A stretch of 64,000 nucleotides of DNA from Desulfobacteraceae bacterium (GTDB lineage: Bacteria; Desulfobacterota; Desulfobacteria; Desulfobacterales; RPRI01): the NCBI GenBank assembly GCA_011391695.1, contig JAABQB010000012.1, positions 1 to 64,000 on the forward strand, in the 5' to 3' direction. The notes under the pieces are model-generated. The model was not told where the DNA came from, did not search any database, and saw nothing but the letters and a program-made list of their open reading frames with translations. Positions within the stretch are counted from its first letter, which is position 1, and each line of letters opens with the position of its first letter. The position numbers and the translations under genes were made by a program. Of this stretch, positions 1 to 64,000 are shown in pieces.

Positions 1-43
1 TGGATTTGCGGTTTCCGCTTAAGGCCAATTCGCATCTGGTAAG

Positions 44-2077
44 ATGAAAAAAAAAGACAGGATAAGCAGAATAAGAAATATCGGCATCATGGCTCATATT
101 GATGCCGGCAAGACAACCGTGACCGAGCGGATTCTTTATTATACCGGCCGTTCTCACAAAATGGGAGAGGTGCATGACGGCGAAGCCATTATGGACTGGA
201 TGCCGGATGAGCAGGAGCGGGGCATAACAATTACTTCTGCGGTTACAGCGTGTCAGTGGAAGGGGATCGATATACAACTGATCGATACACCGGGCCATGT
301 CGATTTTACCATGGAGGTTGAGCGGTCATTAAGAGTGCTTGATGGGGCAATAGGGGTTTTTTGCGCGGTCGGAGGTGTCGAACCCCAGTCTGAAACGGTC
401 TGGAGACAGGCTGACAAGTACCATGTTCCCAAGATAGCGTTTGTAAACAAGATGGACAGGATCGGCGCAAGTTTTTTCGGGGCTGTTGAAATGATGAAGG
501 AAAGGCTGCATGCCAACCCTCTTATTATCCAGCTTCCTGTCGGCTCGGAAGATGACTTTGCCGGTGTGATTGATCTTGTAGGAATGAAACAGATAATCTG
601 GGATAACGAAACTCTCGGTGCTACCTATACAGAAAGCGAGATTCCTTCCGGCCTTCTTGGCGAAGCTGAAAAATACCGGGAAAAACTTATCGAGGCGCTT
701 TCAGAGGTAGATGACGGAATAATGGAAGCCTACCTGTCTGAAACTGCAATAACAGATGAACAGCTTGTTTCTGCCATACGAAAGGGAACCGTGAGTCTTA
801 AACTCGTTCCTGTACTGTGCGGTTCAGCCTTAAGGAACAAAGGTATTCAGCCCCTGCTGGATGGTATTGCGAGCTTTCTTCCAAGCCCTCTTGATATTCC
901 TCCTGTTAAAGGCATACACCCTGAAACCGGGAGACCACTTGAATTCGAGACAAAGGACACCGGCCCGCTTGCAGCGCTGATATTCAAGGTTGCAATGATG
1001 GAAGGGCGCAAGCTTTCCTTTGTCAGGGTTTACAGCGGAACCCTTAAATCGGGAGTTGACGTATATAATCCTTTCCGGAAAATAAAGGAAAAACTTTCCA
1101 GGATATTGAGAATGCATGCCAACAAGAGGGACCGTATCGAAGAGGCCGGAGCAGGAAGCATTGTAGGTGTTGTCGGATTGAAAACCTCTTCAACAGGTGA
1201 AACGCTTTGTTCGGCTGAAAATCCCGTTTTGCTGGAAAAAATAGAGTTTTATGAGCCTGTTATCTCTATTGCAATTGAGCCTAAAACACACAGTGACCAG
1301 GAAAAGCTTGAAGAAGTTTTGTCAAAGTTCATTGATGAAGATCCGACATTAAGAGTCAGGAAGGATGAAGATACGGGACAGACTATTTTATCCGGGATGG
1401 GAGAGCTCCATCTCGAAATAATAATCAGCCGTATGACGCGGGAATTCAATACCATGGTAAATGTTGGAAGACCGCAGGTAGTTTACAGGGAAAGCATAAC
1501 ATGCGATTCAACCGGATCCGCTGTTTTTGACAGGGATATTGCCGGGCAGCGCCACTTCGGTGATGTGAGCCTCAAATTAAAGCCGCTTAAAAGAGGAAGC
1601 GGCAACAGGTTCAGGTCTGAATTGAAAGATAATATTATACCTCCCGCTTTTGTGCCTTTCATTGAAAAAGGAATAAACGAGGCTTTTGACAGCGGAACTG
1701 TTATGGGGTACCCGGTTGTTGATGTTGAGGCAGTTTTAACCGGTGGATCTTACCGGGAGTCTATCGGAACGGAGCTTGCCTACACGGTCAGCGCCGCCAT
1801 GGCCTGCAAGGACGCTTTCAGAAAAGGCGAACCCTTTCTGCTGGAGCCGATAATGGACGCAGAAATTTTTGTTCCTGATTCTTTTATGGGCGATGTTATC
1901 GGGGATTTAAGTTCCCGCGGCGGGAAAATCGGATCTATAACTTCAAAATCGGGCGTCCAGGTTATAAAGGCCATAGTCCCTCTTTCGCGAATGTTTGGTT
2001 ATTCAACTTCGCTGAGATCGGCAACGCAGGGCCGTGGGACTTTTACCATGCAGTTCTCCCACTTTGATAAGAACTAA
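44..2077 (+). CDS. fusA: Elongation factor G, second-type paralogue
   Basis: Translational GTPase that drives ribosomal translocation, or recycling in some paralogues, in the cytoplasm. The 677-residue protein shows the P-loop AHIDAGKT at residues 17-24, the switch I motif RGITI at 59-63, DTPGH at 81-85 and NKMD at 135-138, followed by the EF-G domains II-V. It is a little shorter than the usual 690-700 residues and lies away from rpsL/rpsG/tuf, so it is probably an additional EF-G (EF-G2 type) and not the str-operon copy; this is inference. The start ATG has only a weak purine stretch upstream. It is followed by an intergenic palindromic repeat and a convergent gene. Confidence 0.93.
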
Positions 2078-2079
2078 AT

Positions 2080-2204
2080 GACGACTTCGTAAAAAATCCA
2101 TCTGCTGTGTTGCGCTGCATCCTTTGTCATTGCAGCGTACGAAAAGTACGCTTCATTCCTCAGGATTTGCGTGCCTTGCATCTGGAGCTTTTTACAAAGC
2201 CGTC
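2080..2204. repeat. Nested palindromic intergenic element
   Basis: The outer ends are imperfect inverted copies: GACGACTTCGTAAAAAATCCA on the left and the complement of GACGGCTTTGTAAAAAGCTCCA on the right. Inside lie two perfect stems: CGCTGCA/TGCAGCG around 2112-2137, and GCGTAC-GAAAA-GTACGC around 2136-2153. It begins 2 bp after the EF-G stop and separates two convergent genes, so it may also end transcription, although no long U-run follows. It may be a non-autonomous or REP-like element. Confidence 0.7.
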
Positions 2205-2234
2205 TGAAGACTGTTAGAAACTTCAGCCTTCAGC

Positions 2235-3713
2235 CTATCCCCCTTGATTTCTTGCAATTTGCGGGCGGCGGGGCAGAGGTCTTGTTTCAGGCTCTTTTTC
2301 TTTCTCTCTTTTTTCCTTCTTTTTTATATCTTTAAGCATTTCTTCTATTTTAATCTTTCTGCCCTGATCATCTGTCTCCTGCAATGCCTTACCGAGATGG
2401 AATCGGGCGTTTTTAATATCTTCCTTGATTGTGTAATATGAGCCGAGATAATAGTGAGCATCTGCTAAATTGCCGGCTTTCCCGCTTGTTTCACCAAGAA
2501 AATATAATGCCGGGATATAGTACGGGTACTTTTCGGTAATAGTTTTAAATATTTGTTCAGCCTCGGTCAGCCTCCCCGTTTCAGCCTTTATGCGTCCTGA
2601 AAAAAACAGGGCTTCCGGATCATCCGGAGCAAGGCTGATTGCGCCTTCAAGGGTCTTTTCCGCTTCCTTATAAAGGCCATCCTGAAAATATGTTTTGCCC
2701 AGCTCTCTTAATATATCAGGATCAAAGGCTTTTTTCTCCAGGGCTTTTTTGAAATGGTTTGCAGCATTTACCCTGTTCCCTGTTTTTGAAAGGATCAGTC
2801 CATATCTGTAATGTGCTATGGGATCATCGGGGTTATTTGTCACATCCTGTCCGAACAGCCTCAATATATTCTCATCGTTGCCGCATGTTACAATAAGCCT
2901 TGTATGCGCTTTATCAAAATTATCTCTCGAACTGGAGAATCTGTTTCCCGAACGTTCCAGACTCTTTTCTACCCGGGATCCCATGTAGGCTATACGTTCT
3001 TCCACGGCAGGATGTGTTGTCAGGTAGGCAGGAATCTCGGCCGAACTGAACCAGCGTTTGTCGCGAATTTTTTTCAGGATGGTAACGATTCCTTCTCCGC
3101 TGTATCCGGCTTTTTTAAGATAATCGAGGCCTATCTGGTCTGCCTGCATTTCATCCTCGCGGCTGTAAGAAAGAGAGAGTGACTGGCCGGCAGCCACAGA
3201 GCCTATTGTTAAAGCGTGCGAAGCTGCTTCAGCCCCGCCTTTTGCTCCAAGAAGTATACCTGCCGCCATTCCGGCGAGAGTGGCTATTTGAATTTTTTTT
3301 GATCTTTCAAACCTGTCTGAAAGATGACGGCATACTACATGGGAAATTTCATGTGCCATAATGCCTGCGAGTTCTTCTTCATCTTCCATTGCTTCAAAAA
3401 GACCGCTGTGAATAAATATATGGCCCCCGGGACCTGCAAATGCATTGTAATTTTCATTTTTGACAATATGAAACCGGTAGGCAAAAGGTTGTGGCGGGGC
3501 AGCGGCCAGTATTTTGCCGCCTGTATCGCTGACATACTTTATCAGAATCGGATCATCAATAAGTTCATAATGTTTTAAAACTGCCTTCATGAATTCGCGC
3601 GAAAGCTCTTCCTCCTCTTTTGCGGACATGCAAAAGGCCTCTCCTTGAAATAAAATACTTAAATATAAGGCTGTTATAATGTAAATTAGACTATGTCTGA
3701 TTATCGTTTTCAT
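2235..3713 (-). CDS. M48 family periplasmic metalloprotease with TPR repeats (BepA-like)
   Basis: Predicted zinc endopeptidase of the periplasm or outer membrane interface, resembling BepA/YfgC, which takes part in quality control of outer membrane proteins. The 492-residue protein has an N-terminal hydrophobic signal segment (about 8-28), the zinc motif HEISH at 121-125 and a third-ligand region SREDEMQAD near 184-192. About five TPR units follow from residue 290 to 460, and the tail is strongly charged and Lys/Glu/Pro rich. The domain order (M48 then TPR) matches the BepA family. It is divergent from parA, sharing a 64-bp spacer. Family assignment is firm; the exact substrate is inference. 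Confidence 0.9.
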   Translation of the reverse strand: MKTIIRHSLIYIITALYLSILFQGEAFCMSAKEEEELSREFMKAVLKHYELIDDPILIKYVSDTGGKILAAAPPQPFAYRFHIVKNENYNAFAGPGGHIFIHSGLFEAMEDEEELAGIMAHEISHVVCRHLSDRFERSKKIQIATLAGMAAGILLGAKGGAEAASHALTIGSVAAGQSLSLSYSREDEMQADQIGLDYLKKAGYSGEGIVTILKKIRDKRWFSSAEIPAYLTTHPAVEERIAYMGSRVEKSLERSGNRFSSSRDNFDKAHTRLIVTCGNDENILRLFGQDVTNNPDDPIAHYRYGLILSKTGNRVNAANHFKKALEKKAFDPDILRELGKTYFQDGLYKEAEKTLEGAISLAPDDPEALFFSGRIKAETGRLTEAEQIFKTITEKYPYYIPALYFLGETSGKAGNLADAHYYLGSYYTIKEDIKNARFHLGKALQETDDQGRKIKIEEMLKDIKKKEKREKEKEPETRPLPRRPQIARNQGG

Positions 3714-3777
3714 CGTGTCTGTTTTTTATTTATATGTTCTTTCCAAGCATCAAGTTTTATGTTAGAGATCTTGCATT

Positions 3778-4569
3778 ATGGCACATATTATAAGCATAGC
3801 CAACCAAAAAGGCGGAGTCGGAAAAACGACAACAGCGGTTAACTTATCGGCATCGCTGGCGATTTCAGAAAAAAGGACCCTCCTTGTTGACTGTGATCCC
3901 CAGGCTAATGCAACGACCGGGATAGGTGTCGACAAAACCGGCATTCAAAAGACACTTTACAACGGAATGCTTGGAGAATCAGATGTAAAAAGCATTATAG
4001 TCGATACGCAGATCGAATTTTTAAAAGTAATACCTTCAAATATTGAACTGATAGGTTTTGAAGTTGAAATGATGTCTCTTGCTGATCGGGAAAAAGTGCT
4101 GAAAAATCTTCTTGCCGGAATCCGGGATTCATTCGACTATATCATTCTGGATTGCCCACCGTCTTTAAGCCTTTTGACCGTGAATGCGCTTACGGCTTCC
4201 GATTCACTTCTGATTCCGCTTCAATGTGAATTTTATGCGTTGGAGGGACTTGGCCAGCTTCTGCACACAGTGAAGCGTATCAGGCAAAGCCTGAATCCGG
4301 GTCTTAAGATAGGGGGCATTCTTCTTACCATGTACGACAAGAGAACAAACCTTTCCATGCAGGTGGCCGAAGATGCGGAAAAACATTTCAGGAATCTGGT
4401 ATTTAAAACCATAATACATAGAAGCGTGCGGCTAGGCGAGGCGCCCAGCTTCGGGAAACCGATAATACTTTATGATGCCGCTTCGACGGGGGCCAGGAGC
4501 TACGTAAATCTTGCAAAAGAGATATTGGACGGTGCGGTTTCAAGACCATTTAAGAACGTACAGTTTTGA
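3778..4569 (+). CDS. parA: ParA/Soj family chromosome-partitioning ATPase
   Basis: Deviant Walker-A ATPase that binds DNA non-specifically and segregates ParB-bound origins. The 263 residues begin with the signature KGGVGKTT at 11-18, then DCDPQANAT near 39 and the Walker-B-like DCPPS. The short form without an N-terminal HTH is the Soj (chromosomal) type. parB follows directly: parA ends at 4569 and the best parB ATG is at 4590. The usual rsmG/mnmG neighbours are absent here. Confidence 0.95.
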   Translation: MAHIISIANQKGGVGKTTTAVNLSASLAISEKRTLLVDCDPQANATTGIGVDKTGIQKTLYNGMLGESDVKSIIVDTQIEFLKVIPSNIELIGFEVEMMSLADREKVLKNLLAGIRDSFDYIILDCPPSLSLLTVNALTASDSLLIPLQCEFYALEGLGQLLHTVKRIRQSLNPGLKIGGILLTMYDKRTNLSMQVAEDAEKHFRNLVFKTIIHRSVRLGEAPSFGKPIILYDAASTGARSYVNLAKEILDGAVSRPFKNVQF

Positions 4570-4589
4570 CACACATTCAGGGGAGTTGG

Positions 4590-5471
4590 ATGGAAAAAAA
4601 CTCGAGTTTAAAAGTCAGGAAAAAAATTGCTCTCGGAAAAGGGCTCGGCGCTCTTATTCCGGGTATTGATTCTGATGAGAAGGAGACGGGAAAGCATATC
4701 AGTTGCGATATAGGGCTCATAAGGCCCAATCAGTACCAGCCCAGGATCCGTTTTTCTGAAAAGGAGCTTGAAGCGCTTGCCCGGTCTATTGAGGAAAAGG
4801 GGGTTATCCAGCCCCTTCTTGTCAGAAAGGGCTCCGGGGATTTTGAGTTAATAGCAGGGGAAAGACGTCTCAGGGCGGCCAGGATGGCCGGTTTGTCAGA
4901 GGTTCCGGTTATAATTAAGGATGTGCCCGATTCCGAGATGCTTGAAATGTCGATAGTCGAGAATATACAGCGCGAAGACCTTAACCCGATTGAAGAAGCG
5001 GAAGCCTACCACCGCCTTATGACCGAGTTCAGCCTCACACAGGATGAGGCTTCAAAACGTGTGGGAAAGAGCAGGCCTTCGGTTGCCAATCTTCTGCGAC
5101 TGCGCCAGCTGCCTGAGCAGATAAAGGAGAGTATTTTAGACGGCACACTGAGCATGGGACATGCAAGAGCGCTGCTGGGAGCAGAAACGTCCGCCCAGCA
5201 GAAGACCGCATGGATGGCGGTAATATCAAAAGGCCTTTCTGTCAGGGAGACCGAAAACCTTGTGAAGCGCCTCAAGTCCAAAAAGGCGACCCTGGAAAAA
5301 CAGAAAAATTCTGATGATATATATTTTTCGAGTCTCCAGGAGGAACTGTCCCGCCATTTTGGAACGAAGATTGAAATCAAAAGGCATGGGAAAAAAGGAA
5401 AAATAGAGATTGAGTTTTACAGCAATGAAGATCTCGATCATCTGATCAGCCGCCTCAAGCGTGCGAAATAG
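4590..5471 (+). CDS. parB: ParB/Spo0J family centromere-binding CTPase
   Basis: Binds parS sites and spreads as a CTP-dependent clamp, and stimulates ParA. The 293-residue protein carries the N-terminal ParA-activating stretch GKGLGALIPG (16-25), the CTP-binding GERR motif at about 90-93, the ENIQRED motif, and an HTH region with SLTQDEASKRVGKSRPSVAN. An upstream in-frame TTG at 4566 overlaps parA. The ATG at 4590 is preferred because GGGGAG lies 4 bp upstream and the protein then begins as family members do. No parS-like 16-mer was seen nearby. Confidence 0.94.
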   Translation: MEKNSSLKVRKKIALGKGLGALIPGIDSDEKETGKHISCDIGLIRPNQYQPRIRFSEKELEALARSIEEKGVIQPLLVRKGSGDFELIAGERRLRAARMAGLSEVPVIIKDVPDSEMLEMSIVENIQREDLNPIEEAEAYHRLMTEFSLTQDEASKRVGKSRPSVANLLRLRQLPEQIKESILDGTLSMGHARALLGAETSAQQKTAWMAVISKGLSVRETENLVKRLKSKKATLEKQKNSDDIYFSSLQEELSRHFGTKIEIKRHGKKGKIEIEFYSNEDLDHLISRLKRAK

Positions 5472-5556
5472 TTGACGGAGTCGGAATCGCATTCTTGCAA
5501 AAGGCCGAAGCCCATTACCCCTGCCCGTATAGAAGATATCAAAAAGGGCTCATTAG

Positions 5557-6081
5557 ATGTCTCTTCATATAATAATTGACGGATACAATCTGATTCGCCA
5601 ATCCCCTTTATTAAGCTCTCTCGACCGGAGAGATATTCAGATCGGGAGAAGAGCGCTGCTCGACCTGCTTGCCTCCTATAAAACAATTAAACCGCACAGA
5701 ATTACAGTTGTCTTCGACGGTATAAGCGATTCCGTTTATTCATCGGCCAAAGAGAAGATAAAAGGGATTGAGGTGCGTTTTTCAAGGCGTCCGGACTCGG
5801 CGGATACGGTGATAAAAGAGCTGGCATCGGGTTACAGGGAAAAGGCTCTTATAGTTAGTTCCGATATGGATGTGGTCAGATTTGCCGAAGCAAAAGGCTC
5901 TGCCACGATCAGCTCTCCCCTGTTCGAGAATAAAATAAGGGCTGCGGCCTCATACTTTAAAAGTGCAGGAACGGAGAATGAGGAGGAGGAAGAAAGGCGG
6001 ACGGATACCAGAAAGAAAGGACCGGGGAGAAGGCTATCTAAAAAAAAGAGGCATAATGTCGCAAAAGCGGGGATGATTTGA
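5557..6081 (+). CDS. NYN (PIN-like) domain protein, YacP/Rae1-like
   Basis: Predicted RNase-fold protein of the YacP/DUF901 family, whose Bacillus member Rae1 cleaves mRNA on the ribosome. The 174 residues start with IIIDGYNLI, which supplies the first acidic residue D8 and the Asn of the NYN signature, followed by TVVFDG and LIVSSDMDVV with further acidic residues. The C-terminus, from about 140 on, is very rich in Glu and then Arg/Lys and is probably a disordered nucleic-acid-binding tail. It lies 85 bp after parB in the same direction. The function here is inferred only from the family. Confidence 0.8.
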   Translation: MSLHIIIDGYNLIRQSPLLSSLDRRDIQIGRRALLDLLASYKTIKPHRITVVFDGISDSVYSSAKEKIKGIEVRFSRRPDSADTVIKELASGYREKALIVSSDMDVVRFAEAKGSATISSPLFENKIRAAASYFKSAGTENEEEEERRTDTRKKGPGRRLSKKKRHNVAKAGMI

Positions 6082-6090
6082 TTGTTCCAG

Positions 6091-6110
6091 GGTTCAAGGA
6101 TTCAAGGGGT
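6091..6110. repeat. TTCAAGG-type word repeat
   Basis: GGTTCAAGGATTCAAGGGGT, one member of a dispersed intergenic string family (other copies at 17794, 22548, 26541, 43867 and 43953). It lies at the 5' edge of the aminotransferase gene, where the open frame would read through it if the TTG at 6082 were the start. Confidence 0.75.
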
Positions 6111-6144
6111 TAAGGTGGCAAGTGAAGGGAAAAGGATATCTGAT

Positions 6145-7431
6145 ATGACTCCCAAAGAAAAGGCCGATCGGGCCGATTCAAAAAAGCGCATTATGGAGCT
6201 TTTCAGAGATCATGTCTCTTCAGGCAAGGCGGAATTTTTCAAAAAATATGGAATGGATTTTGTCATGGGCCGCAGGGAAGGCCCTTTTCTTTGGGATATG
6301 GACGGGAGGAAGCGCCTTTTCAACCTCCACTGCAACGGGGGAGTATTCAACCTGGGGCACCGGAGCAGTGAGCTGATAAAACTTCTGAAAGAGAGCCTTG
6401 AAGAAGTTGATATAGGCAATCACCATCTTATCAGCAGGGAAAGAGCCGAACTTGCTTTTCTTGTTTCGCAGTTGATGCCCGGTAATCTTGATTATACCAT
6501 TTTCGGCGTCGGAGGCGGCGAGGCTGTCGATCTTGCGTTTAAAATCGCAAGAGCTTATACGGGCAAACCGAAAATTATATCTGTACGCGGCGGATATCAC
6601 GGGCATACCGGCCTTGCGATGGCGGCAGGAGATGAAAAATACAGATCTCCTTTCGGGCCTACTGCTTCCGGTTTTATCCAGGTTCCATTCGGTGATTCCG
6701 ATGCGCTTTTTGCGGCAGCCGGAAAGGATACGGCCGCCGTAATACTTGAAACCGTTCCTGCCACTCTCGGCATAGTTATTCCTCCTGCCGGTTATCTTGA
6801 ATCAGTACGGAAATTCTGCACCGGGAATAATATCATCCTCATCATGGATGAAGTCCAGACGGGGCTGGGGCGCACCGGCAGGTTATGGGGATTTGAACAT
6901 TTCGGTATTATCCCGGATATTGTTGTATTAGGAAAAGGCATGTCGGGCGGGATTTATCCCATCAGCGCCACGGTTATTGGAAAGCCGCTCGAATCGGTCT
7001 TCCATGCAGACCCTTTCATACACATTTCGACTTTCGGAGGATCGGAGATAGGATGCAGGGTTGCGCGCCGGGTTCTTCAAATTTCTTCCGCACCGGATTT
7101 TCTTGCACATGTAAACAGCCTGAGCCTGAAGTTTGAAGCCGGGGTCACAATGCTTATGAAAAAACATCCTGAGTATCTAAAAGGCTTCAGGCAGCTTGGC
7201 CTTATGATGGGTTTAAAACTTGCCGATGAAATTTCCGGCCCTGTTTTGACTAAAGCGGCATATGATAATGATCTGCTTATGCTCTATGCAAACAATGACC
7301 CCTCGGTTTGCCAGTTTCTTCCTCCGCTTGTTATGGAAGAGGAGCAGGTGGACTGGGTGATTGACAGGCTTGATAAGGCGCTTTATGCAGCTGAATCGAT
7401 GAGATCTTTTTTAATGCAAGGCGTAAAATGA
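6145..7431 (+). CDS. Class III PLP-dependent aminotransferase-fold enzyme
   Basis: PLP enzyme of the class III aminotransferase family (ornithine, GABA and glutamate-semialdehyde type, also including phospho-lyases). Motifs are GGYHGHTG near residue 150, MDEVQTGLGRTG near 234 (the Asp binds the pyridine nitrogen) and the PLP-lysine motif LGKGMSGG near K264. The frame is open from a TTG at 6082. The ATG at 6145 is chosen because AAAGGA lies 8 bp upstream and because the earlier part reads through a dispersed repeat; a GTG at 6115 is an alternative. It overlaps the next gene by 4 bp (ATGA), so the two products probably act together. The substrate cannot be told from sequence. Confidence 0.85.
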   Translation: MTPKEKADRADSKKRIMELFRDHVSSGKAEFFKKYGMDFVMGRREGPFLWDMDGRKRLFNLHCNGGVFNLGHRSSELIKLLKESLEEVDIGNHHLISRERAELAFLVSQLMPGNLDYTIFGVGGGEAVDLAFKIARAYTGKPKIISVRGGYHGHTGLAMAAGDEKYRSPFGPTASGFIQVPFGDSDALFAAAGKDTAAVILETVPATLGIVIPPAGYLESVRKFCTGNNIILIMDEVQTGLGRTGRLWGFEHFGIIPDIVVLGKGMSGGIYPISATVIGKPLESVFHADPFIHISTFGGSEIGCRVARRVLQISSAPDFLAHVNSLSLKFEAGVTMLMKKHPEYLKGFRQLGLMMGLKLADEISGPVLTKAAYDNDLLMLYANNDPSVCQFLPPLVMEEEQVDWVIDRLDKALYAAESMRSFLMQGVK

Positions 7432-8351
7432 TGAACATCGACTCTGATCTTCTTAAGAAATTTGAAGCCGGATTGAATCCGCAAAATCTCCAGGATTCGT
7501 CTGTCCCGGCCGTGATTCTCGGATTCGGTGAGATATCAACCGTTTTTCAGATAGGAGGATGTGCCGATATCGCATATAAAAGGATGCCTCTATTTAAAGG
7601 TATAGCCTCTGCCGAAAGATATTCGGGACAATTTCTTGAATATTGTAACCTGCTCGCCGAATCCGGACTTAATCTTCCTGAAAGCGGAACAGAAATAATT
7701 GCTCTTCCCGGCAGACCTGTTGTGCTCTATATCGCCCAGAAGATTCTTCCTCCCGAACGCTTTGCCCATAAACTTATCCATGTGCTGAATCCTGATGAGA
7801 CCGGGAAAATGATGGAAAAAATCCTCTCGCGGATCGAGCTTGTATGGAGCTTTAACAGGGAAAAGAGACCTCTCTTTGAGCTTTCGCTGGACGGCCAGCT
7901 TTCCAACTGGGTTTTTCCTGAAAACCTGTCGGGTGAATTATATTTTGTCGACACAAGCACACCTCTTTACAGAAAAAACGGAGTAGAACAGCTCGATCCG
8001 GAACTCCTGCTGCAAAGCGCTCCCGGATTCCTGCGCTGGATGCTGCGCCTCTTTTTTTTAGATGATGTCATGAACCGTTATTATGACAAACGCCAGGTCT
8101 GCATTGATCTTGCGGCAAATCTTTACAAGGAGCAGAAACCGGAACTGCTTCCCCTGACGGTTGAAATAATGAACGGCATGTTCTTTGCGAAAGAAAAACC
8201 TCTTTCCACAGGTGAGGTTGAAAAATATTACGGCACAGACAGGATGATATGGGCACTGTTTCTTGCTTTCCGGCGCATCGATATGTTTATCAAAACAAAA
8301 ATTATGATGAAAAGGTATGAATTCATATTGCCAGGGAAAATAAAACGATGA
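7428..8351 (+). CDS. Uncharacterised protein with kinase-like motifs (possibly DUF6206-like)
   Basis: I do not recognise this 307-residue protein with certainty. Its order of motifs resembles a diverged protein-kinase/aminoglycoside-phosphotransferase fold: a glycine-rich LGFGEISTVF at 31-40, a lysine in AYKRM (K51), a possible helix-C glutamate (E63), a hydrophobic strand VVLYIAQKIL at 98-107, a catalytic-loop-like DGQLSN (D155, N160) and a metal-binding-like Asp in YFVDTSTP (D175). No signal peptide is seen. It is translationally coupled (4-bp overlap) to the class III aminotransferase. Elsewhere, APH-type kinases pair with class III phospho-lyases (hydroxylysine and ethanolamine phosphate pathways), so a kinase/PLP pair is a reasonable but unproved idea. 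Confidence 0.6.
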   Translation: MMNIDSDLLKKFEAGLNPQNLQDSSVPAVILGFGEISTVFQIGGCADIAYKRMPLFKGIASAERYSGQFLEYCNLLAESGLNLPESGTEIIALPGRPVVLYIAQKILPPERFAHKLIHVLNPDETGKMMEKILSRIELVWSFNREKRPLFELSLDGQLSNWVFPENLSGELYFVDTSTPLYRKNGVEQLDPELLLQSAPGFLRWMLRLFFLDDVMNRYYDKRQVCIDLAANLYKEQKPELLPLTVEIMNGMFFAKEKPLSTGEVEKYYGTDRMIWALFLAFRRIDMFIKTKIMMKRYEFILPGKIKR

Positions 8352-8402
8352 GTTTTATGGTTTCATAAAAACATAATTACGCATGATTTATTATTATAGC
8401 AG

Positions 8403-8455
8403 TATGTTATAACATATTTTTTGTTCTTGACGTATATTTTTAATGGAATTACAAG
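8403..8455 (+). promoter_or_regulatory. Palindromic operator and candidate promoter of the ABC importer
   Basis: A perfect 14-bp palindrome TATGTTATAACATA lies at 8403-8416. It is followed by TTGACG at 8427-8432 and, after 17 bp, TACAAG at 8450-8455. The palindrome just upstream of the -35 suggests an activator or repressor site. The -10 match is only moderate. Confidence 0.4.
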
Positions 8456-8629
8456 TAATGACATACAAGCAAGGTCGCGCAGAGGCTGAATCAAAAATTT
8501 GAATGGTATAAAAAAGGTGCATCAATTCAAAAATGAAAGGAGGTTATGCCGAAAAAGGATTGTTGGCGAGTAAGCGAATTATAAGCTGAAAGAAGATATT
8601 TATGACAACATCACCATAAGGAGGTCAAA

Positions 8630-9928
8630 ATGAACAAGAGGATTCTGACTGCAACGTTCTTGGCTGTCTTTTCAATTGCGTTCCTTATCCCGGCTTTTGC
8701 AACCGACGCGCAGGCAGCCGATAAACTGGGATGGATCGGTCCAGTTTACAAGGAGTTATCCGACAGCCTGATGAAAGGTTTCAAGGAATACTATAAAAAA
8801 ACCTATAATAAAGATGTTGATATCACGTTTGTTCATCCGGGTGGCTGGCCGGTCTGCGTCGACAAGTTGAGGGCATGGGGCGATAAACCTGATGCCGACG
8901 TCTTCCTGGGTGCGGGAGCACCGGCGCATGAGGTTCTGAAGAAAGAAGGACGAGTTATTCCTTACAAGCCGAAGGACTGGAATATGATACCCGCCGAATG
9001 GAACGGCATGAAAGTCAAGGATGAGACAGGCGCCTGGACATGTTTCTCGCCCTGGATCGTCACCAACCTGTACAACGAGAAAGTCCTGAAAGCCCTGAAG
9101 CTTCCTCCCCCTAAAACATGGAAGGAACTGCAGAATCCGATATACAGGGGCAACATCGTTCAGACACTGCCGTATGCCTCCGGTACAGTACATGAGGTTG
9201 TGGAGATCCTTTTGCAGGGATTCGGTGATAAAGAAGGCTGGGCGATGAACAGGATGCTTGCGGCACAATTGGCCAGGTTTTCCACGGGCAGCACCGATAC
9301 TTCCCAGCTTGTGAGCCGTGGAGAGGTCCCCATCGGGATTGCGGTGCCCCAATTTACCGCGATGACCGCGCGAAGGGACGGTTACCCTGTCCGCGATTTG
9401 CTTCCGGATAAAACCACCCTGGTTCCTGAGTCCGTAGCGCTGCTCAAAAATGCGCCCAATGAAGCCGTAGGGAAGATTTTTTTGGACTGGCTTTTCAGCA
9501 TTGAGGGTCAGAAATACGTGCTGGAAGGGGGCTATTTCCCGGGTAGGACGGACATCAAATTTTCCGTTTGGGAAAAAGAAGGGGTTGCCATGGCCAAGCA
9601 TGCCAAGGAGGCACTGGGCGTTGACACCTTCTGGGATCTGAAAGTGGGCTTTATCCAATACAACCTTGATTTCGCCACAAAGAGATGGGACGAAGTCAAC
9701 CGTTACTATGAATACGAAATATACAGGAAATGGGGCGAACTGAAAAGCAGCCTGTTCCTGATAGAAGAAGTCGAGGGAGAAATCAACGCGGCAAAAGCGA
9801 CTAAAATGAATGTGAAGAAGGCCGAGGATAAAATAAAAGAGGCCCGGAAACTCTTCGAGTATGACGGCAATTACGCGGCTGCAAGACTGGCTGCAACAAA
9901 AGCGCGTTCGCTGCTTGTTTCTAAGTAA
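8630..9928 (+). CDS. ABC transporter extracellular solute-binding protein (family 1, Fe/AEP/thiamine-like) with C-terminal helical extension
   Basis: Periplasmic binding protein that feeds the permease and ATPase that follow. A signal peptide with cleavage after AQA (about residue 29) precedes the mature sequence, which resembles the FbpA/AfuA, PhnS and ThiB-type binding proteins (PDADVFLGAG, SPWIVTNLYN, EGQKYVLEGGYFPGR). The strong ribosome site AAGGAGG lies 6 bp before the ATG. At 432 residues it is longer than typical members (about 330-360). The last 60-70 residues are charged, Ala/Lys/Glu rich and probably helical or coiled-coil. The ligand is unknown; the family takes ferric iron, phosphonates, thiamine or polyamines. 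Confidence 0.88.
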   Translation: MNKRILTATFLAVFSIAFLIPAFATDAQAADKLGWIGPVYKELSDSLMKGFKEYYKKTYNKDVDITFVHPGGWPVCVDKLRAWGDKPDADVFLGAGAPAHEVLKKEGRVIPYKPKDWNMIPAEWNGMKVKDETGAWTCFSPWIVTNLYNEKVLKALKLPPPKTWKELQNPIYRGNIVQTLPYASGTVHEVVEILLQGFGDKEGWAMNRMLAAQLARFSTGSTDTSQLVSRGEVPIGIAVPQFTAMTARRDGYPVRDLLPDKTTLVPESVALLKNAPNEAVGKIFLDWLFSIEGQKYVLEGGYFPGRTDIKFSVWEKEGVAMAKHAKEALGVDTFWDLKVGFIQYNLDFATKRWDEVNRYYEYEIYRKWGELKSSLFLIEEVEGEINAAKATKMNVKKAEDKIKEARKLFEYDGNYAAARLAATKARSLLVSK

Positions 9929-10025
9929 GGATAAAGTTTGTAATATTGTAAAACAGAATATACTCCGGAACGATCGGGCGGTGGTCCGTCCACATGTTCC
10001 GGAGTTATAAAATTAAGGATCTTAC

Positions 10026-11705
10026 ATGTCCCGTGGCAATAATTTTCTGTCTGCTCTCCTTTGGTCCATAATAGCCTTACTGGTGATTTATCCGCTTTCA
10101 ATTCTGATAATTGAAAGCTTAAAAGTTTCAGGAACCGGCGATTCAGGCATCCAAAACTATCTGGAATTTTTCCAGGACACTTATTATCTTAAAACCTTCT
10201 GGAACACCCTGGTGCTGAGCACCATGGTGCTTCTTGTAACGACACTTTTCGGAATACCCCTGGCGTACATTCTGGCGCGGTACAGGCAGCGGGGAAAGAC
10301 AATTTTCACCGCTCTTATCCTCTTGCCCATTGTTTTGCCGGCTTACGCCGGAGTATTCGCATTCGTAATCTTTTTCGGAAAATTCGGCACCATGAATCTG
10401 CTTCTAATGAATGCCGGATTAATAGAGAAACCCTTAAATTTCATTTACGGATTCCATGGACTTGTATTCATAGAATCTCTGCATATGCTTCCCTTTATCG
10501 TACTCAGTCTTGTAGCTGGCTTTACCAGCATCGATCCTTCTTTTGAAGAGGCTGCCGAAGTTGAGGGCGCCAGTGGTTTCCGGAGATTCATAACCGTAAC
10601 ATTGCCTCTCTGCACGCCGAGTTATCTGGCCGGCGCCGTTATGGTCTTCCTCTGGCCGTTTACCGACTGGCTTACTCCGTTGATTCTGGGACAGGTGGAT
10701 TTTCTTCCTTCGGTGGCCTACATTAACATCGCCTATCACTTCACGGACGCGCACCGGAAATATATGGGGATAGTGGCTGTGGTTGTTTCTTCAATAGTTT
10801 GCATAACTCTCTTTCTGCTGGCAAGATGGTGGGTGGAAAAAAGAAAGTATACCGGCCTTTCGAAAGGAACAACGGCTGAAGGAAGGGTGATCGAACCAGG
10901 TCCATTAATTAAAACCGGCTCATATCTGTATATGTATTTTATCGCTGCCCTTGTCCTGCTGATTCCGATTGTTCTGGGATTGTCCGCTTTTTCCAGAAGA
11001 TGGGTTTTTGAACCGTTTCCAACCTACTGGACTCTCGATAACTTCAGGGTAATTATGATGGAAAGCCCTGGCCTGATTAAAAATTCATTTGTTTTCAGCA
11101 GTATAGCCCTGATTTTCGGGGTGGTTTTCGGGCTGCCGGCCGCATATATAATAGTCCGCACACGTGTTCCGGGAAAAGATGCTCTTGACTTTATGATAAC
11201 GCTGATGCTCGCTTTTCCGGGTATCGCTATAGGCGTCAGTTATCTTCTGGCCTTCTGGAAAGGCATACCGCTTGCCACGCATTGGATCATAATGCCGCTT
11301 GCTCTCTTTTCACGACGGCTTCCATATTTCCTTCGGATAGCGCATGCTTCCTATCTACAGCTGGATATCTCGCTAGAGGAGGCCTCGGAAGTATGTGGTG
11401 TGGGTAAATTCAGGACTTTTATAAGAATATCCCTCCCTCTTTTGATTAAAGGAGTTCTTGTCGGCGTGGTGATGTTTTTTATCATGGCATTTCAAGAGAT
11501 TTCCACCGCGATATTTCTTTACAGGGGTGGGTGGGAAACCCTGCCCATCGGAATCTACCTGAACTGGCACCGCGGCATGGAATTCGGAATCTCCGCGGCC
11601 ATGGCTTTTCTCATGATCGTTATCACGTTTATTCTTCTGCTGATCATCGCAAGAATCGGCGGGGGCGTCCTCAAAGCCGCATGGGGGCCCGGAGAGGGCA
11701 GATGA
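10026..11705 (+). CDS. ABC transporter permease, two-domain FbpB/ThiP-like
   Basis: Inner membrane component of a binding-protein-dependent importer. The 559 residues contain two fused permease halves of about six membrane segments each. Each has an EAA-type loop that contacts the ATPase: EEAAEVEGASGFRRF in the first half and EEASEVCGVGKFRTF in the second. This duplicated layout is that of the iron/thiamine/phosphonate class (FbpB, ThiP). It lies between the binding protein and ATPase genes, in the same direction, with a 97-bp gap upstream and 60 bp downstream. Confidence 0.92.
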   Translation: MSRGNNFLSALLWSIIALLVIYPLSILIIESLKVSGTGDSGIQNYLEFFQDTYYLKTFWNTLVLSTMVLLVTTLFGIPLAYILARYRQRGKTIFTALILLPIVLPAYAGVFAFVIFFGKFGTMNLLLMNAGLIEKPLNFIYGFHGLVFIESLHMLPFIVLSLVAGFTSIDPSFEEAAEVEGASGFRRFITVTLPLCTPSYLAGAVMVFLWPFTDWLTPLILGQVDFLPSVAYINIAYHFTDAHRKYMGIVAVVVSSIVCITLFLLARWWVEKRKYTGLSKGTTAEGRVIEPGPLIKTGSYLYMYFIAALVLLIPIVLGLSAFSRRWVFEPFPTYWTLDNFRVIMMESPGLIKNSFVFSSIALIFGVVFGLPAAYIIVRTRVPGKDALDFMITLMLAFPGIAIGVSYLLAFWKGIPLATHWIIMPLALFSRRLPYFLRIAHASYLQLDISLEEASEVCGVGKFRTFIRISLPLLIKGVLVGVVMFFIMAFQEISTAIFLYRGGWETLPIGIYLNWHRGMEFGISAAMAFLMIVITFILLLIIARIGGGVLKAAWGPGEGR

Positions 11706-11765
11706 TTTGCCGGCAGGCCGCGGGAGCTGCATGATATCAAGGAACGAACCAAGGAGACAAAATTA

Positions 11766-12851
11766 ATGGCATTTATTGAGATCCGCAACCTGTTCAAACA
11801 ATATAAGAAAGTAACGGCGGTCAACCGCATAAATCTTGAGGTGAAAGAAGGGGAACTGCTGACTCTCCTTGGACCCAGCGGATGCGGTAAAACAACTACC
11901 CTTCGCTGCATCGCCGGGCTGGAAAAGCCTGAGGAAGGCGATATCATCATTGACGGTAAATCGATGATTTCAGGAGGATTTGTCCAGCCGGCAAAAAGGG
12001 GAATCGGTATGATGTTCCAGAATTATGCCGTGTGGCCGCACATGAAGGTATACAACAACATAGTATACGGTTTAAGACTTCAAAAAATATCAAGGAAAGA
12101 CATAAAGGAAAAGGCTAAAGATGTATTGGAGTTGGTCGGTTTGCAGGGCCTTGAAGACCGATATCCGGGGCAGTTGAGCGGCGGGCAGCAGCAGAGAGTC
12201 GCTCTTGCAAGAGCCCTCATAAGAAATCCCAAGGTGCTGCTTCTGGATGAACCGCTGAGCAACCTGGATGCCAAGCTCAGAGAAAAAATGAGGTTTGAAA
12301 TCAAGAGCCTGGTAAAACGCATGGGTATAACTTCGGTCTATGTGACCCACGACCAGGCTGAAGCGATGGTTATTTCGGATCGGATCGTCGTTATGGAAAA
12401 GGGAGACATTGTGCAGATCGGTTCTCCTCACGATATATACGAAAAACCCGCCAGCAGGTTTGTAGCCGATTTTATCGGCGCTATGAATTTCATTCCGGGA
12501 GAGGTAGTTGGGGTTATTCCCGGCACAAATGAAGTATGTGTACGCACGGAATTCAGCGATAAGCTTTTGTGCAGGTCAACAGACGGTAATGTGACGACAC
12601 CGGGCCAGAAAGTCTATGCATCGATACGTCCCGAGGATGTGGAGGTATTCGCGGAACCGCCACAAGTTGGGGAGAACCTCTTTAAGGGTACTATCGCGAA
12701 TAAAGCATACCTCGGAAATTTTCTATTTCTGTTCATAGATATAAACGGAACCACGATCAGGGTGCAGGCTCCGCATCAACTCCCGCAGGAAGAGGGTCAT
12801 GAAATATACTTTTCTCTGAATCCGCAGAAATGCATGATCCTGCCTGAATGA
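11766..12851 (+). CDS. ABC transporter ATP-binding protein, FbpC/PotA-like
   Basis: ATPase that powers the importer encoded upstream. Its 361 residues show Walker A GPSGCGKTT at 36-44, a Q-loop MMFQNYAVWPH, the signature LSGGQQQRVALARAL, Walker B VLLLDEPLSNLD and the switch His in YVTHDQAEA. After residue 240 comes a TOBE-type regulatory domain as in the CUT1/iron/polyamine subfamily. The start has GGAG 10 bp upstream. It is the last gene of the ABC operon and is followed by a 492-bp gap. Confidence 0.93.
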   Translation: MAFIEIRNLFKQYKKVTAVNRINLEVKEGELLTLLGPSGCGKTTTLRCIAGLEKPEEGDIIIDGKSMISGGFVQPAKRGIGMMFQNYAVWPHMKVYNNIVYGLRLQKISRKDIKEKAKDVLELVGLQGLEDRYPGQLSGGQQQRVALARALIRNPKVLLLDEPLSNLDAKLREKMRFEIKSLVKRMGITSVYVTHDQAEAMVISDRIVVMEKGDIVQIGSPHDIYEKPASRFVADFIGAMNFIPGEVVGVIPGTNEVCVRTEFSDKLLCRSTDGNVTTPGQKVYASIRPEDVEVFAEPPQVGENLFKGTIANKAYLGNFLFLFIDINGTTIRVQAPHQLPQEEGHEIYFSLNPQKCMILPE

Positions 12852-13042
12852 GCCGCAGCTTTGTTGTACCTTGATTTGGCTTAATGATCGGATGTTACGC
12901 AAAGGTACCGCCGTATAAACGCCTGCAGGTGACTTTAAGTAAGCTTGTCAGGCTCGATTCTTTTTGCTGTTTCCATAAATTACATTGTACACCTTCAGTA
13001 TGTTCCTCACGGGTAGCATGGAAAAATCCCCTTTATTTTCTC

Positions 13043-13054
13043 TACCGATCGGTA
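13043..13054. promoter_or_regulatory. 12-bp perfect palindrome, TetR-operator-like
   Basis: TACCGATCGGTA is a perfect palindrome with a CCGATCGG core, the kind of half-site spacing used by some TetR-family regulators. No promoter can be placed on it with confidence. Confidence 0.35.
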
Positions 13055-13091
13055 AAACATAAAACTAATATTTCTTGCTATTAAAGGTGTA

Positions 13092-13116
13092 ATTATGGAT
13101 ACTTGGTATCCATAAT
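13092..13116. promoter_or_regulatory. 25-bp perfect inverted repeat
   Basis: Eleven-base arms ATTATGGATAC and GTATCCATAAT are separated by TTG. The repeat is AT-rich with no following T-run, so an operator or enhancer site is more likely than a terminator. It lies 111 bp upstream of the -24 element of the sigma-54 promoter, a usual distance for an enhancer bound by an NtrC-type regulator such as the ZraR homologue encoded downstream. Confidence 0.5.
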
Positions 13117-13226
13117 GGAAAACATTCAGAAAATAAGCGGATAAAAAGTATGCAGATAATGCTTATCTGTGGAACGATAATATTGATATTGTCAATTATA
13201 TATGATTGTTATAAATTTAAAAGTTG

Positions 13227-13242
13227 TGGCACTCTATTTGCT
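13227..13242 (+). promoter_or_regulatory. Sigma-54 (-24/-12) promoter for zraSR
   Basis: TGGCAC-TCTAT-TTGCT matches the consensus TGGCAC-N5-TTGCW at every fixed position, with GG at 13228-13229 and GC at 13240-13241. Transcription would begin about 13253, giving a 90-base leader to the ATG at 13344. Sigma-54 control with autoregulation is known for E. coli zraSR. Confidence 0.8.
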
Positions 13243-13280
13243 TCGGTAATGATAGCTTTATATTGAGTCAATTCTACACA

Positions 13281-13314
13281 TTTTTCTTTGTGTCCTTCAT
13301 GATCTTTGTGTGAA
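13281..13314. repeat. CTTTGTGT-type word repeat
   Basis: Contains TTCTTTGTGTCCTTCATGAT followed by CTTTGTGTGAA. It is a relative of the inverted pair at 23215-23302. Confidence 0.65.
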
Positions 13315-13343
13315 AGCGAATTGCAATACATAAAGAATAAGAA

Positions 13344-15083
13344 ATGCTAAAAAAACTAATTAACAGCAAATTCTGGTCAGGTGTTCCGGCGTGGCTTTTT
13401 ATTGGCGCGGTTATAGTCCTTTTTCCTATTTTTGCATTCATTACAATGCAGAACATTCACCGGACAAGTTTTAACAATACCCGCCTTCTTCTTGAAAAAG
13501 GCGCCGCTCTGATAAGGTCTTTCGAAGCAGGCACAAGAACAGGAATGTCCGGAAACTTCATGGGAAGCTTTCATCTCCAGAGGCTTATAAGCGAAACCGC
13601 GATGCAGCCGGATATCGCCTATATTCTTGTAACTGACGCCGAAGGGACTGTCGTTGCCCACAACCACACTGAACATGTCGGCGAAATTTATGAAACCGGT
13701 ATGGATTTAAAAGAGATCTTTACGGCAAAGGATGTGCAGTGGCGTGTTGTTAAAAGTCCTGATGACATAAAAATATTTGAAGTTTACAGAAGATTCGCCC
13801 CTGTGAGTGGAATGCACCGCGGGGGCATGATGAGAAGATGGTTCAATCCGGAGTGCAATATTGTAAATCCACGGCAGGAGAATCTTATAATATTTGTCGG
13901 TCTTGAGATGTCGGCGCTTGAAGACGCAAGACTTGCCGATATGAAACATTCAGTTGTGATGGGGGTTGTACTGCTTCTTATCGGTTTTGCGGGTGTTGTT
14001 CTGCTTTTCATGGCCCAGAGTTACAGAAGCACAAAGGCATCTCTTTCGCGGATAAAGGCTTTTTCGGATCATCTTGTCGAGAATATGCCGATAGGCCTTA
14101 TGGCAGTGGACAAAAACATGCGGATTGCCCTGTCCAACAATACCGCCGGATCGATTCTCTCCATTTCGCCTCCGGATATATCGGGAAAAGGCGCGGAAGA
14201 GATTCTACCATTGGCTTTGTGGAAACTTATCTCCGGTTTGGAAGATCATAAGGGAGTAATTGAAACGGAGATTGAGTGCATATTGAACGACGGAAAGATA
14301 GTGCCTCTTGAAGTCAGCGCCACCGAACTGAAGGATGAAAAAGGCGATTTTCTCGGTTATATTATTCTCTTTAAGGATTTAAGCGAAGTCCGCTCGCTCC
14401 GCAGGGAAGTTGCAAGAAGCCAGCGACTTGCATCCATAGGCAGCCTGGCGGCAGGCGTTGCGCATGAAATAAGAAACCCGTTAAGCTCCATCAAGGGTTT
14501 TGCCGTTTATTTCAAAGAAAGGCAGGAGAAAGAGGAAGATAAACAGATTGCAGGAATCATGATACAGGAAGTGGACCGGCTGAACAGAGTTGTGAGCCAG
14601 CTGGTTGAACTTTCAAGACCGGTTTCTGTTTCAAAAAAGCCTGTTTCACTCCGAACTGTCATCGATAATTCACTTAAGCTGCTGGAAAGAGATGCCACGG
14701 AAAAGAAAATTGAAATAAAGACAGGATTCATGGCGGATGATCTTCAAATCGCAATTGACGGAGACAGGATTAACCAGGTTCTTTTAAACCTCTATCTTAA
14801 TGCCATTGAATCCATGGAAAAAGGAGGCAAGCTTTCGGTTTCGCTATCGGAAGAAGAGGGCGGTGCGATCATAAAGATTTCAGATACAGGCCCGGGTATC
14901 GGCGAAAAGGACCTGCCCCATATTTTTGATCCGTATTTTACGACAAAGACGACGGGCACAGGTCTCGGGCTTGCCATAGTCCACAATATAATAGAAGCGC
15001 ATGACGGCAAAATCACGGTTGAGAGCCGCCCCGGAGAAGGGTCAACCTTCACGCTCTTTTTGCCCGGGAAAATACAGGGATAA
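13344..15083 (+). CDS. zraS: ZraS-like membrane sensor histidine kinase with PAS domain
   Basis: Sensor kinase of a two-component system; E. coli ZraS answers to periplasmic zinc and envelope stress. The 579-residue protein has a membrane segment at about 16-38, a periplasmic sensor, a second membrane segment near 205-228, a PAS domain (about 245-350), a HisKA domain with H374 in GVAHEIRNPLSSIKGF, and a HATPase domain with N, G1 (DTGPGIG) and G2 boxes. The periplasmic part matches the ZraS pattern: LLEKGAALIRSFEAG after the first membrane helix and EVYRRFAPVSG followed by a His/Met-containing stretch, a plausible metal site. E. coli ZraS lacks the PAS domain. The response regulator follows 7 bp later. 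Confidence 0.88.
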   Translation: MLKKLINSKFWSGVPAWLFIGAVIVLFPIFAFITMQNIHRTSFNNTRLLLEKGAALIRSFEAGTRTGMSGNFMGSFHLQRLISETAMQPDIAYILVTDAEGTVVAHNHTEHVGEIYETGMDLKEIFTAKDVQWRVVKSPDDIKIFEVYRRFAPVSGMHRGGMMRRWFNPECNIVNPRQENLIIFVGLEMSALEDARLADMKHSVVMGVVLLLIGFAGVVLLFMAQSYRSTKASLSRIKAFSDHLVENMPIGLMAVDKNMRIALSNNTAGSILSISPPDISGKGAEEILPLALWKLISGLEDHKGVIETEIECILNDGKIVPLEVSATELKDEKGDFLGYIILFKDLSEVRSLRREVARSQRLASIGSLAAGVAHEIRNPLSSIKGFAVYFKERQEKEEDKQIAGIMIQEVDRLNRVVSQLVELSRPVSVSKKPVSLRTVIDNSLKLLERDATEKKIEIKTGFMADDLQIAIDGDRINQVLLNLYLNAIESMEKGGKLSVSLSEEEGGAIIKISDTGPGIGEKDLPHIFDPYFTTKTTGTGLGLAIVHNIIEAHDGKITVESRPGEGSTFTLFLPGKIQG

Positions 15084-15090
15084 TATCCGT

Positions 15091-16452
15091 ATGAAGCAAA
15101 AGAACAGAATACTTGTTGTAGATGACGATACCGCTCACCGCACAATGCTTCACGCGCTCATCGGGGGATGGGGATATGATATTTCCGAAGCGGATGACGG
15201 ATCTTCAGCAATTTCAGAAATCCGTGAAAGACCTTACGATCTTGTTCTTATGGATGTAAGGATGCTTAAGGTGTCAGGGATAGAGGCGCTTTCTGATATC
15301 AAATCATTTAATCCTGCAATCCCGGTTATTATTATGACGGCCTATTCCTCTGTTGAAGCGGCTGTTGATGCGATTAAGAAGGGGGCTTATGATTACCTGA
15401 CAAAACCGCTTGATTTCGATAAACTGAAGCTGACCATTGAAAGGGCTATGGAAAATGTCCGGCTCAAGGAAGAAAACCTCCGCCTCAAAGAAAACCTCGG
15501 AATCCATTTTGACAGGACGAACATAATCGGGCGCAGCACGGCTATGGCCAGGTTGCTCGAGACAGTTGCCCTTGTTGCTCCGTCAGAGGCAACAGTTTTG
15601 ATAACAGGGGAATCAGGAACCGGAAAAGAACTGATTGCAGGAGCAATTCATTTCAACAGCACAAGGAAAACCGGCCCTTTTGTGAAAGTCAACTGCGCCG
15701 CCATAACCGAAACCCTTCTTGAATCCGAACTCTTCGGACATGAAAAGGGCTCTTTCACCGGAGCGGACAGGAGGAAAGACGGCCGTTTTCTCCAGGCAAA
15801 CGGCGGAAGCATTTTCCTGGATGAAATCAGCGAAATGCCACTTTCAATGCAGGTTAAGCTTTTACGCGTGCTGCAGGAGAGAGAGATAACCCGTGTCGGC
15901 GGGGAGAGTGTCATAAAAATTGATACCAGGGTTATTGCAGCAACGAACAGGGATCTTCAGGAGATGATTGCATCAGGCTCTTTTCGTGAAGATCTTTTTT
16001 ATCGCCTTAATGTTGTGAATTTGAAGGCTCCTGCTCTGAGAGAAAGAAGAGAGGATATCCCCCTTCTTGCAATAAACTTTCTTGAGATGTTTGCTGAAAG
16101 AAACCGTAAGAAGATTAAAGGCTTTACTCCTGGCGCTATGGACGGAATAGTTAAATACGAGTGGCCGGGAAATGTTCGGGAACTGATGAACGCGATAGAA
16201 AGGGCGGTTGTGCTGGCACGTTCGGAATACCTGGATGAGGATGACCTGCCTGTTGTAAAAAAACATTCTGAAGGGACTGCCGGCTCTGTCTGGCCGGAAA
16301 TCGAAGAGATGCCGCTTGAAGAGATCGAAAAAGCTACAATATTAAAAACTCTCGAATCTTCAAAAGGGAATAAAAGCGAAACAGCACGAAGGCTCGGCAT
16401 AACGAGAAGGACCCTGCATAAGAAACTGAAAAAATACGGGGTAATGCCTTAA
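15091..16452 (+). CDS. zraR: ZraR-like sigma-54-dependent response regulator
   Basis: NtrC-type activator: receiver domain (D11/D12 and phospho-acceptor D55 in LVLMDVRM), AAA+ domain with Walker A GESGTGKEL, the sigma-54 contact loop GSFTGA and Walker B GGSIFLDEI, and a C-terminal Fis-type HTH ending in SETARRLGITRRTLHKKLKKYG. The protein is 453 residues from the ATG at 15091; the frame is open further upstream inside zraS, but the start after the zraS stop gives a standard receiver domain. It probably activates its own operon through the sigma-54 promoter at 13227. Confidence 0.92.
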   Translation: MKQKNRILVVDDDTAHRTMLHALIGGWGYDISEADDGSSAISEIRERPYDLVLMDVRMLKVSGIEALSDIKSFNPAIPVIIMTAYSSVEAAVDAIKKGAYDYLTKPLDFDKLKLTIERAMENVRLKEENLRLKENLGIHFDRTNIIGRSTAMARLLETVALVAPSEATVLITGESGTGKELIAGAIHFNSTRKTGPFVKVNCAAITETLLESELFGHEKGSFTGADRRKDGRFLQANGGSIFLDEISEMPLSMQVKLLRVLQEREITRVGGESVIKIDTRVIAATNRDLQEMIASGSFREDLFYRLNVVNLKAPALRERREDIPLLAINFLEMFAERNRKKIKGFTPGAMDGIVKYEWPGNVRELMNAIERAVVLARSEYLDEDDLPVVKKHSEGTAGSVWPEIEEMPLEEIEKATILKTLESSKGNKSETARRLGITRRTLHKKLKKYGVMP

Positions 16453-16486
16453 ACTATCCTCCTTATATACCTTTTTATTCCTGTCC

Positions 16487-16533
16487 TTGACAAAATATTT
16501 GGATCTGTTATCCTATAATGACCAGTATGGTCA
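16487..16533 (+). promoter_or_regulatory. Promoter and palindromic operator of the first toxin-antitoxin module
   Basis: TTGACA lies at 16487-16492 and TATAAT at 16514-16519; the 21-bp spacing is long, so the -35 may be only partly used. The perfect palindrome TGACCA-GTA-TGGTCA at 16519-16533 overlaps the last base of the -10, as expected for an autoregulated antitoxin site. A GGAGGAGGT ribosome site precedes the antitoxin. Confidence 0.6.
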
Positions 16534-16557
16534 ATATGATTAACGGAGGAGGTTGAT

Positions 16558-16830
16558 ATGCTGAAAACAATTTCGGCTATGCAGGCGAGGCAAAGTCTTG
16601 GCAGGGTTATGAACGAGGTAGCTCTGAAAGGGGATGACTACATCATCGAACGCGACGGAAAGCCAGTTGTGGCGGTGGTCTCTCTGGATAAGTTCAGTAT
16701 TTTGCAAAAGGAACGGGAAAAAGCAAAGCAGATCCTGACCGAAATCCGCCAAAAAATGGCAGGTACAGACAGCCTGGAACTTGATGCGCTTATTGAAGAG
16801 GCCGTCGGGAGCGTGAAGGGCCGACAATGA
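16558..16830 (+). CDS. Phd/YefM-family antitoxin
   Basis: The 90-residue protein has the Phd/YefM fold signature: SAMQARQSLGRVMNEV at the DNA-binding N-terminus, then a short hairpin, YIIERDGKPVVAVVSLDKF. The C-terminal part is charged and helical and would wrap the toxin. It overlaps the PIN gene by 4 bp and follows a palindromic operator. This pairing (Phd-type antitoxin with COG1569 PIN toxin) is common. Confidence 0.85.
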   Translation: MLKTISAMQARQSLGRVMNEVALKGDDYIIERDGKPVVAVVSLDKFSILQKEREKAKQILTEIRQKMAGTDSLELDALIEEAVGSVKGRQ

Positions 16831-17267
16831 AAATCGTCCTTGATACAAACCAGTTGATTTCCGCGATTCTCACGCCTGACGGCAAATCTGCCATGATCCT
16901 GGACGAGATTTTAGCCGGCACATTTACTCTGGTAATTTCCCCGAAAATCATTAAGGAAGCAGAGAAAGTCCTTTCATACCCTAAATTGGTCAAGCTGTTA
17001 AACAAGAGGGATGTGTCTCCGGAAACGATCAGGACTTTGCTTGATAAAATTCAGGTAATCGGCAGAATGACTTATGATTCCTTACTTGTTGATGCTATCC
17101 GCGACGATCCGTCCGATAACATTATTCTGGCCTGTGCCGTTGAAGGAGAAGCCGACTTTATCATCTCAGGAGATCATCATCTGACAGACCTGAAAACGTA
17201 TCGGGGAATAATAATCATTGATCCTGCTACTTTTGCAGCCCAGCTTTTTGAAGCGGGAAAAGATTAA
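16827..17267 (+). CDS. PIN-domain toxin (COG1569 type)
   Basis: Predicted ribonuclease toxin of 146 residues. The acidic residues of the PIN active site are visible: D6 in VLDTNQLISA, a central Glu in IIKEAEKVL, and Asp residues in DDPSDNIILACA and ISGDHHL. It is translated in a 4-bp overlap with its antitoxin. The complete frame suggests it is functional. Confidence 0.85.
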   Translation: MKIVLDTNQLISAILTPDGKSAMILDEILAGTFTLVISPKIIKEAEKVLSYPKLVKLLNKRDVSPETIRTLLDKIQVIGRMTYDSLLVDAIRDDPSDNIILACAVEGEADFIISGDHHLTDLKTYRGIIIIDPATFAAQLFEAGKD

Positions 17268-17292
17268 TGGATTTGCCTTAAAATAGTCCTTC

Positions 17293-17315
17293 ATGGTCAC
17301 ATTTCATGTGACCAT
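17293..17315. repeat. Perfect 10-bp inverted repeat after the PIN toxin
   Basis: ATGGTCACAT-TTC-ATGTGACCAT can form a 10-bp stem with a 3-base loop, starting 26 bp after the toxin stop. The following TTTGTTTATT is only weakly U-rich, so it may be a terminator or a second regulator site; its arms contain TGGTCA and TGACCA, the half-sites of the operator at 16519. Confidence 0.6.
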
Positions 17316-17564
17316 TTGTTTATTGACAACTATTTTATATTTTGTAGAAGGTCAATTGTTATGAATAATCTATGCCTGGTGCCAATAAGAATTATTACTG
17401 CCTCTATTATGCGTTATTCTCTTTAGAGAAATGCAGGAGACCACGTTATGTCAGCTGTTCAGTTAAGCTCTGATTACTTCCAACAATCTCCCGATAAGTT
17501 GGTTTCAAAACCGTCCATAATCCAGAAGAGCAGAAATGGTGCAAACATTGCCTTTTTAATCTGG

Positions 17565-17584
17565 ATTCCCGCTTTCGCGGGAAT
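17565..17584. repeat. REP-like palindrome ATTCCCGC/GCGGGAAT
   Basis: A perfect 8-bp stem with a TTTC loop, flanked by GG and GACG. This GGATTCCCGC...GCGGGAATGACG element is a common dispersed palindrome in many proteobacterial genomes. Confidence 0.75.
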
Positions 17585-17793
17585 GACGAAAAGGACAACT
17601 TTTTTCAGGCCAACAAACTGCTTCATATATGTAATGCGCCCGGCAGGACGCATGGGAATTATTGATTATACTGTTAAACTTTTGATATAATAGCAAAATA
17701 TTGCATGGGTTGTCAATGAATTGTTGAATAAAGGCAAGAGGCATGAGACAAAAGGCGTGAGAGCGGAAAAACGAAAGGGAAAAATGGAGAAAA

Positions 17794-17828
17794 GGGGTTC
17801 AAGGATTCAAAGATTCAAAGATTCGAGT
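17794..17828. repeat. TTCAAGG-type word repeat
   Basis: Near-tandem GGTTCAA-GGATTCAA-AGATTCAA-AGATTCGA units with an 8-base period. It is the longest run of this family in the window. Confidence 0.8.
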
Positions 17829-17869
17829 AAGTTTTTTAAGGTCTTGTCCGGGTTAAAGGGATGTCTTCA

Positions 17870-18097
17870 TCACTCTCTTCCTTCCCTAATAATGTCAACT
17901 AGTTCCGGTGTAGTAATTTTCGCTTTAATTGACGGAACATCTAACGGAACATCTAAAGGTGAAGAAGCAATCTTTTCCGGGATCAATGCAAAAGTTCGCC
18001 CGTCTTTTCTTTGAATAAGAACCTTGCCTGTATTTTCAGCCTGATCGAGGACTATGGAGAGTTTTTGCCGGGCTTCTGAATATGTATAAACTTGCAT
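17870..18097 (-). CDS. Phd/YefM-family antitoxin of the second PIN module
   Basis: The 75-residue protein opens with MQVYTYSEARQKLSIVLDQA and KVLIQRKDGRTFALIP, the Phd/YefM fold pattern, and has a short charged C-terminus. It begins 2 bp after the stop of the PIN gene on the same strand. Its ribosome site GGAGG sits in the last codons of that gene, 7 bp before the ATG, so toxin-first order with translational coupling is clear. The antitoxin frame is intact although the toxin frame is broken. Confidence 0.82.
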   Translation of the reverse strand: MQVYTYSEARQKLSIVLDQAENTGKVLIQRKDGRTFALIPEKIASSPLDVPLDVPSIKAKITTPELVDIIREGRE

Positions 18098-18099
18098 TT

Positions 18100-18492
18100 T
18101 TAAACCTCCATGATTGCAACGTTAATTTCTTTGGCAGCCGCCAACAGCCTTCGATCCAATGTCAATAAAGGCGCTTTGTGCCTTAAAGCACAATCCAGAA
18201 AATAAGCATCGTATGCATACATCCTGGTTTGCCTGGATATCTTTAAAGCATTGACAAAATCCGATTCAACATACCGAAGAGGAATATTTACAAATATTCA
18301 AAAGCCTTTTTTGGCTTCGTCAAGTGTCAGCTTGTCCTGTTTAAACATTGCCGAGAAGGCATTACCGACTTCCCACGGGATAGAGCCCGGTACTATGAGC
18401 GTGTTTCCGGTTGTTAATTCAACAACCCTTCTGCGTTCGGGTTCACCAACAATAACAGCAATTAAAGCAGATGTGTCAATAACAATGTCCAT
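18100..18492 (-). pseudogene. VapC-like PIN-domain toxin with in-frame TGA
   Basis: Reading from the ATG at 18492 (ribosome site AGAGGTGG), the frame codes MDIVIDTSALIAVIVGEPE and continues for 64 residues to KKGF, then a TGA at 18298-18300. The same frame then resumes for 65 residues (IFVNIPLRYVESDFVNAL onward) to a TAA at 18100-18102. All expected PIN acidic residues are present across both halves: D5 in DTSAL, Glu in PWEVGNAF, Asp residues in YAYDAYFLDCA and LTLDRRLL. The split lies inside one otherwise intact domain, so this looks like a recent nonsense change. Selenocysteine or a sequencing error are less likely alternatives. Confidence 0.8.
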
Positions 18493-18521
18493 ATCCACCT
18501 CTGTAATATGAATTAATGAAA

Positions 18522-18549
18522 ATTGTATAACAGTATTATTGATTGTCAA
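18522..18549 (-). promoter_or_regulatory. Sigma-70-type promoter of the second PIN module
   Basis: On the minus strand TTGACA (18544-18549) and TACAAT (18522-18527) are separated by 16 bp, 30 bp upstream of the toxin start. Five of six bases fit the -10 and all six the -35. Confidence 0.7.
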
Positions 18550-18554
18550 TTAAT

Positions 18555-18609
18555 AATAAGCAGATCTGTTAATAAGCAGATCCCAATGGCTTGTGTCCCA
18601 ATGGCTTGT
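18555..18609. repeat. Two stacked short direct duplications
   Basis: AATAAGCAGATC occurs at 18555-18566 and 18571-18582. Directly after it, TCCCAATGGCTTGT occurs at 18581-18594 and 18596-18609. Two independent near-tandem duplications with periods of 16 and 15 bp sit side by side between two divergent promoters. Confidence 0.85.
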
Positions 18610-18636
18610 TGACAACCCTTTTATTTTATATATATT
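18609..18636 (+). promoter_or_regulatory. Sigma-70-type promoter upstream of thioredoxin
   Basis: TTGACA at 18609-18614 and TATATT at 18631-18636 with a 16-bp spacer, about 95 bp before the ATG. A GAAAGGAGG ribosome site precedes the gene. Confidence 0.6.
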
Positions 18637-18734
18637 TTAGGCGAGTGGAATTTATTTGCTGTTTGTTAATACTCATTTTTTTGCGCGGAAAATATAGATT
18701 ATATCTCATAGGCAGGTGAGCGAAAGGAGGGCAG

Positions 18735-19193
18735 ATGATCAAAACGAACACGGTAAATATCAGATGTTCGGCCTGCGGGACAAAAAACAGGATCCCGTCG
18801 GACAAATCCGATGTGACAGCGAAATGTGGCAGATGTTCGGCATTGCTTGACACAAGAGATCTTTTCGGTGGAAGACCACTGGTCGTCACGGACAATAATT
18901 TCAGCGAGAAGGTACTGAAATCTCCAATTCCTGTCCTGCTTGACTGCTGGGCGCCATGGTGCGGACCCTGCAGAATGATAGGCCCTGTCATGGATGAGAT
19001 TGCTAAAGAATACTCAGGAAGGATCAGAATATGCAAACTGAATGTTGATGAAAATCCGCTTACTTCAGCAAAATTTAATATCGCCAGCATTCCTACAATG
19101 CTTATCTTTGACAGGGCGGATTTGAAAGAGACGCTTGTAGGAGCCCTTCCGAAACAGCAGATAATCAATAAAATATCGGGGTTCCTTTTATAG
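18735..19193 (+). CDS. trxC: Thioredoxin 2 (TrxC type) with N-terminal zinc ribbon
   Basis: Cytoplasmic disulfide reductase. The 152-residue protein begins with a CXXC...CXXC zinc ribbon (C11, C14, C31, C34), followed by a thioredoxin domain with the active site WCGPC (C76, C79) and the cis-proline region ASIPTMLIF. The ribbon distinguishes TrxC from TrxA; TrxC members are tied to oxidative stress. It lies 8 bp before an uncharacterised gene in the same direction. Confidence 0.93.
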   Translation: MIKTNTVNIRCSACGTKNRIPSDKSDVTAKCGRCSALLDTRDLFGGRPLVVTDNNFSEKVLKSPIPVLLDCWAPWCGPCRMIGPVMDEIAKEYSGRIRICKLNVDENPLTSAKFNIASIPTMLIFDRADLKETLVGALPKQQIINKISGFLL

Positions 19194-19201
19194 GTTTACG
19201 A

Positions 19202-20044
19202 ATGAAAGCCCTGGAAGAAGGATATTTGAAAGTTGCAGGGAAAATAGAAGAGGTGTTTCAAAAAGGCTTTTGCCTTGACAGTAAAGTTTTGCATTACATT
19301 GATTCAACTTTTTCAAACCCTTCGGCAACGGAGATTGAGGAATTATTAACCGGCGAATCTGATTTTGAAAAAGAGACTCTCTTGAAATTGATATTTTCTC
19401 CGGATGAATCAACCCGGATTTTACTTGAAGAGTCTTTTGAAGAGGATAATCCCGGGGAAGAAGAACAGATAAGGGCATATTTTTCCACAAAAAGGATCAG
19501 GACAAAAATAAGATTTCCGGATGAGCGGGGAACACGGGAGATAATCCTGCCTCCCCGGGTTATTGATGAGTTTGTATCGCATCTTAATATATCAAAAAGG
19601 CTCGGGGAAAAACTGACAAAAGCGATCGGCGTCATTTCCTGTGAAAAAAGGAGAGTTTTTACCAAGGTCAAACTTAAGGATGCGGGCAAAGCCTTTTCGG
19701 AAAAAACAGTGGATTTTTTTACACTCTTTTTTGAAAAACTTGGAGAGGAGAAGGATGATTTTAATGAATGTTTCGATCTTGTTCTGGAGGTTCTTTGCGA
19801 AGCAGGAAATGATGCCGATATATACAGCGCCCTTTTATGTAAAAAAGCGGCGTCTTATCAAAGCCTGCTTTGTTCAGAAAGGTTCGAGGAACAGCTTCAA
19901 AAGAACAATATCGAAACACTTCTTATGCAGGGTGTGAGGCCGGTGTCGATCGATAAGGATGCGGTGATGAGAAAAATGGAGATAATAGACAGAATCTGCC
20001 TTGCCGTTTTCGGGAAAACGACATATTATGAGAAATACTTATAG
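19202..20044 (+). CDS. Uncharacterised 280-residue protein
   Basis: No family recognised. The protein is mostly charged and helical, acidic in the first 90 residues (many Glu runs), with no signal peptide or membrane segment. A conserved-looking central segment, KIRFPDERGTREIILPPRVI, near residues 102-121 suggests a short beta element within helices. It may be part of an operon: 8 bp after thioredoxin, and its end precedes the lolA start by 37 bp. Nothing in it indicates an enzyme. Confidence 0.7.
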   Translation: MKALEEGYLKVAGKIEEVFQKGFCLDSKVLHYIDSTFSNPSATEIEELLTGESDFEKETLLKLIFSPDESTRILLEESFEEDNPGEEEQIRAYFSTKRIRTKIRFPDERGTREIILPPRVIDEFVSHLNISKRLGEKLTKAIGVISCEKRRVFTKVKLKDAGKAFSEKTVDFFTLFFEKLGEEKDDFNECFDLVLEVLCEAGNDADIYSALLCKKAASYQSLLCSERFEEQLQKNNIETLLMQGVRPVSIDKDAVMRKMEIIDRICLAVFGKTTYYEKYL

Positions 20045-20081
20045 AGCTACAGCATCGTTAAGCATAATGGAGTTTCAAAAC

Positions 20082-20741
20082 ATGAAATTAAAAACGTTGG
20101 TTTTATGCATTGCAGCCATATTCGGGCAAATCTGTTTCGGCCTTGATGCTAAAGGTGCAGAATCCCCTTTAACGGCTGATGATGTAATTTCAAAGATTGA
20201 AAACAGGTATTCGGTGTCGGGTTTTTCCGCGCGTTTTATCCAGGAATCGACCTTAAAGGCAATGGGAATAACCGACGTTGCAACAGGGAAGATGTTTGTC
20301 AAGCGCCCCGGGATGATGAGATGGGAGTATGAAAAACCGGAGAAACAGATTGTAATAACAGATGGCGACAACCTGTGGATATACAGACCCGGCGATAACC
20401 AGGTCATGGTTGGAAAGGCTCCTGAATTTTTCGGGGCGGGCAAAGGAGCAACCTTTTTGTCGGATATCAGGATAATCAGGCGCAATTTTTCTGTTTCGAT
20501 AGCAAATGATAAAGATGGTTATTTTATTTTAGACCTTCTGCCCAAGGAGAAAAAAGCTGATGTAGCAAAGATTTATATATCCATTTCGAAAAAAAATTAT
20601 GAAATATCAAGAATCGGAATCAACAATTCATACGGCGATGAAACTGTGATAGATCTTTTTGATTCGCAGTTTGTAACCAGCCCTGATTCTGCCTTCAGCT
20701 TTACTATACCTAAGGGGGCTGAGGTCATAAAAATAGACTAG
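20082..20741 (+). CDS. lolA: Outer-membrane lipoprotein carrier LolA
   Basis: Periplasmic chaperone that carries lipoproteins from LolCDE to the outer membrane. With the ATG at 20082 the protein is 219 residues with a signal peptide (about 1-24, ending FGLDAKGAE). The mature part has the LolA pattern: ISKIENRYSVSGFSARFIQ, KRPGMMRWEYEKPEKQIVI and DGDNLWIYRPGDNQV. Earlier in-frame starts exist inside the preceding gene. GGAG 9 bp upstream and the signal peptide support this start. LolB is not seen here, as is usual for deltaproteobacterial groups. Confidence 0.87.
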   Translation: MKLKTLVLCIAAIFGQICFGLDAKGAESPLTADDVISKIENRYSVSGFSARFIQESTLKAMGITDVATGKMFVKRPGMMRWEYEKPEKQIVITDGDNLWIYRPGDNQVMVGKAPEFFGAGKGATFLSDIRIIRRNFSVSIANDKDGYFILDLLPKEKKADVAKIYISISKKNYEISRIGINNSYGDETVIDLFDSQFVTSPDSAFSFTIPKGAEVIKID

Positions 20742-20758
20742 TAATCGGAGATATCTGT

Positions 20759-21658
20759 ATGAAGGACAAAATAAGAAGCCTTTTAAAGGAAAGACAAGCT
20801 ATCCTGCTTGCTCATAATTATCAGCCTCCTGAGATACAGGATGTGGCTGATCTTTGCGGGGATTCCCTTGAATTGAGCATAAAGGCGTCCCAGACCGATG
20901 CCGACGTCATAGTCTTTTGCGGGGTTCATTTCATGGCAGAGACGGCTTCTATCATGTCTCCCGAAAAAACTGTTCTGCTTCCGCGCATGGATGCGGGATG
21001 CCCGATGGCCGACATGGTTACGCCTGAAGCTCTTTCAAGGAAACTGAAGCAGCTGCCGCCAATGCCTGTTGTTACATATGTGAATTCAACCGCAGCGGTA
21101 AAGGCGCTTTCAACCATATGCTGCACATCGGCAAATGTGGTCAGGGTGGTGAACAGTCTCGATGCTGACGAGGTTCTGATGGTTCCTGACAAGAACCTTG
21201 CAAAATATGCGGCATTGCATACGAAAAAGAGACTCCATTTCTGGGACGGCTACTGCCCTGTTCATGACATGCTTACTCCGGAAACAGTTCTTCTGGCGAA
21301 AGAGAAGTATCCGAATGCAGTTTTCATGGCACATCCCGAATGCCGGCCTGAAGTCCTTGAATTGGCAGACGTTGTTTTAAGCACTTCCGGAATGATCAGG
21401 TATGCCGGCGAATCTGAAAGCAAGTCCTTTATTGTGGGAACGGAGACCGGAATACTTCATCCAATGAAAAAAACCAATCCGGCCAAGACATTCTATCCCG
21501 TTTCGCCGGATATGGAGTGCAGTGACATGAAAAAGATAAGTCTTGAGGATGTATTAAGAAGCCTTGAGAATATGGAGGGGGAGGTAAAAGTACCTGAGAA
21601 TATAAGGCTGCCGGCAAAAGAAGCTGTCCGGAAGATGATAGCTCTTTCGCTTAAATAA
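20759..21658 (+). CDS. nadA: Quinolinate synthase A
   Basis: [4Fe-4S] enzyme that condenses iminoaspartate with dihydroxyacetone phosphate to quinolinate in NAD synthesis. The 299-residue length is that of the compact type. The three cluster cysteines are visible: C81 (AGCPMADM), C166 (GYCPVH) and C254 (MECSDMKK). The N-terminal LLAHNYQPPEIQDVAD motif is also typical. It begins 17 bp after lolA. nadB and nadC are not in the window. Confidence 0.96.
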   Translation: MKDKIRSLLKERQAILLAHNYQPPEIQDVADLCGDSLELSIKASQTDADVIVFCGVHFMAETASIMSPEKTVLLPRMDAGCPMADMVTPEALSRKLKQLPPMPVVTYVNSTAAVKALSTICCTSANVVRVVNSLDADEVLMVPDKNLAKYAALHTKKRLHFWDGYCPVHDMLTPETVLLAKEKYPNAVFMAHPECRPEVLELADVVLSTSGMIRYAGESESKSFIVGTETGILHPMKKTNPAKTFYPVSPDMECSDMKKISLEDVLRSLENMEGEVKVPENIRLPAKEAVRKMIALSLK

Positions 21659-21759
21659 GTTGCAATAGGCAATAATTATTCCGGACTTCGAAGTAGAATG
21701 TTCTAATGTCGTTGTTCGTGTCTAAATGCTGACTTCACGGCAACGTCAACCTGTTTCTG

Positions 21760-22500
21760 TTATCCTGCCAGATCTTCCGGAATATCGGCATTTGTGTAAA
21801 CTTTCTGAACATCGTCGCAGTCTTCAAGTGTTTCCATTAGCTTGACCATTTTTTCCGCGTCTTTTCCTGCCAGATTTGTAGTTGTCTGGGGCAGCATGGT
21901 TATCTCAGACTCCTGGCAGGGTACGGATGCTTTATCGAGGGCTGTTTTTACAGATTCAAAATCATTTGTACCGGTGATTATTTCAAAACTTCCGTTGTCT
22001 TCCCTGACATCTTCAGCTCCGGATTCAAGGGCAATTTCCATCAGGGTTTCTTCATTTGCATGCTCTTTTGATACGGTTATATATCCTTTTTTGCTGAACA
22101 TCCAGGCCACGCATCCGTTTTCGCCCAAATTCCCGCCGCTTTTGCTGAATATATGACGGATATCAGCAACCGTCCTGTTTTTGTTATCCGTCAGAGATTC
22201 GACAAGTACCGCGGCGCCCCCGGGGCCGTAACCTTCGTAAGTGATCTCTTCGTAGCTGACACCTTCAAGCTCGCCGGTCCCTTTTTTTATGGCTCTTTCA
22301 ATATTATCTTTCGGCATGTTCTCGGCCTTTGCTGCAAGCACCGCCACCCTTAGTCTCGGGTTTGAAGCAGGATCGCCTCCGCCTCCCATGCGGGCCGCAA
22401 CCGTAATTTCCTTTATGAGCTTTGTAAATATCTTGCCGCGCCTTGCATCTGCCGCGCCTTTTTTATGTTTTATGGAAGACCACTTGCTGTGACCTGACAT
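21760..22500 (-). CDS. yebC: YebC/PmpR family protein
   Basis: Cytoplasmic DNA-binding and ribosome-associated family; recent work links YebC to relief of stalling at proline stretches, older work to transcription. The 246 residues start with the hallmark [23 protein letters not shown] and continue with [16 protein letters not shown] and [16 protein letters not shown]. It is convergent with nadA and lies upstream of rlmE on the same strand only by position (rlmE is transcribed first). Confidence 0.95.
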
Positions 22501-22542
22501 GCCGACCTCCTGGTGCCTTTGTAAGATATAATATTTCCCCTG

Positions 22543-23163
22543 TCACTGGAATCCTCGAATCCTTGACCCCTTGAATCCTAATCCGATTATGTAAATCTCT
22601 TTGCTGGCCTTGCGACTGCTTTGCGGTTTAAATACTTTGTGAGTGTTATATGCAGCCTTAACCGTTTCTGAAAATTTTTTAAAATCATTCCCCTGGAATA
22701 TTTTGCATAAAAAGGAGCCTCCGGGCGCAAGTACTTTGTCTGCAATATTAAATGCCGCCATGCATAAATCATATGATCTGGCTGAATCGACAGACTTGCT
22801 TCCTGTTGTCGCCGGAGCCATATCGCTCATTACGACATTAAAATCATTTCCTATTGAGCAAAGCAGTGCCTCGTCAATGGACAGAATATCGCATATATAA
22901 ATCCTGGCATTTTCAGGGATATTAACAGTGACCGGTTTTATATCCAATCCGACAACAGATCCCTTTTCTCCTGCCAGGGCCGATGCATAAAGGATCCATG
23001 AACCGGGGGAGCATCCCAGATCGAGAACCCTGTCCCCCTTTTTTATAATTTTATTGCGGCTTTGAATCTCCTGCAGTTTGTACACTGATCTTGCAGGATA
23101 ATTATCTTTTTTAGCCTGGCGGGAATAATGATCTTCCCACTTGTTCGGAGATGGAGGTTTCAT
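22543..23163 (-). CDS. rlmE: 23S rRNA (uridine-2'-O) methyltransferase RlmE/FtsJ
   Basis: Methylates U2552 in the ribosomal A-loop. The SAM motif DLGCSPGSW, the catalytic Asp in VMSDMAP and Lys in FLCKIFQG are present. The ATG at 23163 gives an N-terminus MKPPSPNKWEDHYSRQAKKD that lines up with known RlmE proteins. The frame is open up to 23214, next to a repeat. The last residues (GFKGSRIRGFQ) are encoded by the TTCAAGG-type repeat at 22548-22580, so that repeat appears to have replaced the native stop region. Confidence 0.92.
   Translation of the reverse strand: MKPPSPNKWEDHYSRQAKKDNYPARSVYKLQEIQSRNKIIKKGDRVLDLGCSPGSWILYASALAGEKGSVVGLDIKPVTVNIPENARIYICDILSIDEALLCSIGNDFNVVMSDMAPATTGSKSVDSARSYDLCMAAFNIADKVLAPGGSFLCKIFQGNDFKKFSETVKAAYNTHKVFKPQSSRKASKEIYIIGLGFKGSRIRGFQ
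22548..22580. repeat. TTCAAGG-type word repeat inside the rlmE 3' end
   Basis: GGAATCCTCGAATCCTTGAC followed by CCCTTGAATCC on the plus strand, i.e. GGATTCAAGG-GGTCAAGG-ATTCGAGG-ATTCC on the rlmE strand. It supplies the final codons of rlmE. Confidence 0.8.
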
Positions 23164-23214
23164 ATACTCAAGCACTTTCCAAGTCAAGAAAGATGACGGC
23201 TTTGTAAAAGACAT

Positions 23215-23302
23215 TTTTCACACGAAGACACAAAGACACCAAGAATTGATTATATGAAACATTTAGTTTCTTCTTCGTGTTCTTAGTGATCTTTGTGTGA
23301 AC
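23215..23302. repeat. Inverted pair of CTTTGTGT-type repeats
   Basis: The left arm TTCACACGAAGACACAAAGA (from 23217) and the right arm ending GTGATCTTTGTGTGAA (to 23301) are imperfect inverted copies that could pair over about 30 bp with an AT-rich loop. The pair fills the gap between radA and rlmE. A single copy is at 13281. Confidence 0.75.
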
Positions 23303-23338
23303 AAGATTCTTTGCTAAATCATCAAGAATGAAGAGCTT

Positions 23339-24703
23339 TTAAAACAGCAGTTCCATTGCTTCCGAAATGTTTTTTATTCCGGCAAGCTCGATTTTCCCGA
23401 TTCCTGCCATGCGTTTCAGGTTGCTGTCCGGTAGAAGGCATTTTTTAAACCCCATCTTCTGAATTTCTGAAACTCTTGTTTCAACATGACTTATGGCTCT
23501 TACCTCGCCGGTCAGGCCAACTTCACCCAGAACAACCGTACCCTCTGCCAAAGGGCGGTCCAGAAAACTTGATGCGATGGCTGCTATGATTCCCATATCT
23601 GCTGCAGGCTCGTATATTTTAACACCTCCTGCGACGTTCATAAAAATATCGTAGCCCATGAGATGCATTCCAAGTTTTTTTTCCATAACGGCGACCAGAA
23701 GGGCCACCCTGTTATTATCGAGCCCCAGGATTGTTCTGCGTGGAGTTCCGAAATTTGTGCTGCTTGCAAGGGCCTGGAGCTCAACAAGAATCGGCCTCGT
23801 GCCTTCCATGCTGGCTGATACGACAGAGCCGGGTGAACCAAGGGGTCTTTCTGAAAGGAAAGCAGCAGACGGATTGGCAACTTCATCGAGACCTTTTTCT
23901 TTCATTTCAAAGACCCCAATTTCATTCGTTGAGCCGAATCTGTTTTTCACGGACCTCAATATTCTGTAAACATGATTCCTGTCCCCTTCAAAATATAAAA
24001 CCGTGTCAACCATATGCTCAAGAAGTCTGGGGCCTGCAATTGCTCCGTCTTTGGTAACATGTCCAACCAGAAACGTTGGAATATTCGATTTTTTTGCATT
24101 AAGCATTAGCTTCATGGCCGATTCCCGAACCTGGCTGACGCTTCCCGGCGCTGAAGAAAGATCGGGACAGAACATTGTCTGAATCGAATCTATTACAAGA
24201 ACATCGGGCCTGGCTGAACCGACCATGGACAATATGGCTTCAACATCAATTTCTGAAACAACAAGAATTGAGCACGATTCTGAAGAAAGTCTTCTGCTTC
24301 TTATTTTTATCTGTTTGACCGATTCCTCGCCGGAAACATACAGAACTTTCAGTCCTGCCTTCGACATTCCGGAAAGGGCCTGGAGCATGAGGGTCGATTT
24401 CCCTATTCCCGGATCACCTCCTAAAAGAATCATTGTTCCGGGGACAAGCCCTCCTCCAAGGACACGGTCGAATTCGCCGATTCCTGTTGAAACGCGCTCC
24501 TCGCCGTCAAACTCAATATCATCGATGGATACCGGCTCTCTCCGGGCCGACAGGAGGCCTTCTATGGAAGCGGCGGGTTTTGTGTTCAGGTATTCCTCGA
24601 CAAAGGTCTGCCACTGACCGCAGTCAGGGCATTTACCGAGCCATTTTGGAGCCTGGTATCCGCAGGACTGGCAGCAATAGATGGTTTTTGTGTTTTTTTT
24701 CAA
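23339..24703 (-). CDS. radA: DNA repair protein RadA/Sms
   Basis: RecA-like helicase for recombination intermediates. The 454-residue protein has the N-terminal zinc finger (CQSCG...CPDCG, residues about 11-31), Walker A GDPGIGKST near 95, the RadA-specific KNRFG motif and a C-terminal Lon-like domain (GEVGLTGEVR). It is transcribed toward rlmE and yebC. The unrelated PHP gene is divergent. Confidence 0.96.
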   Translation of the reverse strand: MKKNTKTIYCCQSCGYQAPKWLGKCPDCGQWQTFVEEYLNTKPAASIEGLLSARREPVSIDDIEFDGEERVSTGIGEFDRVLGGGLVPGTMILLGGDPGIGKSTLMLQALSGMSKAGLKVLYVSGEESVKQIKIRSRRLSSESCSILVVSEIDVEAILSMVGSARPDVLVIDSIQTMFCPDLSSAPGSVSQVRESAMKLMLNAKKSNIPTFLVGHVTKDGAIAGPRLLEHMVDTVLYFEGDRNHVYRILRSVKNRFGSTNEIGVFEMKEKGLDEVANPSAAFLSERPLGSPGSVVSASMEGTRPILVELQALASSTNFGTPRRTILGLDNNRVALLVAVMEKKLGMHLMGYDIFMNVAGGVKIYEPAADMGIIAAIASSFLDRPLAEGTVVLGEVGLTGEVRAISHVETRVSEIQKMGFKKCLLPDSNLKRMAGIGKIELAGIKNISEAMELLF

Positions 24704-24728
24704 TCTTGATAATCCTGTCTAAAAACCC
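24700..24728. repeat. GACAGGAT-type word repeat
   Basis: Read on the minus strand it is TTTTTAGACAGGATTATCAA, matching the repeat at 51642-51672. It covers the radA start region. Confidence 0.55.
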
Positions 24729-24801
24729 CGGCCGTCATTATTATTTGACAACATAGCATACAACATGTCTATTATACCAGACATTATACGGGGCGATATC
24801 C

Positions 24802-25641
24802 ATGAATAAGGAAAAAACAAATATTTCTTTTCCGGTAGATTATCATATTCATACCATCCTTTGCAATCACGCCGGAAGCAGCATGGAAGCTTATATAAAA
24901 AAAGCTGTTTCAATGGGATTTCAGGAAATATGCTTTCTCGACCATTTGACTTTGGGCGAGCCGGGAAACAGGTTTTCAATGACCCCTGAAGAAGTGCCTC
25001 TTTATTTTAATGCGGTTCAGATGCTTAAAAGGCGCTATGTAGGGGTTATAAATATTAAGGTGGGCCTTGAGATTGATTTTAATCCTTTTTATGTTGACCT
25101 GTTGCAAAAAATTACAGAGTCGTATGCATTTGATGTCATTGGCAGTTCTCTTCATTTTCCCGGATGGATAGATGTAGTCAGCCGCAAATCCGAGTGGAGC
25201 AGGGGTGAAAAAGATTCCGACTATATTTATGGTATTTACATTGAATCTCTTGATAAAATGCTCGATCAAAGCTATTTTGATATAGTGTGTCACATTGATC
25301 TTGTAAAAAAGTTCGGAGGAAATCCTTCACGAAGCTTTGAAAATGATTTTGATTGTATTATAGAAAAAATTGGCAGAAAAAAGCTTGCTGTTGAAGTTAA
25401 CACAAGCGGATACATCCACCCTGCAAAAGAGGCGTACCCTTCTTTTGATATTTTAACAAAATGCTGCAAATCTGGTGTTGAAATAACGATAGGTTCAGAT
25501 GCGCATGATCCGGAAAGCATAGGGCAGCACTATGATAAGGTGTTGCCGCTGATTCTTCAGGCAGGGTATAAACAAATATCTGTGTTTACACAGAGAAAAC
25601 GGTCAGGAATTCCCCTGCCTGCAGGTTGTAGAAATTTATAG
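24802..25641 (+). CDS. PHP-domain histidinol-phosphatase-like protein
   Basis: Metal-dependent phosphoesterase of the PHP family, closest in pattern to HisJ-type histidinol phosphatases (279 residues). Metal-binding motifs: DYHIHTILCNHA near residue 14, the FLDHLTLG segment, VGLEIDFNP, GSSLHF, CHIDLVKKFG, and the C-terminal TIGSDAHDPESIG. No other his genes are near, so a different phosphate ester is possible. Confidence 0.8.
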   Translation: MNKEKTNISFPVDYHIHTILCNHAGSSMEAYIKKAVSMGFQEICFLDHLTLGEPGNRFSMTPEEVPLYFNAVQMLKRRYVGVINIKVGLEIDFNPFYVDLLQKITESYAFDVIGSSLHFPGWIDVVSRKSEWSRGEKDSDYIYGIYIESLDKMLDQSYFDIVCHIDLVKKFGGNPSRSFENDFDCIIEKIGRKKLAVEVNTSGYIHPAKEAYPSFDILTKCCKSGVEITIGSDAHDPESIGQHYDKVLPLILQAGYKQISVFTQRKRSGIPLPAGCRNL

Positions 25642-25661
25642 CCGAAAAGGATAATTCTATC

Positions 25662-26540
25662 ATGCATGATACTTTCGTCCTTATGAAAAGACTTCTTCAT
25701 GTTTCCGCCTGCTTGCTCGCCATGGCATTCTTTTTACCATTTGAAAAAGCAGTTTGTGCTGATTTCAATTACTTTGGAACCTTGCAGGAAAAACTGGTTT
25801 CAGAGGGATTTAAAAGGGAAAAGATTGTTCAAATTTATCAGTCTCCGAATGTTTTTTTTGACACGAAAGGAGTCTCTCTTTTTTTCGTGCACAGGGAAGC
25901 CAGTTTGAATTACAGTCAGTTTCCTTCACCGCTTTCTCTTGCAGCCGCAAAAATTTATTTGAAGAGCTATGAAGAAGAGTTATCAAGAGCGGAATCAACA
26001 TATGGTGTGGACAGGGAGGTTATTACCGCAATAATTCTCGTTGAAACCAAGTTCGGACAATCACTCGGCAAGAGACAGGTCATAAACACTCTTTCAACAA
26101 TGGCTTCACTTTCAGATGCCAATGTAAGGAACAGGTTCTGGAAAGAAATTTCCGGTTCAACAAAGCTTTCATTGGAAGCATTTGAAAAAAAAGCGTCGGA
26201 TAAATCAAGCTGGGCATACAGAGAGCTTAAGGCTTTATTAAGGTACACAGAAAAGGAAGAAATGGATATTTTTAAAATAACGGGTTCTTACGCCGGAGCC
26301 ATGGGAATTCCCCAGTTTATGCCAAGCAACATAGTCAGATTTGCTGCAGATGGAAACACAGACGGCCGGATAGACCTTTTTGATCATGCCGATGCCATAG
26401 CAAGCATAGCAAACTTTCTTAAAAAATGCGGCTGGTATCGTGGAATAAATGAGGAGAAGGCTAAAAAGGTTATCCGTCAATATAACCCGAGCAGTTATTA
26501 TATTGATACGATTTTACAGGTGGCACAAAAGCTTAAATAA
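25662..26540 (+). CDS. Lytic murein transglycosylase, MltB-like
   Basis: Periplasmic enzyme that cleaves the MurNAc-GlcNAc bond of peptidoglycan. Signal peptide (ends near KAVCAD), catalytic Glu in IILVETKFGQSLG, and the family motifs ALSTMAS-like NTLSTMASLSD, YAGAMGIPQFMPSN and DGRIDLFDHADAIASIANFL. It is shorter (292 residues) than E. coli MltB (361). No lipobox is visible, so it may be soluble. Starts at 25662 (AAAGGA upstream) or 25683 are both possible. Confidence 0.87.
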   Translation: MHDTFVLMKRLLHVSACLLAMAFFLPFEKAVCADFNYFGTLQEKLVSEGFKREKIVQIYQSPNVFFDTKGVSLFFVHREASLNYSQFPSPLSLAAAKIYLKSYEEELSRAESTYGVDREVITAIILVETKFGQSLGKRQVINTLSTMASLSDANVRNRFWKEISGSTKLSLEAFEKKASDKSSWAYRELKALLRYTEKEEMDIFKITGSYAGAMGIPQFMPSNIVRFAADGNTDGRIDLFDHADAIASIANFLKKCGWYRGINEEKAKKVIRQYNPSSYYIDTILQVAQKLK

Positions 26541-26573
26541 GGATTCGAGGGGTCAAGGGGTCGGGGATTCAAG
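26541..26573. repeat. TTCAAGG-type word repeat
   Basis: GGATTCGAGGGGTCAAGGGG followed by TCGGGGATTCAAG, directly after the transglycosylase stop. Same family as 22548 and 43867. Confidence 0.8.
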
Positions 26574-26632
26574 TGAAAAATCAGCCTTAAACCCTTTAAT
26601 CCTGGCGATCTTCCTTAAGTAAAGGATATTAT

Positions 26633-26836
26633 GTGGTGATAAAAATATGGATCGGTATTGGAATCTTTTTCCTTCTCCTGACGTGGTGGGCGGTGATCGA
26701 TATTACAAAGAAGAATTTTGGTTCCATTGTAACAAAAGCGTTGTGGGGCTTTACCGCCCTGATACCTTTTCTGGGTCCGGTCATATATTTTGCCATAGGT
26801 TACAGGAAGGGAAAGAAGATTGCGGTAAACGGCTGA
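26633..26836 (+). CDS. Small membrane protein with PLDc_N-like domain
   Basis: The 67-residue protein has two hydrophobic segments (about 4-24 and 34-58) with the pattern WWAVIDITKKNFGS...LIPFLGPVIYFAIGYRKGKK. This is the cardiolipin-synthase N-terminal (PLDc_N) domain found as a stand-alone inner membrane protein. The start is GTG (26633 or 26636) with AAAGGA 6 bp upstream. The role of stand-alone copies is unknown. Confidence 0.75.
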   Translation: MVIKIWIGIGIFFLLLTWWAVIDITKKNFGSIVTKALWGFTALIPFLGPVIYFAIGYRKGKKIAVNG

Positions 26837-26848
26837 TCAAAATAGGAT

Positions 26849-26875
26849 TTGACAATTTCCGCCCTTTTCTGTAAT
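26849..26875 (+). promoter_or_regulatory. Promoter of the tRNA-Glu gene
   Basis: TTGACA at 26849-26854 and TGTAAT at 26870-26875 (15-bp spacing, slightly short), about 16 bp before the mature tRNA 5' end. Confidence 0.5.
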
Positions 26876-26890
26876 TGTTCCCTTAAAAAT

Positions 26891-26965
26891 GGTCCTATCG
26901 TCTAGCGGTCAGGACGCTGGCCTCTCACGCCGGTAACACGGGTTCGAACCCCGTTGGGACCACCA
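26891..26965 (+). tRNA. tRNA-Glu(CTC), CCA encoded
   Basis: The acceptor stem GGTCCTA pairs with TGGGACC. The anticodon stem CTGGC/GCCGG encloses the loop CTCTCAC with anticodon CTC (glutamate, codon GAG). The T arm carries GGTTCGAACCC. The discriminator A and a genomic CCA end at 26965. The D arm fits the tRNA-Glu pattern TCGTCTAGCGGTCAGGAC. Confidence 0.93.
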
Positions 26966-27085
26966 AAAAACACAGCGGGCTATCTATTTTGGGGTGAATC
27001 AGGAACGTTATCAATAATTAAACTTAGAACCTGCCCCCTGTTTTCCGATCAAACGTACAGATTATTATTTTGGTCCACATCCTAT

Positions 27086-27691
27086 ATGAAACAATGGAGA
27101 TGCACTGTCTGCGGATATGTTCACACAGGCCCCGAGCCCCCGGAAAAATGTCCGGTATGCGGCGCCGACAAGTCGATGTTTGTTGAGGTAACCGCTTCAG
27201 AAGCTGCTCCTGAAGCAACCACCGTACCGGAGAAAAAAGACATTCAGGCAAAATCTCCTGAAATTTCATTTATCGCCGGACTTATTCATAAATTTCACGC
27301 TCATCCCATAACAGTGCATATACCAAACGGGGTTCTTCCCGTAACCGTTCTTTTTCTTGCGATTGCCATTCTTTTCAAATCCGGCAGTTTTGATGTCGCC
27401 GCCTTTTATAATCTTACTGTTGTCCTTTTAGCCATGCCCGTTGTGCTTTTTACAGGCTATGTTGAATGGAGCACAAGATATCAGGGTTTAAGGAGCTTTT
27501 TGTTTATAACCAAAATTGCCTGTGGTATTGTTGTTTTTATATCAGCCATTGTTTTATTTGCATGGCGCGCAATGGATCCAAATGTTTCAATTGGTCCTGA
27601 CAGGTATCTGTTTTTCCTTCTCCATATCATAATGCTTGCTGCGGCAGGAATTGCAGGCCATCTTGGCGGAAAACTTGTTTTTAAGGACTGA
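27086..27691 (+). CDS. Rubredoxin-like domain fused to a four-helix membrane domain
   Basis: Residues 1-35 form a rubredoxin-type iron site with two CXXCG knuckles ([10 protein letters not shown] and CPVCGADK). A Pro/Glu/Ala linker follows, then about four membrane segments with the look of a DUF2231 domain ([20 protein letters not shown], then [12 protein letters not shown], and a final [16 protein letters not shown]). Conserved histidines in the membrane part could bind heme. The frame is open into the tRNA, but the ATG at 27086 starts exactly at the rubredoxin domain. The protein may pass electrons between membrane and cytoplasm; this is inference. Confidence 0.78.
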
Positions 27692-27887
27692 TTGAAAACC
27701 TGACCTTCAAATTAGCATCCATACCCCGGCATGGCAAATGTGAGTCATTCAAAACTATCACTCCATGCTGATGCAAGAGAGCTTGATTGGCCGTCACCGT
27801 TCCAAGTCTTTGCTGCCTAACCATTTATATTTTATCGGAATTACTCCAACAACTTGATTTGAACTTAAAACGGGAGGTAGTTTAATT

Positions 27888-29591
27888 ATGGAAAAGGAAC
27901 AATTCTGGAAGAAATCATATGACGCCGGGCTTAAAGATGTTGATCCGAAAAGATGGGAAACCTCTTATGTTGATGTTATCAGACCAGCTTTTCAAAAAAA
28001 TCCGGAAAAGGCAGCGTTTACTTTTTTCGGTGTCGAAGTGTCATTTGGCGGCCTGGACAGGTATTCAAACAAGTTCGCCGATATGCTCATTAAAAACGGT
28101 CTGAAGAAAGGAGATGTGGTCGGGATCAATCTTCCGAATATTCCTGAATATGTAATAGCCTGGCTGGGAACATTAAAAGCCGGATGTGTTGTTTCAGGTG
28201 TTTCACCACTTCTCTCTCCCGAAGAAATGCAATACCAGCTCAATGACTCAAAAGCAAAAGCCCTTGTTACGCTTGATGCCATCTTCGCGGGCAGGCTCGT
28301 AAAAATTGAAGCGAACCTCCCTGATCTTAAAGTTGTAGTTGCGGCAAGTGTCGGAGGTTTTCTTCCTGCTATAAAAAGAATACTGGGACAGATGCTGAAA
28401 AAAATACCTAAAGGCAAGGTAACCCCGTTGAAAGGGAAAATCGTTTATAATTTTCATGATGTGATAAAAACAGATAAGTTTTCGGCAAAAAATCCGAATA
28501 TTAAAATATCTCCTGATGATATTGCATATTTACAATATACGGGCGGTACAACAGGCGCACCCAAAGGGGCAATGCTGAGCCACCGCAATGCAGTTTCGGA
28601 TATCATAATAGCAGCAACCTGGATGGGATGGGAGCCGGGTAAGGGGCTTGCCCTGTCAGGTTTCCCTTTTTTTCATATGGCTGGTCTTTTCTTCAATGAG
28701 TGCTGCATATTTATGGGATGGACGCAGGTCCTTGTCCCAAATCCAAGAGATACTGAATACATCTGCGCCCAGATGGAAAAATATAAGCCGAACACGATTG
28801 TTAACGTCCCGTCCCTGTTTCAGCTCCTGATGGCCAATCCGAAATTCAAGTCTTTGGATTATTCAGGAGTGGATATATGTATGTGTGGTGCCGCCCCTTT
28901 TCCGGAGGAATCGCAGAAAGAGTTTGAAGGGATCGTGGGGCGTGGCAAACTGCTTGAAGTCTATGGAATGACTGAAACTTCTCCATTGACTACAATGAAT
29001 CCATCGAAAGGGAAAAAGAAATTAGGATCAATCGGGCTTCCTTTATTAAATACGGATATCAAGCTGCTGGATACGGAAACCGGCAAAGAAGTTGCCCTAG
29101 GTGAACCGGGAGAAATATGCGTAAAAGGACCCCAGGTAATGGTTGGTTATTTTAACAAGCCTGATGAAACGAAAAACACAATTGATTCGGATGGATATTT
29201 ACATACCGGGGATGTTGCTGTCCAGGATGAGGAAGGTTATCTGAAAATAGTGGACAGAACTAAAGACATGTTAATTGTGGGCGGATTCAAGGTTTTCTCG
29301 AAGAAGGTGGAAGAGGTTTTGACGGGACACCCGGCAATAGAAATGATTGCGACGATTGGTGTGCCTAACCCAGAGCGGCCCGGTTCAGAGTTTGTTAAGG
29401 CTTTTGTAATGCTTACAAAGGAATATCAGGACAAGGACAAAAACGAGATAGAGAAAGATATACTGAAATTTGCCAGGGAGAAGCTTGCCCCCTACGAGGT
29501 TCCGAAAACAATCGAGATAAGAAAGGAGCTTCCGCTTACATCGGTCGGAAAGCTTGATAAAAAGCTTCTTCGGGCAGAAGCAAAAAAATAA
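27888..29591 (+). CDS. Long-chain-type acyl-CoA synthetase (AMP-forming)
   Basis: Activates a carboxylic acid to its CoA thioester with ATP. The 567-residue protein has the AMP-binding P-loop YTGGTTGAPKGAMLSH, the A5 motif EVYGMTETSP, A7 YLHTGDVAV, A8 DRTKDMLIVGGFKVF and the A10 lysine in TSVGKLDKK. GGGAGG lies 11 bp before the ATG. It lies 360 bp before the carboxylase operon, separated by a MITE-like element, and may supply substrate for it. Confidence 0.92.
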   Translation: MEKEQFWKKSYDAGLKDVDPKRWETSYVDVIRPAFQKNPEKAAFTFFGVEVSFGGLDRYSNKFADMLIKNGLKKGDVVGINLPNIPEYVIAWLGTLKAGCVVSGVSPLLSPEEMQYQLNDSKAKALVTLDAIFAGRLVKIEANLPDLKVVVAASVGGFLPAIKRILGQMLKKIPKGKVTPLKGKIVYNFHDVIKTDKFSAKNPNIKISPDDIAYLQYTGGTTGAPKGAMLSHRNAVSDIIIAATWMGWEPGKGLALSGFPFFHMAGLFFNECCIFMGWTQVLVPNPRDTEYICAQMEKYKPNTIVNVPSLFQLLMANPKFKSLDYSGVDICMCGAAPFPEESQKEFEGIVGRGKLLEVYGMTETSPLTTMNPSKGKKKLGSIGLPLLNTDIKLLDTETGKEVALGEPGEICVKGPQVMVGYFNKPDETKNTIDSDGYLHTGDVAVQDEEGYLKIVDRTKDMLIVGGFKVFSKKVEEVLTGHPAIEMIATIGVPNPERPGSEFVKAFVMLTKEYQDKDKNEIEKDILKFAREKLAPYEVPKTIEIRKELPLTSVGKLDKKLLRAEAKK

Positions 29592-29598
29592 ATATTAT

Positions 29599-29751
29599 GA
29601 GCCAATTGCAAAAGGATGTTTCCCCTCCCTTGATGGGAGGGGATTAAGGGGAGGGTGAGATAAAGCTCATTGATAATTATTGTTTTTCCCCCTCACCCTC
29701 ACCCTCTCCAACAATGGGAGAGGGGATTTCTGAGACTTTTGCAATTGGCTC
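29599..29751. mobile_element. 153-bp MITE-like element with 15-bp terminal inverted repeats
   Basis: The ends GAGCCAATTGCAAAA and TTTTGCAATTGGCTC are perfect inverted copies, flanked on both sides by TTAT (29595-29598 and 29752-29755), a possible 4-bp target duplication. The interior is C/G-rich and folds: CCCCTCCC-TTGAT-GGGAGGGG on the left, and two CTCACCCTC-type runs answering GGGAGGGTGAG. No coding frame is present, so it would need a transposase in trans. The source IS family was not identified. Confidence 0.75.
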
Positions 29752-29760
29752 TTATAGGAT

Positions 29761-29830
29761 GAATAAATAATGATTTTATTCGGTAAATGAATAAATATAT
29801 CTTGACTTCATCAAATGAACTTATTATTAA
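29761..29830 (+). promoter_or_regulatory. Candidate promoter and operator of the carboxylase operon
   Basis: GAATAAA and TTTATTC (29761-29767 and 29775-29781) form an inverted repeat with a 7-bp spacer. TTGACT at 29802-29807 and TATTAA at 29825-29830 are 17 bp apart. The TetR gene that closes the operon is a plausible regulator. The match is moderate. Confidence 0.4.
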
Positions 29831-29953
29831 CACTTCCAGCGCGTTCGTCGTAAACAGGTTGCCGTAAATCGGCATATTATCGCTTTTTTTGAACCCGTAA
29901 GCTTTAGACAACATACCTGTCCCGCAACAATCCGGCATAGTGGGAAAAACATC

Positions 29954-31570
29954 ATGCATGCGATCGAATCCAAAGTAAATGTCCATTCGGAAGATTACAA
30001 GAAGAATTTTGCGGCCATGGAAGCCCTGGTTGAGGATCTTCGGCGCGAAATGAAACGGGCCCGGGAAGACCGATCCCGGAAAGCACTGGATCGACTTGCT
30101 GAATCATGCAAACTTTCAGCGCAAAAAAAGCTTGATCTGCTTCTCGATAAAAACACACCTTTTCTGGAAATCGCTCCACTGGCCGCCAAAGATATGTACG
30201 ACGGGAAGGTCCATGCCGCAGGACTTCGGGCTGGAATAGGCGTGGTTGGCGGAAAAGAGGTAGTGGTAAGTATCAACGACGCCACCATAAAGGGCGGCTC
30301 GGCATATCCCATTTCTGCCAAAAAAACACTGCGCCTTCAGACCATTTCGATGGAGAACAACTTGCCCAGCGTAAGCCTCGTAGATTCGGCCGGGGCATAT
30401 CTTCCCCTCCAGTCTCAAATTTTCCCGGATATCGACGGCGGAGGAAGGGTTTTTTACAATCAGGCCCTGCTGTCCAAAAAAGGCATCCCTCAGATTGTTG
30501 CGGTGATGGGGCTTTGCACAGCCGGTGGCGCCTACGGCGTAGCCATGAGTGATGAGATCGTCCATGTTAAAGGACATGGCGCCATTTTCCTCGGAGGGCC
30601 CCCACTGGTCAAGGCTGCTACCGGTGAAGAAGTGACGGCTGATCAGCTGGGCGGACCCTTATTGCATTGCATGGAATCCGGGGTGTCGGATTATATCGCC
30701 GAAGATGATGCTCATGCCATTGCCATTGTACGGGACATAGTCAGGAACCTTCCAAAAAATGAAAAGATGCGCCTTTCAATGGCCGAGCCCAAATCTCCTA
30801 TTTATGACCCCAGGGAATTATACGGAATTGTCAGCCGTGATCTGGCAACATTTTTCGACATTCGTGAGGTTATCGCACGCATCGTTGACGGCAGTGAGTT
30901 CCTGGAGTTCAAGGAACTTTACGGCACAACGCTGATATGCGGATATGCTTACATACACGGCTATCCCGTGGGAATACTGGCCAACAACGGGGTGCTTTTC
31001 AACGACAGCGCCGAAAAGGCAACCCAGTTTATCCAGATCTGTGACAAGCGGAAGATCCCGCTTGTTTTTTTGCAGAACATCACCGGTTTTATAATCGGCT
31101 TGGACTATGAGCGCAAAGGCATCACCAAAAACGGCCACAAGATGGTCAACGCGGTCTCTACCTGCACGGTTCCCAAATTTACAGTCATTATCGGGGCATC
31201 CTACGGGGCCGGCAATTATGCCATGTGCGGACGAGCTTATTCGCCGCGTTTTCTTTACATGTGGCCTAACGGAAAGATAGGGGTGATGGGCGGCGCGGAG
31301 GCGGCCGGAGTTCTGATTTCAATCACCAATGACCAGAATAAGCGTCTGGGAAAACCGCCCCTGACAATTGAAGAGGAAAAAGCCTTTAAGGAACCAATAA
31401 TTGCCGCGGCTGAAAAAGAGGGAAATGCCTATTACAGTACGGCGCGCCTGTGGGATGACGGCATAATTGATCCGATCAAAACCCGGGATGTCCTTGGCCT
31501 CTCCATTTCGGCAGCTTTGAATGCGCCCATTCGCGATGATGTTTTCGGATACGGTATTTTCAGGATGTGA
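29954..31570 (+). CDS. Acyl-CoA carboxylase beta subunit, methylcrotonyl/geranyl-CoA carboxylase type
   Basis: Carboxyltransferase subunit of a biotin-dependent carboxylase. The 538-residue protein follows the MCC-beta/GCC-beta pattern and not propionyl-CoA carboxylase: VDSAGAYLPLQSQIFPD, GLCTAGGAYGVAMSDE, FLGGPPLVKAATGEEVTADQ, SVG-type TVIIGASYGAGNYAMCGRAY, and the ending YYSTARLWDDGIIDP...GIFRM. That family carboxylates the gamma carbon of beta-methyl-branched enoyl-CoAs. It is followed by the alpha subunit at 31588 and a separate biotin carrier. The exact substrate is not decided by sequence. Confidence 0.88.
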   Translation: MHAIESKVNVHSEDYKKNFAAMEALVEDLRREMKRAREDRSRKALDRLAESCKLSAQKKLDLLLDKNTPFLEIAPLAAKDMYDGKVHAAGLRAGIGVVGGKEVVVSINDATIKGGSAYPISAKKTLRLQTISMENNLPSVSLVDSAGAYLPLQSQIFPDIDGGGRVFYNQALLSKKGIPQIVAVMGLCTAGGAYGVAMSDEIVHVKGHGAIFLGGPPLVKAATGEEVTADQLGGPLLHCMESGVSDYIAEDDAHAIAIVRDIVRNLPKNEKMRLSMAEPKSPIYDPRELYGIVSRDLATFFDIREVIARIVDGSEFLEFKELYGTTLICGYAYIHGYPVGILANNGVLFNDSAEKATQFIQICDKRKIPLVFLQNITGFIIGLDYERKGITKNGHKMVNAVSTCTVPKFTVIIGASYGAGNYAMCGRAYSPRFLYMWPNGKIGVMGGAEAAGVLISITNDQNKRLGKPPLTIEEEKAFKEPIIAAAEKEGNAYYSTARLWDDGIIDPIKTRDVLGLSISAALNAPIRDDVFGYGIFRM

Positions 31571-31587
31571 GCCTTTGGAAAAACGTC

Positions 31588-33075
31588 ATGTTTAAAAAAA
31601 TTCTTGTTGCCAACCGTGGAGAAATCGCCCTGCGTGTTATTCGCACCTGTCAGGAGATGGGGATTGCCTGTGTAGCTGTTTATTCGGATGCGGACCGGAA
31701 AGCGCTTCATACCCTGTGCGCTGATCAGGCAATTTATCTTGGCGTGTCGGAACCTGCCAAAAGCTATCTTGATATTGAGAAAATTATTGCAACGGCAAAA
31801 AATGCCGACGCCGATGCTATTCATCCGGGTTACGGTTTTCTATCGGAAAACGCCGGCTTAGCGAGGCGCTGCGAACAGGAAGGCCTGGTTTTTATCGGGC
31901 CCCCTTCCCGGGTGATTCAGGATCTTGGGGATAAGACCATCGCCCGGAAAATCATGCGAGATGGCGGGGTTCCGATCATTCCAGGGATGGGCTGTGCGGA
32001 GTCTCTCCTTGAAATCCTAACAGATGAAGCCGGCCGCATTGGATACCCCGTCCTGGTCAAGGCTGCCGCAGGCGGAGGCGGCAAAGGCATGCGGGTCGTT
32101 CATGAAGAAAATGAACTTGCCGATGCCTGCCGTCAGGCTGCAGGCGAAGCTGCGGCCGCATTCGGCAATGGCGAAATTTATCTGGAAAAATACCTGAAAA
32201 GGTCCCGTCACATAGAGTTTCAGATCCTTGCCGACAGCCTCGGAAACATTGTTCACCTTCTTGAAAGGGAATGTTCCATTCAAAGACGGCACCAGAAGGT
32301 AATCGAAGAGACACCTTCCACCGTCGTGACGCCGGATCTGAGAACCGCCATGGGGCAATCAGCCGTGGACGCGGCGCGTGCATCCGGATATGTCAATGCC
32401 GGAACAGTTGAATTTCTGCTTGATGAGGACGGGAAGTACTATTTTCTGGAGGTCAACACGCGGCTGCAGGTGGAGCATCCCATCACGGAAATGATCACCG
32501 GCATCGATATTGTTCAGCAGCAGATCCGGATTGCGGCGGGCGAGCCGCTTGGATTTACCCAGGCAGACGTTAAGGGCAGGGGCCATGCCATCGAGTGCCG
32601 GATTTATGGCGAGGATCCGGAAAACGGCTTTATGCCTTCTCCGGGGAAAATCACTTACCTGCAGGAGCCTTCAGGCCCTGGCATCAGGAATGACTGCGGG
32701 ATTTATTCAGGGTTTGATGTGCCGGTAGAATATGACCCAATCCTGTCAAAATTGATCGTATGGGCTGCCGATAGAAATCATGCAATTGCACGCATGAAAA
32801 ACGCTCTATCCAAGTATGTAATTCTGGGAATTAAAACGCCCGTTGCCTTTCTCATGGATGTTCTGGCTTCCGAACCGTTTCAGGAGGGGAAAACCTACAC
32901 TGATTTCATCACAACCCATTTTGAGGGTTGGCGGCAAAAGACAGATGAGGCCGACCTTGCGGTACTGGCTTATATCATAGATGAGATTGCCCGCCCGCGT
33001 AGCCCGCAGGCTCATATTACCGGGACAACCGGGCCGGCTACCCCGTGGCAGACGATAGGAAACTGGCGATTATAG
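31588..33075 (+). CDS. Biotin carboxylase subunit of the acyl-CoA carboxylase
   Basis: ATP-grasp enzyme that carboxylates biotin. The ATG at 31588 gives the standard start MFKKILVANRGEIALRVIRT; a GTG at 31567 overlaps the beta gene. Motifs: KAAAGGGGKGMRVV (ATP loop), EFQILAD, RECSIQRRHQKVIEE and the active-site FLEVNTRLQVEHPITE. At 495 residues it lacks the biotin carrier domain that MCC-alpha and PCC-alpha subunits have at the C-terminus; the carrier is encoded by the next gene instead. Confidence 0.93.
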   Translation: MFKKILVANRGEIALRVIRTCQEMGIACVAVYSDADRKALHTLCADQAIYLGVSEPAKSYLDIEKIIATAKNADADAIHPGYGFLSENAGLARRCEQEGLVFIGPPSRVIQDLGDKTIARKIMRDGGVPIIPGMGCAESLLEILTDEAGRIGYPVLVKAAAGGGGKGMRVVHEENELADACRQAAGEAAAAFGNGEIYLEKYLKRSRHIEFQILADSLGNIVHLLERECSIQRRHQKVIEETPSTVVTPDLRTAMGQSAVDAARASGYVNAGTVEFLLDEDGKYYFLEVNTRLQVEHPITEMITGIDIVQQQIRIAAGEPLGFTQADVKGRGHAIECRIYGEDPENGFMPSPGKITYLQEPSGPGIRNDCGIYSGFDVPVEYDPILSKLIVWAADRNHAIARMKNALSKYVILGIKTPVAFLMDVLASEPFQEGKTYTDFITTHFEGWRQKTDEADLAVLAYIIDEIARPRSPQAHITGTTGPATPWQTIGNWRL

Positions 33076-33161
33076 TATCAGTATTTCAAATATCGGGAAT
33101 CGAATTGCGAAATACGAACAGCCGAAATTGGTGTTTAAACGGTTTTCATGGAGACAGATGA

Positions 33162-33677
33162 ATGGATTACAGGCTCAGAATCGATAACACCGATTTTCCT
33201 GTTGAAGTCGAAGTTAACGAAGATTTGCAACTCAATGTCATGATAGGTGAGAAAAAATATATTGTCGATTATACGGTTATTTCAGATTTCTGTATTCACA
33301 TGGCTGTGGATAACGGCATCCGGTCCGGGAATATTAATGCCTTTACAGCTTATGGCGCTTACGGCAAAAATGTAGTTATCAACGGCCGATCCTATATGGT
33401 CCAGGATATTGACTCTCTTGCCCAGGCAGTCCGAAAGGGGCGGCAACCAAACCTTCCGAATGAGATTACACCGCCCATGCCTGCCGTGGTTGTGTCAATT
33501 CCCGTCTCCATAGGCGACCTTGTTAATAAAGGTCAGGCGGTCATTGTGGTGAGCGCAATGAAAATGGAAACCACCTTATGCGCCCCCTTTGACGGTACTG
33601 TTGTCAGGATAAATGCAGGCATAAATGATAAGGTCGTTCCCGGACAGATACTGGTGGAGATAGAGAAGGATGGATAA
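33162..33677 (+). CDS. Biotin carboxyl carrier protein
   Basis: The 171-residue protein ends in a biotinyl domain with the modified lysine in VSAMKMETT (about K128) and the family glycines (FDGTVVRINAGINDKVVPGQ). The first 80 residues resemble the BT linker domain that in fused subunits joins biotin carboxylase to the carrier. So this looks like an MCC/PCC-alpha C-terminal half split into its own gene. It lies 86 bp after the biotin carboxylase gene. Confidence 0.9.
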   Translation: MDYRLRIDNTDFPVEVEVNEDLQLNVMIGEKKYIVDYTVISDFCIHMAVDNGIRSGNINAFTAYGAYGKNVVINGRSYMVQDIDSLAQAVRKGRQPNLPNEITPPMPAVVVSIPVSIGDLVNKGQAVIVVSAMKMETTLCAPFDGTVVRINAGINDKVVPGQILVEIEKDG

Positions 33678-33678
33678 C

Positions 33679-33707
33679 CATCAGGCGACAGGCTGACAGG
33701 CTGAAGG
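33679..33707. repeat. GGCTGA-type word repeat
   Basis: GGCGACAGGCTGACAGGCTG followed by AAGG: a 9-bp unit in near-tandem. A relative, read on the other strand as AGGCTGAAGGCTGAAG, is at 2222-2239. Confidence 0.55.
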
Positions 33708-33732
33708 AAAAAGATAAAGGAGATAATTGATA

Positions 33733-34506
33733 ATGAATGATCCCCATCTGCTCTACCAGGTAAAAGATGGCATTGCCGGTTTTACCATCAATCGTGAAAA
33801 TCAGCGCAATGCCATAAGCATGGAGGCCCTTGACCTTTTTTACCGTTATCTGGACGAAGCTTCGGAGAACCCTGATGTCCGCGTGGTCTGTATTACCGGA
33901 ACCGGCAGCCGGACCTTCTGCGCCGGCGCAGATCTCGGAGCGGGTCTCGCCGGAAGCGACGGGATGACGGCTTTTAAGAAGTATGCGAATCTTTTAAAAA
34001 AACTGGCGGGTTTTCCGAAGCCGACCGTGGCTAGGGTTAACGGCTCCTGCGTTGCCGGAGGCACCGGTTTTATGCTCGCATGCGATATAGTTATTGCCAG
34101 CAGCAAAGCGACCTTCGGCACGCCGGAAGTGAATGTAGGGCTTTTCCCCATGATGATCGGAGCCTTGATTTTCAGAAATGTCCTCAGGAAAAAAGCCATG
34201 GAGATGGTGCTGCTGGGAGAAAAAATCAGCGCCCGGCAGGCCTTGGAAATGGGACTGATAACACGCATAGCTGATCCTGATGACCTGGATACGGAAGTGG
34301 AAAAGGTGCTGAACGTACTGGTTAGAAAAAGCCCCATCGGCATGAGGATCGGCAAGGAGGCCTTCTATGCCTCAGCTGATATGCCTTTTGAGCAGGCTCT
34401 GGATCTTCTGGCGGAAAAAATAGCGGATGTGGCCGCTACCCAGGATGCCCGTGAGGGAATCACGGCTTATCTCGAAAAACGGGAACCGCTCTTTACAGGG
34501 AAATGA
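33733..34506 (+). CDS. Enoyl-CoA hydratase/isomerase family protein
   Basis: Crotonase-fold protein, 257 residues from the ATG at 33733 (AAAGGAGA upstream). Oxyanion-hole segments are CAGADLGAGL and CVAGGTGFMLACDI; the usual catalytic Glu position lies in VNVGLFPMMIGA, where Gly-Leu-Phe-Pro replaces the common Glu-Xaa-Xaa-Gly arrangement. In MCC pathways this position is filled by methylglutaconyl-CoA hydratase. It overlaps the frame of the next gene's region by 4 bp, but the BKACE ATG is at 34536. Confidence 0.85.
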   Translation: MNDPHLLYQVKDGIAGFTINRENQRNAISMEALDLFYRYLDEASENPDVRVVCITGTGSRTFCAGADLGAGLAGSDGMTAFKKYANLLKKLAGFPKPTVARVNGSCVAGGTGFMLACDIVIASSKATFGTPEVNVGLFPMMIGALIFRNVLRKKAMEMVLLGEKISARQALEMGLITRIADPDDLDTEVEKVLNVLVRKSPIGMRIGKEAFYASADMPFEQALDLLAEKIADVAATQDAREGITAYLEKREPLFTGK

Positions 34507-34535
34507 TCCACAATATAACAGATAAGGAGAAAAAA

Positions 34536-35414
34536 ATGGCCTATCAGGATAAAGTGGTTGTCACCTGCGCCGTTACCGGCGTATTGACCGATCCGGGCCG
34601 CTTCAACGTGCCCGTGACTCCGGAACAAATGGCCGCGGCAGCTCGGCAGGCTTTCGACGCCGGCGCCACGATTGTGCATGCCCATTTCAGGTCACAACAA
34701 CCGGGAGCAGGCGCATGGCCCACCTGGGACCTGAAGGAGGTAGGCGATATCCTTGCCGCAATAAGGGAAAGGGTTCCCGAAATGATTATAAACATGAGCA
34801 CCGGAATGATAGGATCCGATATATCAGGGCCTCTTGCCTGCCTTGAGAAATTCAAGCCGGATATGGCGGCCTGCAACGCCGGTTCGCTGAATTATCTGAA
34901 GATCCGCCAGGATGGTGCCTGGGCCTGGCCCCCCATTCTTTTCGACAATCCGGTAGAAAAGGTTAAGGCGTTTCTGGATGTAATGACAGCCAATCATGTT
35001 ATCCCGGAATTTGAATGCTTCGACACCGGAATTGTGCGCAGTGTGGGCATGTACCAGGCCTGCGGCATGTTTAAAGGTGATCCCCATCTTTCATTTGTCA
35101 TGGGCGTCGATTCAGGAATGCCGGCAAGGGGTGATCTGTTGCCCATTTTAAAGGATGAACTTCCCCCGAATGCTCATTGGCAAGTCATCGCTACCGGGCC
35201 AGGCCGTGAAAAAATCTGGGATCTTCACCGAAAATGTATCGAACTCGGCGGGAATGTCCGAACCGGCCTTGAGGATACATTCTATCTCTCCAATGGCGAA
35301 AAGGCGATGGACAATGGGCAACTCGTGGATGCCCTGGTAAAAATCGTCCGCGATATGGGCCGGGAAGTGGCATCGGCCGCAGAAGCCAGGGTCATTATGG
35401 GAATAGATATTTAG
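34536..35414 (+). CDS. Beta-keto acid cleavage enzyme (BKACE, DUF849)
   Basis: Zinc-dependent enzyme family that takes a beta-keto acid plus acetyl-CoA to acetoacetate plus an acyl-CoA (Kce in lysine fermentation is the prototype). The 292-residue protein starts with VVVTCAVTG and has the zinc-binding HXHXR at H48/H50 (IVHAHFRSQQ) and the Glu ligand E246 in VRTGLEDTFYL. The start has AAGGAG 6 bp upstream. Its presence inside an MCC-type operon, where HMG-CoA lyase is normally found, is notable. Confidence 0.88.
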   Translation: MAYQDKVVVTCAVTGVLTDPGRFNVPVTPEQMAAAARQAFDAGATIVHAHFRSQQPGAGAWPTWDLKEVGDILAAIRERVPEMIINMSTGMIGSDISGPLACLEKFKPDMAACNAGSLNYLKIRQDGAWAWPPILFDNPVEKVKAFLDVMTANHVIPEFECFDTGIVRSVGMYQACGMFKGDPHLSFVMGVDSGMPARGDLLPILKDELPPNAHWQVIATGPGREKIWDLHRKCIELGGNVRTGLEDTFYLSNGEKAMDNGQLVDALVKIVRDMGREVASAAEARVIMGIDI

Positions 35415-35445
35415 AATTCAAGACTTGCAGAAAGGAAGATTATAA

Positions 35446-36597
35446 ATGGCCAAAGACCTGTATTTCAATAAGGAAGCCATAATGGTTCGTAATGCGGTAA
35501 GAGATTTTGTAAAAAAGGAAATCAATCCCTTTGTGGATGAATGGGAGGAAAAGGGGCTCATTCCGCTTCATGATCTGTTCAGGAAAATGGGGGATCTCGG
35601 ATTTCTGGGAATCCGCTACGACGCTAAGTATGGCGGCCAGGAGATGGATTTCTGGGCCGAGACGGCCTTTATCGAGGAACTGGGCGCCATTAATTGCGGC
35701 GGAGTTCCCATGGCCATAACGGTTCAAACTAATATGGCCACCCCGGCTATCGTCGAATTCGGCAGTGAATACCTTAAGGAAACCTATCTCAAGCCGGCCA
35801 TAGCCGGAGAAATGGTTGGCGCCATCGCCGTCACTGAACCGGGGGCAGGTTCAGACGTGGCCGCAATAACCACTTATGCAAAGCGTGAAGGTGACCATTA
35901 CATTCTAAACGGCTCCAAAACTTATATCACCAACGGAACCCAGGCCGATTTCCTGACTTTGCTGGCCCGTACCAGCGAAGCCAAGGGACATCATTCTTTT
36001 TCTCTGTTTGTGGTGCCCACAAATCTTCCCGGCTTTGTGGTAAGTAAAAAACTCGACAAGATGGGCATGCGCTCTTCGGACACGGCGGAACTGTTTTTCG
36101 ACGATATGAAAATACCGGCTGAAAATCTGATCGGTACCGAGGGCCAGGGCTTTATTCACCAGATGATGCAATTTCAGCACGAGCGGTTTGCCGTATTGCC
36201 CATGGCCTACGTTTCGTGCAAAAGTTTCATCGACAGGACTGCCGACCATCTCAAGAGGCGGGTGGTTTTCGGCAAACCCCTGATCAGCAAACAGGTGTTG
36301 CGGCACCGCATGGCCGAATGGCTTGCAGAAACCGAAGCATTGCGGCAGTTGACCTACCACATCGTACGCATGAAGGAAAACAGGATGGATGTCACCCAGG
36401 AGATATCGATGGGGAAGCTCCTTGCCGGGAACTTGATAAACAAGGTTACCGACGGGTGCCTGCAGATGCATGGCGGTATGGGATTCATGAACGAAACATG
36501 GATTTCCCGCGCCTACCGGGATTCCCGTCTGCTGGCCATCGGCGGTGGAGCCAGCGAGGTGATGAGTGAGATCATTTTCAAGATGGCCGGATATTGA
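35446..36597 (+). CDS. Acyl-CoA dehydrogenase, isovaleryl/citronellyl-type active site
   Basis: FAD enzyme of 383 residues that introduces the alpha-beta double bond. Signatures VTEPGAGSDVAAI and QMHGGMGFMNE are present. In most family members the catalytic Glu lies in the YEGT motif near the end; here that place reads LAIGGGASEV without Glu. A Glu is instead found in the FQHERFAVLPMA helix (about residue 245), as in isovaleryl-CoA and long-chain acyl-CoA dehydrogenases. This fits a branched substrate and the MCC-type carboxylase of the same operon. Confidence 0.9.
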   Translation: MAKDLYFNKEAIMVRNAVRDFVKKEINPFVDEWEEKGLIPLHDLFRKMGDLGFLGIRYDAKYGGQEMDFWAETAFIEELGAINCGGVPMAITVQTNMATPAIVEFGSEYLKETYLKPAIAGEMVGAIAVTEPGAGSDVAAITTYAKREGDHYILNGSKTYITNGTQADFLTLLARTSEAKGHHSFSLFVVPTNLPGFVVSKKLDKMGMRSSDTAELFFDDMKIPAENLIGTEGQGFIHQMMQFQHERFAVLPMAYVSCKSFIDRTADHLKRRVVFGKPLISKQVLRHRMAEWLAETEALRQLTYHIVRMKENRMDVTQEISMGKLLAGNLINKVTDGCLQMHGGMGFMNETWISRAYRDSRLLAIGGGASEVMSEIIFKMAGY

Positions 36598-36613
36598 GCG
36601 AAAGGCTTAAAAG

Positions 36614-37282
36614 ATGAAAAAGCCCTCTAAAACAAAGAAGCTTTCCGCAAGCGCCCTGCGAAGGGAGCGGGAAAAACAACTGCGGCGGCAATCGATTTTA
36701 AGCGCCGCCGAAATCCTCTTTGCGCACAATGGCTACCGTAAGACAAAGATTGAAGATATTGCCGAAAAAGCCGAGGTTTCCGTGGGAACGGTCTACGGTT
36801 ATTTCCAAAACAAGGAAGAACTTCTCGTGGCCGTGCTGGATGATATAGGCTTGTACATCCGCAAGCTGGCGGGAAAAGCTTTCACAGATGCCGATTCCGT
36901 GCTTGAGGGGATCGAACGCGCAGGTATGGCCTTTTTTGAGGAGCTGTGCCGTTCATGTCCGGAAAAGGCGCTGCTGCTGTATGACGAATCAATCGGTACC
37001 GGCGATCAGTTTATAAAAGCCCGCAGGAATTTCATGCTCAAAATGACGGAGGATGTTCACAGCGCACTTATGAAAGGAAAGGATGGCCTGGGCCTAAAAT
37101 TCGCCTCCGGTATTTCTGCTGAGGTGATAGCCGTATGCACCACAGCCATTTTCGTATGGCTGGGCATGTATTATAAAATCTGGCAAAAACAGCCCGGCGA
37201 TATCAATGCCATCGGCCGGGAAACGGTCACTTATATTGTGGGCGGGATTAAAAGCTCGATAATTCTTGATAATTACAGATAA
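36614..37282 (+). CDS. TetR/AcrR family transcriptional regulator
   Basis: DNA-binding repressor of 222 residues: an unusually basic N-terminal arm (residues 1-25), then an HTH domain with IEDIAEKAEVSVGTVYGYFQNKEELL, and a variable ligand-binding domain. Its position at the end of the acyl-CoA operon suggests that it senses a pathway CoA ester. Its stop codon abuts the ATG of a small RHH gene with no gap. Confidence 0.9.
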   Translation: MKKPSKTKKLSASALRREREKQLRRQSILSAAEILFAHNGYRKTKIEDIAEKAEVSVGTVYGYFQNKEELLVAVLDDIGLYIRKLAGKAFTDADSVLEGIERAGMAFFEELCRSCPEKALLLYDESIGTGDQFIKARRNFMLKMTEDVHSALMKGKDGLGLKFASGISAEVIAVCTTAIFVWLGMYYKIWQKQPGDINAIGRETVTYIVGGIKSSIILDNYR

Positions 37283-37450
37283 ATGGAAAGTGAAAGCTTT
37301 AATGAACAATGTTTCGATTTAACGGAGGAATTTAAAATAAAAATTCCTTGCCGGCTTGCTGAAAGAGTCGAGTCTTACGCATCAGCAAACAAAACAACAA
37401 TCACCGTAGTTGTGGTTGAGGCTCTGGATCTTTTTTTAAGAGGACATTAA
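37283..37450 (+). CDS. Ribbon-helix-helix (CopG/Arc-like) micro-protein
   Basis: A 55-residue gene whose ATG starts at the base after the TetR stop. Residues 16-54 follow the RHH pattern: a beta strand FKIKIPCRLAERVESYA, then a helix-turn-helix ASANKTTITVVVVEALDLFL. No ribosome site is seen upstream, so translation would depend on coupling to tetR. RHH proteins act as dimers and often as antitoxins or repressors; no toxin gene is next to it. Confidence 0.65.
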   Translation: MESESFNEQCFDLTEEFKIKIPCRLAERVESYASANKTTITVVVVEALDLFLRGH

Positions 37451-37556
37451 CATCCAGCCCCTCTTGTTATTGTGTATTATATCCTTATTGTGTTTGTATA
37501 AAGCACAGGCTGACACTCCAGGTCTGATTATTAATTTGAAACTTTAGAGGTAACTT

Positions 37557-37907
37557 ATGAAAATTATAAAATATACCGACGTTAAACCTGTTATTTTTGA
37601 CAGCGGCATGGCTAAAGGGATAGCGGCACGGGTTGTTATCGGCAAAAATGACGGGGCAGATAATTTTTGCATGCGGATTTTCGAAGTTTCTGCCGCAGGA
37701 AGTTCACCAAGGCATTCGCATGACTGGGAACATGAAATCTTCATTCATTCAGGAATTGGCGAAGTTTATAATAATGGCAATTGGACCCCTGTTAGCGCCG
37801 GAAGTGTTGTGTTCATACCCGGCAATGAAGAGCACCAGATAAGAAATGCCGGCAGCGAGTTATTGATTTTTGCATGTCTTATTCCGTCAAAAGCTCCTGA
37901 ATTATAA
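37557..37907 (+). CDS. Small cupin-domain protein
   Basis: A single conserved beta-barrel of 116 residues. Metal ligands of cupin motif 1 are H53, H55 and E60 (RHSHDWEHEIF) and of motif 2 H93 (GNEEHQIRN). Single-domain cupins of this type are common in anaerobes with mostly unknown substrates. It lies 106 bp after the RHH gene and may be independent. Confidence 0.85.
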   Translation: MKIIKYTDVKPVIFDSGMAKGIAARVVIGKNDGADNFCMRIFEVSAAGSSPRHSHDWEHEIFIHSGIGEVYNNGNWTPVSAGSVVFIPGNEEHQIRNAGSELLIFACLIPSKAPEL

Positions 37908-37923
37908 TAAGCTGTCCCGAATT

Positions 37924-38008
37924 TCTTGATATTGAAAAGAAATTACACATCAGCAGACCGACCATTTATAAATGGATCGAAGAAGAGTTGGTTATGGGAA
38001 TTGAATAA
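37924..38008 (+). pseudogene. Helix-turn-helix gene remnant
   Basis: A frame without a start codon reads FLDIEKKLHISRPTIYKWIE and then EELVMGIE before a TAA at 38006-38008. The segment resembles an excisionase-type or phage HTH (recognition helix ISRPTIYKWIEE). An in-frame TGA precedes it at the cupin end. It is probably the relic of a DNA-binding gene. Confidence 0.45.
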
Positions 38009-38108
38009 GGGATGAGAGGTCTCAAATTGCAATGACAGCAAAACCAGCGCCGATGGCCTAAATGCCACCGGATGAATTTGCTGTCATGACAATATCGGCG
38101 ATCCTAAG

Positions 38109-38819
38109 TTACGGAACGGTAAATTCAACGAAAGTGATAGCTCTTACTGTACCGACCACACAGGAAATTGTTGCAGTACCATCAGTTTCTCCGGCAAAAA
38201 GAGTTGCTGTTGCAGTTCCGTCTGAATTGGTTACAGTTGAAAACACCTGGCTGCCGCTGGAGAAAAGCCCCAGGTTTGTTGTAAATTGAACGGGTGTTCC
38301 AGCCTCGGCAGCCTCTCCCAGGCTGTCTGTTACTTCGGCTGTAATTGTAGTAGAAGAAAGACCGTCTGCCACTATTGAAGTGGGAACTGCAGTAAGCCCA
38401 ATTGCAGCAATGCTGACAGTTCCGATATACACCTCTACCGTTTGTGATGCGCCCCCTGCCGTACAGGTAACTCGAGCGGTTCCCTCTGTCGTTCCGGAAA
38501 TCAGGGTCACCGTCACTGTCCCTGACGAATTGCCTGTAGTTACACTATACTCCGTGCTGCCATTACTGAATCTGCCCAGTGTAGTTCTGAATGTTACCTG
38601 GGTTCCGATGGTAATGGGGACACCACCCGTTGTTGTAATGGTTGCGGTAATAACGGATGAACTTGTTCCGTTTGCCGGAATGATATCCGCTGAAGCAGTC
38701 AGTGTAACTCCGCCGCCTACATCATCCAGTCCACCGGATGATCCGCATCCATAGCCCACAATTCCCAAAAGTAGAAACACGCCAACCCATATTGTCCGTT
38801 TGATCAAGTTTGCTTTCAT
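38109..38819 (-). CDS. Lipoprotein with two bacterial Ig-like (invasin-type) domains
   Basis: The 236-residue protein has a lipoprotein signal peptide with lipobox GYGC (Cys about 25) and a Gly/Ser-rich linker. Two immunoglobulin-like repeats follow (about 38-130 and 138-234), each with the BID_1 pattern: SADIIPANGTSSSVITATI or TSIVADGLSSTTITAEV, then GTxVxFxTxLGxFSxGSxxxSxxT and GTAxxTLxxGxTxGTAxxxC. Both domains are Thr-rich and probably surface exposed. Neighbours give no hint of a partner. Confidence 0.85.
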   Translation of the reverse strand: MKANLIKRTIWVGVFLLLGIVGYGCGSSGGLDDVGGGVTLTASADIIPANGTSSSVITATITTTGGVPITIGTQVTFRTTLGRFSNGSTEYSVTTGNSSGTVTVTLISGTTEGTARVTCTAGGASQTVEVYIGTVSIAAIGLTAVPTSIVADGLSSTTITAEVTDSLGEAAEAGTPVQFTTNLGLFSSGSQVFSTVTNSDGTATATLFAGETDGTATISCVVGTVRAITFVEFTVP

Positions 38820-38857
38820 AATTTCCCTGTCGGGGTTATAATCGCCCGTTGCTCAAG

Positions 38858-39006
38858 TTGAAATTATTGATAAGGTATTGCTTTTTCTTATGGAAAGCAT
38901 AGGACAAAACGGTCTTGTATGTCAAGGGAAAAATTGATTGATTGAAATTATTGATAAGGAATTACTTTTTCCTTGGTGAAGAATAGGGGGGAAGCATAGG
39001 ACAAGA
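38858..39006. repeat. Direct repeat with an 84-bp offset
   Basis: TTGAAATTATTGATAAGG recurs at 38858 and 38942, followed in both copies by a related ATTxCTTTTTC run and by GCATAGGACAA (about 38897 and 38994). It looks like a diverged tandem duplication between divergent genes. Confidence 0.8.
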
Positions 39007-39143
39007 CACTCTATTACCATAGCTTGTTTACATCCGGCATATTATTTCGGCTAAGGCTTCAGTAATTAATTCTTAACCAGATTTAGAGGGTTATGTAAAA
39101 TAAAATGGATAAGCCCCGTGTTATTAAAGAACCTGCCTTTGGT

Positions 39144-39172
39144 TTGACATCTGCGCCGCCGCTTGTTATAAA
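39144..39172 (+). promoter_or_regulatory. Sigma-70 promoter of the second two-component system
   Basis: TTGACA at 39144-39149 and TATAAA at 39167-39172 with a 17-bp spacer, a near-consensus promoter about 45 bp before the kinase start. Confidence 0.75.
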
Positions 39173-39217
39173 AATAAAAACTATCAAGACCAGATTGCAG
39201 ACGGGTATGTGTGTAAA

Positions 39218-40729
39218 ATGAGCTTTTCTCTAGCGGCATTTCTTAAGAAAAAAAGGGCGATTATCATAACTCAATGGGTGGATCAGCTCAAAACCCAGGT
39301 AAGCCTTCAATATGCCGAGCGGCCCCGAAAAGAGCTTATGGCCACCGTATCACAGGCTTACGATGCCAATACTCACGTCTTGCTGCATAACGATTTCAGC
39401 TACATCGACCGCTTTATTGAAAAAATCTCTCAAATGCGTCTGAAAACCGGATTTCAGTTGTCGGATGTGCAGATGGCCTTCGAACTATATAGAAGCGTTT
39501 CTTTCCCCCTAATAGCGGCCGAAACGACTGTCGAGGAGTTTTTCGCTACCATCACCCAAATCAATCGCTGTTTGACCTATACAATTCACCGCTTCAGCAA
39601 TTACTTTCAGGCCATGCACCAGAACAAGATACTGGAACATAACCGGCAACTGGAAGAAGATGTGCGAATCCGAACAGCAGCGCTGAAAGAATCGGAACTC
39701 AAATATAAAACCCTGGTTGAAGAGATCAACGACGGGTATTTCGTGGTCCGGAAAGAAGCAGTGGTCTTTGCAAATCCGGCTTTTTGCGCGATGCACGGAT
39801 ATCAGTTGTCGGAAGTAATCGGAAAAAAATTCTATACCTTCATTGATTCCAAGAGCCGTAAAAAACTTATTGATGTCTATGAAAAGAGTTTTCTGAAACG
39901 TGGCACTCCCCGCACTTTCGAATATCTCCGCTTGACCAAGGACGGGCAAAGCTTTCCGACCGAAATATTGGCCAAGGTCACTCTTTACGATAATAAACTT
40001 TCCAGCATCGGTATTTGCCGTGATATTACTCAACGGGTCCGAATGGAACAAAAGATTCGTGAAACAGAACGCATGGCTTACATCGGCCAGATCACAACAT
40101 CGCTTTCCCATGAAATCCGCAATCCGCTGTCAGCGGTACAGATGAATCTTCAAATACTGAAGAAAAACCTCCATCTTAAAGGCAACGATCAACGGCGCAT
40201 CGACATTTCCGTACGCGAGGTTAAACGTCTTGAAAACATACTAAAGCAACTTCTTGATTTTGCGAAACCCATAAATCTGAATTTTAACTTAAATTCACTA
40301 AACCGCATCCTGACCTCATCCATGGAACTGCTGGAAATGAAATTTAAAGAAAAAAATATCGATTTGGACATCGAGCTTGATCCGCAAATACCAGACATTC
40401 AGGCTGATGAGGAGAAGCTTGGTCAGGCTGTCATCAATCTCTTATTAAACGCTTTGGAGGCATCTCCGGCAGACGCTAAGATTATGGTTCGCAGCCACCT
40501 CAGCGATCAAAACGGCCGGATTGCAGAAGTGGTAATATCCGACAAGGGGCGTGGTGTGCCCGAAGAGCATCTGGGCGACATTTTCAAACCTTTTTTTACA
40601 ACAAGAACCATGGGTACCGGCCTTGGTCTTTCCAACGTCAAACGGATTGCCGAAGCCCATGATGGAAAAATCGAAGTGAAAAATATCCGGGATGGCGGCG
40701 CTGAGTTCAAAATATCCCTGCCACTCTGA
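39218..40729 (+). CDS. PAS sensor histidine kinase with RsbRD-like N-terminus
   Basis: Cytoplasmic kinase of 503 residues with no membrane segment. Residues 1-140 resemble the RsbRD N-terminal regulatory helix bundle. A short coiled-coil (about 140-165) follows, then a PAS domain (about 165-280) with GYFVVRKEAVVFANPAFC, a HisKA domain with His in SLSHEIRNPLSAVQ and a HATPase domain (DKGRGVPEEHLG, GTGLGLSNVKRI). An alternative GTG start is at 39209. It is followed 29 bp later by a sigma-54 response regulator, so the pair forms a soluble signalling system for an intracellular cue. Confidence 0.88.
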   Translation: MSFSLAAFLKKKRAIIITQWVDQLKTQVSLQYAERPRKELMATVSQAYDANTHVLLHNDFSYIDRFIEKISQMRLKTGFQLSDVQMAFELYRSVSFPLIAAETTVEEFFATITQINRCLTYTIHRFSNYFQAMHQNKILEHNRQLEEDVRIRTAALKESELKYKTLVEEINDGYFVVRKEAVVFANPAFCAMHGYQLSEVIGKKFYTFIDSKSRKKLIDVYEKSFLKRGTPRTFEYLRLTKDGQSFPTEILAKVTLYDNKLSSIGICRDITQRVRMEQKIRETERMAYIGQITTSLSHEIRNPLSAVQMNLQILKKNLHLKGNDQRRIDISVREVKRLENILKQLLDFAKPINLNFNLNSLNRILTSSMELLEMKFKEKNIDLDIELDPQIPDIQADEEKLGQAVINLLLNALEASPADAKIMVRSHLSDQNGRIAEVVISDKGRGVPEEHLGDIFKPFFTTRTMGTGLGLSNVKRIAEAHDGKIEVKNIRDGGAEFKISLPL

Positions 40730-40758
40730 ACATATTTTCTTAAAATACGGTAAATTAA

Positions 40759-42120
40759 ATGGCAAAAATACTGGTTGTCGACGATGAACGATCGATTCTC
40801 GAAACCCTTGAGATGTTTATAAGCGAAAAGGGGCATCAGGCATTCAAGGCCGATACGGGAGCAAAGGGATTTGCCCTTTTTTGTATCCATAAGCCGGAAA
40901 TAGTCATTCTCGACATTCGCCTGCCGGACTGCAACGGTCTTGATATACTCGACCGAATTCTGGCCAGAGAAAGTCTCACCAAAGTCATAATGATAACAGC
41001 CTTTCAGGACATGGAAACCACTATTCAGGCCATGAAACGGGGCGCTTCCGACTATATTCATAAGCCCCTGGATGCTGATGCGGTTGAAAAGGCAATCACA
41101 CGCGCCCTGTGCGTCCTTGAAGCGGATCGCGAAACCCCGATTCCGGACGAAACGGCAAATACACCCGATCCTGAAGTAATCATCGGCCGCAGTGAACAGA
41201 TGCGCAAAATATTTAAAACGATCGGACTGCTGTGTCAAAACAGAGCAACGGTTCTCATTCAGGGTGAAACCGGCACCGGCAAGGAGCTGATTGCAAGAGT
41301 GATCCATAGAAACAGTTTGTATGATAATGAGCCTTTTGTAGTCCTGGATTGTTCAGCAGTAGTCGAGTCGCTTTTGGGAAGCGAATTATTCGGACATGAA
41401 AGGGGTTCTTTTACAGGCGCTGTCGAGACCAAAAAAGGAAAGATTGAACTGGCAGGCAATGGCACACTGTTTTTAGATGAAATCGGAGAACTTCCTTTAA
41501 GACTGCAGGGTAATTTTTTGGGATTTCTGCAACGTCATGAATATATGCGTGTTGGGGGGCAACATCAATTGAAATCCCGCTGCCGCATCATAGCCGCTAC
41601 CAATCGGGACCTTTCTACCATGGTAAGTCAGGGGAAATTCAGGCAGGATCTTTTCTTTCGGTTTCGGGTTGTTACAATCCAGGTCCCGCCGCTGAAAGAC
41701 CGGCTTTCTGATATCCAGGATTTGGTCAATCATATTTTAAGAAAAATAAATTTGGAGTTGGGGACAGAGGTAAGCAAATTACAAGAGGGTGTCATAGATT
41801 GCCTGATTAAACAGCATTGGGCAGGAAACGTGCGTGAGCTTGAAAACGTTCTTTTAGAGGCTGTTGTGCGAGCCCAAGGCAGTGTCATACTTCTGGATGA
41901 AATTGAAAACATTCTTTCCTCGAATCAATCCATTCATGAATCAGGCCTTTCCACCTATTCTTTATCCCATATGGAAAAAGAGCATATCCAACACACTCTG
42001 GCTGCACTGCGCTGGAACCGCACAGAAACGGCCCGGCAACTCGAAATATCTCTTCCCACCCTGCGCAGTAAGATTCGAAAATACGGCATCACCGCGCCGC
42101 GATCCATGGTGATCAGATAA
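40759..42120 (+). CDS. Sigma-54-dependent NtrC-family response regulator
   Basis: The 453-residue protein has a receiver domain (VVDDE at 6-10, phospho-acceptor Asp in EIVILDIRLPDCNG near 53), an AAA+ domain with GETGTGKEL, GSFTGA and NGTLFLDEIGELP, and a Fis-type HTH (NRTETARQLEISLPTLRSKIRKYG). A sigma-54 promoter lies 160 bp downstream, in front of a Fis-like gene and the Liv-type importer, so the importer is the likely target. Confidence 0.93.
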   Translation: MAKILVVDDERSILETLEMFISEKGHQAFKADTGAKGFALFCIHKPEIVILDIRLPDCNGLDILDRILARESLTKVIMITAFQDMETTIQAMKRGASDYIHKPLDADAVEKAITRALCVLEADRETPIPDETANTPDPEVIIGRSEQMRKIFKTIGLLCQNRATVLIQGETGTGKELIARVIHRNSLYDNEPFVVLDCSAVVESLLGSELFGHERGSFTGAVETKKGKIELAGNGTLFLDEIGELPLRLQGNFLGFLQRHEYMRVGGQHQLKSRCRIIAATNRDLSTMVSQGKFRQDLFFRFRVVTIQVPPLKDRLSDIQDLVNHILRKINLELGTEVSKLQEGVIDCLIKQHWAGNVRELENVLLEAVVRAQGSVILLDEIENILSSNQSIHESGLSTYSLSHMEKEHIQHTLAALRWNRTETARQLEISLPTLRSKIRKYGITAPRSMVIR

Positions 42121-42185
42121 CAGATGTTAAAAATTTTTTTTAGGTGAAAAAAACTTTCCATGGCATGAAAAAATATTTCTATTTT

Positions 42186-42202
42186 TTCAGCCACGGGCTG
42201 AA
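42186..42202. promoter_or_regulatory. Candidate enhancer palindrome for the NtrC-type regulator
   Basis: TTCAGCC-ACG-GGCTGAA is a perfect 7-bp inverted repeat, 78 bp upstream of the -24 element at 42280, the right range for an upstream activator site. Confidence 0.45.
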
Positions 42203-42279
42203 TCAGTTTCATTATATTAAATGGAATAAATTTCCTATTACCAGCCAGTTGCCAAATATAATTCCGCTGGCGCCCCTAA

Positions 42280-42295
42280 TGGCATGGTACTTGCT
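42280..42295 (+). promoter_or_regulatory. Sigma-54 (-24/-12) promoter of the Liv-type importer region
   Basis: TGGCAT-GGTAC-TTGCT differs from TGGCAC-N5-TTGCW by one base, with GG and GC separated by the required 10 bp. Transcription would start near 42306, before the Fis-type gene at 42358. Confidence 0.7.
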
Positions 42296-42357
42296 CTATC
42301 TTCTTATGAAAAAAAGAATTTATATGATTTGACCACAGACAGGATAAGATAGCCGTT

Positions 42358-42522
42358 ATGGAAATCAAATCTTTGAAAAGCAAAGAAAAAGAACTTCTGG
42401 AAGCGGTGCTTGAAAAAACGCACTGGAATCTGGAAAAAACTTCACGCTTGTTAAAGATTTCTGTTTCGCAGATCAAGCGGAAGATCAAGGCGTACGACAT
42501 CAAACAAATACAAAACCCTTGA
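42358..42522 (+). CDS. Stand-alone Fis-type HTH micro-protein
   Basis: The 54-residue protein is almost only a Fis/NtrC C-terminal HTH (HTH_8): LLEAVLEKTHWNLEKTSRLL and KISVSQIKRKIKAYDIK. It resembles the DNA-binding end of the response regulator encoded just upstream, lacking its receiver and AAA+ domains. An AGGA lies 12 bp before the ATG. It sits directly behind a sigma-54 promoter, so it may bind the same enhancer as feedback; this is inference. Confidence 0.7.
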   Translation: MEIKSLKSKEKELLEAVLEKTHWNLEKTSRLLKISVSQIKRKIKAYDIKQIQNP

Positions 42523-42582
42523 TTTTTTTATTTATATTTATAAGGATAAAACCGATTACACTCAAAAAAAGGAGGATCCAAA

Positions 42583-43860
42583 ATGAAATTCAAGTATTTC
42601 AAAATGTTGGTGCTTCTTCTGGCCGCTGTGCTGATTATCCTGCCTGCCGGGCAGGCCTTCGCGGCAAAACCGATTGTCCTTGGATGCCCTCTTTCGACTG
42701 CCTTTCTTTACGGATGGGCAGCGGAAAGAGGATTCAGGCTGGCAGTTGAAGAAATTAATGCCAAAGGCGGGGTCAATGTAAAAGGAGAAATGCGCCCTTT
42801 TGCGGTTGAAGTGATCGACACGCGCGATCTGGAGCCGGGTGTCCCTGTGAGCGACGCCCTCTTAGCGGTGGAAAAACTTATCCTTGACAAAAAAGCCGAT
42901 TTCATCCTGGGCGGCCCGATTCGTTCAGAAGCGGCCCTTGCCGCCATGCCGCTTTTATCGAAATACCAGAAAGTTTCGATCCTCACTTCAGGCGTGTTGA
43001 CCCCCAAGTACCACGCCATGGTGGCTGAGCAGTACGACAAATTCAAGTACTGCTTTAGAATACATGGCGAGGCGGTAAATTTAGTGGGTGAGATGTTCGC
43101 CAATTTCACGGAACTGAAAGAAAAATACGGATTCAACAACCTGTTTATTATCGCCCAGGATGTTTCCCATGCCCGCGGCGCTGCCGAAACGATGAAAAAC
43201 GTTGCCATTAAAAAAGGGTGGAATGTCACCGGCGTTGAGATTTATCCCACAGGTGCAACGGATTTTTCAATGGGACTTCTAAAAGCCAAACAGACAGACT
43301 CGCAAATTATCAATATCTGGATGGATATGCCCGAAAGCGCCATCTTGTTAAAGCAATGGTATGACATGAAAATCCCTGCACTCCCGTTCGGTTCGACTCT
43401 GGCGGCGGCGGAGCAACCCGGCTTCTGGAAAGCCACGGACGGTAAAGGTGAATTTGCTCTCTGTAACGTTGTCAATGCCGGCAACGCACCCTCCGAGGCA
43501 ACTCCGTGGACAATGAAATTCTACAACGCCTACGCAAAGAAATGGGGCGTGGAGCCGGAGGGTCTCGGCTCATCGAGCAGCTACATGGCGGTATATGTGC
43601 TGCGGGATGCCATTGAACGTGCGGGCAGCCTGGATTCCGACAAGGTGGTTGCAGAGCTTGAAAAGACGGATGTTGCGGGAGTTTACGGAAGACTCCGTTT
43701 CGATCCAAAAAGTCACCAGGTAATTCCTTCCACTGATCCCAAGGAAGGCGCGGTAGGAAGTATTCTGCAGTGGCAGAATGGCAAGCGTATAGTGGTCTAT
43801 CCCAAAAGCATTGCAAAGGGAAGTATTCAGTTGCCTCCGTGGATGAAGACGGGCAAGTAA
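42583..43860 (+). CDS. Branched-chain-amino-acid-type ABC substrate-binding protein
   Basis: Periplasmic binding protein (Peripla_BP_6 / LivK class) of 425 residues. A signal peptide ends in QAFAAK (about residue 27). The mature part starts PIVLGCPLSTAFLYGWAAERGF with the family pattern AVEEINAKGGVNVKGEMRP, followed by FILGGPIRSEAALAAMPLL. AAGGAGG precedes the ATG. Many anaerobes use this class to import aromatic or dicarboxylic acids. The acyl-CoA ligase at the operon end makes a carboxylic acid ligand plausible. Confidence 0.9.
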   Translation: MKFKYFKMLVLLLAAVLIILPAGQAFAAKPIVLGCPLSTAFLYGWAAERGFRLAVEEINAKGGVNVKGEMRPFAVEVIDTRDLEPGVPVSDALLAVEKLILDKKADFILGGPIRSEAALAAMPLLSKYQKVSILTSGVLTPKYHAMVAEQYDKFKYCFRIHGEAVNLVGEMFANFTELKEKYGFNNLFIIAQDVSHARGAAETMKNVAIKKGWNVTGVEIYPTGATDFSMGLLKAKQTDSQIINIWMDMPESAILLKQWYDMKIPALPFGSTLAAAEQPGFWKATDGKGEFALCNVVNAGNAPSEATPWTMKFYNAYAKKWGVEPEGLGSSSSYMAVYVLRDAIERAGSLDSDKVVAELEKTDVAGVYGRLRFDPKSHQVIPSTDPKEGAVGSILQWQNGKRIVVYPKSIAKGSIQLPPWMKTGK

Positions 43861-43990
43861 TTATTTGAGGGTTCGAGGAGTCAAGGGGTCAAGGGTTCAA
43901 GTAACCGGAAACCTGAGCTTCGATGGTTCATCTTGTGAATCAGAGAACCATCACTTGAATCCTTGAACCCTGTAATCCTGGACCCCTTTA
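43861..43990. repeat. Inverted TTCAAGG-type repeats forming an intra-operon hairpin
   Basis: The left arm (43867-43901: GAGGGTTCGAGGAGTCAAGG, then GGTCAAGGGTTCAAG) and the right arm (43953-43988: ACTTGAATCCTTGAACCC, then TGTAATCCTGGACCCC) can pair imperfectly. Between them GATGGTTC (43922-43929) and GAACCATC (43945-43952) pair perfectly. The structure lies between the binding-protein and permease genes, where a processing or attenuation site could give extra binding protein. Confidence 0.7.
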
Positions 43991-44057
43991 TCTCAGGCCA
44001 ACCGGGAGAAAATCCACATTTGTTTTTACCTTAAATACTCATAGACATCATACTATT

Positions 44058-44924
44058 ATGGATATTTTGATCTACGGAACCATAAACAGTGTTACGCTTG
44101 CGCTTTATGCGATTGGATTTGCAATGGTTTACGGCGTCAGTCGCCTGCCCAATTTTGCCCACGGCGCCTTGTATGTAGTCAGCGGGTTCATCACCTGGAG
44201 CTTTCTTAATTCGCTGGGGTTGAACTACCTGCTCAGTATTATTCTGGCGCTGATTGCAACCGGGATCATAGGTGCTCTGATTTACCGGTTTGTGCTCATT
44301 CGTGTCCGTGGAATGGAGATTTCAGAAATCATAGCCTCTTATGCAATAGGGCTTGCAATTCTGGAAGGATTCAGGTGGGGCGGTTTCAAGGGACTGACCT
44401 ATACCCTGCCAGCCTTCATTCCGGGGAGTACCGAGATAGCCGGAATATCTGTTGATTACCAGCGTCTTCTGGTGGTGATCATCGGCGCTGCCGTGGTGGG
44501 GTTCCTGTGGCTGTTTACACGTTATACACGCATCGGTCTTGCAATGCGCGGAATGGCACAGGATGAAAGGGCGGCTCTCATGCTGGGCATTGATTCCGAT
44601 CTGATAGCGGTTGTGGCCATGGGCTTCGGCTCCATGCTTGCGGCTCTGGCCGCAGTTTTGCTGCTTCCGCTGGGTAACATCGTCGTGGAAGCCGGATATA
44701 ACATACTGATTCTGGCAATTGCCGTTTGTATCGTAGGGGGCCTAGGCAGCTGGATGGGCGCCGTGCTGGCTGCTTTCCTGATCGGCTTTGCCCAGATTCT
44801 GACCGTCGTTTATCTGGGCGCTCATTACCAGATGGTGGTGGCGCTGCTGGCAATTATACTGACACTGATCCTCAAACCATCGGGGCTCTTCGGGCAGCAG
44901 AAAGAACTGGAGGAGAGGGTCTGA
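44058..44924 (+). CDS. livH: Branched-chain-amino-acid-type ABC permease, LivH-like
   Basis: Inner membrane permease of 288 residues with about eight membrane segments and the LivH signature pattern (GVSRLPNFAHGALYVVSGF; RGMAQDERAALMLGID in the ATPase contact loop; GGLGSWMGAVLAAFLIG). No clear ribosome site is seen. The upstream repeat may affect expression. It ends one base before the next ATG. Confidence 0.93.
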   Translation: MDILIYGTINSVTLALYAIGFAMVYGVSRLPNFAHGALYVVSGFITWSFLNSLGLNYLLSIILALIATGIIGALIYRFVLIRVRGMEISEIIASYAIGLAILEGFRWGGFKGLTYTLPAFIPGSTEIAGISVDYQRLLVVIIGAAVVGFLWLFTRYTRIGLAMRGMAQDERAALMLGIDSDLIAVVAMGFGSMLAALAAVLLLPLGNIVVEAGYNILILAIAVCIVGGLGSWMGAVLAAFLIGFAQILTVVYLGAHYQMVVALLAIILTLILKPSGLFGQQKELEERV

Positions 44925-45941
44925 ATGGAAAATAAAACCCAGCGCCGCAAAGAGCGAATCGATAGAGGTATCAAGGTGCGCACAGACGGCATCTATGCCC
45001 TCATGTCAATAAGGGAGTTGTCCTATCTTGCCATGCCTAGAATGATCCTGATTTTTGGGATGCTGGCCCTGCCGCTGCTGCTGCCGGGCATGTACTGGGA
45101 GCGCGTCATCACCATCACCTGTATCTACGCCCTTCTGGCGCTCAGCTTCGACTTCCTGGCCCATTTCGTCGGACTGGTTTCACTGGGAGGGGCTTTTTTT
45201 GTGGGTGTCGGCGGTTATATGGCTGCCATAATGAATACAACCTTCGGCATGCCTCCCTGGCTGACCGTCCCCCTTGCCGCCCTGGCTGGCGGCGGCGTCT
45301 GCACTCTGCTTCTCCTGCCCTGTCTGCCGTTAAGGGGTGTATATTTTGCCATTGTGAGTCTAATGTATCCCCTTTTTGTGGCGCGGCTGATTGAAGCGCT
45401 GAATATACTCGGCGGAACCGACGGTATTACCGGCATCGACGGTTTCACCAACCGCTGGATGGAACAGTACTTTATCATCGGAATTTTGCTCCTGCTCCTG
45501 TTTGGTGTCAGAAGGCTGGTTAACACCGATATCGGCCTTGTCCTGCGCGGTGTCAAGGACAACGATCAGGCTATCCGGGCTTCCGGCATGAACGTCACCC
45601 TGTATAAAGCCATGGCAGTATATATCGCTTCGGCCATGGGATGTCTGGGTGGCGCGTGTCTGGCGCATATATATATGTGGTCGGGGATTTCTCAGTTTGC
45701 GCTCGATTTTTCGATTTTACCCATTGCCGCCACTGTGATCGGAGGGGGGGGGACCCTTGTCGGACCGGTGCTTGGTTGCCTGATTCTGGTTCCTATCTCG
45801 GAACTTTTGCGGGAATTCGGAACCCTGCGCATCGTTTTCTATGCGCTGATTCTCGTTGCCTTTATCGTTTTCCGAAGCGAAGGAATAATGGTTTACGGGC
45901 GGCGCAAATATGAGCAATTTGAAAGATGGACCCGAATATGA
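44925..45941 (+). CDS. livM: Branched-chain-amino-acid-type ABC permease, LivM-like
   Basis: Second permease subunit, 338 residues with about nine membrane segments. The LivM pattern is visible: FDFLAHFVGLVSLGGAFFVG, FAIVSLMYPLFVARLIE with GTDGITGID, and the ATPase loop LVLRGVKDNDQAIRASGMNV. The first 35 residues are basic and cytoplasmic, an extension beyond the usual start. It overlaps the ATPase gene by 16 bp. Confidence 0.93.
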   Translation: MENKTQRRKERIDRGIKVRTDGIYALMSIRELSYLAMPRMILIFGMLALPLLLPGMYWERVITITCIYALLALSFDFLAHFVGLVSLGGAFFVGVGGYMAAIMNTTFGMPPWLTVPLAALAGGGVCTLLLLPCLPLRGVYFAIVSLMYPLFVARLIEALNILGGTDGITGIDGFTNRWMEQYFIIGILLLLLFGVRRLVNTDIGLVLRGVKDNDQAIRASGMNVTLYKAMAVYIASAMGCLGGACLAHIYMWSGISQFALDFSILPIAATVIGGGGTLVGPVLGCLILVPISELLREFGTLRIVFYALILVAFIVFRSEGIMVYGRRKYEQFERWTRI

Positions 45942-46762
45942 GACCAGACATGAAATCAGACATGAAACAGGATGCAGGTAAAGAACCGATTCTCCGGGTA
46001 GAAAAAGTAAGCAAGGCCTTCGGAGGCATACAGGCGTTAAACGGTGTCAGTTTCGATGTCCATTCAGGCGAAATTTTAGGTATCATAGGCCCCAACGGCT
46101 CGGGGAAAACCACAATTGTTAACTGCATAACAGGATTCATCAAAAAAACTTCAGGGCGGGTTTTTTTCCAGGGCAGGGATATATCCGACAAACCGCCCCA
46201 TAAGATTGCCGACATGGGCATTACCCGCACATTTCAGATCATGAGGCCCTATTACTCCTTACCGGCCTATAAGAACCTGGTCATCCCCCTTTTTTCTCCA
46301 CGGGCGAAACGCACGGGAGGATGGCGCGGCGGCGGGAGGTTGGGAGACAGAAACACCGTCAGCATCGATATTCTTGAGGAGATCGGCTTTGAGCGGGATT
46401 CATACGTGCCTTACAAAACCGCCTCCACCCTGCCTACCGGCTATCTCAAACGCCTGGAGCTCGCCCGTTGTCTCGCCTTAAAACCGGAGATCATTATTTG
46501 TGACGAAGTATTTTCCGGTTTAAGTATGAGCGAAATAGCAAGCATGGTTCCACTGATTGAACGTCTGCAAATGGAAGGAATTACCCTGATCATGATCGAA
46601 CACCGGCTCAGGGAGCTGTTTCGGGTGGCTAACCGGATAATGGTGCTCAATTTCGGGGAAAAGCTCACAGAAGGAAGTTCGGAAGAGGTCATGGCCGATG
46701 AGAGGGTCAAAGAGGCTTATTTCGGATCTCAGAAGGTTGAGGAGGTTATGAAACATGCTTGA
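45926..46762 (+). CDS. livG: Branched-chain-amino-acid-type ABC ATPase, LivG-like
   Basis: ATPase subunit, 278 residues: Walker A GPNGSGKTT, a Q-loop ITRTFQIMRPY, and Walker B IIICDEVFSGLS followed by an H-loop IMIEHRLRELF. The ABC signature is weakened: TLPTGYLKRLELARCLA lacks the usual LSGG. The N-terminus begins with an odd Asp/Met/Lys-rich run (MRPDMKSDMKQD). Its start overlaps livM. Confidence 0.9.
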   Translation: MDPNMRPDMKSDMKQDAGKEPILRVEKVSKAFGGIQALNGVSFDVHSGEILGIIGPNGSGKTTIVNCITGFIKKTSGRVFFQGRDISDKPPHKIADMGITRTFQIMRPYYSLPAYKNLVIPLFSPRAKRTGGWRGGGRLGDRNTVSIDILEEIGFERDSYVPYKTASTLPTGYLKRLELARCLALKPEIIICDEVFSGLSMSEIASMVPLIERLQMEGITLIMIEHRLRELFRVANRIMVLNFGEKLTEGSSEEVMADERVKEAYFGSQKVEEVMKHA

Positions 46763-47516
46763 AGCGACCGGGCTGATGGTGTTTTACGAAAACATGCTGG
46801 CGCTCAATAATATTCACATCCGATGCGGAGTCAACCAGATCATAGGAGTCTTCGGCGCCAACAGTGCCGGCAAATCGACACTGATGTACACCCTTTCGGG
46901 CATAATGCAGGATATTCAAAAAAAAGAGGCCATGGCCGGGGGCGAACGGATTACCCTTATGGGCGAGATCAGGTACATGGGTGAAGATATTTCCGGTCTG
47001 AAACCGAGCCAGAGGGCACGCAAAGGTATTGTGCTCTGCCCGGAAAGGCGGCGCATATTCAACGAAAGCAGCGTACTTGAAAATCTCAAAATCGGCGGAT
47101 ACCTGGCCTCATCATCCGAGGCCCGAAATACGCTCGAATATGTATTCAAAATATTTCCGACCCTTGAAAAGCTTAAAAAGCGCATCGGAGGTTTTTTAAG
47201 CGGAGGCGAACAGCAGATGCTGGCAATCGGGCGAGCATTAATGGCGCAGCCTAAGATCCTGCTTCTCGACGAACCGCTTATGGGATTGAGCCCTTTGATG
47301 CAGGCCGAACTGATTCTTGCCACCAAAGGGATTTGTGATGAAATGAAGCTTTCGGTCATTATTACCGAACAATATGCCCGACCCGTTATGCCGATCGTGG
47401 ATTACGCCTATATTCTTGAAAACGGTTCGGCGGTAATGGAAGGCAGCAAAGAGGAACTTATGGACAACCCGGACGTTCGCTCCGCTTATTTCGGGATCGA
47501 GGAGTCATATGAATGA
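46755..47516 (+). CDS. livF: Branched-chain-amino-acid-type ABC ATPase, LivF-like
   Basis: Second ATPase subunit, 253 residues: Walker A GANSAGKST, signature FLSGGEQQMLAIGRALM, and Walker B ILLLDEPLMGLSPLM with a final ITEQYARPV segment. It overlaps livG by 8 bp and the following acyl-CoA ligase by 4 bp, which ties the transporter to CoA activation of its substrate. Confidence 0.93.
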   Translation: MLEATGLMVFYENMLALNNIHIRCGVNQIIGVFGANSAGKSTLMYTLSGIMQDIQKKEAMAGGERITLMGEIRYMGEDISGLKPSQRARKGIVLCPERRRIFNESSVLENLKIGGYLASSSEARNTLEYVFKIFPTLEKLKKRIGGFLSGGEQQMLAIGRALMAQPKILLLDEPLMGLSPLMQAELILATKGICDEMKLSVIITEQYARPVMPIVDYAYILENGSAVMEGSKEELMDNPDVRSAYFGIEESYE

Positions 47517-49171
47517 TAAAAACCGCTGACAATGGTCTCGCCAATGAGCTGACTTATACACGATTTGACATTATGGCGGGGAAATACCCGAAAAACACTG
47601 CCATTATCTACATGGGTGAAAAGTTTTCCTATCGCCGTCTGCATGACCTGAGCGCGCGTTTTGCAGGAGCTCTCGAGGATCTGGGCATCCGCAAGGGAGA
47701 CCGGGTGATGATCTATGTCTCCAATTGCGTCCAGTGGGTCATCGCTTTTATCGGAATCCAGAAACTGGGCGCGGTGCTCGTTCCGGTTTCCCCGATCTAC
47801 ACCTCCCACGAACTCGACTACATGGTCAGAGATTCCGGCGCAGAGACGCTCATATGCCTTGACACCAATTTTTGCTATGTCAAAGAGGTAATGGAAAAAA
47901 CAGGTTTAAAACGTGTTATCGTCACCAATCTTGTGGATCTGCTTCCTCCCTGGAAACGGTATCTGGGTGTCTTGTTCGATAAAATTCCCAACGGCAAAGT
48001 AGATTACGGCATGGACGTACACAGTTTCAAATCCCTTTTGAAGCATGCGCCGCTCAAGACACCGGCCGACATAGATCCCATGAAAGATCTTTCTTACCTG
48101 CTTTATACCGGCGGCACAACCGGTTTTCCCAAGGGTGTTCCCGGCAATCACAGCGGAATGACTTCGTATGTCAACGATGTTACCAATGATGTGGCAGGCG
48201 ATCGGCTGTTGGAAGGCCGTGATGTCTATATAGCAGTCAATCCTCTGTTTCACATTATGGCCCTCGGTCTATTCATGTCGATCGGCCTGAACAAGGGCAA
48301 CGCTACTGTGCTTATGCCTGTTCCACAGGTTGACGCGATTCTTGAAAGCATTCAGCGCTTCGGCGTGCGATGGATTCTCGGTGTGCCCGCCCTCTACAGG
48401 ATGATTCTTGATAATGACCGGCTCGACCAATACAAACTCGACTCCCTTCTCTATTGCTTCTGCGGCGGCGATGTGCTTCCCGCGGAGATGTATAAGCGCT
48501 GGGAGGAGCGATTCAATATTCCGATCTACCAGGTTTACGGGTCCACCGAGGTGGGACACGTCTGCTACAGCCGGATCGACAAGAAGCCGAAACCCGGAAC
48601 AATCGGTCTTCCCTTAAAAAGCCGCGAATGCATTGTTGTAAACCCGGTTACGCTGGAACCGGTTTCTTCCGGTGAAAGTGGAGAACTGCTCGTATCTTCG
48701 CCTTACACCATTAAAGGCTACTGGAACAAGCCGGAAGAAACGGAGAGAACCTGTGTTTCGATAGACGGTAAAATTTATTGCCGCATGGGTGATTTCGTAA
48801 GTAAAGATGAGGACGGCGAGCTCTATTATGTGGAGCGCAGCGCCGATCTCATCAAGCATAAAGGCTACCGGATATCGGCATCGGAAGTAGAAGCCGTACT
48901 TCAGGATCATCCTACGGTTATTGGCGCATGCGTGGTGGGCGTACCCGATGCCAGGGTAGGCGAACGGATAAAGGCCATCGTGGTGCTTAAAGAAGACGCG
49001 CGGGGTGTCGGCGGGGCGGACCTGATTAAATGGTGCCGCGATCACCTTGCTTCCTATAAAGTTCCCGCTTATATCGAATTCAGGGACATGCTGCCAAAAT
49101 CCAAAGTCGGCAAACTGCTGCGCCGTGAGATCCGCGATGAAGAGCGGCGGCGCGTCTCCAAGGATAAATAA
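47513..49171 (+). CDS. Acyl-CoA synthetase/ligase (AMP-forming)
   Basis: CoA ligase of 552 residues: P-loop LYTGGTTGFPKGVPGNH, A5 QVYGSTEVGHVC, A7 KIYCRMGDFV, A8 ERSADLIKHKGYRISASEVE, and A10 lysine in SKVGKLLRRE. The 4-bp overlap with livF means the imported acid is likely activated on entry. Its substrate may be a medium, branched or aromatic acid. It differs from the ligase at 27888, so the two are paralogues with separate roles. Confidence 0.92.
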   Translation: MIKTADNGLANELTYTRFDIMAGKYPKNTAIIYMGEKFSYRRLHDLSARFAGALEDLGIRKGDRVMIYVSNCVQWVIAFIGIQKLGAVLVPVSPIYTSHELDYMVRDSGAETLICLDTNFCYVKEVMEKTGLKRVIVTNLVDLLPPWKRYLGVLFDKIPNGKVDYGMDVHSFKSLLKHAPLKTPADIDPMKDLSYLLYTGGTTGFPKGVPGNHSGMTSYVNDVTNDVAGDRLLEGRDVYIAVNPLFHIMALGLFMSIGLNKGNATVLMPVPQVDAILESIQRFGVRWILGVPALYRMILDNDRLDQYKLDSLLYCFCGGDVLPAEMYKRWEERFNIPIYQVYGSTEVGHVCYSRIDKKPKPGTIGLPLKSRECIVVNPVTLEPVSSGESGELLVSSPYTIKGYWNKPEETERTCVSIDGKIYCRMGDFVSKDEDGELYYVERSADLIKHKGYRISASEVEAVLQDHPTVIGACVVGVPDARVGERIKAIVVLKEDARGVGGADLIKWCRDHLASYKVPAYIEFRDMLPKSKVGKLLRREIRDEERRRVSKDK

Positions 49172-49198
49172 CAGGCGCCCATAGCTCGCCCATTTTTT

Positions 49199-49513
49199 CT
49201 AAGCCGCTTTTAACGGCTGAATTTTCATGATTTCATTATTATGAGATTGCTGCGCTTCCCAAAGATCATAAGCGCGTTGCAAGTTTAGCCAAAATTCAGC
49301 CGTATTCCCGAACAACCGGCTCAGACGAAGAGCCATCAGCGGCGTTAGCGCGCGAGTCTCCCGCAATAGTTCATTTATTGTCTGACGAGAAACACCGATG
49401 GCTCCGGCGAGTCCGGCGACAGTCAGCTTATAATCAGGGATAAAATCTTCTCTCAGCATTTCTCCCGGATGTGTCGGCTTTACTTTTCTTTTTCCATTGT
49501 AGTTAATGCTCAT
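49199..49513 (-). CDS. higA: HigA-type antitoxin (XRE/VapI family)
   Basis: DNA-binding antitoxin of 104 residues: THPGEMLREDFIPDYKLTVAG and an HTH with GAIGVSRQTINELLRETRAL and LRLSRLFGNTAEFWLNLQRAYD. It follows the toxin gene on the same strand by 13 bp, with GAGG before its ATG. This toxin-first order is typical for higBA. Confidence 0.92.
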   Translation of the reverse strand: MSINYNGKRKVKPTHPGEMLREDFIPDYKLTVAGLAGAIGVSRQTINELLRETRALTPLMALRLSRLFGNTAEFWLNLQRAYDLWEAQQSHNNEIMKIQPLKAA

Positions 49514-49526
49514 ATATTTACCTCGT

Positions 49527-49808
49527 TTAATGATAATCAGTTATTTCAACATCGTATGCCTCTCCGTCAACAAACGCGAAACATATCCTCCATTGATCAT
49601 TTATTGATATTGCATACCGGCCTGCCCTGTCGTCCTTTAAGGCATGCAGGCGATTACTGGGCGGCACCTTTAAATCATCGAGGCTTGTTGCCAGGTCAAT
49701 ATTTTCAAGACGCCTTACCGCTCTTTTTAGAATATCCGGCTGAAATTTCTTTGATTTTCCAGTAACAAATAAATCATAAGTATGTTTATCGGCAAATGTT
49801 TTTATCAT
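49527..49808 (-). CDS. higB: HigB-type toxin (RelE/ParE superfamily)
   Basis: Predicted ribosome-dependent mRNA interferase of 93 residues: MIKTFADKHTYDLFVTGKSKKF start, then DDLKVPPSNRLHALKDDRAGRYAISINDQWRICF, the HigB pattern. It is complete. No SD-like site lies upstream; the sequence before the ATG is C-rich. Confidence 0.92.
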   Translation of the reverse strand: MIKTFADKHTYDLFVTGKSKKFQPDILKRAVRRLENIDLATSLDDLKVPPSNRLHALKDDRAGRYAISINDQWRICFAFVDGEAYDVEITDYH

Positions 49809-49826
49809 GGGGAATGTGTAATGTGT

Positions 49827-49984
49827 CGCGTGACAATTGTCAAGAAGAATTTATGCGAGTCACTTGTCTACGCAAATATAAATATCCGCCCGATGACCCG
49901 GCGACGGTTGAATATACGGTTTCGGTGACAAAAGTTTTAGACCAAGCTGAGTTGTTGGCGGATTATTGGACGAAGAGTGAATAA
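49827..49984 (+). pseudogene. C-terminal relic of a type I restriction subunit (HsdR, DUF3387-like)
   Basis: A frame at 49827 reads RVTIVKKNLCESLV. One base off, the next frame reads LRKYKYPPDDPATVEY and KVLDQAELLADYW before a stop at 49982-49984. Together these match the end of HsdR proteins (VRxNLRAKL then RKYxYPPD and VLEQAELL). The frame change and the lack of the upstream 900 residues show it is a relic. The assignment rests on my memory of the motif. It lies divergent to higBA. Confidence 0.55.
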
Positions 49985-50019
49985 TTAAATTTGAGCTGTT
50001 CAGGTTGCAGGGAAACTGA

Positions 50020-50814
50020 TCACGCAAGCAGGCCTTTTCTGAAAGCCTTTATGTATCCCATGCAATACTCGTCCTTTCCCATCAGCATCAGTGAGGCCCG
50101 AAGGGCGCCGAGGAGTTGTTTGTCTGCGGGATCGAGTATTGCCGCGTCGAGGCCGCGCGCAACAGCCTCTGCGAGAAATGTACGATTCACCAATTTGCGG
50201 TTGGGAAGTCCGTGTGAGACATTGGTAAGGCCGCATACGGTATGCACGCCCTGAAATTGTTTCATGATTTCCTCTATTGCATCCAGAGTGGCGCATGCGG
50301 AGTTCGAATCTGCTCCAACCGGAAAGACCAGCGGATCGATGTATAGGGCATCAATGCCGATGCCGGATGAAGTGACCTTTTCGATCAGACGGCCGGCTAT
50401 TTCAACTTTTTCGGCCGCAGTTCTGCCCATCCGGTTCCTGGTCTGGCACAGGCCGATAACGGTCGCCCTGTAATCGATAACAAGAGGAAGGATGCCATCC
50501 AGGCGGGTTGGTTCGAGGGTGATTGAATTGATCATCGGGGGTCTTTTTACATGTGAAATAACTTTTTTTATGACCTCCGGGTCAGGGCTGTCGATGCATA
50601 ATGGAAGTTCCGTGACCTCCTGCACCGCTTCGATAATCCACTTAAGGTAATCTGCTTCTTTCTCCATGAAAGCAGCAGCATTTAAATCTATATAGTCAGC
50701 CCCGGCATCTCTTTGTGCTTTTGCCTCATTTTGAATGTATTCCCTGTTTCCGGAGGCTATGGCGTCGGCGATTTGTCTGCGGGAGGAGTTGATTTTTTCA
50801 CCGATGATGATCAT
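50020..50814 (-). CDS. Pterin-binding methyltransferase (methyl-THF:corrinoid type, MtvA/AcsE-like)
   Basis: Predicted methyltransferase II that passes the methyl group from the corrinoid protein to tetrahydrofolate. The 264-residue TIM barrel starts IIIGEKINSSRRQI and has the pterin site pattern GADYIDLNAA, PLCIDSPDPEVI, NSITLEPTRL and CGLTNVSHGLPNRKLVN. It overlaps the corrinoid protein gene by 4 bp. The family includes AcsE and the MT2 proteins of acetogen O-demethylases. Confidence 0.87.
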   Translation of the reverse strand: MIIIGEKINSSRRQIADAIASGNREYIQNEAKAQRDAGADYIDLNAAAFMEKEADYLKWIIEAVQEVTELPLCIDSPDPEVIKKVISHVKRPPMINSITLEPTRLDGILPLVIDYRATVIGLCQTRNRMGRTAAEKVEIAGRLIEKVTSSGIGIDALYIDPLVFPVGADSNSACATLDAIEEIMKQFQGVHTVCGLTNVSHGLPNRKLVNRTFLAEAVARGLDAAILDPADKQLLGALRASLMLMGKDEYCMGYIKAFRKGLLA

Positions 50815-51479
50815 GCCATCCTCTCCTGCTGCCGGGTTTTATTTTTCAGGCTGAAAGCCTTGTTTACAGCCTCAAAAGCGTCTTTTGCGTACCCATCGGC
50901 GCCGATTTTGTCTGCAAACTCCTGGGTCACCGGTGCACCCCCGACCATGATTTTGAGTTTATCCCTCAACCCGGCCTTCCTGATCGCTTTTATGGCCTCG
51001 TCGGCCTCCGGCATTGTGACTGTAAGAAGTGCGGACATTCCGAAAATATCGTAATTGCCTTCTGCAATCGCCGCGCATATTTTTTCGGGCGAAACATCGA
51101 CTCCCAGATCGGTAACCTCCCACCCGTTTCCTTTCAGCATCATCATGACGATGTTCTTGCCGATGTCATGGATATCCCCCTTGACTGTTCCGATGAGATA
51201 TTTACCTGCATGGAAATTCGCGCCTCCGGCATTCAGCAGAGGTTCGAGTTCGGCCACTGCCGCCTGCATTGCCTTGCCTGAAATAAGCAGTTCCGGCAGG
51301 TAATACTCACCGATGCTGAAGAGTTCGCCGACTTTCCTTATTCCGGGCATGAGTCCATCTTCAAGGACAGACCTGGCTGTAAGGCCTTTTTCTACCGCTT
51401 CCCTGCAAAAGCTTATGGCATCCTTATCCTTACCTTCAATGATGGCCCTGGTCAGTCTTTCGAAAAGTTCATTACTCAT
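50811..51479 (-). CDS. Corrinoid (B12-binding) methyl-carrier protein
   Basis: The 222-residue protein has an N-terminal helical cap and a B12-binding domain with the cobalt ligand H104 in DIHDIG (GTVKGDIHDIGKNIV), followed by LGVDVSPEKI and SALLTVTMPEADE. This is the MtbC/MtvC-type carrier. The frame is open to 51563, but the ATG at 51479 has AGGAGC 6 bp upstream and fits the family. It is co-transcribed with the pterin methyltransferase and divergent to the activation genes. Confidence 0.92.
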   Translation of the reverse strand: MSNELFERLTRAIIEGKDKDAISFCREAVEKGLTARSVLEDGLMPGIRKVGELFSIGEYYLPELLISGKAMQAAVAELEPLLNAGGANFHAGKYLIGTVKGDIHDIGKNIVMMMLKGNGWEVTDLGVDVSPEKICAAIAEGNYDIFGMSALLTVTMPEADEAIKAIRKAGLRDKLKIMVGGAPVTQEFADKIGADGYAKDAFEAVNKAFSLKNKTRQQERMA

Positions 51480-51601
51480 AATAGCTCCTAATAATGAGAT
51501 AAATGATGAGTTATTTGCATAACGCCCCGTTAAAGATCGGATCGGGATATGCCTGTCTAACAAAAGCCGTCATGTGCGTCAAGGCAGATATTCTCTTTCA
51601 A

Positions 51602-51632
51602 TTGACACACACCGGTCAATGTCCTATATAAT
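51602..51632 (+). promoter_or_regulatory. Promoter of the activation genes with overlapping inverted repeat
   Basis: TTGACA at 51602-51607 and TATATA/TATAAT at 51625-51632 (17-19 bp spacing). ATTGAC and GTCAAT (51601-51606, 51615-51620) form an inverted repeat that overlaps the -35, a likely repressor site. The promoter lies between the divergent corrinoid and activation genes. Confidence 0.65.
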
Positions 51633-51641
51633 TTTTCGATG

Positions 51642-51703
51642 TTTTTAGACAGGATGAACAGGATGAACAGGATGTTGCCTGCCAGCCGGAAGCTGGACAG
51701 GCA
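51642..51703 (+). repeat. GACAGGAT word repeat and leader hairpin
   Basis: GACAGGATGAACAGGATGAA then CAGGAT gives three near-tandem units (about 51648-51673). It is followed by the stem TTGCCTGCCAGC / GCTGG-A-CAGGCAA (51674-51703), a 12-bp hairpin with one bulged base. All lie in the presumed leader of the activation gene. It has no B12-box (GCCACTG), so it is not a standard cobalamin riboswitch. Confidence 0.6.
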
Positions 51704-51715
51704 ATAGAGGAATCT

Positions 51716-52402
51716 TTGAAAGACACGAGTATCGCAGTAAAATTCAATTTTAAAGATCTGTCGGTTACTCCGGAGGATGTTGCGCGGTATGCAGGCGGAA
51801 GCAATTACAGGCCGGATGCGGAAAGAAAAGCGCTTGCCGGAGATATTCTCAAGCGTGCGTCGGCCATGGCTCAGCCGGCTTTCGTTTATGCAGCACACCA
51901 TATCAATGCCATAGATCCTGAACAAGGCGTCTCTCTGTTTCTTCCTCGAAACAATCTTGATGCCGGTACGGTTTTTATTGTTGCCACTGTCTGTACAATC
52001 GGGCCTGAACTGGAAAATGAAACCTCAAAACTCATGGCACAGGGCAAGGCTCTGGATGCTCTTTTTCTGGATGCGGCAGGTGTTGCTCTTCTGGAAGCTC
52101 TGTCCGATGAAGCCTACGCACATCTTAAAAATGAAGCCGCAAAGGAAGACCTTTATGCAGGTTGCCGGTTTGGGCCTGGTTACGGAAACATCCCGATAAA
52201 CGCTCAGAAATCTCTGTTTGAATCCGTGAATCCGGAGGCCATAGGTGTTCAACTCAAGGCAAGCGGCATCCTTTACCCGTTAAAATCCTTATCTTTCTGG
52301 GTAATGTGGAATTCCCAGCCGCCGCCCGAAGGCAGCGCATATAAATGTCAAAACTGCACACTGAATAACTGTGCGTACAGGATAGCAGCGAAGTCGCAAT
52401 AG
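51716..52402 (+). CDS. MetH-activation-domain-like protein with C-terminal Cys cluster
   Basis: The 228-residue protein resembles the vitamin B12-dependent methionine synthase activation domain found as a separate protein in anaerobes (VATVCTIGPELENETS, DAAGVALLEALSDEAY, CRFGPGYGNIP). The C-terminus has a Cys-X2-Cys-X4-Cys motif (C211, C214, C219) that could bind a metal cluster. The TTG start is decided by GAGG 5 bp upstream. It lies 7 bp before the RACE gene and may act in re-reduction of the corrinoid. Confidence 0.82.
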   Translation: MKDTSIAVKFNFKDLSVTPEDVARYAGGSNYRPDAERKALAGDILKRASAMAQPAFVYAAHHINAIDPEQGVSLFLPRNNLDAGTVFIVATVCTIGPELENETSKLMAQGKALDALFLDAAGVALLEALSDEAYAHLKNEAAKEDLYAGCRFGPGYGNIPINAQKSLFESVNPEAIGVQLKASGILYPLKSLSFWVMWNSQPPPEGSAYKCQNCTLNNCAYRIAAKSQ

Positions 52403-52409
52403 GGAGCAG

Positions 52410-54080
52410 ATGCAAAGATCAAACACAGAAAAATGCATGATCAGGATATTGCCGGATGGTAAATCTTTTCAGGCAGACAGAGGAGAATCACTGCTTGAAG
52501 CGCTGACTGGCGCCGGAATTTTTCTTAAGTCCAACTGCGGCGGAAAAGGGCTGTGCGGGAAATGCCTTGTTCGGATACCCGAACCCTCGCCGAAGAGCAT
52601 TTCCCCGCCTGAAGATGCCGAAGTCCGGCTCCTGGGCGAAAAAGAGCTGAAAGCCGGATACCGTCTGGCCTGCCTGGTTACGGTATTTAACGATCTGTCT
52701 GTTGAAATTCAGGGAAACTCGCTCCTTAGTCCAGAAGTAGTTCAAAAAGGCCCGATGATACTTCCTGAATCCATTCCTTCCCGAGCACTGCCTGAAGGCA
52801 CAGCCGACCGTTATGGTCTTGCCATTGACCTTGGAACCACCACCATAGCCGTTTACATCTGCGATCTTGTTTCAGGAAAGGTTGCCGGTTCCATCTCCGT
52901 GAGAAACCCCCAGGCGATGCTCGGTGACGATGTTATGAGCCGAATCAGTGCTGTCGCCGAAAAACCAGAGAATTTATCACGTCTTCAAAAGATAGCTGTT
53001 AAGGCGATCGAGTGGAGCGTGACAGCCCTCTGCCGGTCAAGCCATATTGCTCCCGGGCATATCAGGTCGGCAGTTGTCGTTGGCAACAGCACGATGATCC
53101 ATCTTTTCGCCGGTGAAAATCCTTCATCTATCGGCATTTTCCCTTACGCACCTCTCTTTGTCGAAGATAAAACATTCAAGGCAGGATCAGTAGGATTTGA
53201 GTTCAATTCCTCTGCCGATATCTTCACGCTGCCGCTCATTTCCGGTTTTCTCGGTTCCGACATTATCTCCGCTGCCCTTGCAACAGAACTGGACAGCGCC
53301 GCTATCGGAACCATGCTGGTAGATATAGGGACAAACGGAGAGGTAATGCTTATGGGTCAAAACGGCCTCTTTGCCACATCCTGCGCGACCGGCCCCGCTT
53401 TTGAAGGTGCGACGATCAGGCACGGGATGCATGCCGTTTCGGGAGCAATCGACGCGGTGAAAATCGATAGAATAAACGGCGTCGTCACCTGCTCGGTTAT
53501 TCAGAAAGGCCCTGACGCCCTCAGCCTGCCATCCGGGATCTGCGGATCAGGAGTTGTCAGTGCGGTTGCCGAACTTTACAGGGTTGGTCTCGTATCAAGG
53601 GATGGCCGTATCAATCGTAATTCAGGTTCACCCCTCATTCGATATGACGAAACAGGAGTTCTGGAATTCGAGCTGGTTTCCACTGAAAAAGCTGAAACCC
53701 GGCAGGCGATTACCCTTACCCAAAAAGATATCAGGGCAGTTCAGCTGGCAAAAGGGGCGCTGCTTGCCGGGATGGAGATGCTCTGCGCTGCAGCAGGTTT
53801 GACCGTGCCAAAAAAGCTTCTGGTGGCGGGTGCTTTCGGCACATTCATTGATAAAAAAGACGCCTTGACTATAGGGATGTTTCCCGATCTGCCGGAAGAA
53901 AATATTACTGTGATTGGAAACGGCGCCGGGGCAGGGTCGGTTCTTGCTCTTTTTAACCCGGCGCTTTTTGATAAAGCAAAGGGGATGGCAAGTTCAGTAA
54001 AAGTTCTGGATCTTGCATCCATGCCTGAATTTCAAAAAATATTTTTAAGCTCGTTACAATTTCCTGAATTGGTTTCATAA
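52410..54080 (+). CDS. RACE protein: reductive activator of corrinoid enzymes (DUF4445)
   Basis: ATP-dependent activator that reduces inactive Co(II) to Co(I). Residues 10-95 form a [2Fe-2S] domain with C43, C49, C52 and C88. After a linker an ASKHA ATPase region begins with YGLAIDLGTTTIAVY near 132, VVVGNSTMIHLF and LLVDIGTNGEV-type MLVDIGTNGEVML, and ends with KKLLVAGAFGTFID. The 556-residue length and domain order are those of RamA-independent acetogen and SRB activators. Two ATGs (52410, 52437) are possible. Confidence 0.93.
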   Translation: MQRSNTEKCMIRILPDGKSFQADRGESLLEALTGAGIFLKSNCGGKGLCGKCLVRIPEPSPKSISPPEDAEVRLLGEKELKAGYRLACLVTVFNDLSVEIQGNSLLSPEVVQKGPMILPESIPSRALPEGTADRYGLAIDLGTTTIAVYICDLVSGKVAGSISVRNPQAMLGDDVMSRISAVAEKPENLSRLQKIAVKAIEWSVTALCRSSHIAPGHIRSAVVVGNSTMIHLFAGENPSSIGIFPYAPLFVEDKTFKAGSVGFEFNSSADIFTLPLISGFLGSDIISAALATELDSAAIGTMLVDIGTNGEVMLMGQNGLFATSCATGPAFEGATIRHGMHAVSGAIDAVKIDRINGVVTCSVIQKGPDALSLPSGICGSGVVSAVAELYRVGLVSRDGRINRNSGSPLIRYDETGVLEFELVSTEKAETRQAITLTQKDIRAVQLAKGALLAGMEMLCAAAGLTVPKKLLVAGAFGTFIDKKDALTIGMFPDLPEENITVIGNGAGAGSVLALFNPALFDKAKGMASSVKVLDLASMPEFQKIFLSSLQFPELVS

Positions 54081-54199
54081 AGAGCAAATCAGGTTTCCTT
54101 TTTATTCTGACTCCTGAATTCTGGCTTCCGGCTCCTGAATAGCTACTGAATTAAAACCTATCTGCGTTCATCTGTGTGAATCTGTGGCCGAATTGTTAC

Positions 54200-55495
54200 T
54201 TATTTTGCAGTTTCCATATTTTCAACAAGCTTCGCGTCCGAAACATAGAAAAAAGAGCCGATAAAAAAGAGAATCCCTGCCAGCAGGGCAAACAGCGGCA
54301 GAAAAACCATGGCTGTTTCGAGCCCGAAGGCATCAGAGAGGGCGCCGATGGCAGGAGGCCCCAGCGCGCTCCCTAATATATGCTGAACGATAACGCACAA
54401 GCTTAACGATACCGCCCTTACGCCCGGGTGGACAACATCCTGGGTCACAGCAACGGCGGCAGGCACAAAGGCAACCGCTGCAATACCGGCTGCCAGTAGA
54501 ACTGCGTATTGAATTGCCCCGCGATAAAAACTGAATGCGATAAAAAGCAGAATTGCCGTCACGCAGGAAGAAATTGAAGGGAAAAGGAGCCTTGCGTTGC
54601 TCCTGCTTTTAAGCCATCTGTCCGCAAGCCAGCCTCCCAGAGGAGCTCCGATTATGGCAAGGAGCATTACCACGCCCCCCTTTGTGGAAGCCTTGCTCAT
54701 GGAGATTCCTTCCACTCTCTGAAAATAGCTTGGAAGCCATGTCAGCATGGCCGTTGTAACGAATGTATTGGCCGCAAACGCGAGGTTGTTGAATATGAGA
54801 GTTTTGTTTCCCAGCAGATGCTTTGCGATTTCGTTCCACCGCATTCTGGCTTCTCTCTTTTCATCTCCGCTGCCTTCAAGCCTTGTAAGCGCTATTGTCT
54901 CATAATCCCTTGCATAGAAGAAGAGCAATGCAACGATAACGCCCGGCAGGGCCACGATACCGAATGCATGCCGCCAGCCGAAACGCTCCGCGATGATCCC
55001 GCCAAGGGCGATGCCGAGCGCGCTTCCCAACGGTATAGATGCATTCCATATTCCCAAAAACTTCGCCCTTTTCTCTTTTGGAAAAAGTGCCGATATCATG
55101 GCGGTTCCGCCGGGTGCATAGCCTGCTTCACCAAGGCCGATGGCGGTTCTGGCCGCAAACAGCTGCCCGAAGTTTTTCGTGAAAGCGCACGCAAAGGTGG
55201 CAATACTCCACAATACGGCCATCAATCCGATGCTTTTTATTCTGCTCCACCTGTCGATAAGAATGGATACAGGCAGGGTAAAGATGAGAATAGACCAGTA
55301 AACCGCGGAAACAAGCAGGCCGCACTGGGTGTCCGTGATTCCCCATTCCGCTTTGAGAAAAGGAAAAAGCGAGACTATGACCAGCCGGTCTATATAGTCG
55401 AACATGTATAGCAGAAAGAGCAATGTAAAGATGACGTAAGGTGATGATATCAATGCCCGGGTTTTCGGATTCGGAGAATTATTAATAGAGTCCAT
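54200..55495 (-). CDS. MFS transporter
   Basis: Twelve-helix inner membrane carrier of 431 residues with the MFS motif between helices 2 and 3 (PVSILIDRWSRIKSIG) and the antiporter-like GLGEAGYAPGGTAMI segment. The pattern resembles the ACS/spinster-like group (organic anion and lipid carriers). Its start overlaps the end of the UroD-type gene by 14 bp, so it may export the demethylated product or import a co-substrate; this is inference. An earlier ATG is at 55513. Confidence 0.88.
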   Translation of the reverse strand: MDSINNSPNPKTRALISSPYVIFTLLFLLYMFDYIDRLVIVSLFPFLKAEWGITDTQCGLLVSAVYWSILIFTLPVSILIDRWSRIKSIGLMAVLWSIATFACAFTKNFGQLFAARTAIGLGEAGYAPGGTAMISALFPKEKRAKFLGIWNASIPLGSALGIALGGIIAERFGWRHAFGIVALPGVIVALLFFYARDYETIALTRLEGSGDEKREARMRWNEIAKHLLGNKTLIFNNLAFAANTFVTTAMLTWLPSYFQRVEGISMSKASTKGGVVMLLAIIGAPLGGWLADRWLKSRSNARLLFPSISSCVTAILLFIAFSFYRGAIQYAVLLAAGIAAVAFVPAAVAVTQDVVHPGVRAVSLSLCVIVQHILGSALGPPAIGALSDAFGLETAMVFLPLFALLAGILFFIGSFFYVSDAKLVENMETAK

Positions 55496-56561
55496 ATTTT
55501 TTTGTGGCCTCAAACATTGTTATGCAGTTTTCAGGGTTGACTCCAGGATGAAGTGAGTTGGAATCGCAGAGAATGTATCCTCCGCCTTTTGCCGCAACAT
55601 CAATGGCATGTTTTACTGCTGCATCGACCTGCTCCGGGGTGCCGGAGGGGAGAAGTTCCTTGCAGTCGATATTGCCCAGAAGGCAGATTTTATCCCCGTA
55701 CTTATCCTTAGCCTTTTTCAGATCCATGCCGGCTTGAGGTTCCAGGGGATTAAGTCCGTCATATCCTGAATCGATAAGGATATCCATGATCGACCAGAGA
55801 TTGCCGTCGCTGTGCCGCACAACCTTCAGGCCAAGTTCATGGGCACGGTCAACCAGTTTCCTGTTGTACGGATTTACAAACTCCATGAAATGTTTAGGAG
55901 AGATCAGGAGGTTGTTTGTTGCTGCAATATCATCTTCTACGACAAGTACATCAATGCCGGCAGCGGCAAGCATGTCAAGCTGCTTCAGGTTGTATTCCGT
56001 CACCATGGCCGAGATGATATGAATGAATCCGGGCTCCTGATAAAGCTTTAACATGTAGTTTTCCATACCCGTCAGTCGCCAGCTGTGAACAAAGACCCCG
56101 CGCATCAGCCAGAAAAGGGCGGTATTCCCCTTGAACCGGTCCCTGGCAAGATCAAGCAAAAGCAGATGCCCGCGATTCGGTTCAGGAGCATGAAAACTAA
56201 TAAGATCACCGGAATCTATCAAGGGGTGGCCGATAGGAACAGGAAGGCCGTGAGGATTCCGCCTGTATATGACATCCCAGTCATCCTTTACGTCTTTCTC
56301 GTTTATTTCTTTTTCGTGACCAATCTCAAAAGATGTGAATCCGTCCACGTCAAACACTTCATGAAGAAGAAAAAGAGTATCCAGCAGTTTCATTTTCTCA
56401 GAATCGTTCATCTCATGAAACTGCTTGGATTCAGGCAGGCCGTCGGTGATATGTTTTCCGATACCAATGATAGGCGCTTCATTAATTCCATGAATGTAAA
56501 GAGGAACACGGTCAGGCTGCTTTACATTCAGGGCGGTTATAATCCGCTCTTTGCCGTTCAT
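55482..56561 (-). CDS. UroD-family cobalamin methyltransferase-like protein
   Basis: Predicted methyltransferase I that demethylates the growth substrate onto the corrinoid protein (uroporphyrinogen decarboxylase family, as MtaA/MtbA and the UroD-type demethylases). The 359-residue protein starts MNGKERIITALNVKQPDRVP. Possible zinc ligands are H250 (RHSDGNLW), C300 and C332 (YILCDSNSLHPG). The common His-X-Cys motif is His-Ser-Asp here. It lies between the TRAP permease and MFS genes on one strand. A true UroD is unlikely without other heme genes and with this motif. Confidence 0.82.
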   Translation of the reverse strand: MNGKERIITALNVKQPDRVPLYIHGINEAPIIGIGKHITDGLPESKQFHEMNDSEKMKLLDTLFLLHEVFDVDGFTSFEIGHEKEINEKDVKDDWDVIYRRNPHGLPVPIGHPLIDSGDLISFHAPEPNRGHLLLLDLARDRFKGNTALFWLMRGVFVHSWRLTGMENYMLKLYQEPGFIHIISAMVTEYNLKQLDMLAAAGIDVLVVEDDIAATNNLLISPKHFMEFVNPYNRKLVDRAHELGLKVVRHSDGNLWSIMDILIDSGYDGLNPLEPQAGMDLKKAKDKYGDKICLLGNIDCKELLPSGTPEQVDAAVKHAIDVAAKGGGYILCDSNSLHPGVNPENCITMFEATKKYGLY

Positions 56562-58654
56562 GTCGGCAGAATTCCGGTTGTCATTTTTATTTTCCTGGCG
56601 TCCGTCCAGTTTTTTATAACAATAAGGCTGGAGATCACTCCGGCGACTATATTCATGTTAACATGCGGATAGAACAGCAGAATGGCACAGATTCCTGTAA
56701 TGATTCTCTCCGGAATGGAAAGCGATTTTATAAAATATCCCACCACCGCCACATTCAGGTATATTACGGCCATAATGGAGAAAAGAAAACGAATTGCAAT
56801 AAAACAGAACGCCTCAAATCCGTGCATGGTCTGAAGAACCGGAAGGATCAGAAGAGCGGTTCCGCTGAAGGAAAGAATGAAAGTAAGACCGATAAAATAT
56901 TTGGGAAGAGCCACGCGCGCGGCAAACACGCCGGTTTTTATCGGATCCGTGCCCATGACAGAGCTGGCGGCATAGGCGGAAAGCGCAACCGGAGGTGTGA
57001 CTTCGGCCAGGACTGCAAAATAAAACAGAAACATATGGGTTGCGAGAAGCGCTGCCTCTTCAGGAATGCCGTTTAGCATGGCCAGTTTCTGAATGGTCGG
57101 CGCGGTCAGGGCTGAAGTCAGTACATAGGTTGCGATCGGCGGAACACCCATGCCGAGAATCAGGCTGAAAACGCCGGTAAAGAGCGTGGCCAGCAGAATA
57201 CTGCTGCCGCTGATATCCATCAGGATGATCGAAAACTTGGATGCCAGCCCGCTGATAACCATCATGGACATGATCATATTGGCGGCTATGACGGCACTGG
57301 CGATCGGCAGAAGACCGATGATCCCCTCTTCCAGTGCTTTTATTAAATTTATGAAGGGTGGCCTGAGGCTGGGATCTGCATAGGCAAAAAGAATAAAAAG
57401 AAACGTCGCGGCGGTGACCGTAATGTTTATGGAGAAGCCTCTGTAAATGAGAAAGATGATGAAGATGATGGGAATGAAGACATAGCAGTACCGTAAAAAG
57501 TATGAGAAATCTATAAGAGATGAAATTTCCAGTTGCGGCAGTTTCTGCTTTTTAACATAAAGCTCGTTGTATATGACAATGCCAAGGAGATAAAGAAGCA
57601 TGGGCCCGATGGCCATGACTATGATCGACGAATAGGGAATTGACAGAAGTTCGACCATGATAAAGGAAATCGATCCCATAACGGGAGGCGTGATATAGGC
57701 GATTGACCCGACGGTGGCGATCACACCGGCAGCCACAAGCTTGTCATATCCCACCTTTTCAAACAGCGGCTTGGTCAGTGTTGCCACAAACTGTGTGTCG
57801 GCTGCCCCTGACCCGGAAAACATGCCCATCATCACGGCCATGATCGAGCAGGATCGTCCGGGAGATGCCGGGCTCCTGCCGACAAACAGCAGCGCAATGT
57901 TTGCGATGATCTGACCGAAATTCATGCGCGTGACAACTGCCCCCAGTGTAGTGAAATAGATCAGATACTTGAGAGATACGCCCGTAATCGATCCAAAAAT
58001 ACCGGCTTCGGTTTCGCAGTACATTTTTCCCAGCACCATATCGAGATCAAAACCCGGATTGGAAAAGAGACCTGGAACATGGTTGCCGTAAAGATTATAC
58101 AGCAGAAAGATCATCACAAGAGTCGGCATTATAGGACCGCTTAACCGGAAAATGACCCCGAGAATCAACAATATCTCGCTGAAAGACATGATCATGTCCC
58201 ACGGCTCCGGCATGACGGATCGATAAATCAGTGTTTCATAATTTACCACCAGATAAACAAACGGGAGAAAGCTGAACAGCGCGCATACAATGTTGGAAGG
58301 TTTCTGCAACGCTGGTACCAGGGTTGGCAGCATGGTGCAGGCCCAGATAATGACGCCAAACAGCTTCAACGACATTGAAATGTCCAAACGAAGAAATTCG
58401 ATCATGAACACAACGGTCATTACTGCAAGTGGTATGCCGCCGAATTTATGCCGTGGCTTGATCCGCACAAAGCTGAGCAGATACCCAAGAAGCGCAACCA
58501 AAAATACATGCGTGGCCCGTTGAACCTGGGTCAGATCCAGAAGGGACAAGCGCAAGTCGGCTAATGGCGTGTAGGGATGAACAACGAGATATAGATGATA
58601 GAGCGTCCCTATAACAGCTATAATTGTCACCAGCCTGCGAACTACAGAGTCCAT
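56558..58654 (-). CDS. TRAP transporter fused permease (DctQM type, TAXI class)
   Basis: Inner membrane permease of 698 residues. The first about 170 residues carry four helices (small-subunit DctQ-like), the rest about twelve or more helices of the large DctM type, with GRSPASPGRSCSIMAVMMGMFSGSGAADTQFVATL and GMGVPPIATYVLTSALTAP. Fusion is typical for TAXI systems. It overlaps the UroD gene by 4 bp and DUF1850 by 13 bp. Confidence 0.92.
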   Translation of the reverse strand: MDSVVRRLVTIIAVIGTLYHLYLVVHPYTPLADLRLSLLDLTQVQRATHVFLVALLGYLLSFVRIKPRHKFGGIPLAVMTVVFMIEFLRLDISMSLKLFGVIIWACTMLPTLVPALQKPSNIVCALFSFLPFVYLVVNYETLIYRSVMPEPWDMIMSFSEILLILGVIFRLSGPIMPTLVMIFLLYNLYGNHVPGLFSNPGFDLDMVLGKMYCETEAGIFGSITGVSLKYLIYFTTLGAVVTRMNFGQIIANIALLFVGRSPASPGRSCSIMAVMMGMFSGSGAADTQFVATLTKPLFEKVGYDKLVAAGVIATVGSIAYITPPVMGSISFIMVELLSIPYSSIIVMAIGPMLLYLLGIVIYNELYVKKQKLPQLEISSLIDFSYFLRYCYVFIPIIFIIFLIYRGFSINITVTAATFLFILFAYADPSLRPPFINLIKALEEGIIGLLPIASAVIAANMIMSMMVISGLASKFSIILMDISGSSILLATLFTGVFSLILGMGVPPIATYVLTSALTAPTIQKLAMLNGIPEEAALLATHMFLFYFAVLAEVTPPVALSAYAASSVMGTDPIKTGVFAARVALPKYFIGLTFILSFSGTALLILPVLQTMHGFEAFCFIAIRFLFSIMAVIYLNVAVVGYFIKSLSIPERIITGICAILLFYPHVNMNIVAGVISSLIVIKNWTDARKIKMTTGILPT

Positions 58655-59037
58655 AACAGATCGACCTCCAGGCAGCCGTCTTGAATACTAAAGGTATAAA
58701 AACCCATTTTTAGAATGATTCCTTTCATTGAACAGAACTTCAAATGATTTGTGGACTCACCGGAAACTGCATGATTCAGGTCGTAAACGCCGTGAGAATA
58801 ATATGCCTCGGTCGTTTCATCTGCTGAAACAGAAAAATTCTGAAATTGGCCGCGGATGGTGAACCGGATGACAACAGGCTGACCGGTCACCGAATTCACA
58901 AAACAAATTGAGCCCGTCTGCCAGCGAAAAAGAACTGCCAGACGGGTTTCATTTTCTGTTCGAATCACAGCTGGCTTGACCAGTAAAAGAAACATGGCCA
59001 GCGCTATTACGCATATCGTTGCAAACAGTTTGCGCAT
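58642..59037 (-). CDS. DUF1850 protein of TAXI-TRAP operon
   Basis: The 131-residue protein has an N-terminal membrane segment (about 5-25) and a short domain with RWQTGSICFVNSVTGQPVVIRFTI and EAYYSHGVYDLNHAVS, the DUF1850 pattern found next to TAXI-TRAP genes. Its function is unknown. It follows the binding-protein gene by 8 bp. Confidence 0.85.
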   Translation of the reverse strand: MRKLFATICVIALAMFLLLVKPAVIRTENETRLAVLFRWQTGSICFVNSVTGQPVVIRFTIRGQFQNFSVSADETTEAYYSHGVYDLNHAVSGESTNHLKFCSMKGIILKMGFYTFSIQDGCLEVDLLWTL

Positions 59038-59045
59038 TCAGCTTG

Positions 59046-60041
59046 CTATTTGACCAGGCCTTTTTCCCTGAAGTATTTCACCGCGCCGGGATGAAACGGA
59101 ATAGCTGTCTTGCCTACAAACTTGGCTGAGCTTTCCGGTGTGGTGTCCCTGGCCGGTTTTACCGAAGAGCGAAGAGTTTCGACATTTTCAAAAACCGCTT
59201 TGACGGTTTTATATGCCAGATCTTCAGGCGTGGAGTCCGGACAGACAAACATGTTCCAGAAAGCCAGTGTAGGCGTATCTGAAGCAGTTCCATATACTTC
59301 CTTTTTGATGATCAGGCTGTCGGCCAGGCCTGAAAATTCTTTCATAAAAGCAGCCACACCGGGATCGGTTTCCGGAAGCGGAACCAGAAATAGGTTGAGG
59401 CCTTTGCGTTTGAGGGTATTGGACAGTTCGACGATGGAACCTGTTGGGAGACCGCCGGACCATACATAGGCATCAAGCGTGCCATTACCGAGACCCTCAT
59501 CCGACTCCTTGGCCCCCAGTTTCTCCCATTTCTTGAATTTGTTAGGATCTATCCTGGCCGCTTTCAGCAGATTAAGAGCCGTAAATTCGGTTCCGGACCC
59601 TGGAGCGCCGGTTGAAACGCGTTTGTCCTGCAGATCCGTGAGTTTTGTAATTCCGGATTTATCTGTTGTTACAATGTGCAGATAATTCGGATACATCATC
59701 CACATTATGCTGGCCTTGGCCGGTTTTTCCGCAAATTTTTCATGCTTGCCCGAAACGGTGAAATAGGCCGTATCCGGGAGAACCGTGGCGAAAAAGTAGG
59801 TTCCCTTGGCTGTATCTGTTTTATCCCGTATCAGAAGCATGTTATCCACAGATGCGGCAGTCTGAATAGCGGTTGCTGCCGCTACATTATTTTTGTTGAG
59901 TATTTCGGATATCTGGGTTCCGTAATAATAATATACGCCGCCGATTCCACCTGTTGCAATCACCACCCTGTTGCCCTCTGCATAAAGATTGACCGTGGTT
60001 ATAAGAAATAGTGCCAGTGCCATAATAACAATTTTTTTCAT
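59046..60041 (-). CDS. TAXI-family TRAP transporter solute-binding protein
   Basis: Periplasmic binding protein of 331 residues. Signal peptide (about 1-22), then the TAXI signature VVIATGGIGGVYYYYGTQIS and GAPGSGTEFTALNLLKAARI. Genes for the permease follow. AAGGAG lies 6 bp before the ATG. Such proteins bind small organic acids or amino acids; the methyltransferase genes around it suggest a methylated compound. Confidence 0.93.
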   Translation of the reverse strand: MKKIVIMALALFLITTVNLYAEGNRVVIATGGIGGVYYYYGTQISEILNKNNVAAATAIQTAASVDNMLLIRDKTDTAKGTYFFATVLPDTAYFTVSGKHEKFAEKPAKASIMWMMYPNYLHIVTTDKSGITKLTDLQDKRVSTGAPGSGTEFTALNLLKAARIDPNKFKKWEKLGAKESDEGLGNGTLDAYVWSGGLPTGSIVELSNTLKRKGLNLFLVPLPETDPGVAAFMKEFSGLADSLIIKKEVYGTASDTPTLAFWNMFVCPDSTPEDLAYKTVKAVFENVETLRSSVKPARDTTPESSAKFVGKTAIPFHPGAVKYFREKGLVK

Positions 60042-60458
60042 ATCCTTCTCCTTTGCCGTGAAAATGGTGCAGGTGAATATAAATGCCGCTCCTCTTCCCT
60101 GCGACTTTTGAACTATAAAAACCCCGAATTACTATCTGATTCTTATTTAACTTCCCTCTTACTGTCAAGGCGGAATTTCAATTTTGTTTTGTCAATGTAA
60201 AATGCGTATAGTTTCTGTTATCCATAGATTCTTAACATTGATAAATATACTTCATTCCAAACCGAAATCATCGATGATATTTTCTCAGTTGGCTTAAATT
60301 GACTGTTTTCAAAATTAGCCCCTGTTTTGTTTCAATCCTGCTTTCCATTTTTCCTGACAATTATTTTTGACAATTTAACAAGTTGTGATATTCAAATCGG
60401 GACTGTTTTGATTTTATAATGTAATTTCTGCAACTTTCTTTCATTGAGGATATGCTGA
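60042..60458. other. 417-bp intergenic region between divergent transcripts
   Basis: AT-rich region. On the minus strand, TTGACA (60163-60168) and TAAGAA/AAGAAT about 17-18 bp further on form a weak promoter for the TAXI operon. On the plus strand, TATAAT at 60415-60420 with a weak TTCAAA -35 could serve the small secreted gene. No coding frame is supported. Confidence 0.5.
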
Positions 60459-60638
60459 ATGAAGACATCAATTAAAGCTCTATTTGCGATACTATTTCTG
60501 ATCTTTGCCTTATCCGGCGCTTTGGCCGCCGAAAAAAAGAACGAGTCCGAAATAAAGACGGTTGACAACTATATAGCCATATTCGATATTAAAGTCACTA
60601 CCGGAGACAAGGGCATTTCTCGTCCTCTTACAGACTGA
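60459..60638 (+). CDS. Truncated secreted protein, N-terminal fragment
   Basis: A 59-residue frame with a signal peptide (MKTSIKALFAILFLIFALSG, cleavage after ALA). It is followed by KTVDNYIAIFDIKVTTGDKG and then ISRPLTD and a TGA. The last part resembles the first strand and helix of FlgO/CsgG-like domains, where ISxxEAxxLTDxLR continues. I infer that the gene has lost its remainder. It may instead be a real short exported peptide. Confidence 0.5.
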   Translation: MKTSIKALFAILFLIFALSGALAAEKKNESEIKTVDNYIAIFDIKVTTGDKGISRPLTD

Positions 60639-60924
60639 GGTATGTTGAAAAAATAGGACACCAATGTTGGCAGAAAACAAATGCGAAGCTGGAGATTGTT
60701 CTTGATTAGAGGGAAATACTAAGAAGGTCTTTTTTTACCGGGCATTGTTCTGGATAAACATCTTTGAGATCATTTTGAGTGGCTTGATCTGTTTCTGGAA
60801 ATTGTCCGCTAATCAATGAACTCATTAATAAATTTCCGCTTTGAGCGGTCACAAAACAATCCTCCGACTTTGTTGAAGGTCACTAAATTAAAAAAACCAA
60901 ACAGAAAGGAAGGGTGTATTTAGT
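60639..60924. other. 286-bp spacer without coding frame
   Basis: Contains AGGACACCAATGTTGGCAGA after the truncated frame, and a small stem CCGCT-TTG-AGCGG at 60837-60849. It may hold debris of an insertion that truncated the upstream gene. No transposase frame is visible. Confidence 0.4.
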
Positions 60925-61509
60925 ATGAAAAAAAATTTTCTGATTCGAGAGGTATCAACAATTATTCATTTCTTGCTCCTTGTTTTAATTGCTATTGTAT
61001 TCACTGGATGTGGTAACCGCCAAACTCAACCTATTCAAAGTCAAAAAAATATTTCATCTTTATCAACCCCTGTGGAAATTATTGGATACTCCTTAATAAA
61101 ATCTAACGAAAAGCTACCTTACCGAAGTGCTTTGCTTCAAATCACAAACAATAGAGTTACAAATAATGATGATCTTCTCGGACCACCGAACAATTCCGCA
61201 AGTGCCAAAGACGGACATCAATTCGTAGTGATAGCGGTCAATATCGCTACAAAAAATAAAAAGAAGTGGATTGATACAGTAGCATCTGCACAATTAGTCG
61301 ACCAGAATGGAAAAGTAAATTACTTAGAACTATGGTATATTAACGGTGCTTTCAGACCTCGGCAATTCTTTCCTGATAATCTATCTGGGTTTAATCCTGA
61401 TCAGCAAACTAAATTGGCTTTTTATATGGAAGATCCATTACCTCCCAAGCTAAAACTAATAATTCAAAATAGAGATCTGGGATTTTTGGAAGATATAGCT
61501 AAACAATGA
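60925..61509 (+). CDS. Lipoprotein, DUF4352-like
   Basis: The 194-residue protein has a hydrophobic signal segment ending in lipobox FTGC (Cys about 30). The rest fits an Ig-like DUF4352-type fold, with AKDGHQFVVIAVNIATKNKKKW and LAFYMEDPLPPKLKLII. GGAAGG precedes the ATG. Its stop overlaps the ATG of the TPR-CHAT gene (ATGA), so the two products probably work together at the cell envelope. Confidence 0.78.
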   Translation: MKKNFLIREVSTIIHFLLLVLIAIVFTGCGNRQTQPIQSQKNISSLSTPVEIIGYSLIKSNEKLPYRSALLQITNNRVTNNDDLLGPPNNSASAKDGHQFVVIAVNIATKNKKKWIDTVASAQLVDQNGKVNYLELWYINGAFRPRQFFPDNLSGFNPDQQTKLAFYMEDPLPPKLKLIIQNRDLGFLEDIAKQ

Positions 61510-64000
61510 ACCTGATTATCCATAAAACTAAGCACACTTGTCTTGCTGAAAAAATGATACTTGTTGCCATCTGTCTGGTATATTCCTTCGGTATCTGCCA
61601 TGCACAGACTATGACTCCTGAGCAGGCACATGTAGTCTCCCTTTTCAAGCAGGCTAATCAATACAATAGTGAGCAGAATTATCCGGAAGCAGTCAAGTTG
61701 TATCAGGAATCGATCCGCTTAGCTGAGACTGCCTTTGGAAAACAGGACCCTAATTATGTTTCACTGATCACGAATTTAGCGAATGTCTATCAAAAATCCG
61801 GCTCGTTTATTAATGCTGAAAAACTCTACCAAAATGCTCTGGAGTCCTGGGAGAAGATAGTTGGACCTAATCACCCGAAAGTAGCATCGACCCTGAACCT
61901 CCAGGCAATTCTCTATTATTCTCAAGGCAAATTTGCCCAGGCTTTGCCACTGATGCAAAGGGCGCTTGCCATTAGGAAAAAAGCCTTTGGCACATCTCAT
62001 CCTGATGTGGCTGAAACGCTTAACAATCTTGCCGCTCTATACTCTTCACTTGGTGATTATCAGAATGCTGAGGCCCTATATAAAGAGGCACTTAAAGTGT
62101 GTGAACAATTGTATGGTAAGGAAAGCATTAACAGTGCAACCACCCTCGTCAATCTGGGCGGAGTTCTACGTTCGCTGGGCAAGTTTGAAGATGGCATTGT
62201 AGTATGTAAAAAAGGTCTGGCCCTCAAAGAAAAATTTTATGGCCCTGAACATCCTTCTGTCGCAACAAGTCTTGATACACTCGGCAACCTCTATTTTGAC
62301 ATGAAAAAATTTGATCAAACAGAGGCGACCTGTAAAAGAAGCCTGCAAATTAGGGAAAAGGTGCTCGGGCCTAATCATCCTGAAACGGCCACCAGTATGA
62401 ATAATCTATCGGCATTGTATGAGAGTAGGGCAATGTATTCCGATGCTGAACCGCTGCTAAAACAAGCAGTTGCAATTTATAAAGAGAGTCTCGGCAGTGA
62501 ACACCCAACCTATGCCAGCGGTTTGCATAATTTGGGGTCGCTTTATTCTAAAATTGGTCGTTTCTCTGAAGCGGAAGAGCTTCTTTTAAAAGCAGTAGCT
62601 CTCAGGAAAAAAATTTATGGTGACGTACATAACGAGGTTGCAGATACATTAAATAACCTTGCAGGACTCTATTTGGATACGGGGAAATACGGCAAAGCTA
62701 AGGAGATCTACGAGAAAGTTCTTGAGACGCGCAAGAAGGTATTTGGAGCAGAACACCCGGCTGTCGCAGCGACCTTGAACAATGTTGCGAGTATCTACAG
62801 TCACCTCGGTGATAATAAACATGCCTTGGATCTATATAGAATGGCTCTAACCATGCGGGAAAAAACCCTCGGAAAAGATCATATCGATGTTGCCGAATCC
62901 TGTAATAATCTGGCCTCTGTTTACCAATCTATGGGAGATTCCCAGGGGGCACTCTCCCTCTATCAAAAATCTCTCAAAATCGTTGAGAAAACAATGGCCG
63001 ATAGTGTGCTTGCTGCCAAAATACTTATGAATATAGCCGAACTGCGCGGTGAAATGGATGCCTATGCGACTGCATTCCCGCTCTATAGACAGGGCGTGGC
63101 TCTCTTAGAAAACAATCTCGGATATGAGCACTTAGACGTTGCCACCGCATACAATAATCTTGCTGGTTGGTATCTGGCCGCAGGCGAGTTTAATAACGCA
63201 GAATCGTTCTATCAAAAAGCACTCGCCATAAGAAACGGGAAATTGCCACCTGATCATCCATCGTTTTCGTTAAATCTTTTCAATCTTTCAGCAGTCTATG
63301 CAGCGCAGGATAAAAGTAAATTGGCACTTTCATATATGAAGCGTGGTATCGATGCAGACAGGAATCTGATCGATCAAGCCATGGGGTTTTCATCCGAAAG
63401 ACAGAAATTGTCGTTTCTCGAAAAAAAACAATGGCACCTATATGGCCTTTTCACTTTAGTAAATAAATATTTTCAGGATGACGTCACTGCAAAAAGATAT
63501 CTTTTCGATGTCTGGTTGCAAAGAAAAGGGATCATCCTGGAAGCGCGGAAGCAATTTCAAGAGTCTCTGATTGATTCCGATAATTCTGAGGCAGTGACAA
63601 TTTATCAAAAGTTTGCTCAAGTAAGTGCCGAGCTATCGCGCCTGACATTCGCCAACAATGGAAAAATAGACCGGATCTCGTACCAGAAGAGAGTCAATGA
63701 ACTGGGAATTGCGAAAGAGGAACTAGAGGTAAAATTAAGTCAAATCAGTCAGGCCTTTGCCGGACAAAAGAAAATATCGACAGCAGATACCCAAACAATT
63801 GCAGCCCTCTTACCTCCAGATCATGTGCTTGTAGATTTCGCCAGGATTCAACCTATCAATTTCAAGGCACGCGGAATCGTGGAGAAATGGGCTCCTGAAC
63901 GGTATTTTGCTTTTATACTTAATTCTGGGAAAGGCGAAAGTATCGACATTATTGATCTAGGAGATGCGCAAATGATCGATAATATAGTGGCCGAGTTAAA
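61506..64000 (+). CDS. Secreted TPR-CHAT protein (3' end beyond window)
   Basis: A frame open from the ATG at 61506 to the window end (about 831 codons). Residues 15-35 look like a signal peptide (MILVAICLVYSFGICHAQ). Then about twelve TPR units of the kinesin-light-chain type run in register every 42 residues (pattern Y..AE.LY..AL.I.E...G..HP.VA..LNNLA). Near residue 755 a caspase-like CHAT domain begins (LPPDHVLVDFARI, then RYFAFILNSGKGESIDIIDL). The catalytic His/Cys lie past the window, so activity cannot be judged. Confidence 0.88.
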   Translation, partial: MNLIIHKTKHTCLAEKMILVAICLVYSFGICHAQTMTPEQAHVVSLFKQANQYNSEQNYPEAVKLYQESIRLAETAFGKQDPNYVSLITNLANVYQKSGSFINAEKLYQNALESWEKIVGPNHPKVASTLNLQAILYYSQGKFAQALPLMQRALAIRKKAFGTSHPDVAETLNNLAALYSSLGDYQNAEALYKEALKVCEQLYGKESINSATTLVNLGGVLRSLGKFEDGIVVCKKGLALKEKFYGPEHPSVATSLDTLGNLYFDMKKFDQTEATCKRSLQIREKVLGPNHPETATSMNNLSALYESRAMYSDAEPLLKQAVAIYKESLGSEHPTYASGLHNLGSLYSKIGRFSEAEELLLKAVALRKKIYGDVHNEVADTLNNLAGLYLDTGKYGKAKEIYEKVLETRKKVFGAEHPAVAATLNNVASIYSHLGDNKHALDLYRMALTMREKTLGKDHIDVAESCNNLASVYQSMGDSQGALSLYQKSLKIVEKTMADSVLAAKILMNIAELRGEMDAYATAFPLYRQGVALLENNLGYEHLDVATAYNNLAGWYLAAGEFNNAESFYQKALAIRNGKLPPDHPSFSLNLFNLSAVYAAQDKSKLALSYMKRGIDADRNLIDQAMGFSSERQKLSFLEKKQWHLYGLFTLVNKYFQDDVTAKRYLFDVWLQRKGIILEARKQFQESLIDSDNSEAVTIYQKFAQVSAELSRLTFANNGKIDRISYQKRVNELGIAKEELEVKLSQISQAFAGQKKISTADTQTIAALLPPDHVLVDFARIQPINFKARGIVEKWAPERYFAFILNSGKGESIDIIDLGDAQMIDNIVAEL

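Follow-up and report, generated by a model that had tools for sequence, protein, structure and literature searches.

A putative Mto-like corrinoid O-demethylase cluster and an operon-sharing, probably separate TAXI-TRAP importer in a Desulfobacteraceae bacterium

In a 64,000-nucleotide stretch of DNA from a Desulfobacteraceae bacterium (the window), genes for corrinoid-dependent methyl transfer stand together with genes for a TAXI-TRAP importer, which raises the question of what the methyl donor is and whether the importer brings it in. All open reading frames of positions 50,020-60,041 are present where a sequence-only reading had placed them, and most of its gene list is upheld by family models: the TAXI protein, permease, UroD protein, MFS carrier, corrinoid carrier, pterin methyltransferase and RACE activase all match their families, while the call of a MetH-activation-like protein is weak. 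A first minus-strand unit comprises the TAXI solute-binding protein of a TRAP transporter, with glutarate or another C5-dicarboxylate as its predicted ligand (59046-60041; TIGR02122, 231.9 bits, cut-off 84), a small DUF1850-type protein (58642-59037), a fused TRAP permease (56558-58654; TIGR02123, 358 bits, cut-off 321), a UroD-superfamily corrinoid methyltransferase and putative O-demethylase, here called MT1 (55482-56561; PF01208, 100.9 bits, cut-off 23.9), and an ACS/Spinster-like MFS carrier (54200-55495; MFS_1). TAXI protein and fused permease, each above its cut-off, together make up a TAXI-TRAP transporter; the DUF1850-type gene has no Pfam-A match and is recognised by its position between the two and by relatives of 47-85% identity. 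On the plus strand lie the small MetH-activation-like gene (51716-52402; PF02965, marginal at 25.9 bits with a cut-off of 25) and a RACE/Ram-type reductive activase of corrinoid proteins with 2Fe-2S and ASKHA parts (52410-54080; PF14574, PF17651, PF00111), whose RACo domains score 256 and 165 bits. A second minus-strand unit encodes the corrinoid carrier protein (50811-51479; PF02607, B12-binding_2, and PF02310, B12-binding) and a methyl-corrinoid:tetrahydrofolate methyltransferase, MT2 (50020-50814; NF005719, 316 bits, cut-off 259).

As the two minus-strand units flank the plus-strand pair, the genes form one cluster and not one operon. Within the units, the junctions described earlier are found as claimed: permease and MT1 overlap by 4 bp (ATGA), and MT1 and MFS carrier by 14 bp, provided that the latter starts with the ATG at 55,495. 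Carrier and MT2 genes likewise overlap in an ATGA. With its start at 51,479, the carrier has the histidine of its DIHDIG motif at position 104, as had been read, in agreement with the cobalamin-binding pattern DxHxxG. The 4-bp overlap is not kept in the two congeners L020 and L024, both of which have a gap of about 34 bp at this junction. Elsewhere in the window, a HigA-like antitoxin and RelE/HigB-like toxin pair is read from the sequence at 49199-49808 (minus strand), an acyl-CoA pathway cluster with AMP-ligase, carboxyltransferase, biotin carboxylase, a BKACE beta-keto acid cleavage enzyme and acyl-CoA dehydrogenase occupies 27888-37282 (plus strand), and from 61506 onward (plus strand; L025:1507-5109) a small lipoprotein-like gene is followed by one for a 1,200-aa TPR-CHAT protein.

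The corrinoid methyltransfer system is complete, as the earlier reading held, with MT1, carrier, MT2 and activase encoded together. The genome (2.8 Mb, 98% complete) has one URO-D protein, MT1, one PF02607 protein, the carrier, and no MttB, so that MT1 and the carrier are, by elimination, each other's sole candidate partners. There being no second URO-D protein, a classical HemE was not found in this genome, nor, with a single PF02607 protein, was a MetH carrying that domain. The genome also encodes CODH/ACS and four proteins of the MetF family. The CODH/ACS locus has RACE-like and pterin methyltransferase genes of its own and, these being only 28-33% identical to those of the window, the activase and MT2 described here represent a separate set. 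The carrier matches structures 1y80 and 4jgi. The best PDB match of MT2 is 4o0q, which PMC13222342, citing Sjuts 2015, gives as the MT2 of a Desulfitobacterium hafniense O-demethylase.

The sequence-only reading could match the mix of a UroD-type MT1 with a TAXI importer and an MFS carrier to no described substrate. The role set has in fact been described, as the Mto operon has the same layout: in Methermicoccus shengliensis and Archaeoglobus fulgidus (AF_0006-0013), a UroD-superfamily O-demethylase (MtoB), a corrinoid protein (MtoC), a pterin-linked methyltransferase (MtoA) and an activase (MtoD) are clustered with a regulator as well as MFS carriers (PMC8630106, PMC8359953), MtoB being a member of the UroD superfamily (PMC13222342). 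The likeness is one of gene set, with MtoB compared by description only, and the window differs in having a methyl acceptor that is probably tetrahydrofolate and in the additional TAXI-TRAP genes. A second resemblance is to the aryl-methyl-ether O-demethylases of acetogens and Desulfitobacterium (Odm, Vdm, MtvB), which share the four-component scheme; it rests on that scheme and on MT2 rather than on the MT1 sequence, and the donor here is putative and need not be aromatic. The linkage seen in Mto and Odm, of a UroD-type MT1 with carrier, MT2, activase and MFS gene, occurs both in the window and at L056 in a Desulfobacula MAG, where a complete operon runs Corr-UroD-MFS-PterMT-RACE-TetR.

We therefore favor, with moderate confidence, an Mto-like O-demethylase corrinoid system served by the MFS carrier, the glutarate-type TAXI importer being a separate module that shares the operon. 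In this scheme the MFS carrier would import a methylated compound, most likely methoxylated and probably anionic, or else export the demethylated product. MT1 would transfer the methyl group, presumably from an O-methyl donor, to the Co(I) form of the carrier, its corrinoid bound through H104, and MT2 would hand it on to tetrahydrofolate. Methyl-tetrahydrofolate can feed the Wood-Ljungdahl pathway, and in this genome it may enter that route towards CO2 or acetyl-CoA. RACE would re-reduce carrier that has been oxidized to Co(II). TAXI, DUF1850 and TRAP proteins, encoded ahead of MT1, would form an importer of their own, most likely for glutarate, a C5 dicarboxylate, whose genes lie in the same operon as MT1 in this genus.

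The relatives of MT1 show which partners have been kept. Scanning GTDB genomes for relatives at least 53% identical yields 60 loci, with 53-90% identity, from about six phyla; the groups represented are, among others, Desulfobacterota, Myxococcales, Bacteroidota, Neomarinimicrobiota, Spirochaetota and SAR324. Partners were counted by tblastn within 6 kb of each MT1 orthologue, with gene calls made using an amino-acid composition score. The MFS gene is found at 32 of the 60 loci, a corrinoid protein at 18, TetR at 6, PterMT and RACE at 4 each, and TAXI at 2; where at least 1.2 kb of downstream sequence is available, 30 of 48 loci have the MFS gene. The nearest solved structures of this carrier are HnSPNS (6e8j), SPNS2 and DgoT. 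Surveyed for a hint of the donor, the neighborhoods of the MT1 loci hold nothing else that recurs widely besides MFS carrier and corrinoid protein. Nearly half of the orthologues have no MFS gene found nearby, including all Bacteroidota and Neomarinimicrobiota loci, and many have no nearby corrinoid protein. Six loci from these two groups (L064, L065, L069, L070, L072 and L074; 59-62% identity) have neither an MFS nor a corrinoid gene nearby. The UroD tree has very long outgroup branches and was read only within the clade. There, members with a linked MFS gene are scattered among those without, and the four sequences from Bacteroidota group together as a clade, next to a Desulfobacterota sequence that is linked to an MFS gene. 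MetH-activation-like relatives of 26-27% identity accompany MT1 orthologues at L035, L036, L041 and L047. At L035 and L036, a 650-aa UroD-corrinoid fusion with the domain order of CmuA adjoins the MT1-MFS pair, and after it comes a pterin methyltransferase that shares 73-76% identity with that of the window.

Some neighbors bear on the nature of the donor. Alcohol or hydroxy-acid enzymes stand beside MT1 orthologues at a few loci each, namely SDR proteins (L054, L063, L082), a 2-hydroxyacid dehydrogenase (L091) and a Zn-alcohol dehydrogenase (L077). These dehydrogenases favor an O-methyl donor, since demethylation would leave a hydroxyl group, in an alcohol or hydroxy acid. It is nonetheless possible, if rather unlikely, that the cluster is not an O-demethylase and that MT1 uses another donor: an N-methyl compound, a sulfonium compound such as DMSP, or a halomethane. 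The UroD superfamily does include halomethane and thiol enzymes (PMC13222342, PMC10418091), the best profile scores of the carrier are to the amine-type models MtgC and MtbC, though all fall below cut-off, and homocysteine methyltransferase-like genes stand beside three MT1 orthologues (L038, L041, L045). However, known N-methyl MT1s belong mostly to the MttB family, which is absent here, halomethane gases should not require a carrier, and the H-x-C motif of thiol enzymes is missing from MT1. A search of the literature on DMSP demethylation by sulfate reducers found no gene. There is a resemblance, too, to the CdmBCA chloromethane system of Acetobacterium dehalogenans, which likewise combines a UroD-superfamily MT1 with a carrier and an MT2; the similarity is confined to C-terminal sequence (E 1.7e-06), and the window has transport genes in addition.

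The sequence-only reading had taken the tight joining of importer and MT1 genes to suggest that the transported molecule is the methyl donor, which would then be a methylated acid demethylated by MT1. The spacing in the window is indeed tight, the order TAXI-DUF1850-TRAP-UroD is kept in three congeners, as a shared substrate would have it, and TAXI is absent from the six congeners without this MT1. Beyond the genus the picture is different. TAXI relatives at E < 1e-120 occur in 18 of 389 sampled genomes of the class, and the 15 that lie outside the genus (58-92% identity) all lack an MT1 orthologue; a history shared by MT1 and TAXI is on this co-occurrence rejected outside the genus. Conservation of the UroD-TAXI linkage, by which that reading had proposed to be judged, is confined to 2 of the 60 MT1 loci, both in congeners; none of the loci from other genera has TAXI next to MT1. 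A phytochelatin-synthase-like gene is divergent from TAXI in one congener (L032:93-854, minus strand).

What TAXI relatives often adjoin are glutarate and glutaconate genes: of the 13 loci read outside the genus, seven have one or more of those encoding glutaconate CoA-transferase, glutaryl-CoA dehydrogenase and glutaconyl-CoA decarboxylase. Five of the 13 have a pair of CoA-transferase genes for glutaconate (1poi, E 3.3e-70), and three have a set in which a non-decarboxylating glutaryl-CoA dehydrogenase (NF045552, 777.6 bits, cut-off 470) is joined by the alpha subunit of glutaconyl-CoA decarboxylase (3gf3, 1pix, E ~1e-224). At the closest locus, L119, with a TAXI protein 92% identical to that of the window, glutaconate CoA-transferase genes directly follow the permease. 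The genome itself encodes, on contig C61, a glutaryl-CoA dehydrogenase (787 bits, cut-off 470) adjoining glutaconyl-CoA decarboxylase alpha, with none of these genes linked within the window. Characterized TAXI proteins bind glutamate or alpha-ketoglutarate (PMC11574862), and the TAXI-TRAP systems of this kind, VcGluP for glutamate and the P. mirabilis system for alpha-ketoglutarate, likewise pair a TAXI protein with a fused permease and take C5 dicarboxylate ligands; unlike theirs, the glutarate ligand proposed here is a prediction from gene neighbors. Taken together, the genes beside relatives, the pathway genes of the genome and the C5 ligands of characterized proteins point to glutarate as the most likely cargo. 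Counting against it, no glutaryl-CoA dehydrogenase above cut-off is found in two congeners with the TAXI-MT1 arrangement, though their assemblies are just 85-87% complete. A literature search for TAXI proteins with corrinoid or glutarate brought up nothing direct. The importer thus probably has a substrate unrelated to the methyl donor, and import of the donor by TAXI-TRAP is improbable. Very few TAXI transporters have been assigned ligands, and the glutarate prediction is clear and easily testable.

The remaining alternatives concern the identity of MT1. Its best named kin and best fold match is the MtaA/CmuA family, TIGR01463, with 84.1 bits, far below the cut-off of 235.4, and the AF2 model (pLDDT 94.2) is nearest to MtaA (4ay8/4ay7, TM 0.78) and then to HemE. 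Among its PDB matches none is labeled an O-demethylase, plasmid-borne characterized relatives give weak matches only, and a fold search of viral structures returned two matches at E < 0.001, both remote. Across 51 aligned orthologues, H-x-D (H250-S-D252) stands in every one in place of the H-x-C metal motif of MtaA, and N335 is invariant. This position, which by motif spacing would be that of the third zinc ligand (Cys) of MtaA, is His in HemE and aligns with Asn in CdmB. CdmB is reported to be without metal (PMC13222342). The H-x-D motif and the Asn argue against thiol chemistry and against HemE, and for a protein predicted to lack the thiolate site, a role as MT1 fits better. By these residues and the model scores, MT1 is neither HemE nor a typical thiol methyltransferase. 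It is thus very unlikely that MT1 is an MtaA-like methyl-corrinoid:thiol methyltransferase recycling methyl-sulfur or selenium, the role suggested for type 1 mlp clusters, despite MtaA being its closest family and structural neighbor; such clusters have by definition at least two Mlps and no tetrahydrofolate methylase (PMC10418091), whereas this genome has one UroD protein with MT2 next door. A true uroporphyrinogen decarboxylase, for which PF01208 membership and fold would speak, is rejected on scores (hemE model TIGR01464, 30.1 bits with a cut-off of 302.95) and residues, bearing out the view of the earlier reading.

The cluster is therefore a corrinoid system of known kind with an uncharacterized MT1 clade, found in about 60 genomes. 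We tentatively raise the possibility that this clade, with its unusual H-x-D/N active site, has a donor preference new to the UroD superfamily, such as aliphatic methoxy acids or O-methylated sugar acids instead of methoxy-aromatics of the lignin type, and that it has spread, along with an MFS carrier dedicated to it, among sulfate reducers and other bacteria of sediments. Little is known of the genes by which sulfate reducers carry out demethylation in anoxic sediments, and a well-bounded MT1 clade offers a testable donor. One of its members comes from a named strain whose genome is complete, Desulfosarcina widdelii PP31.
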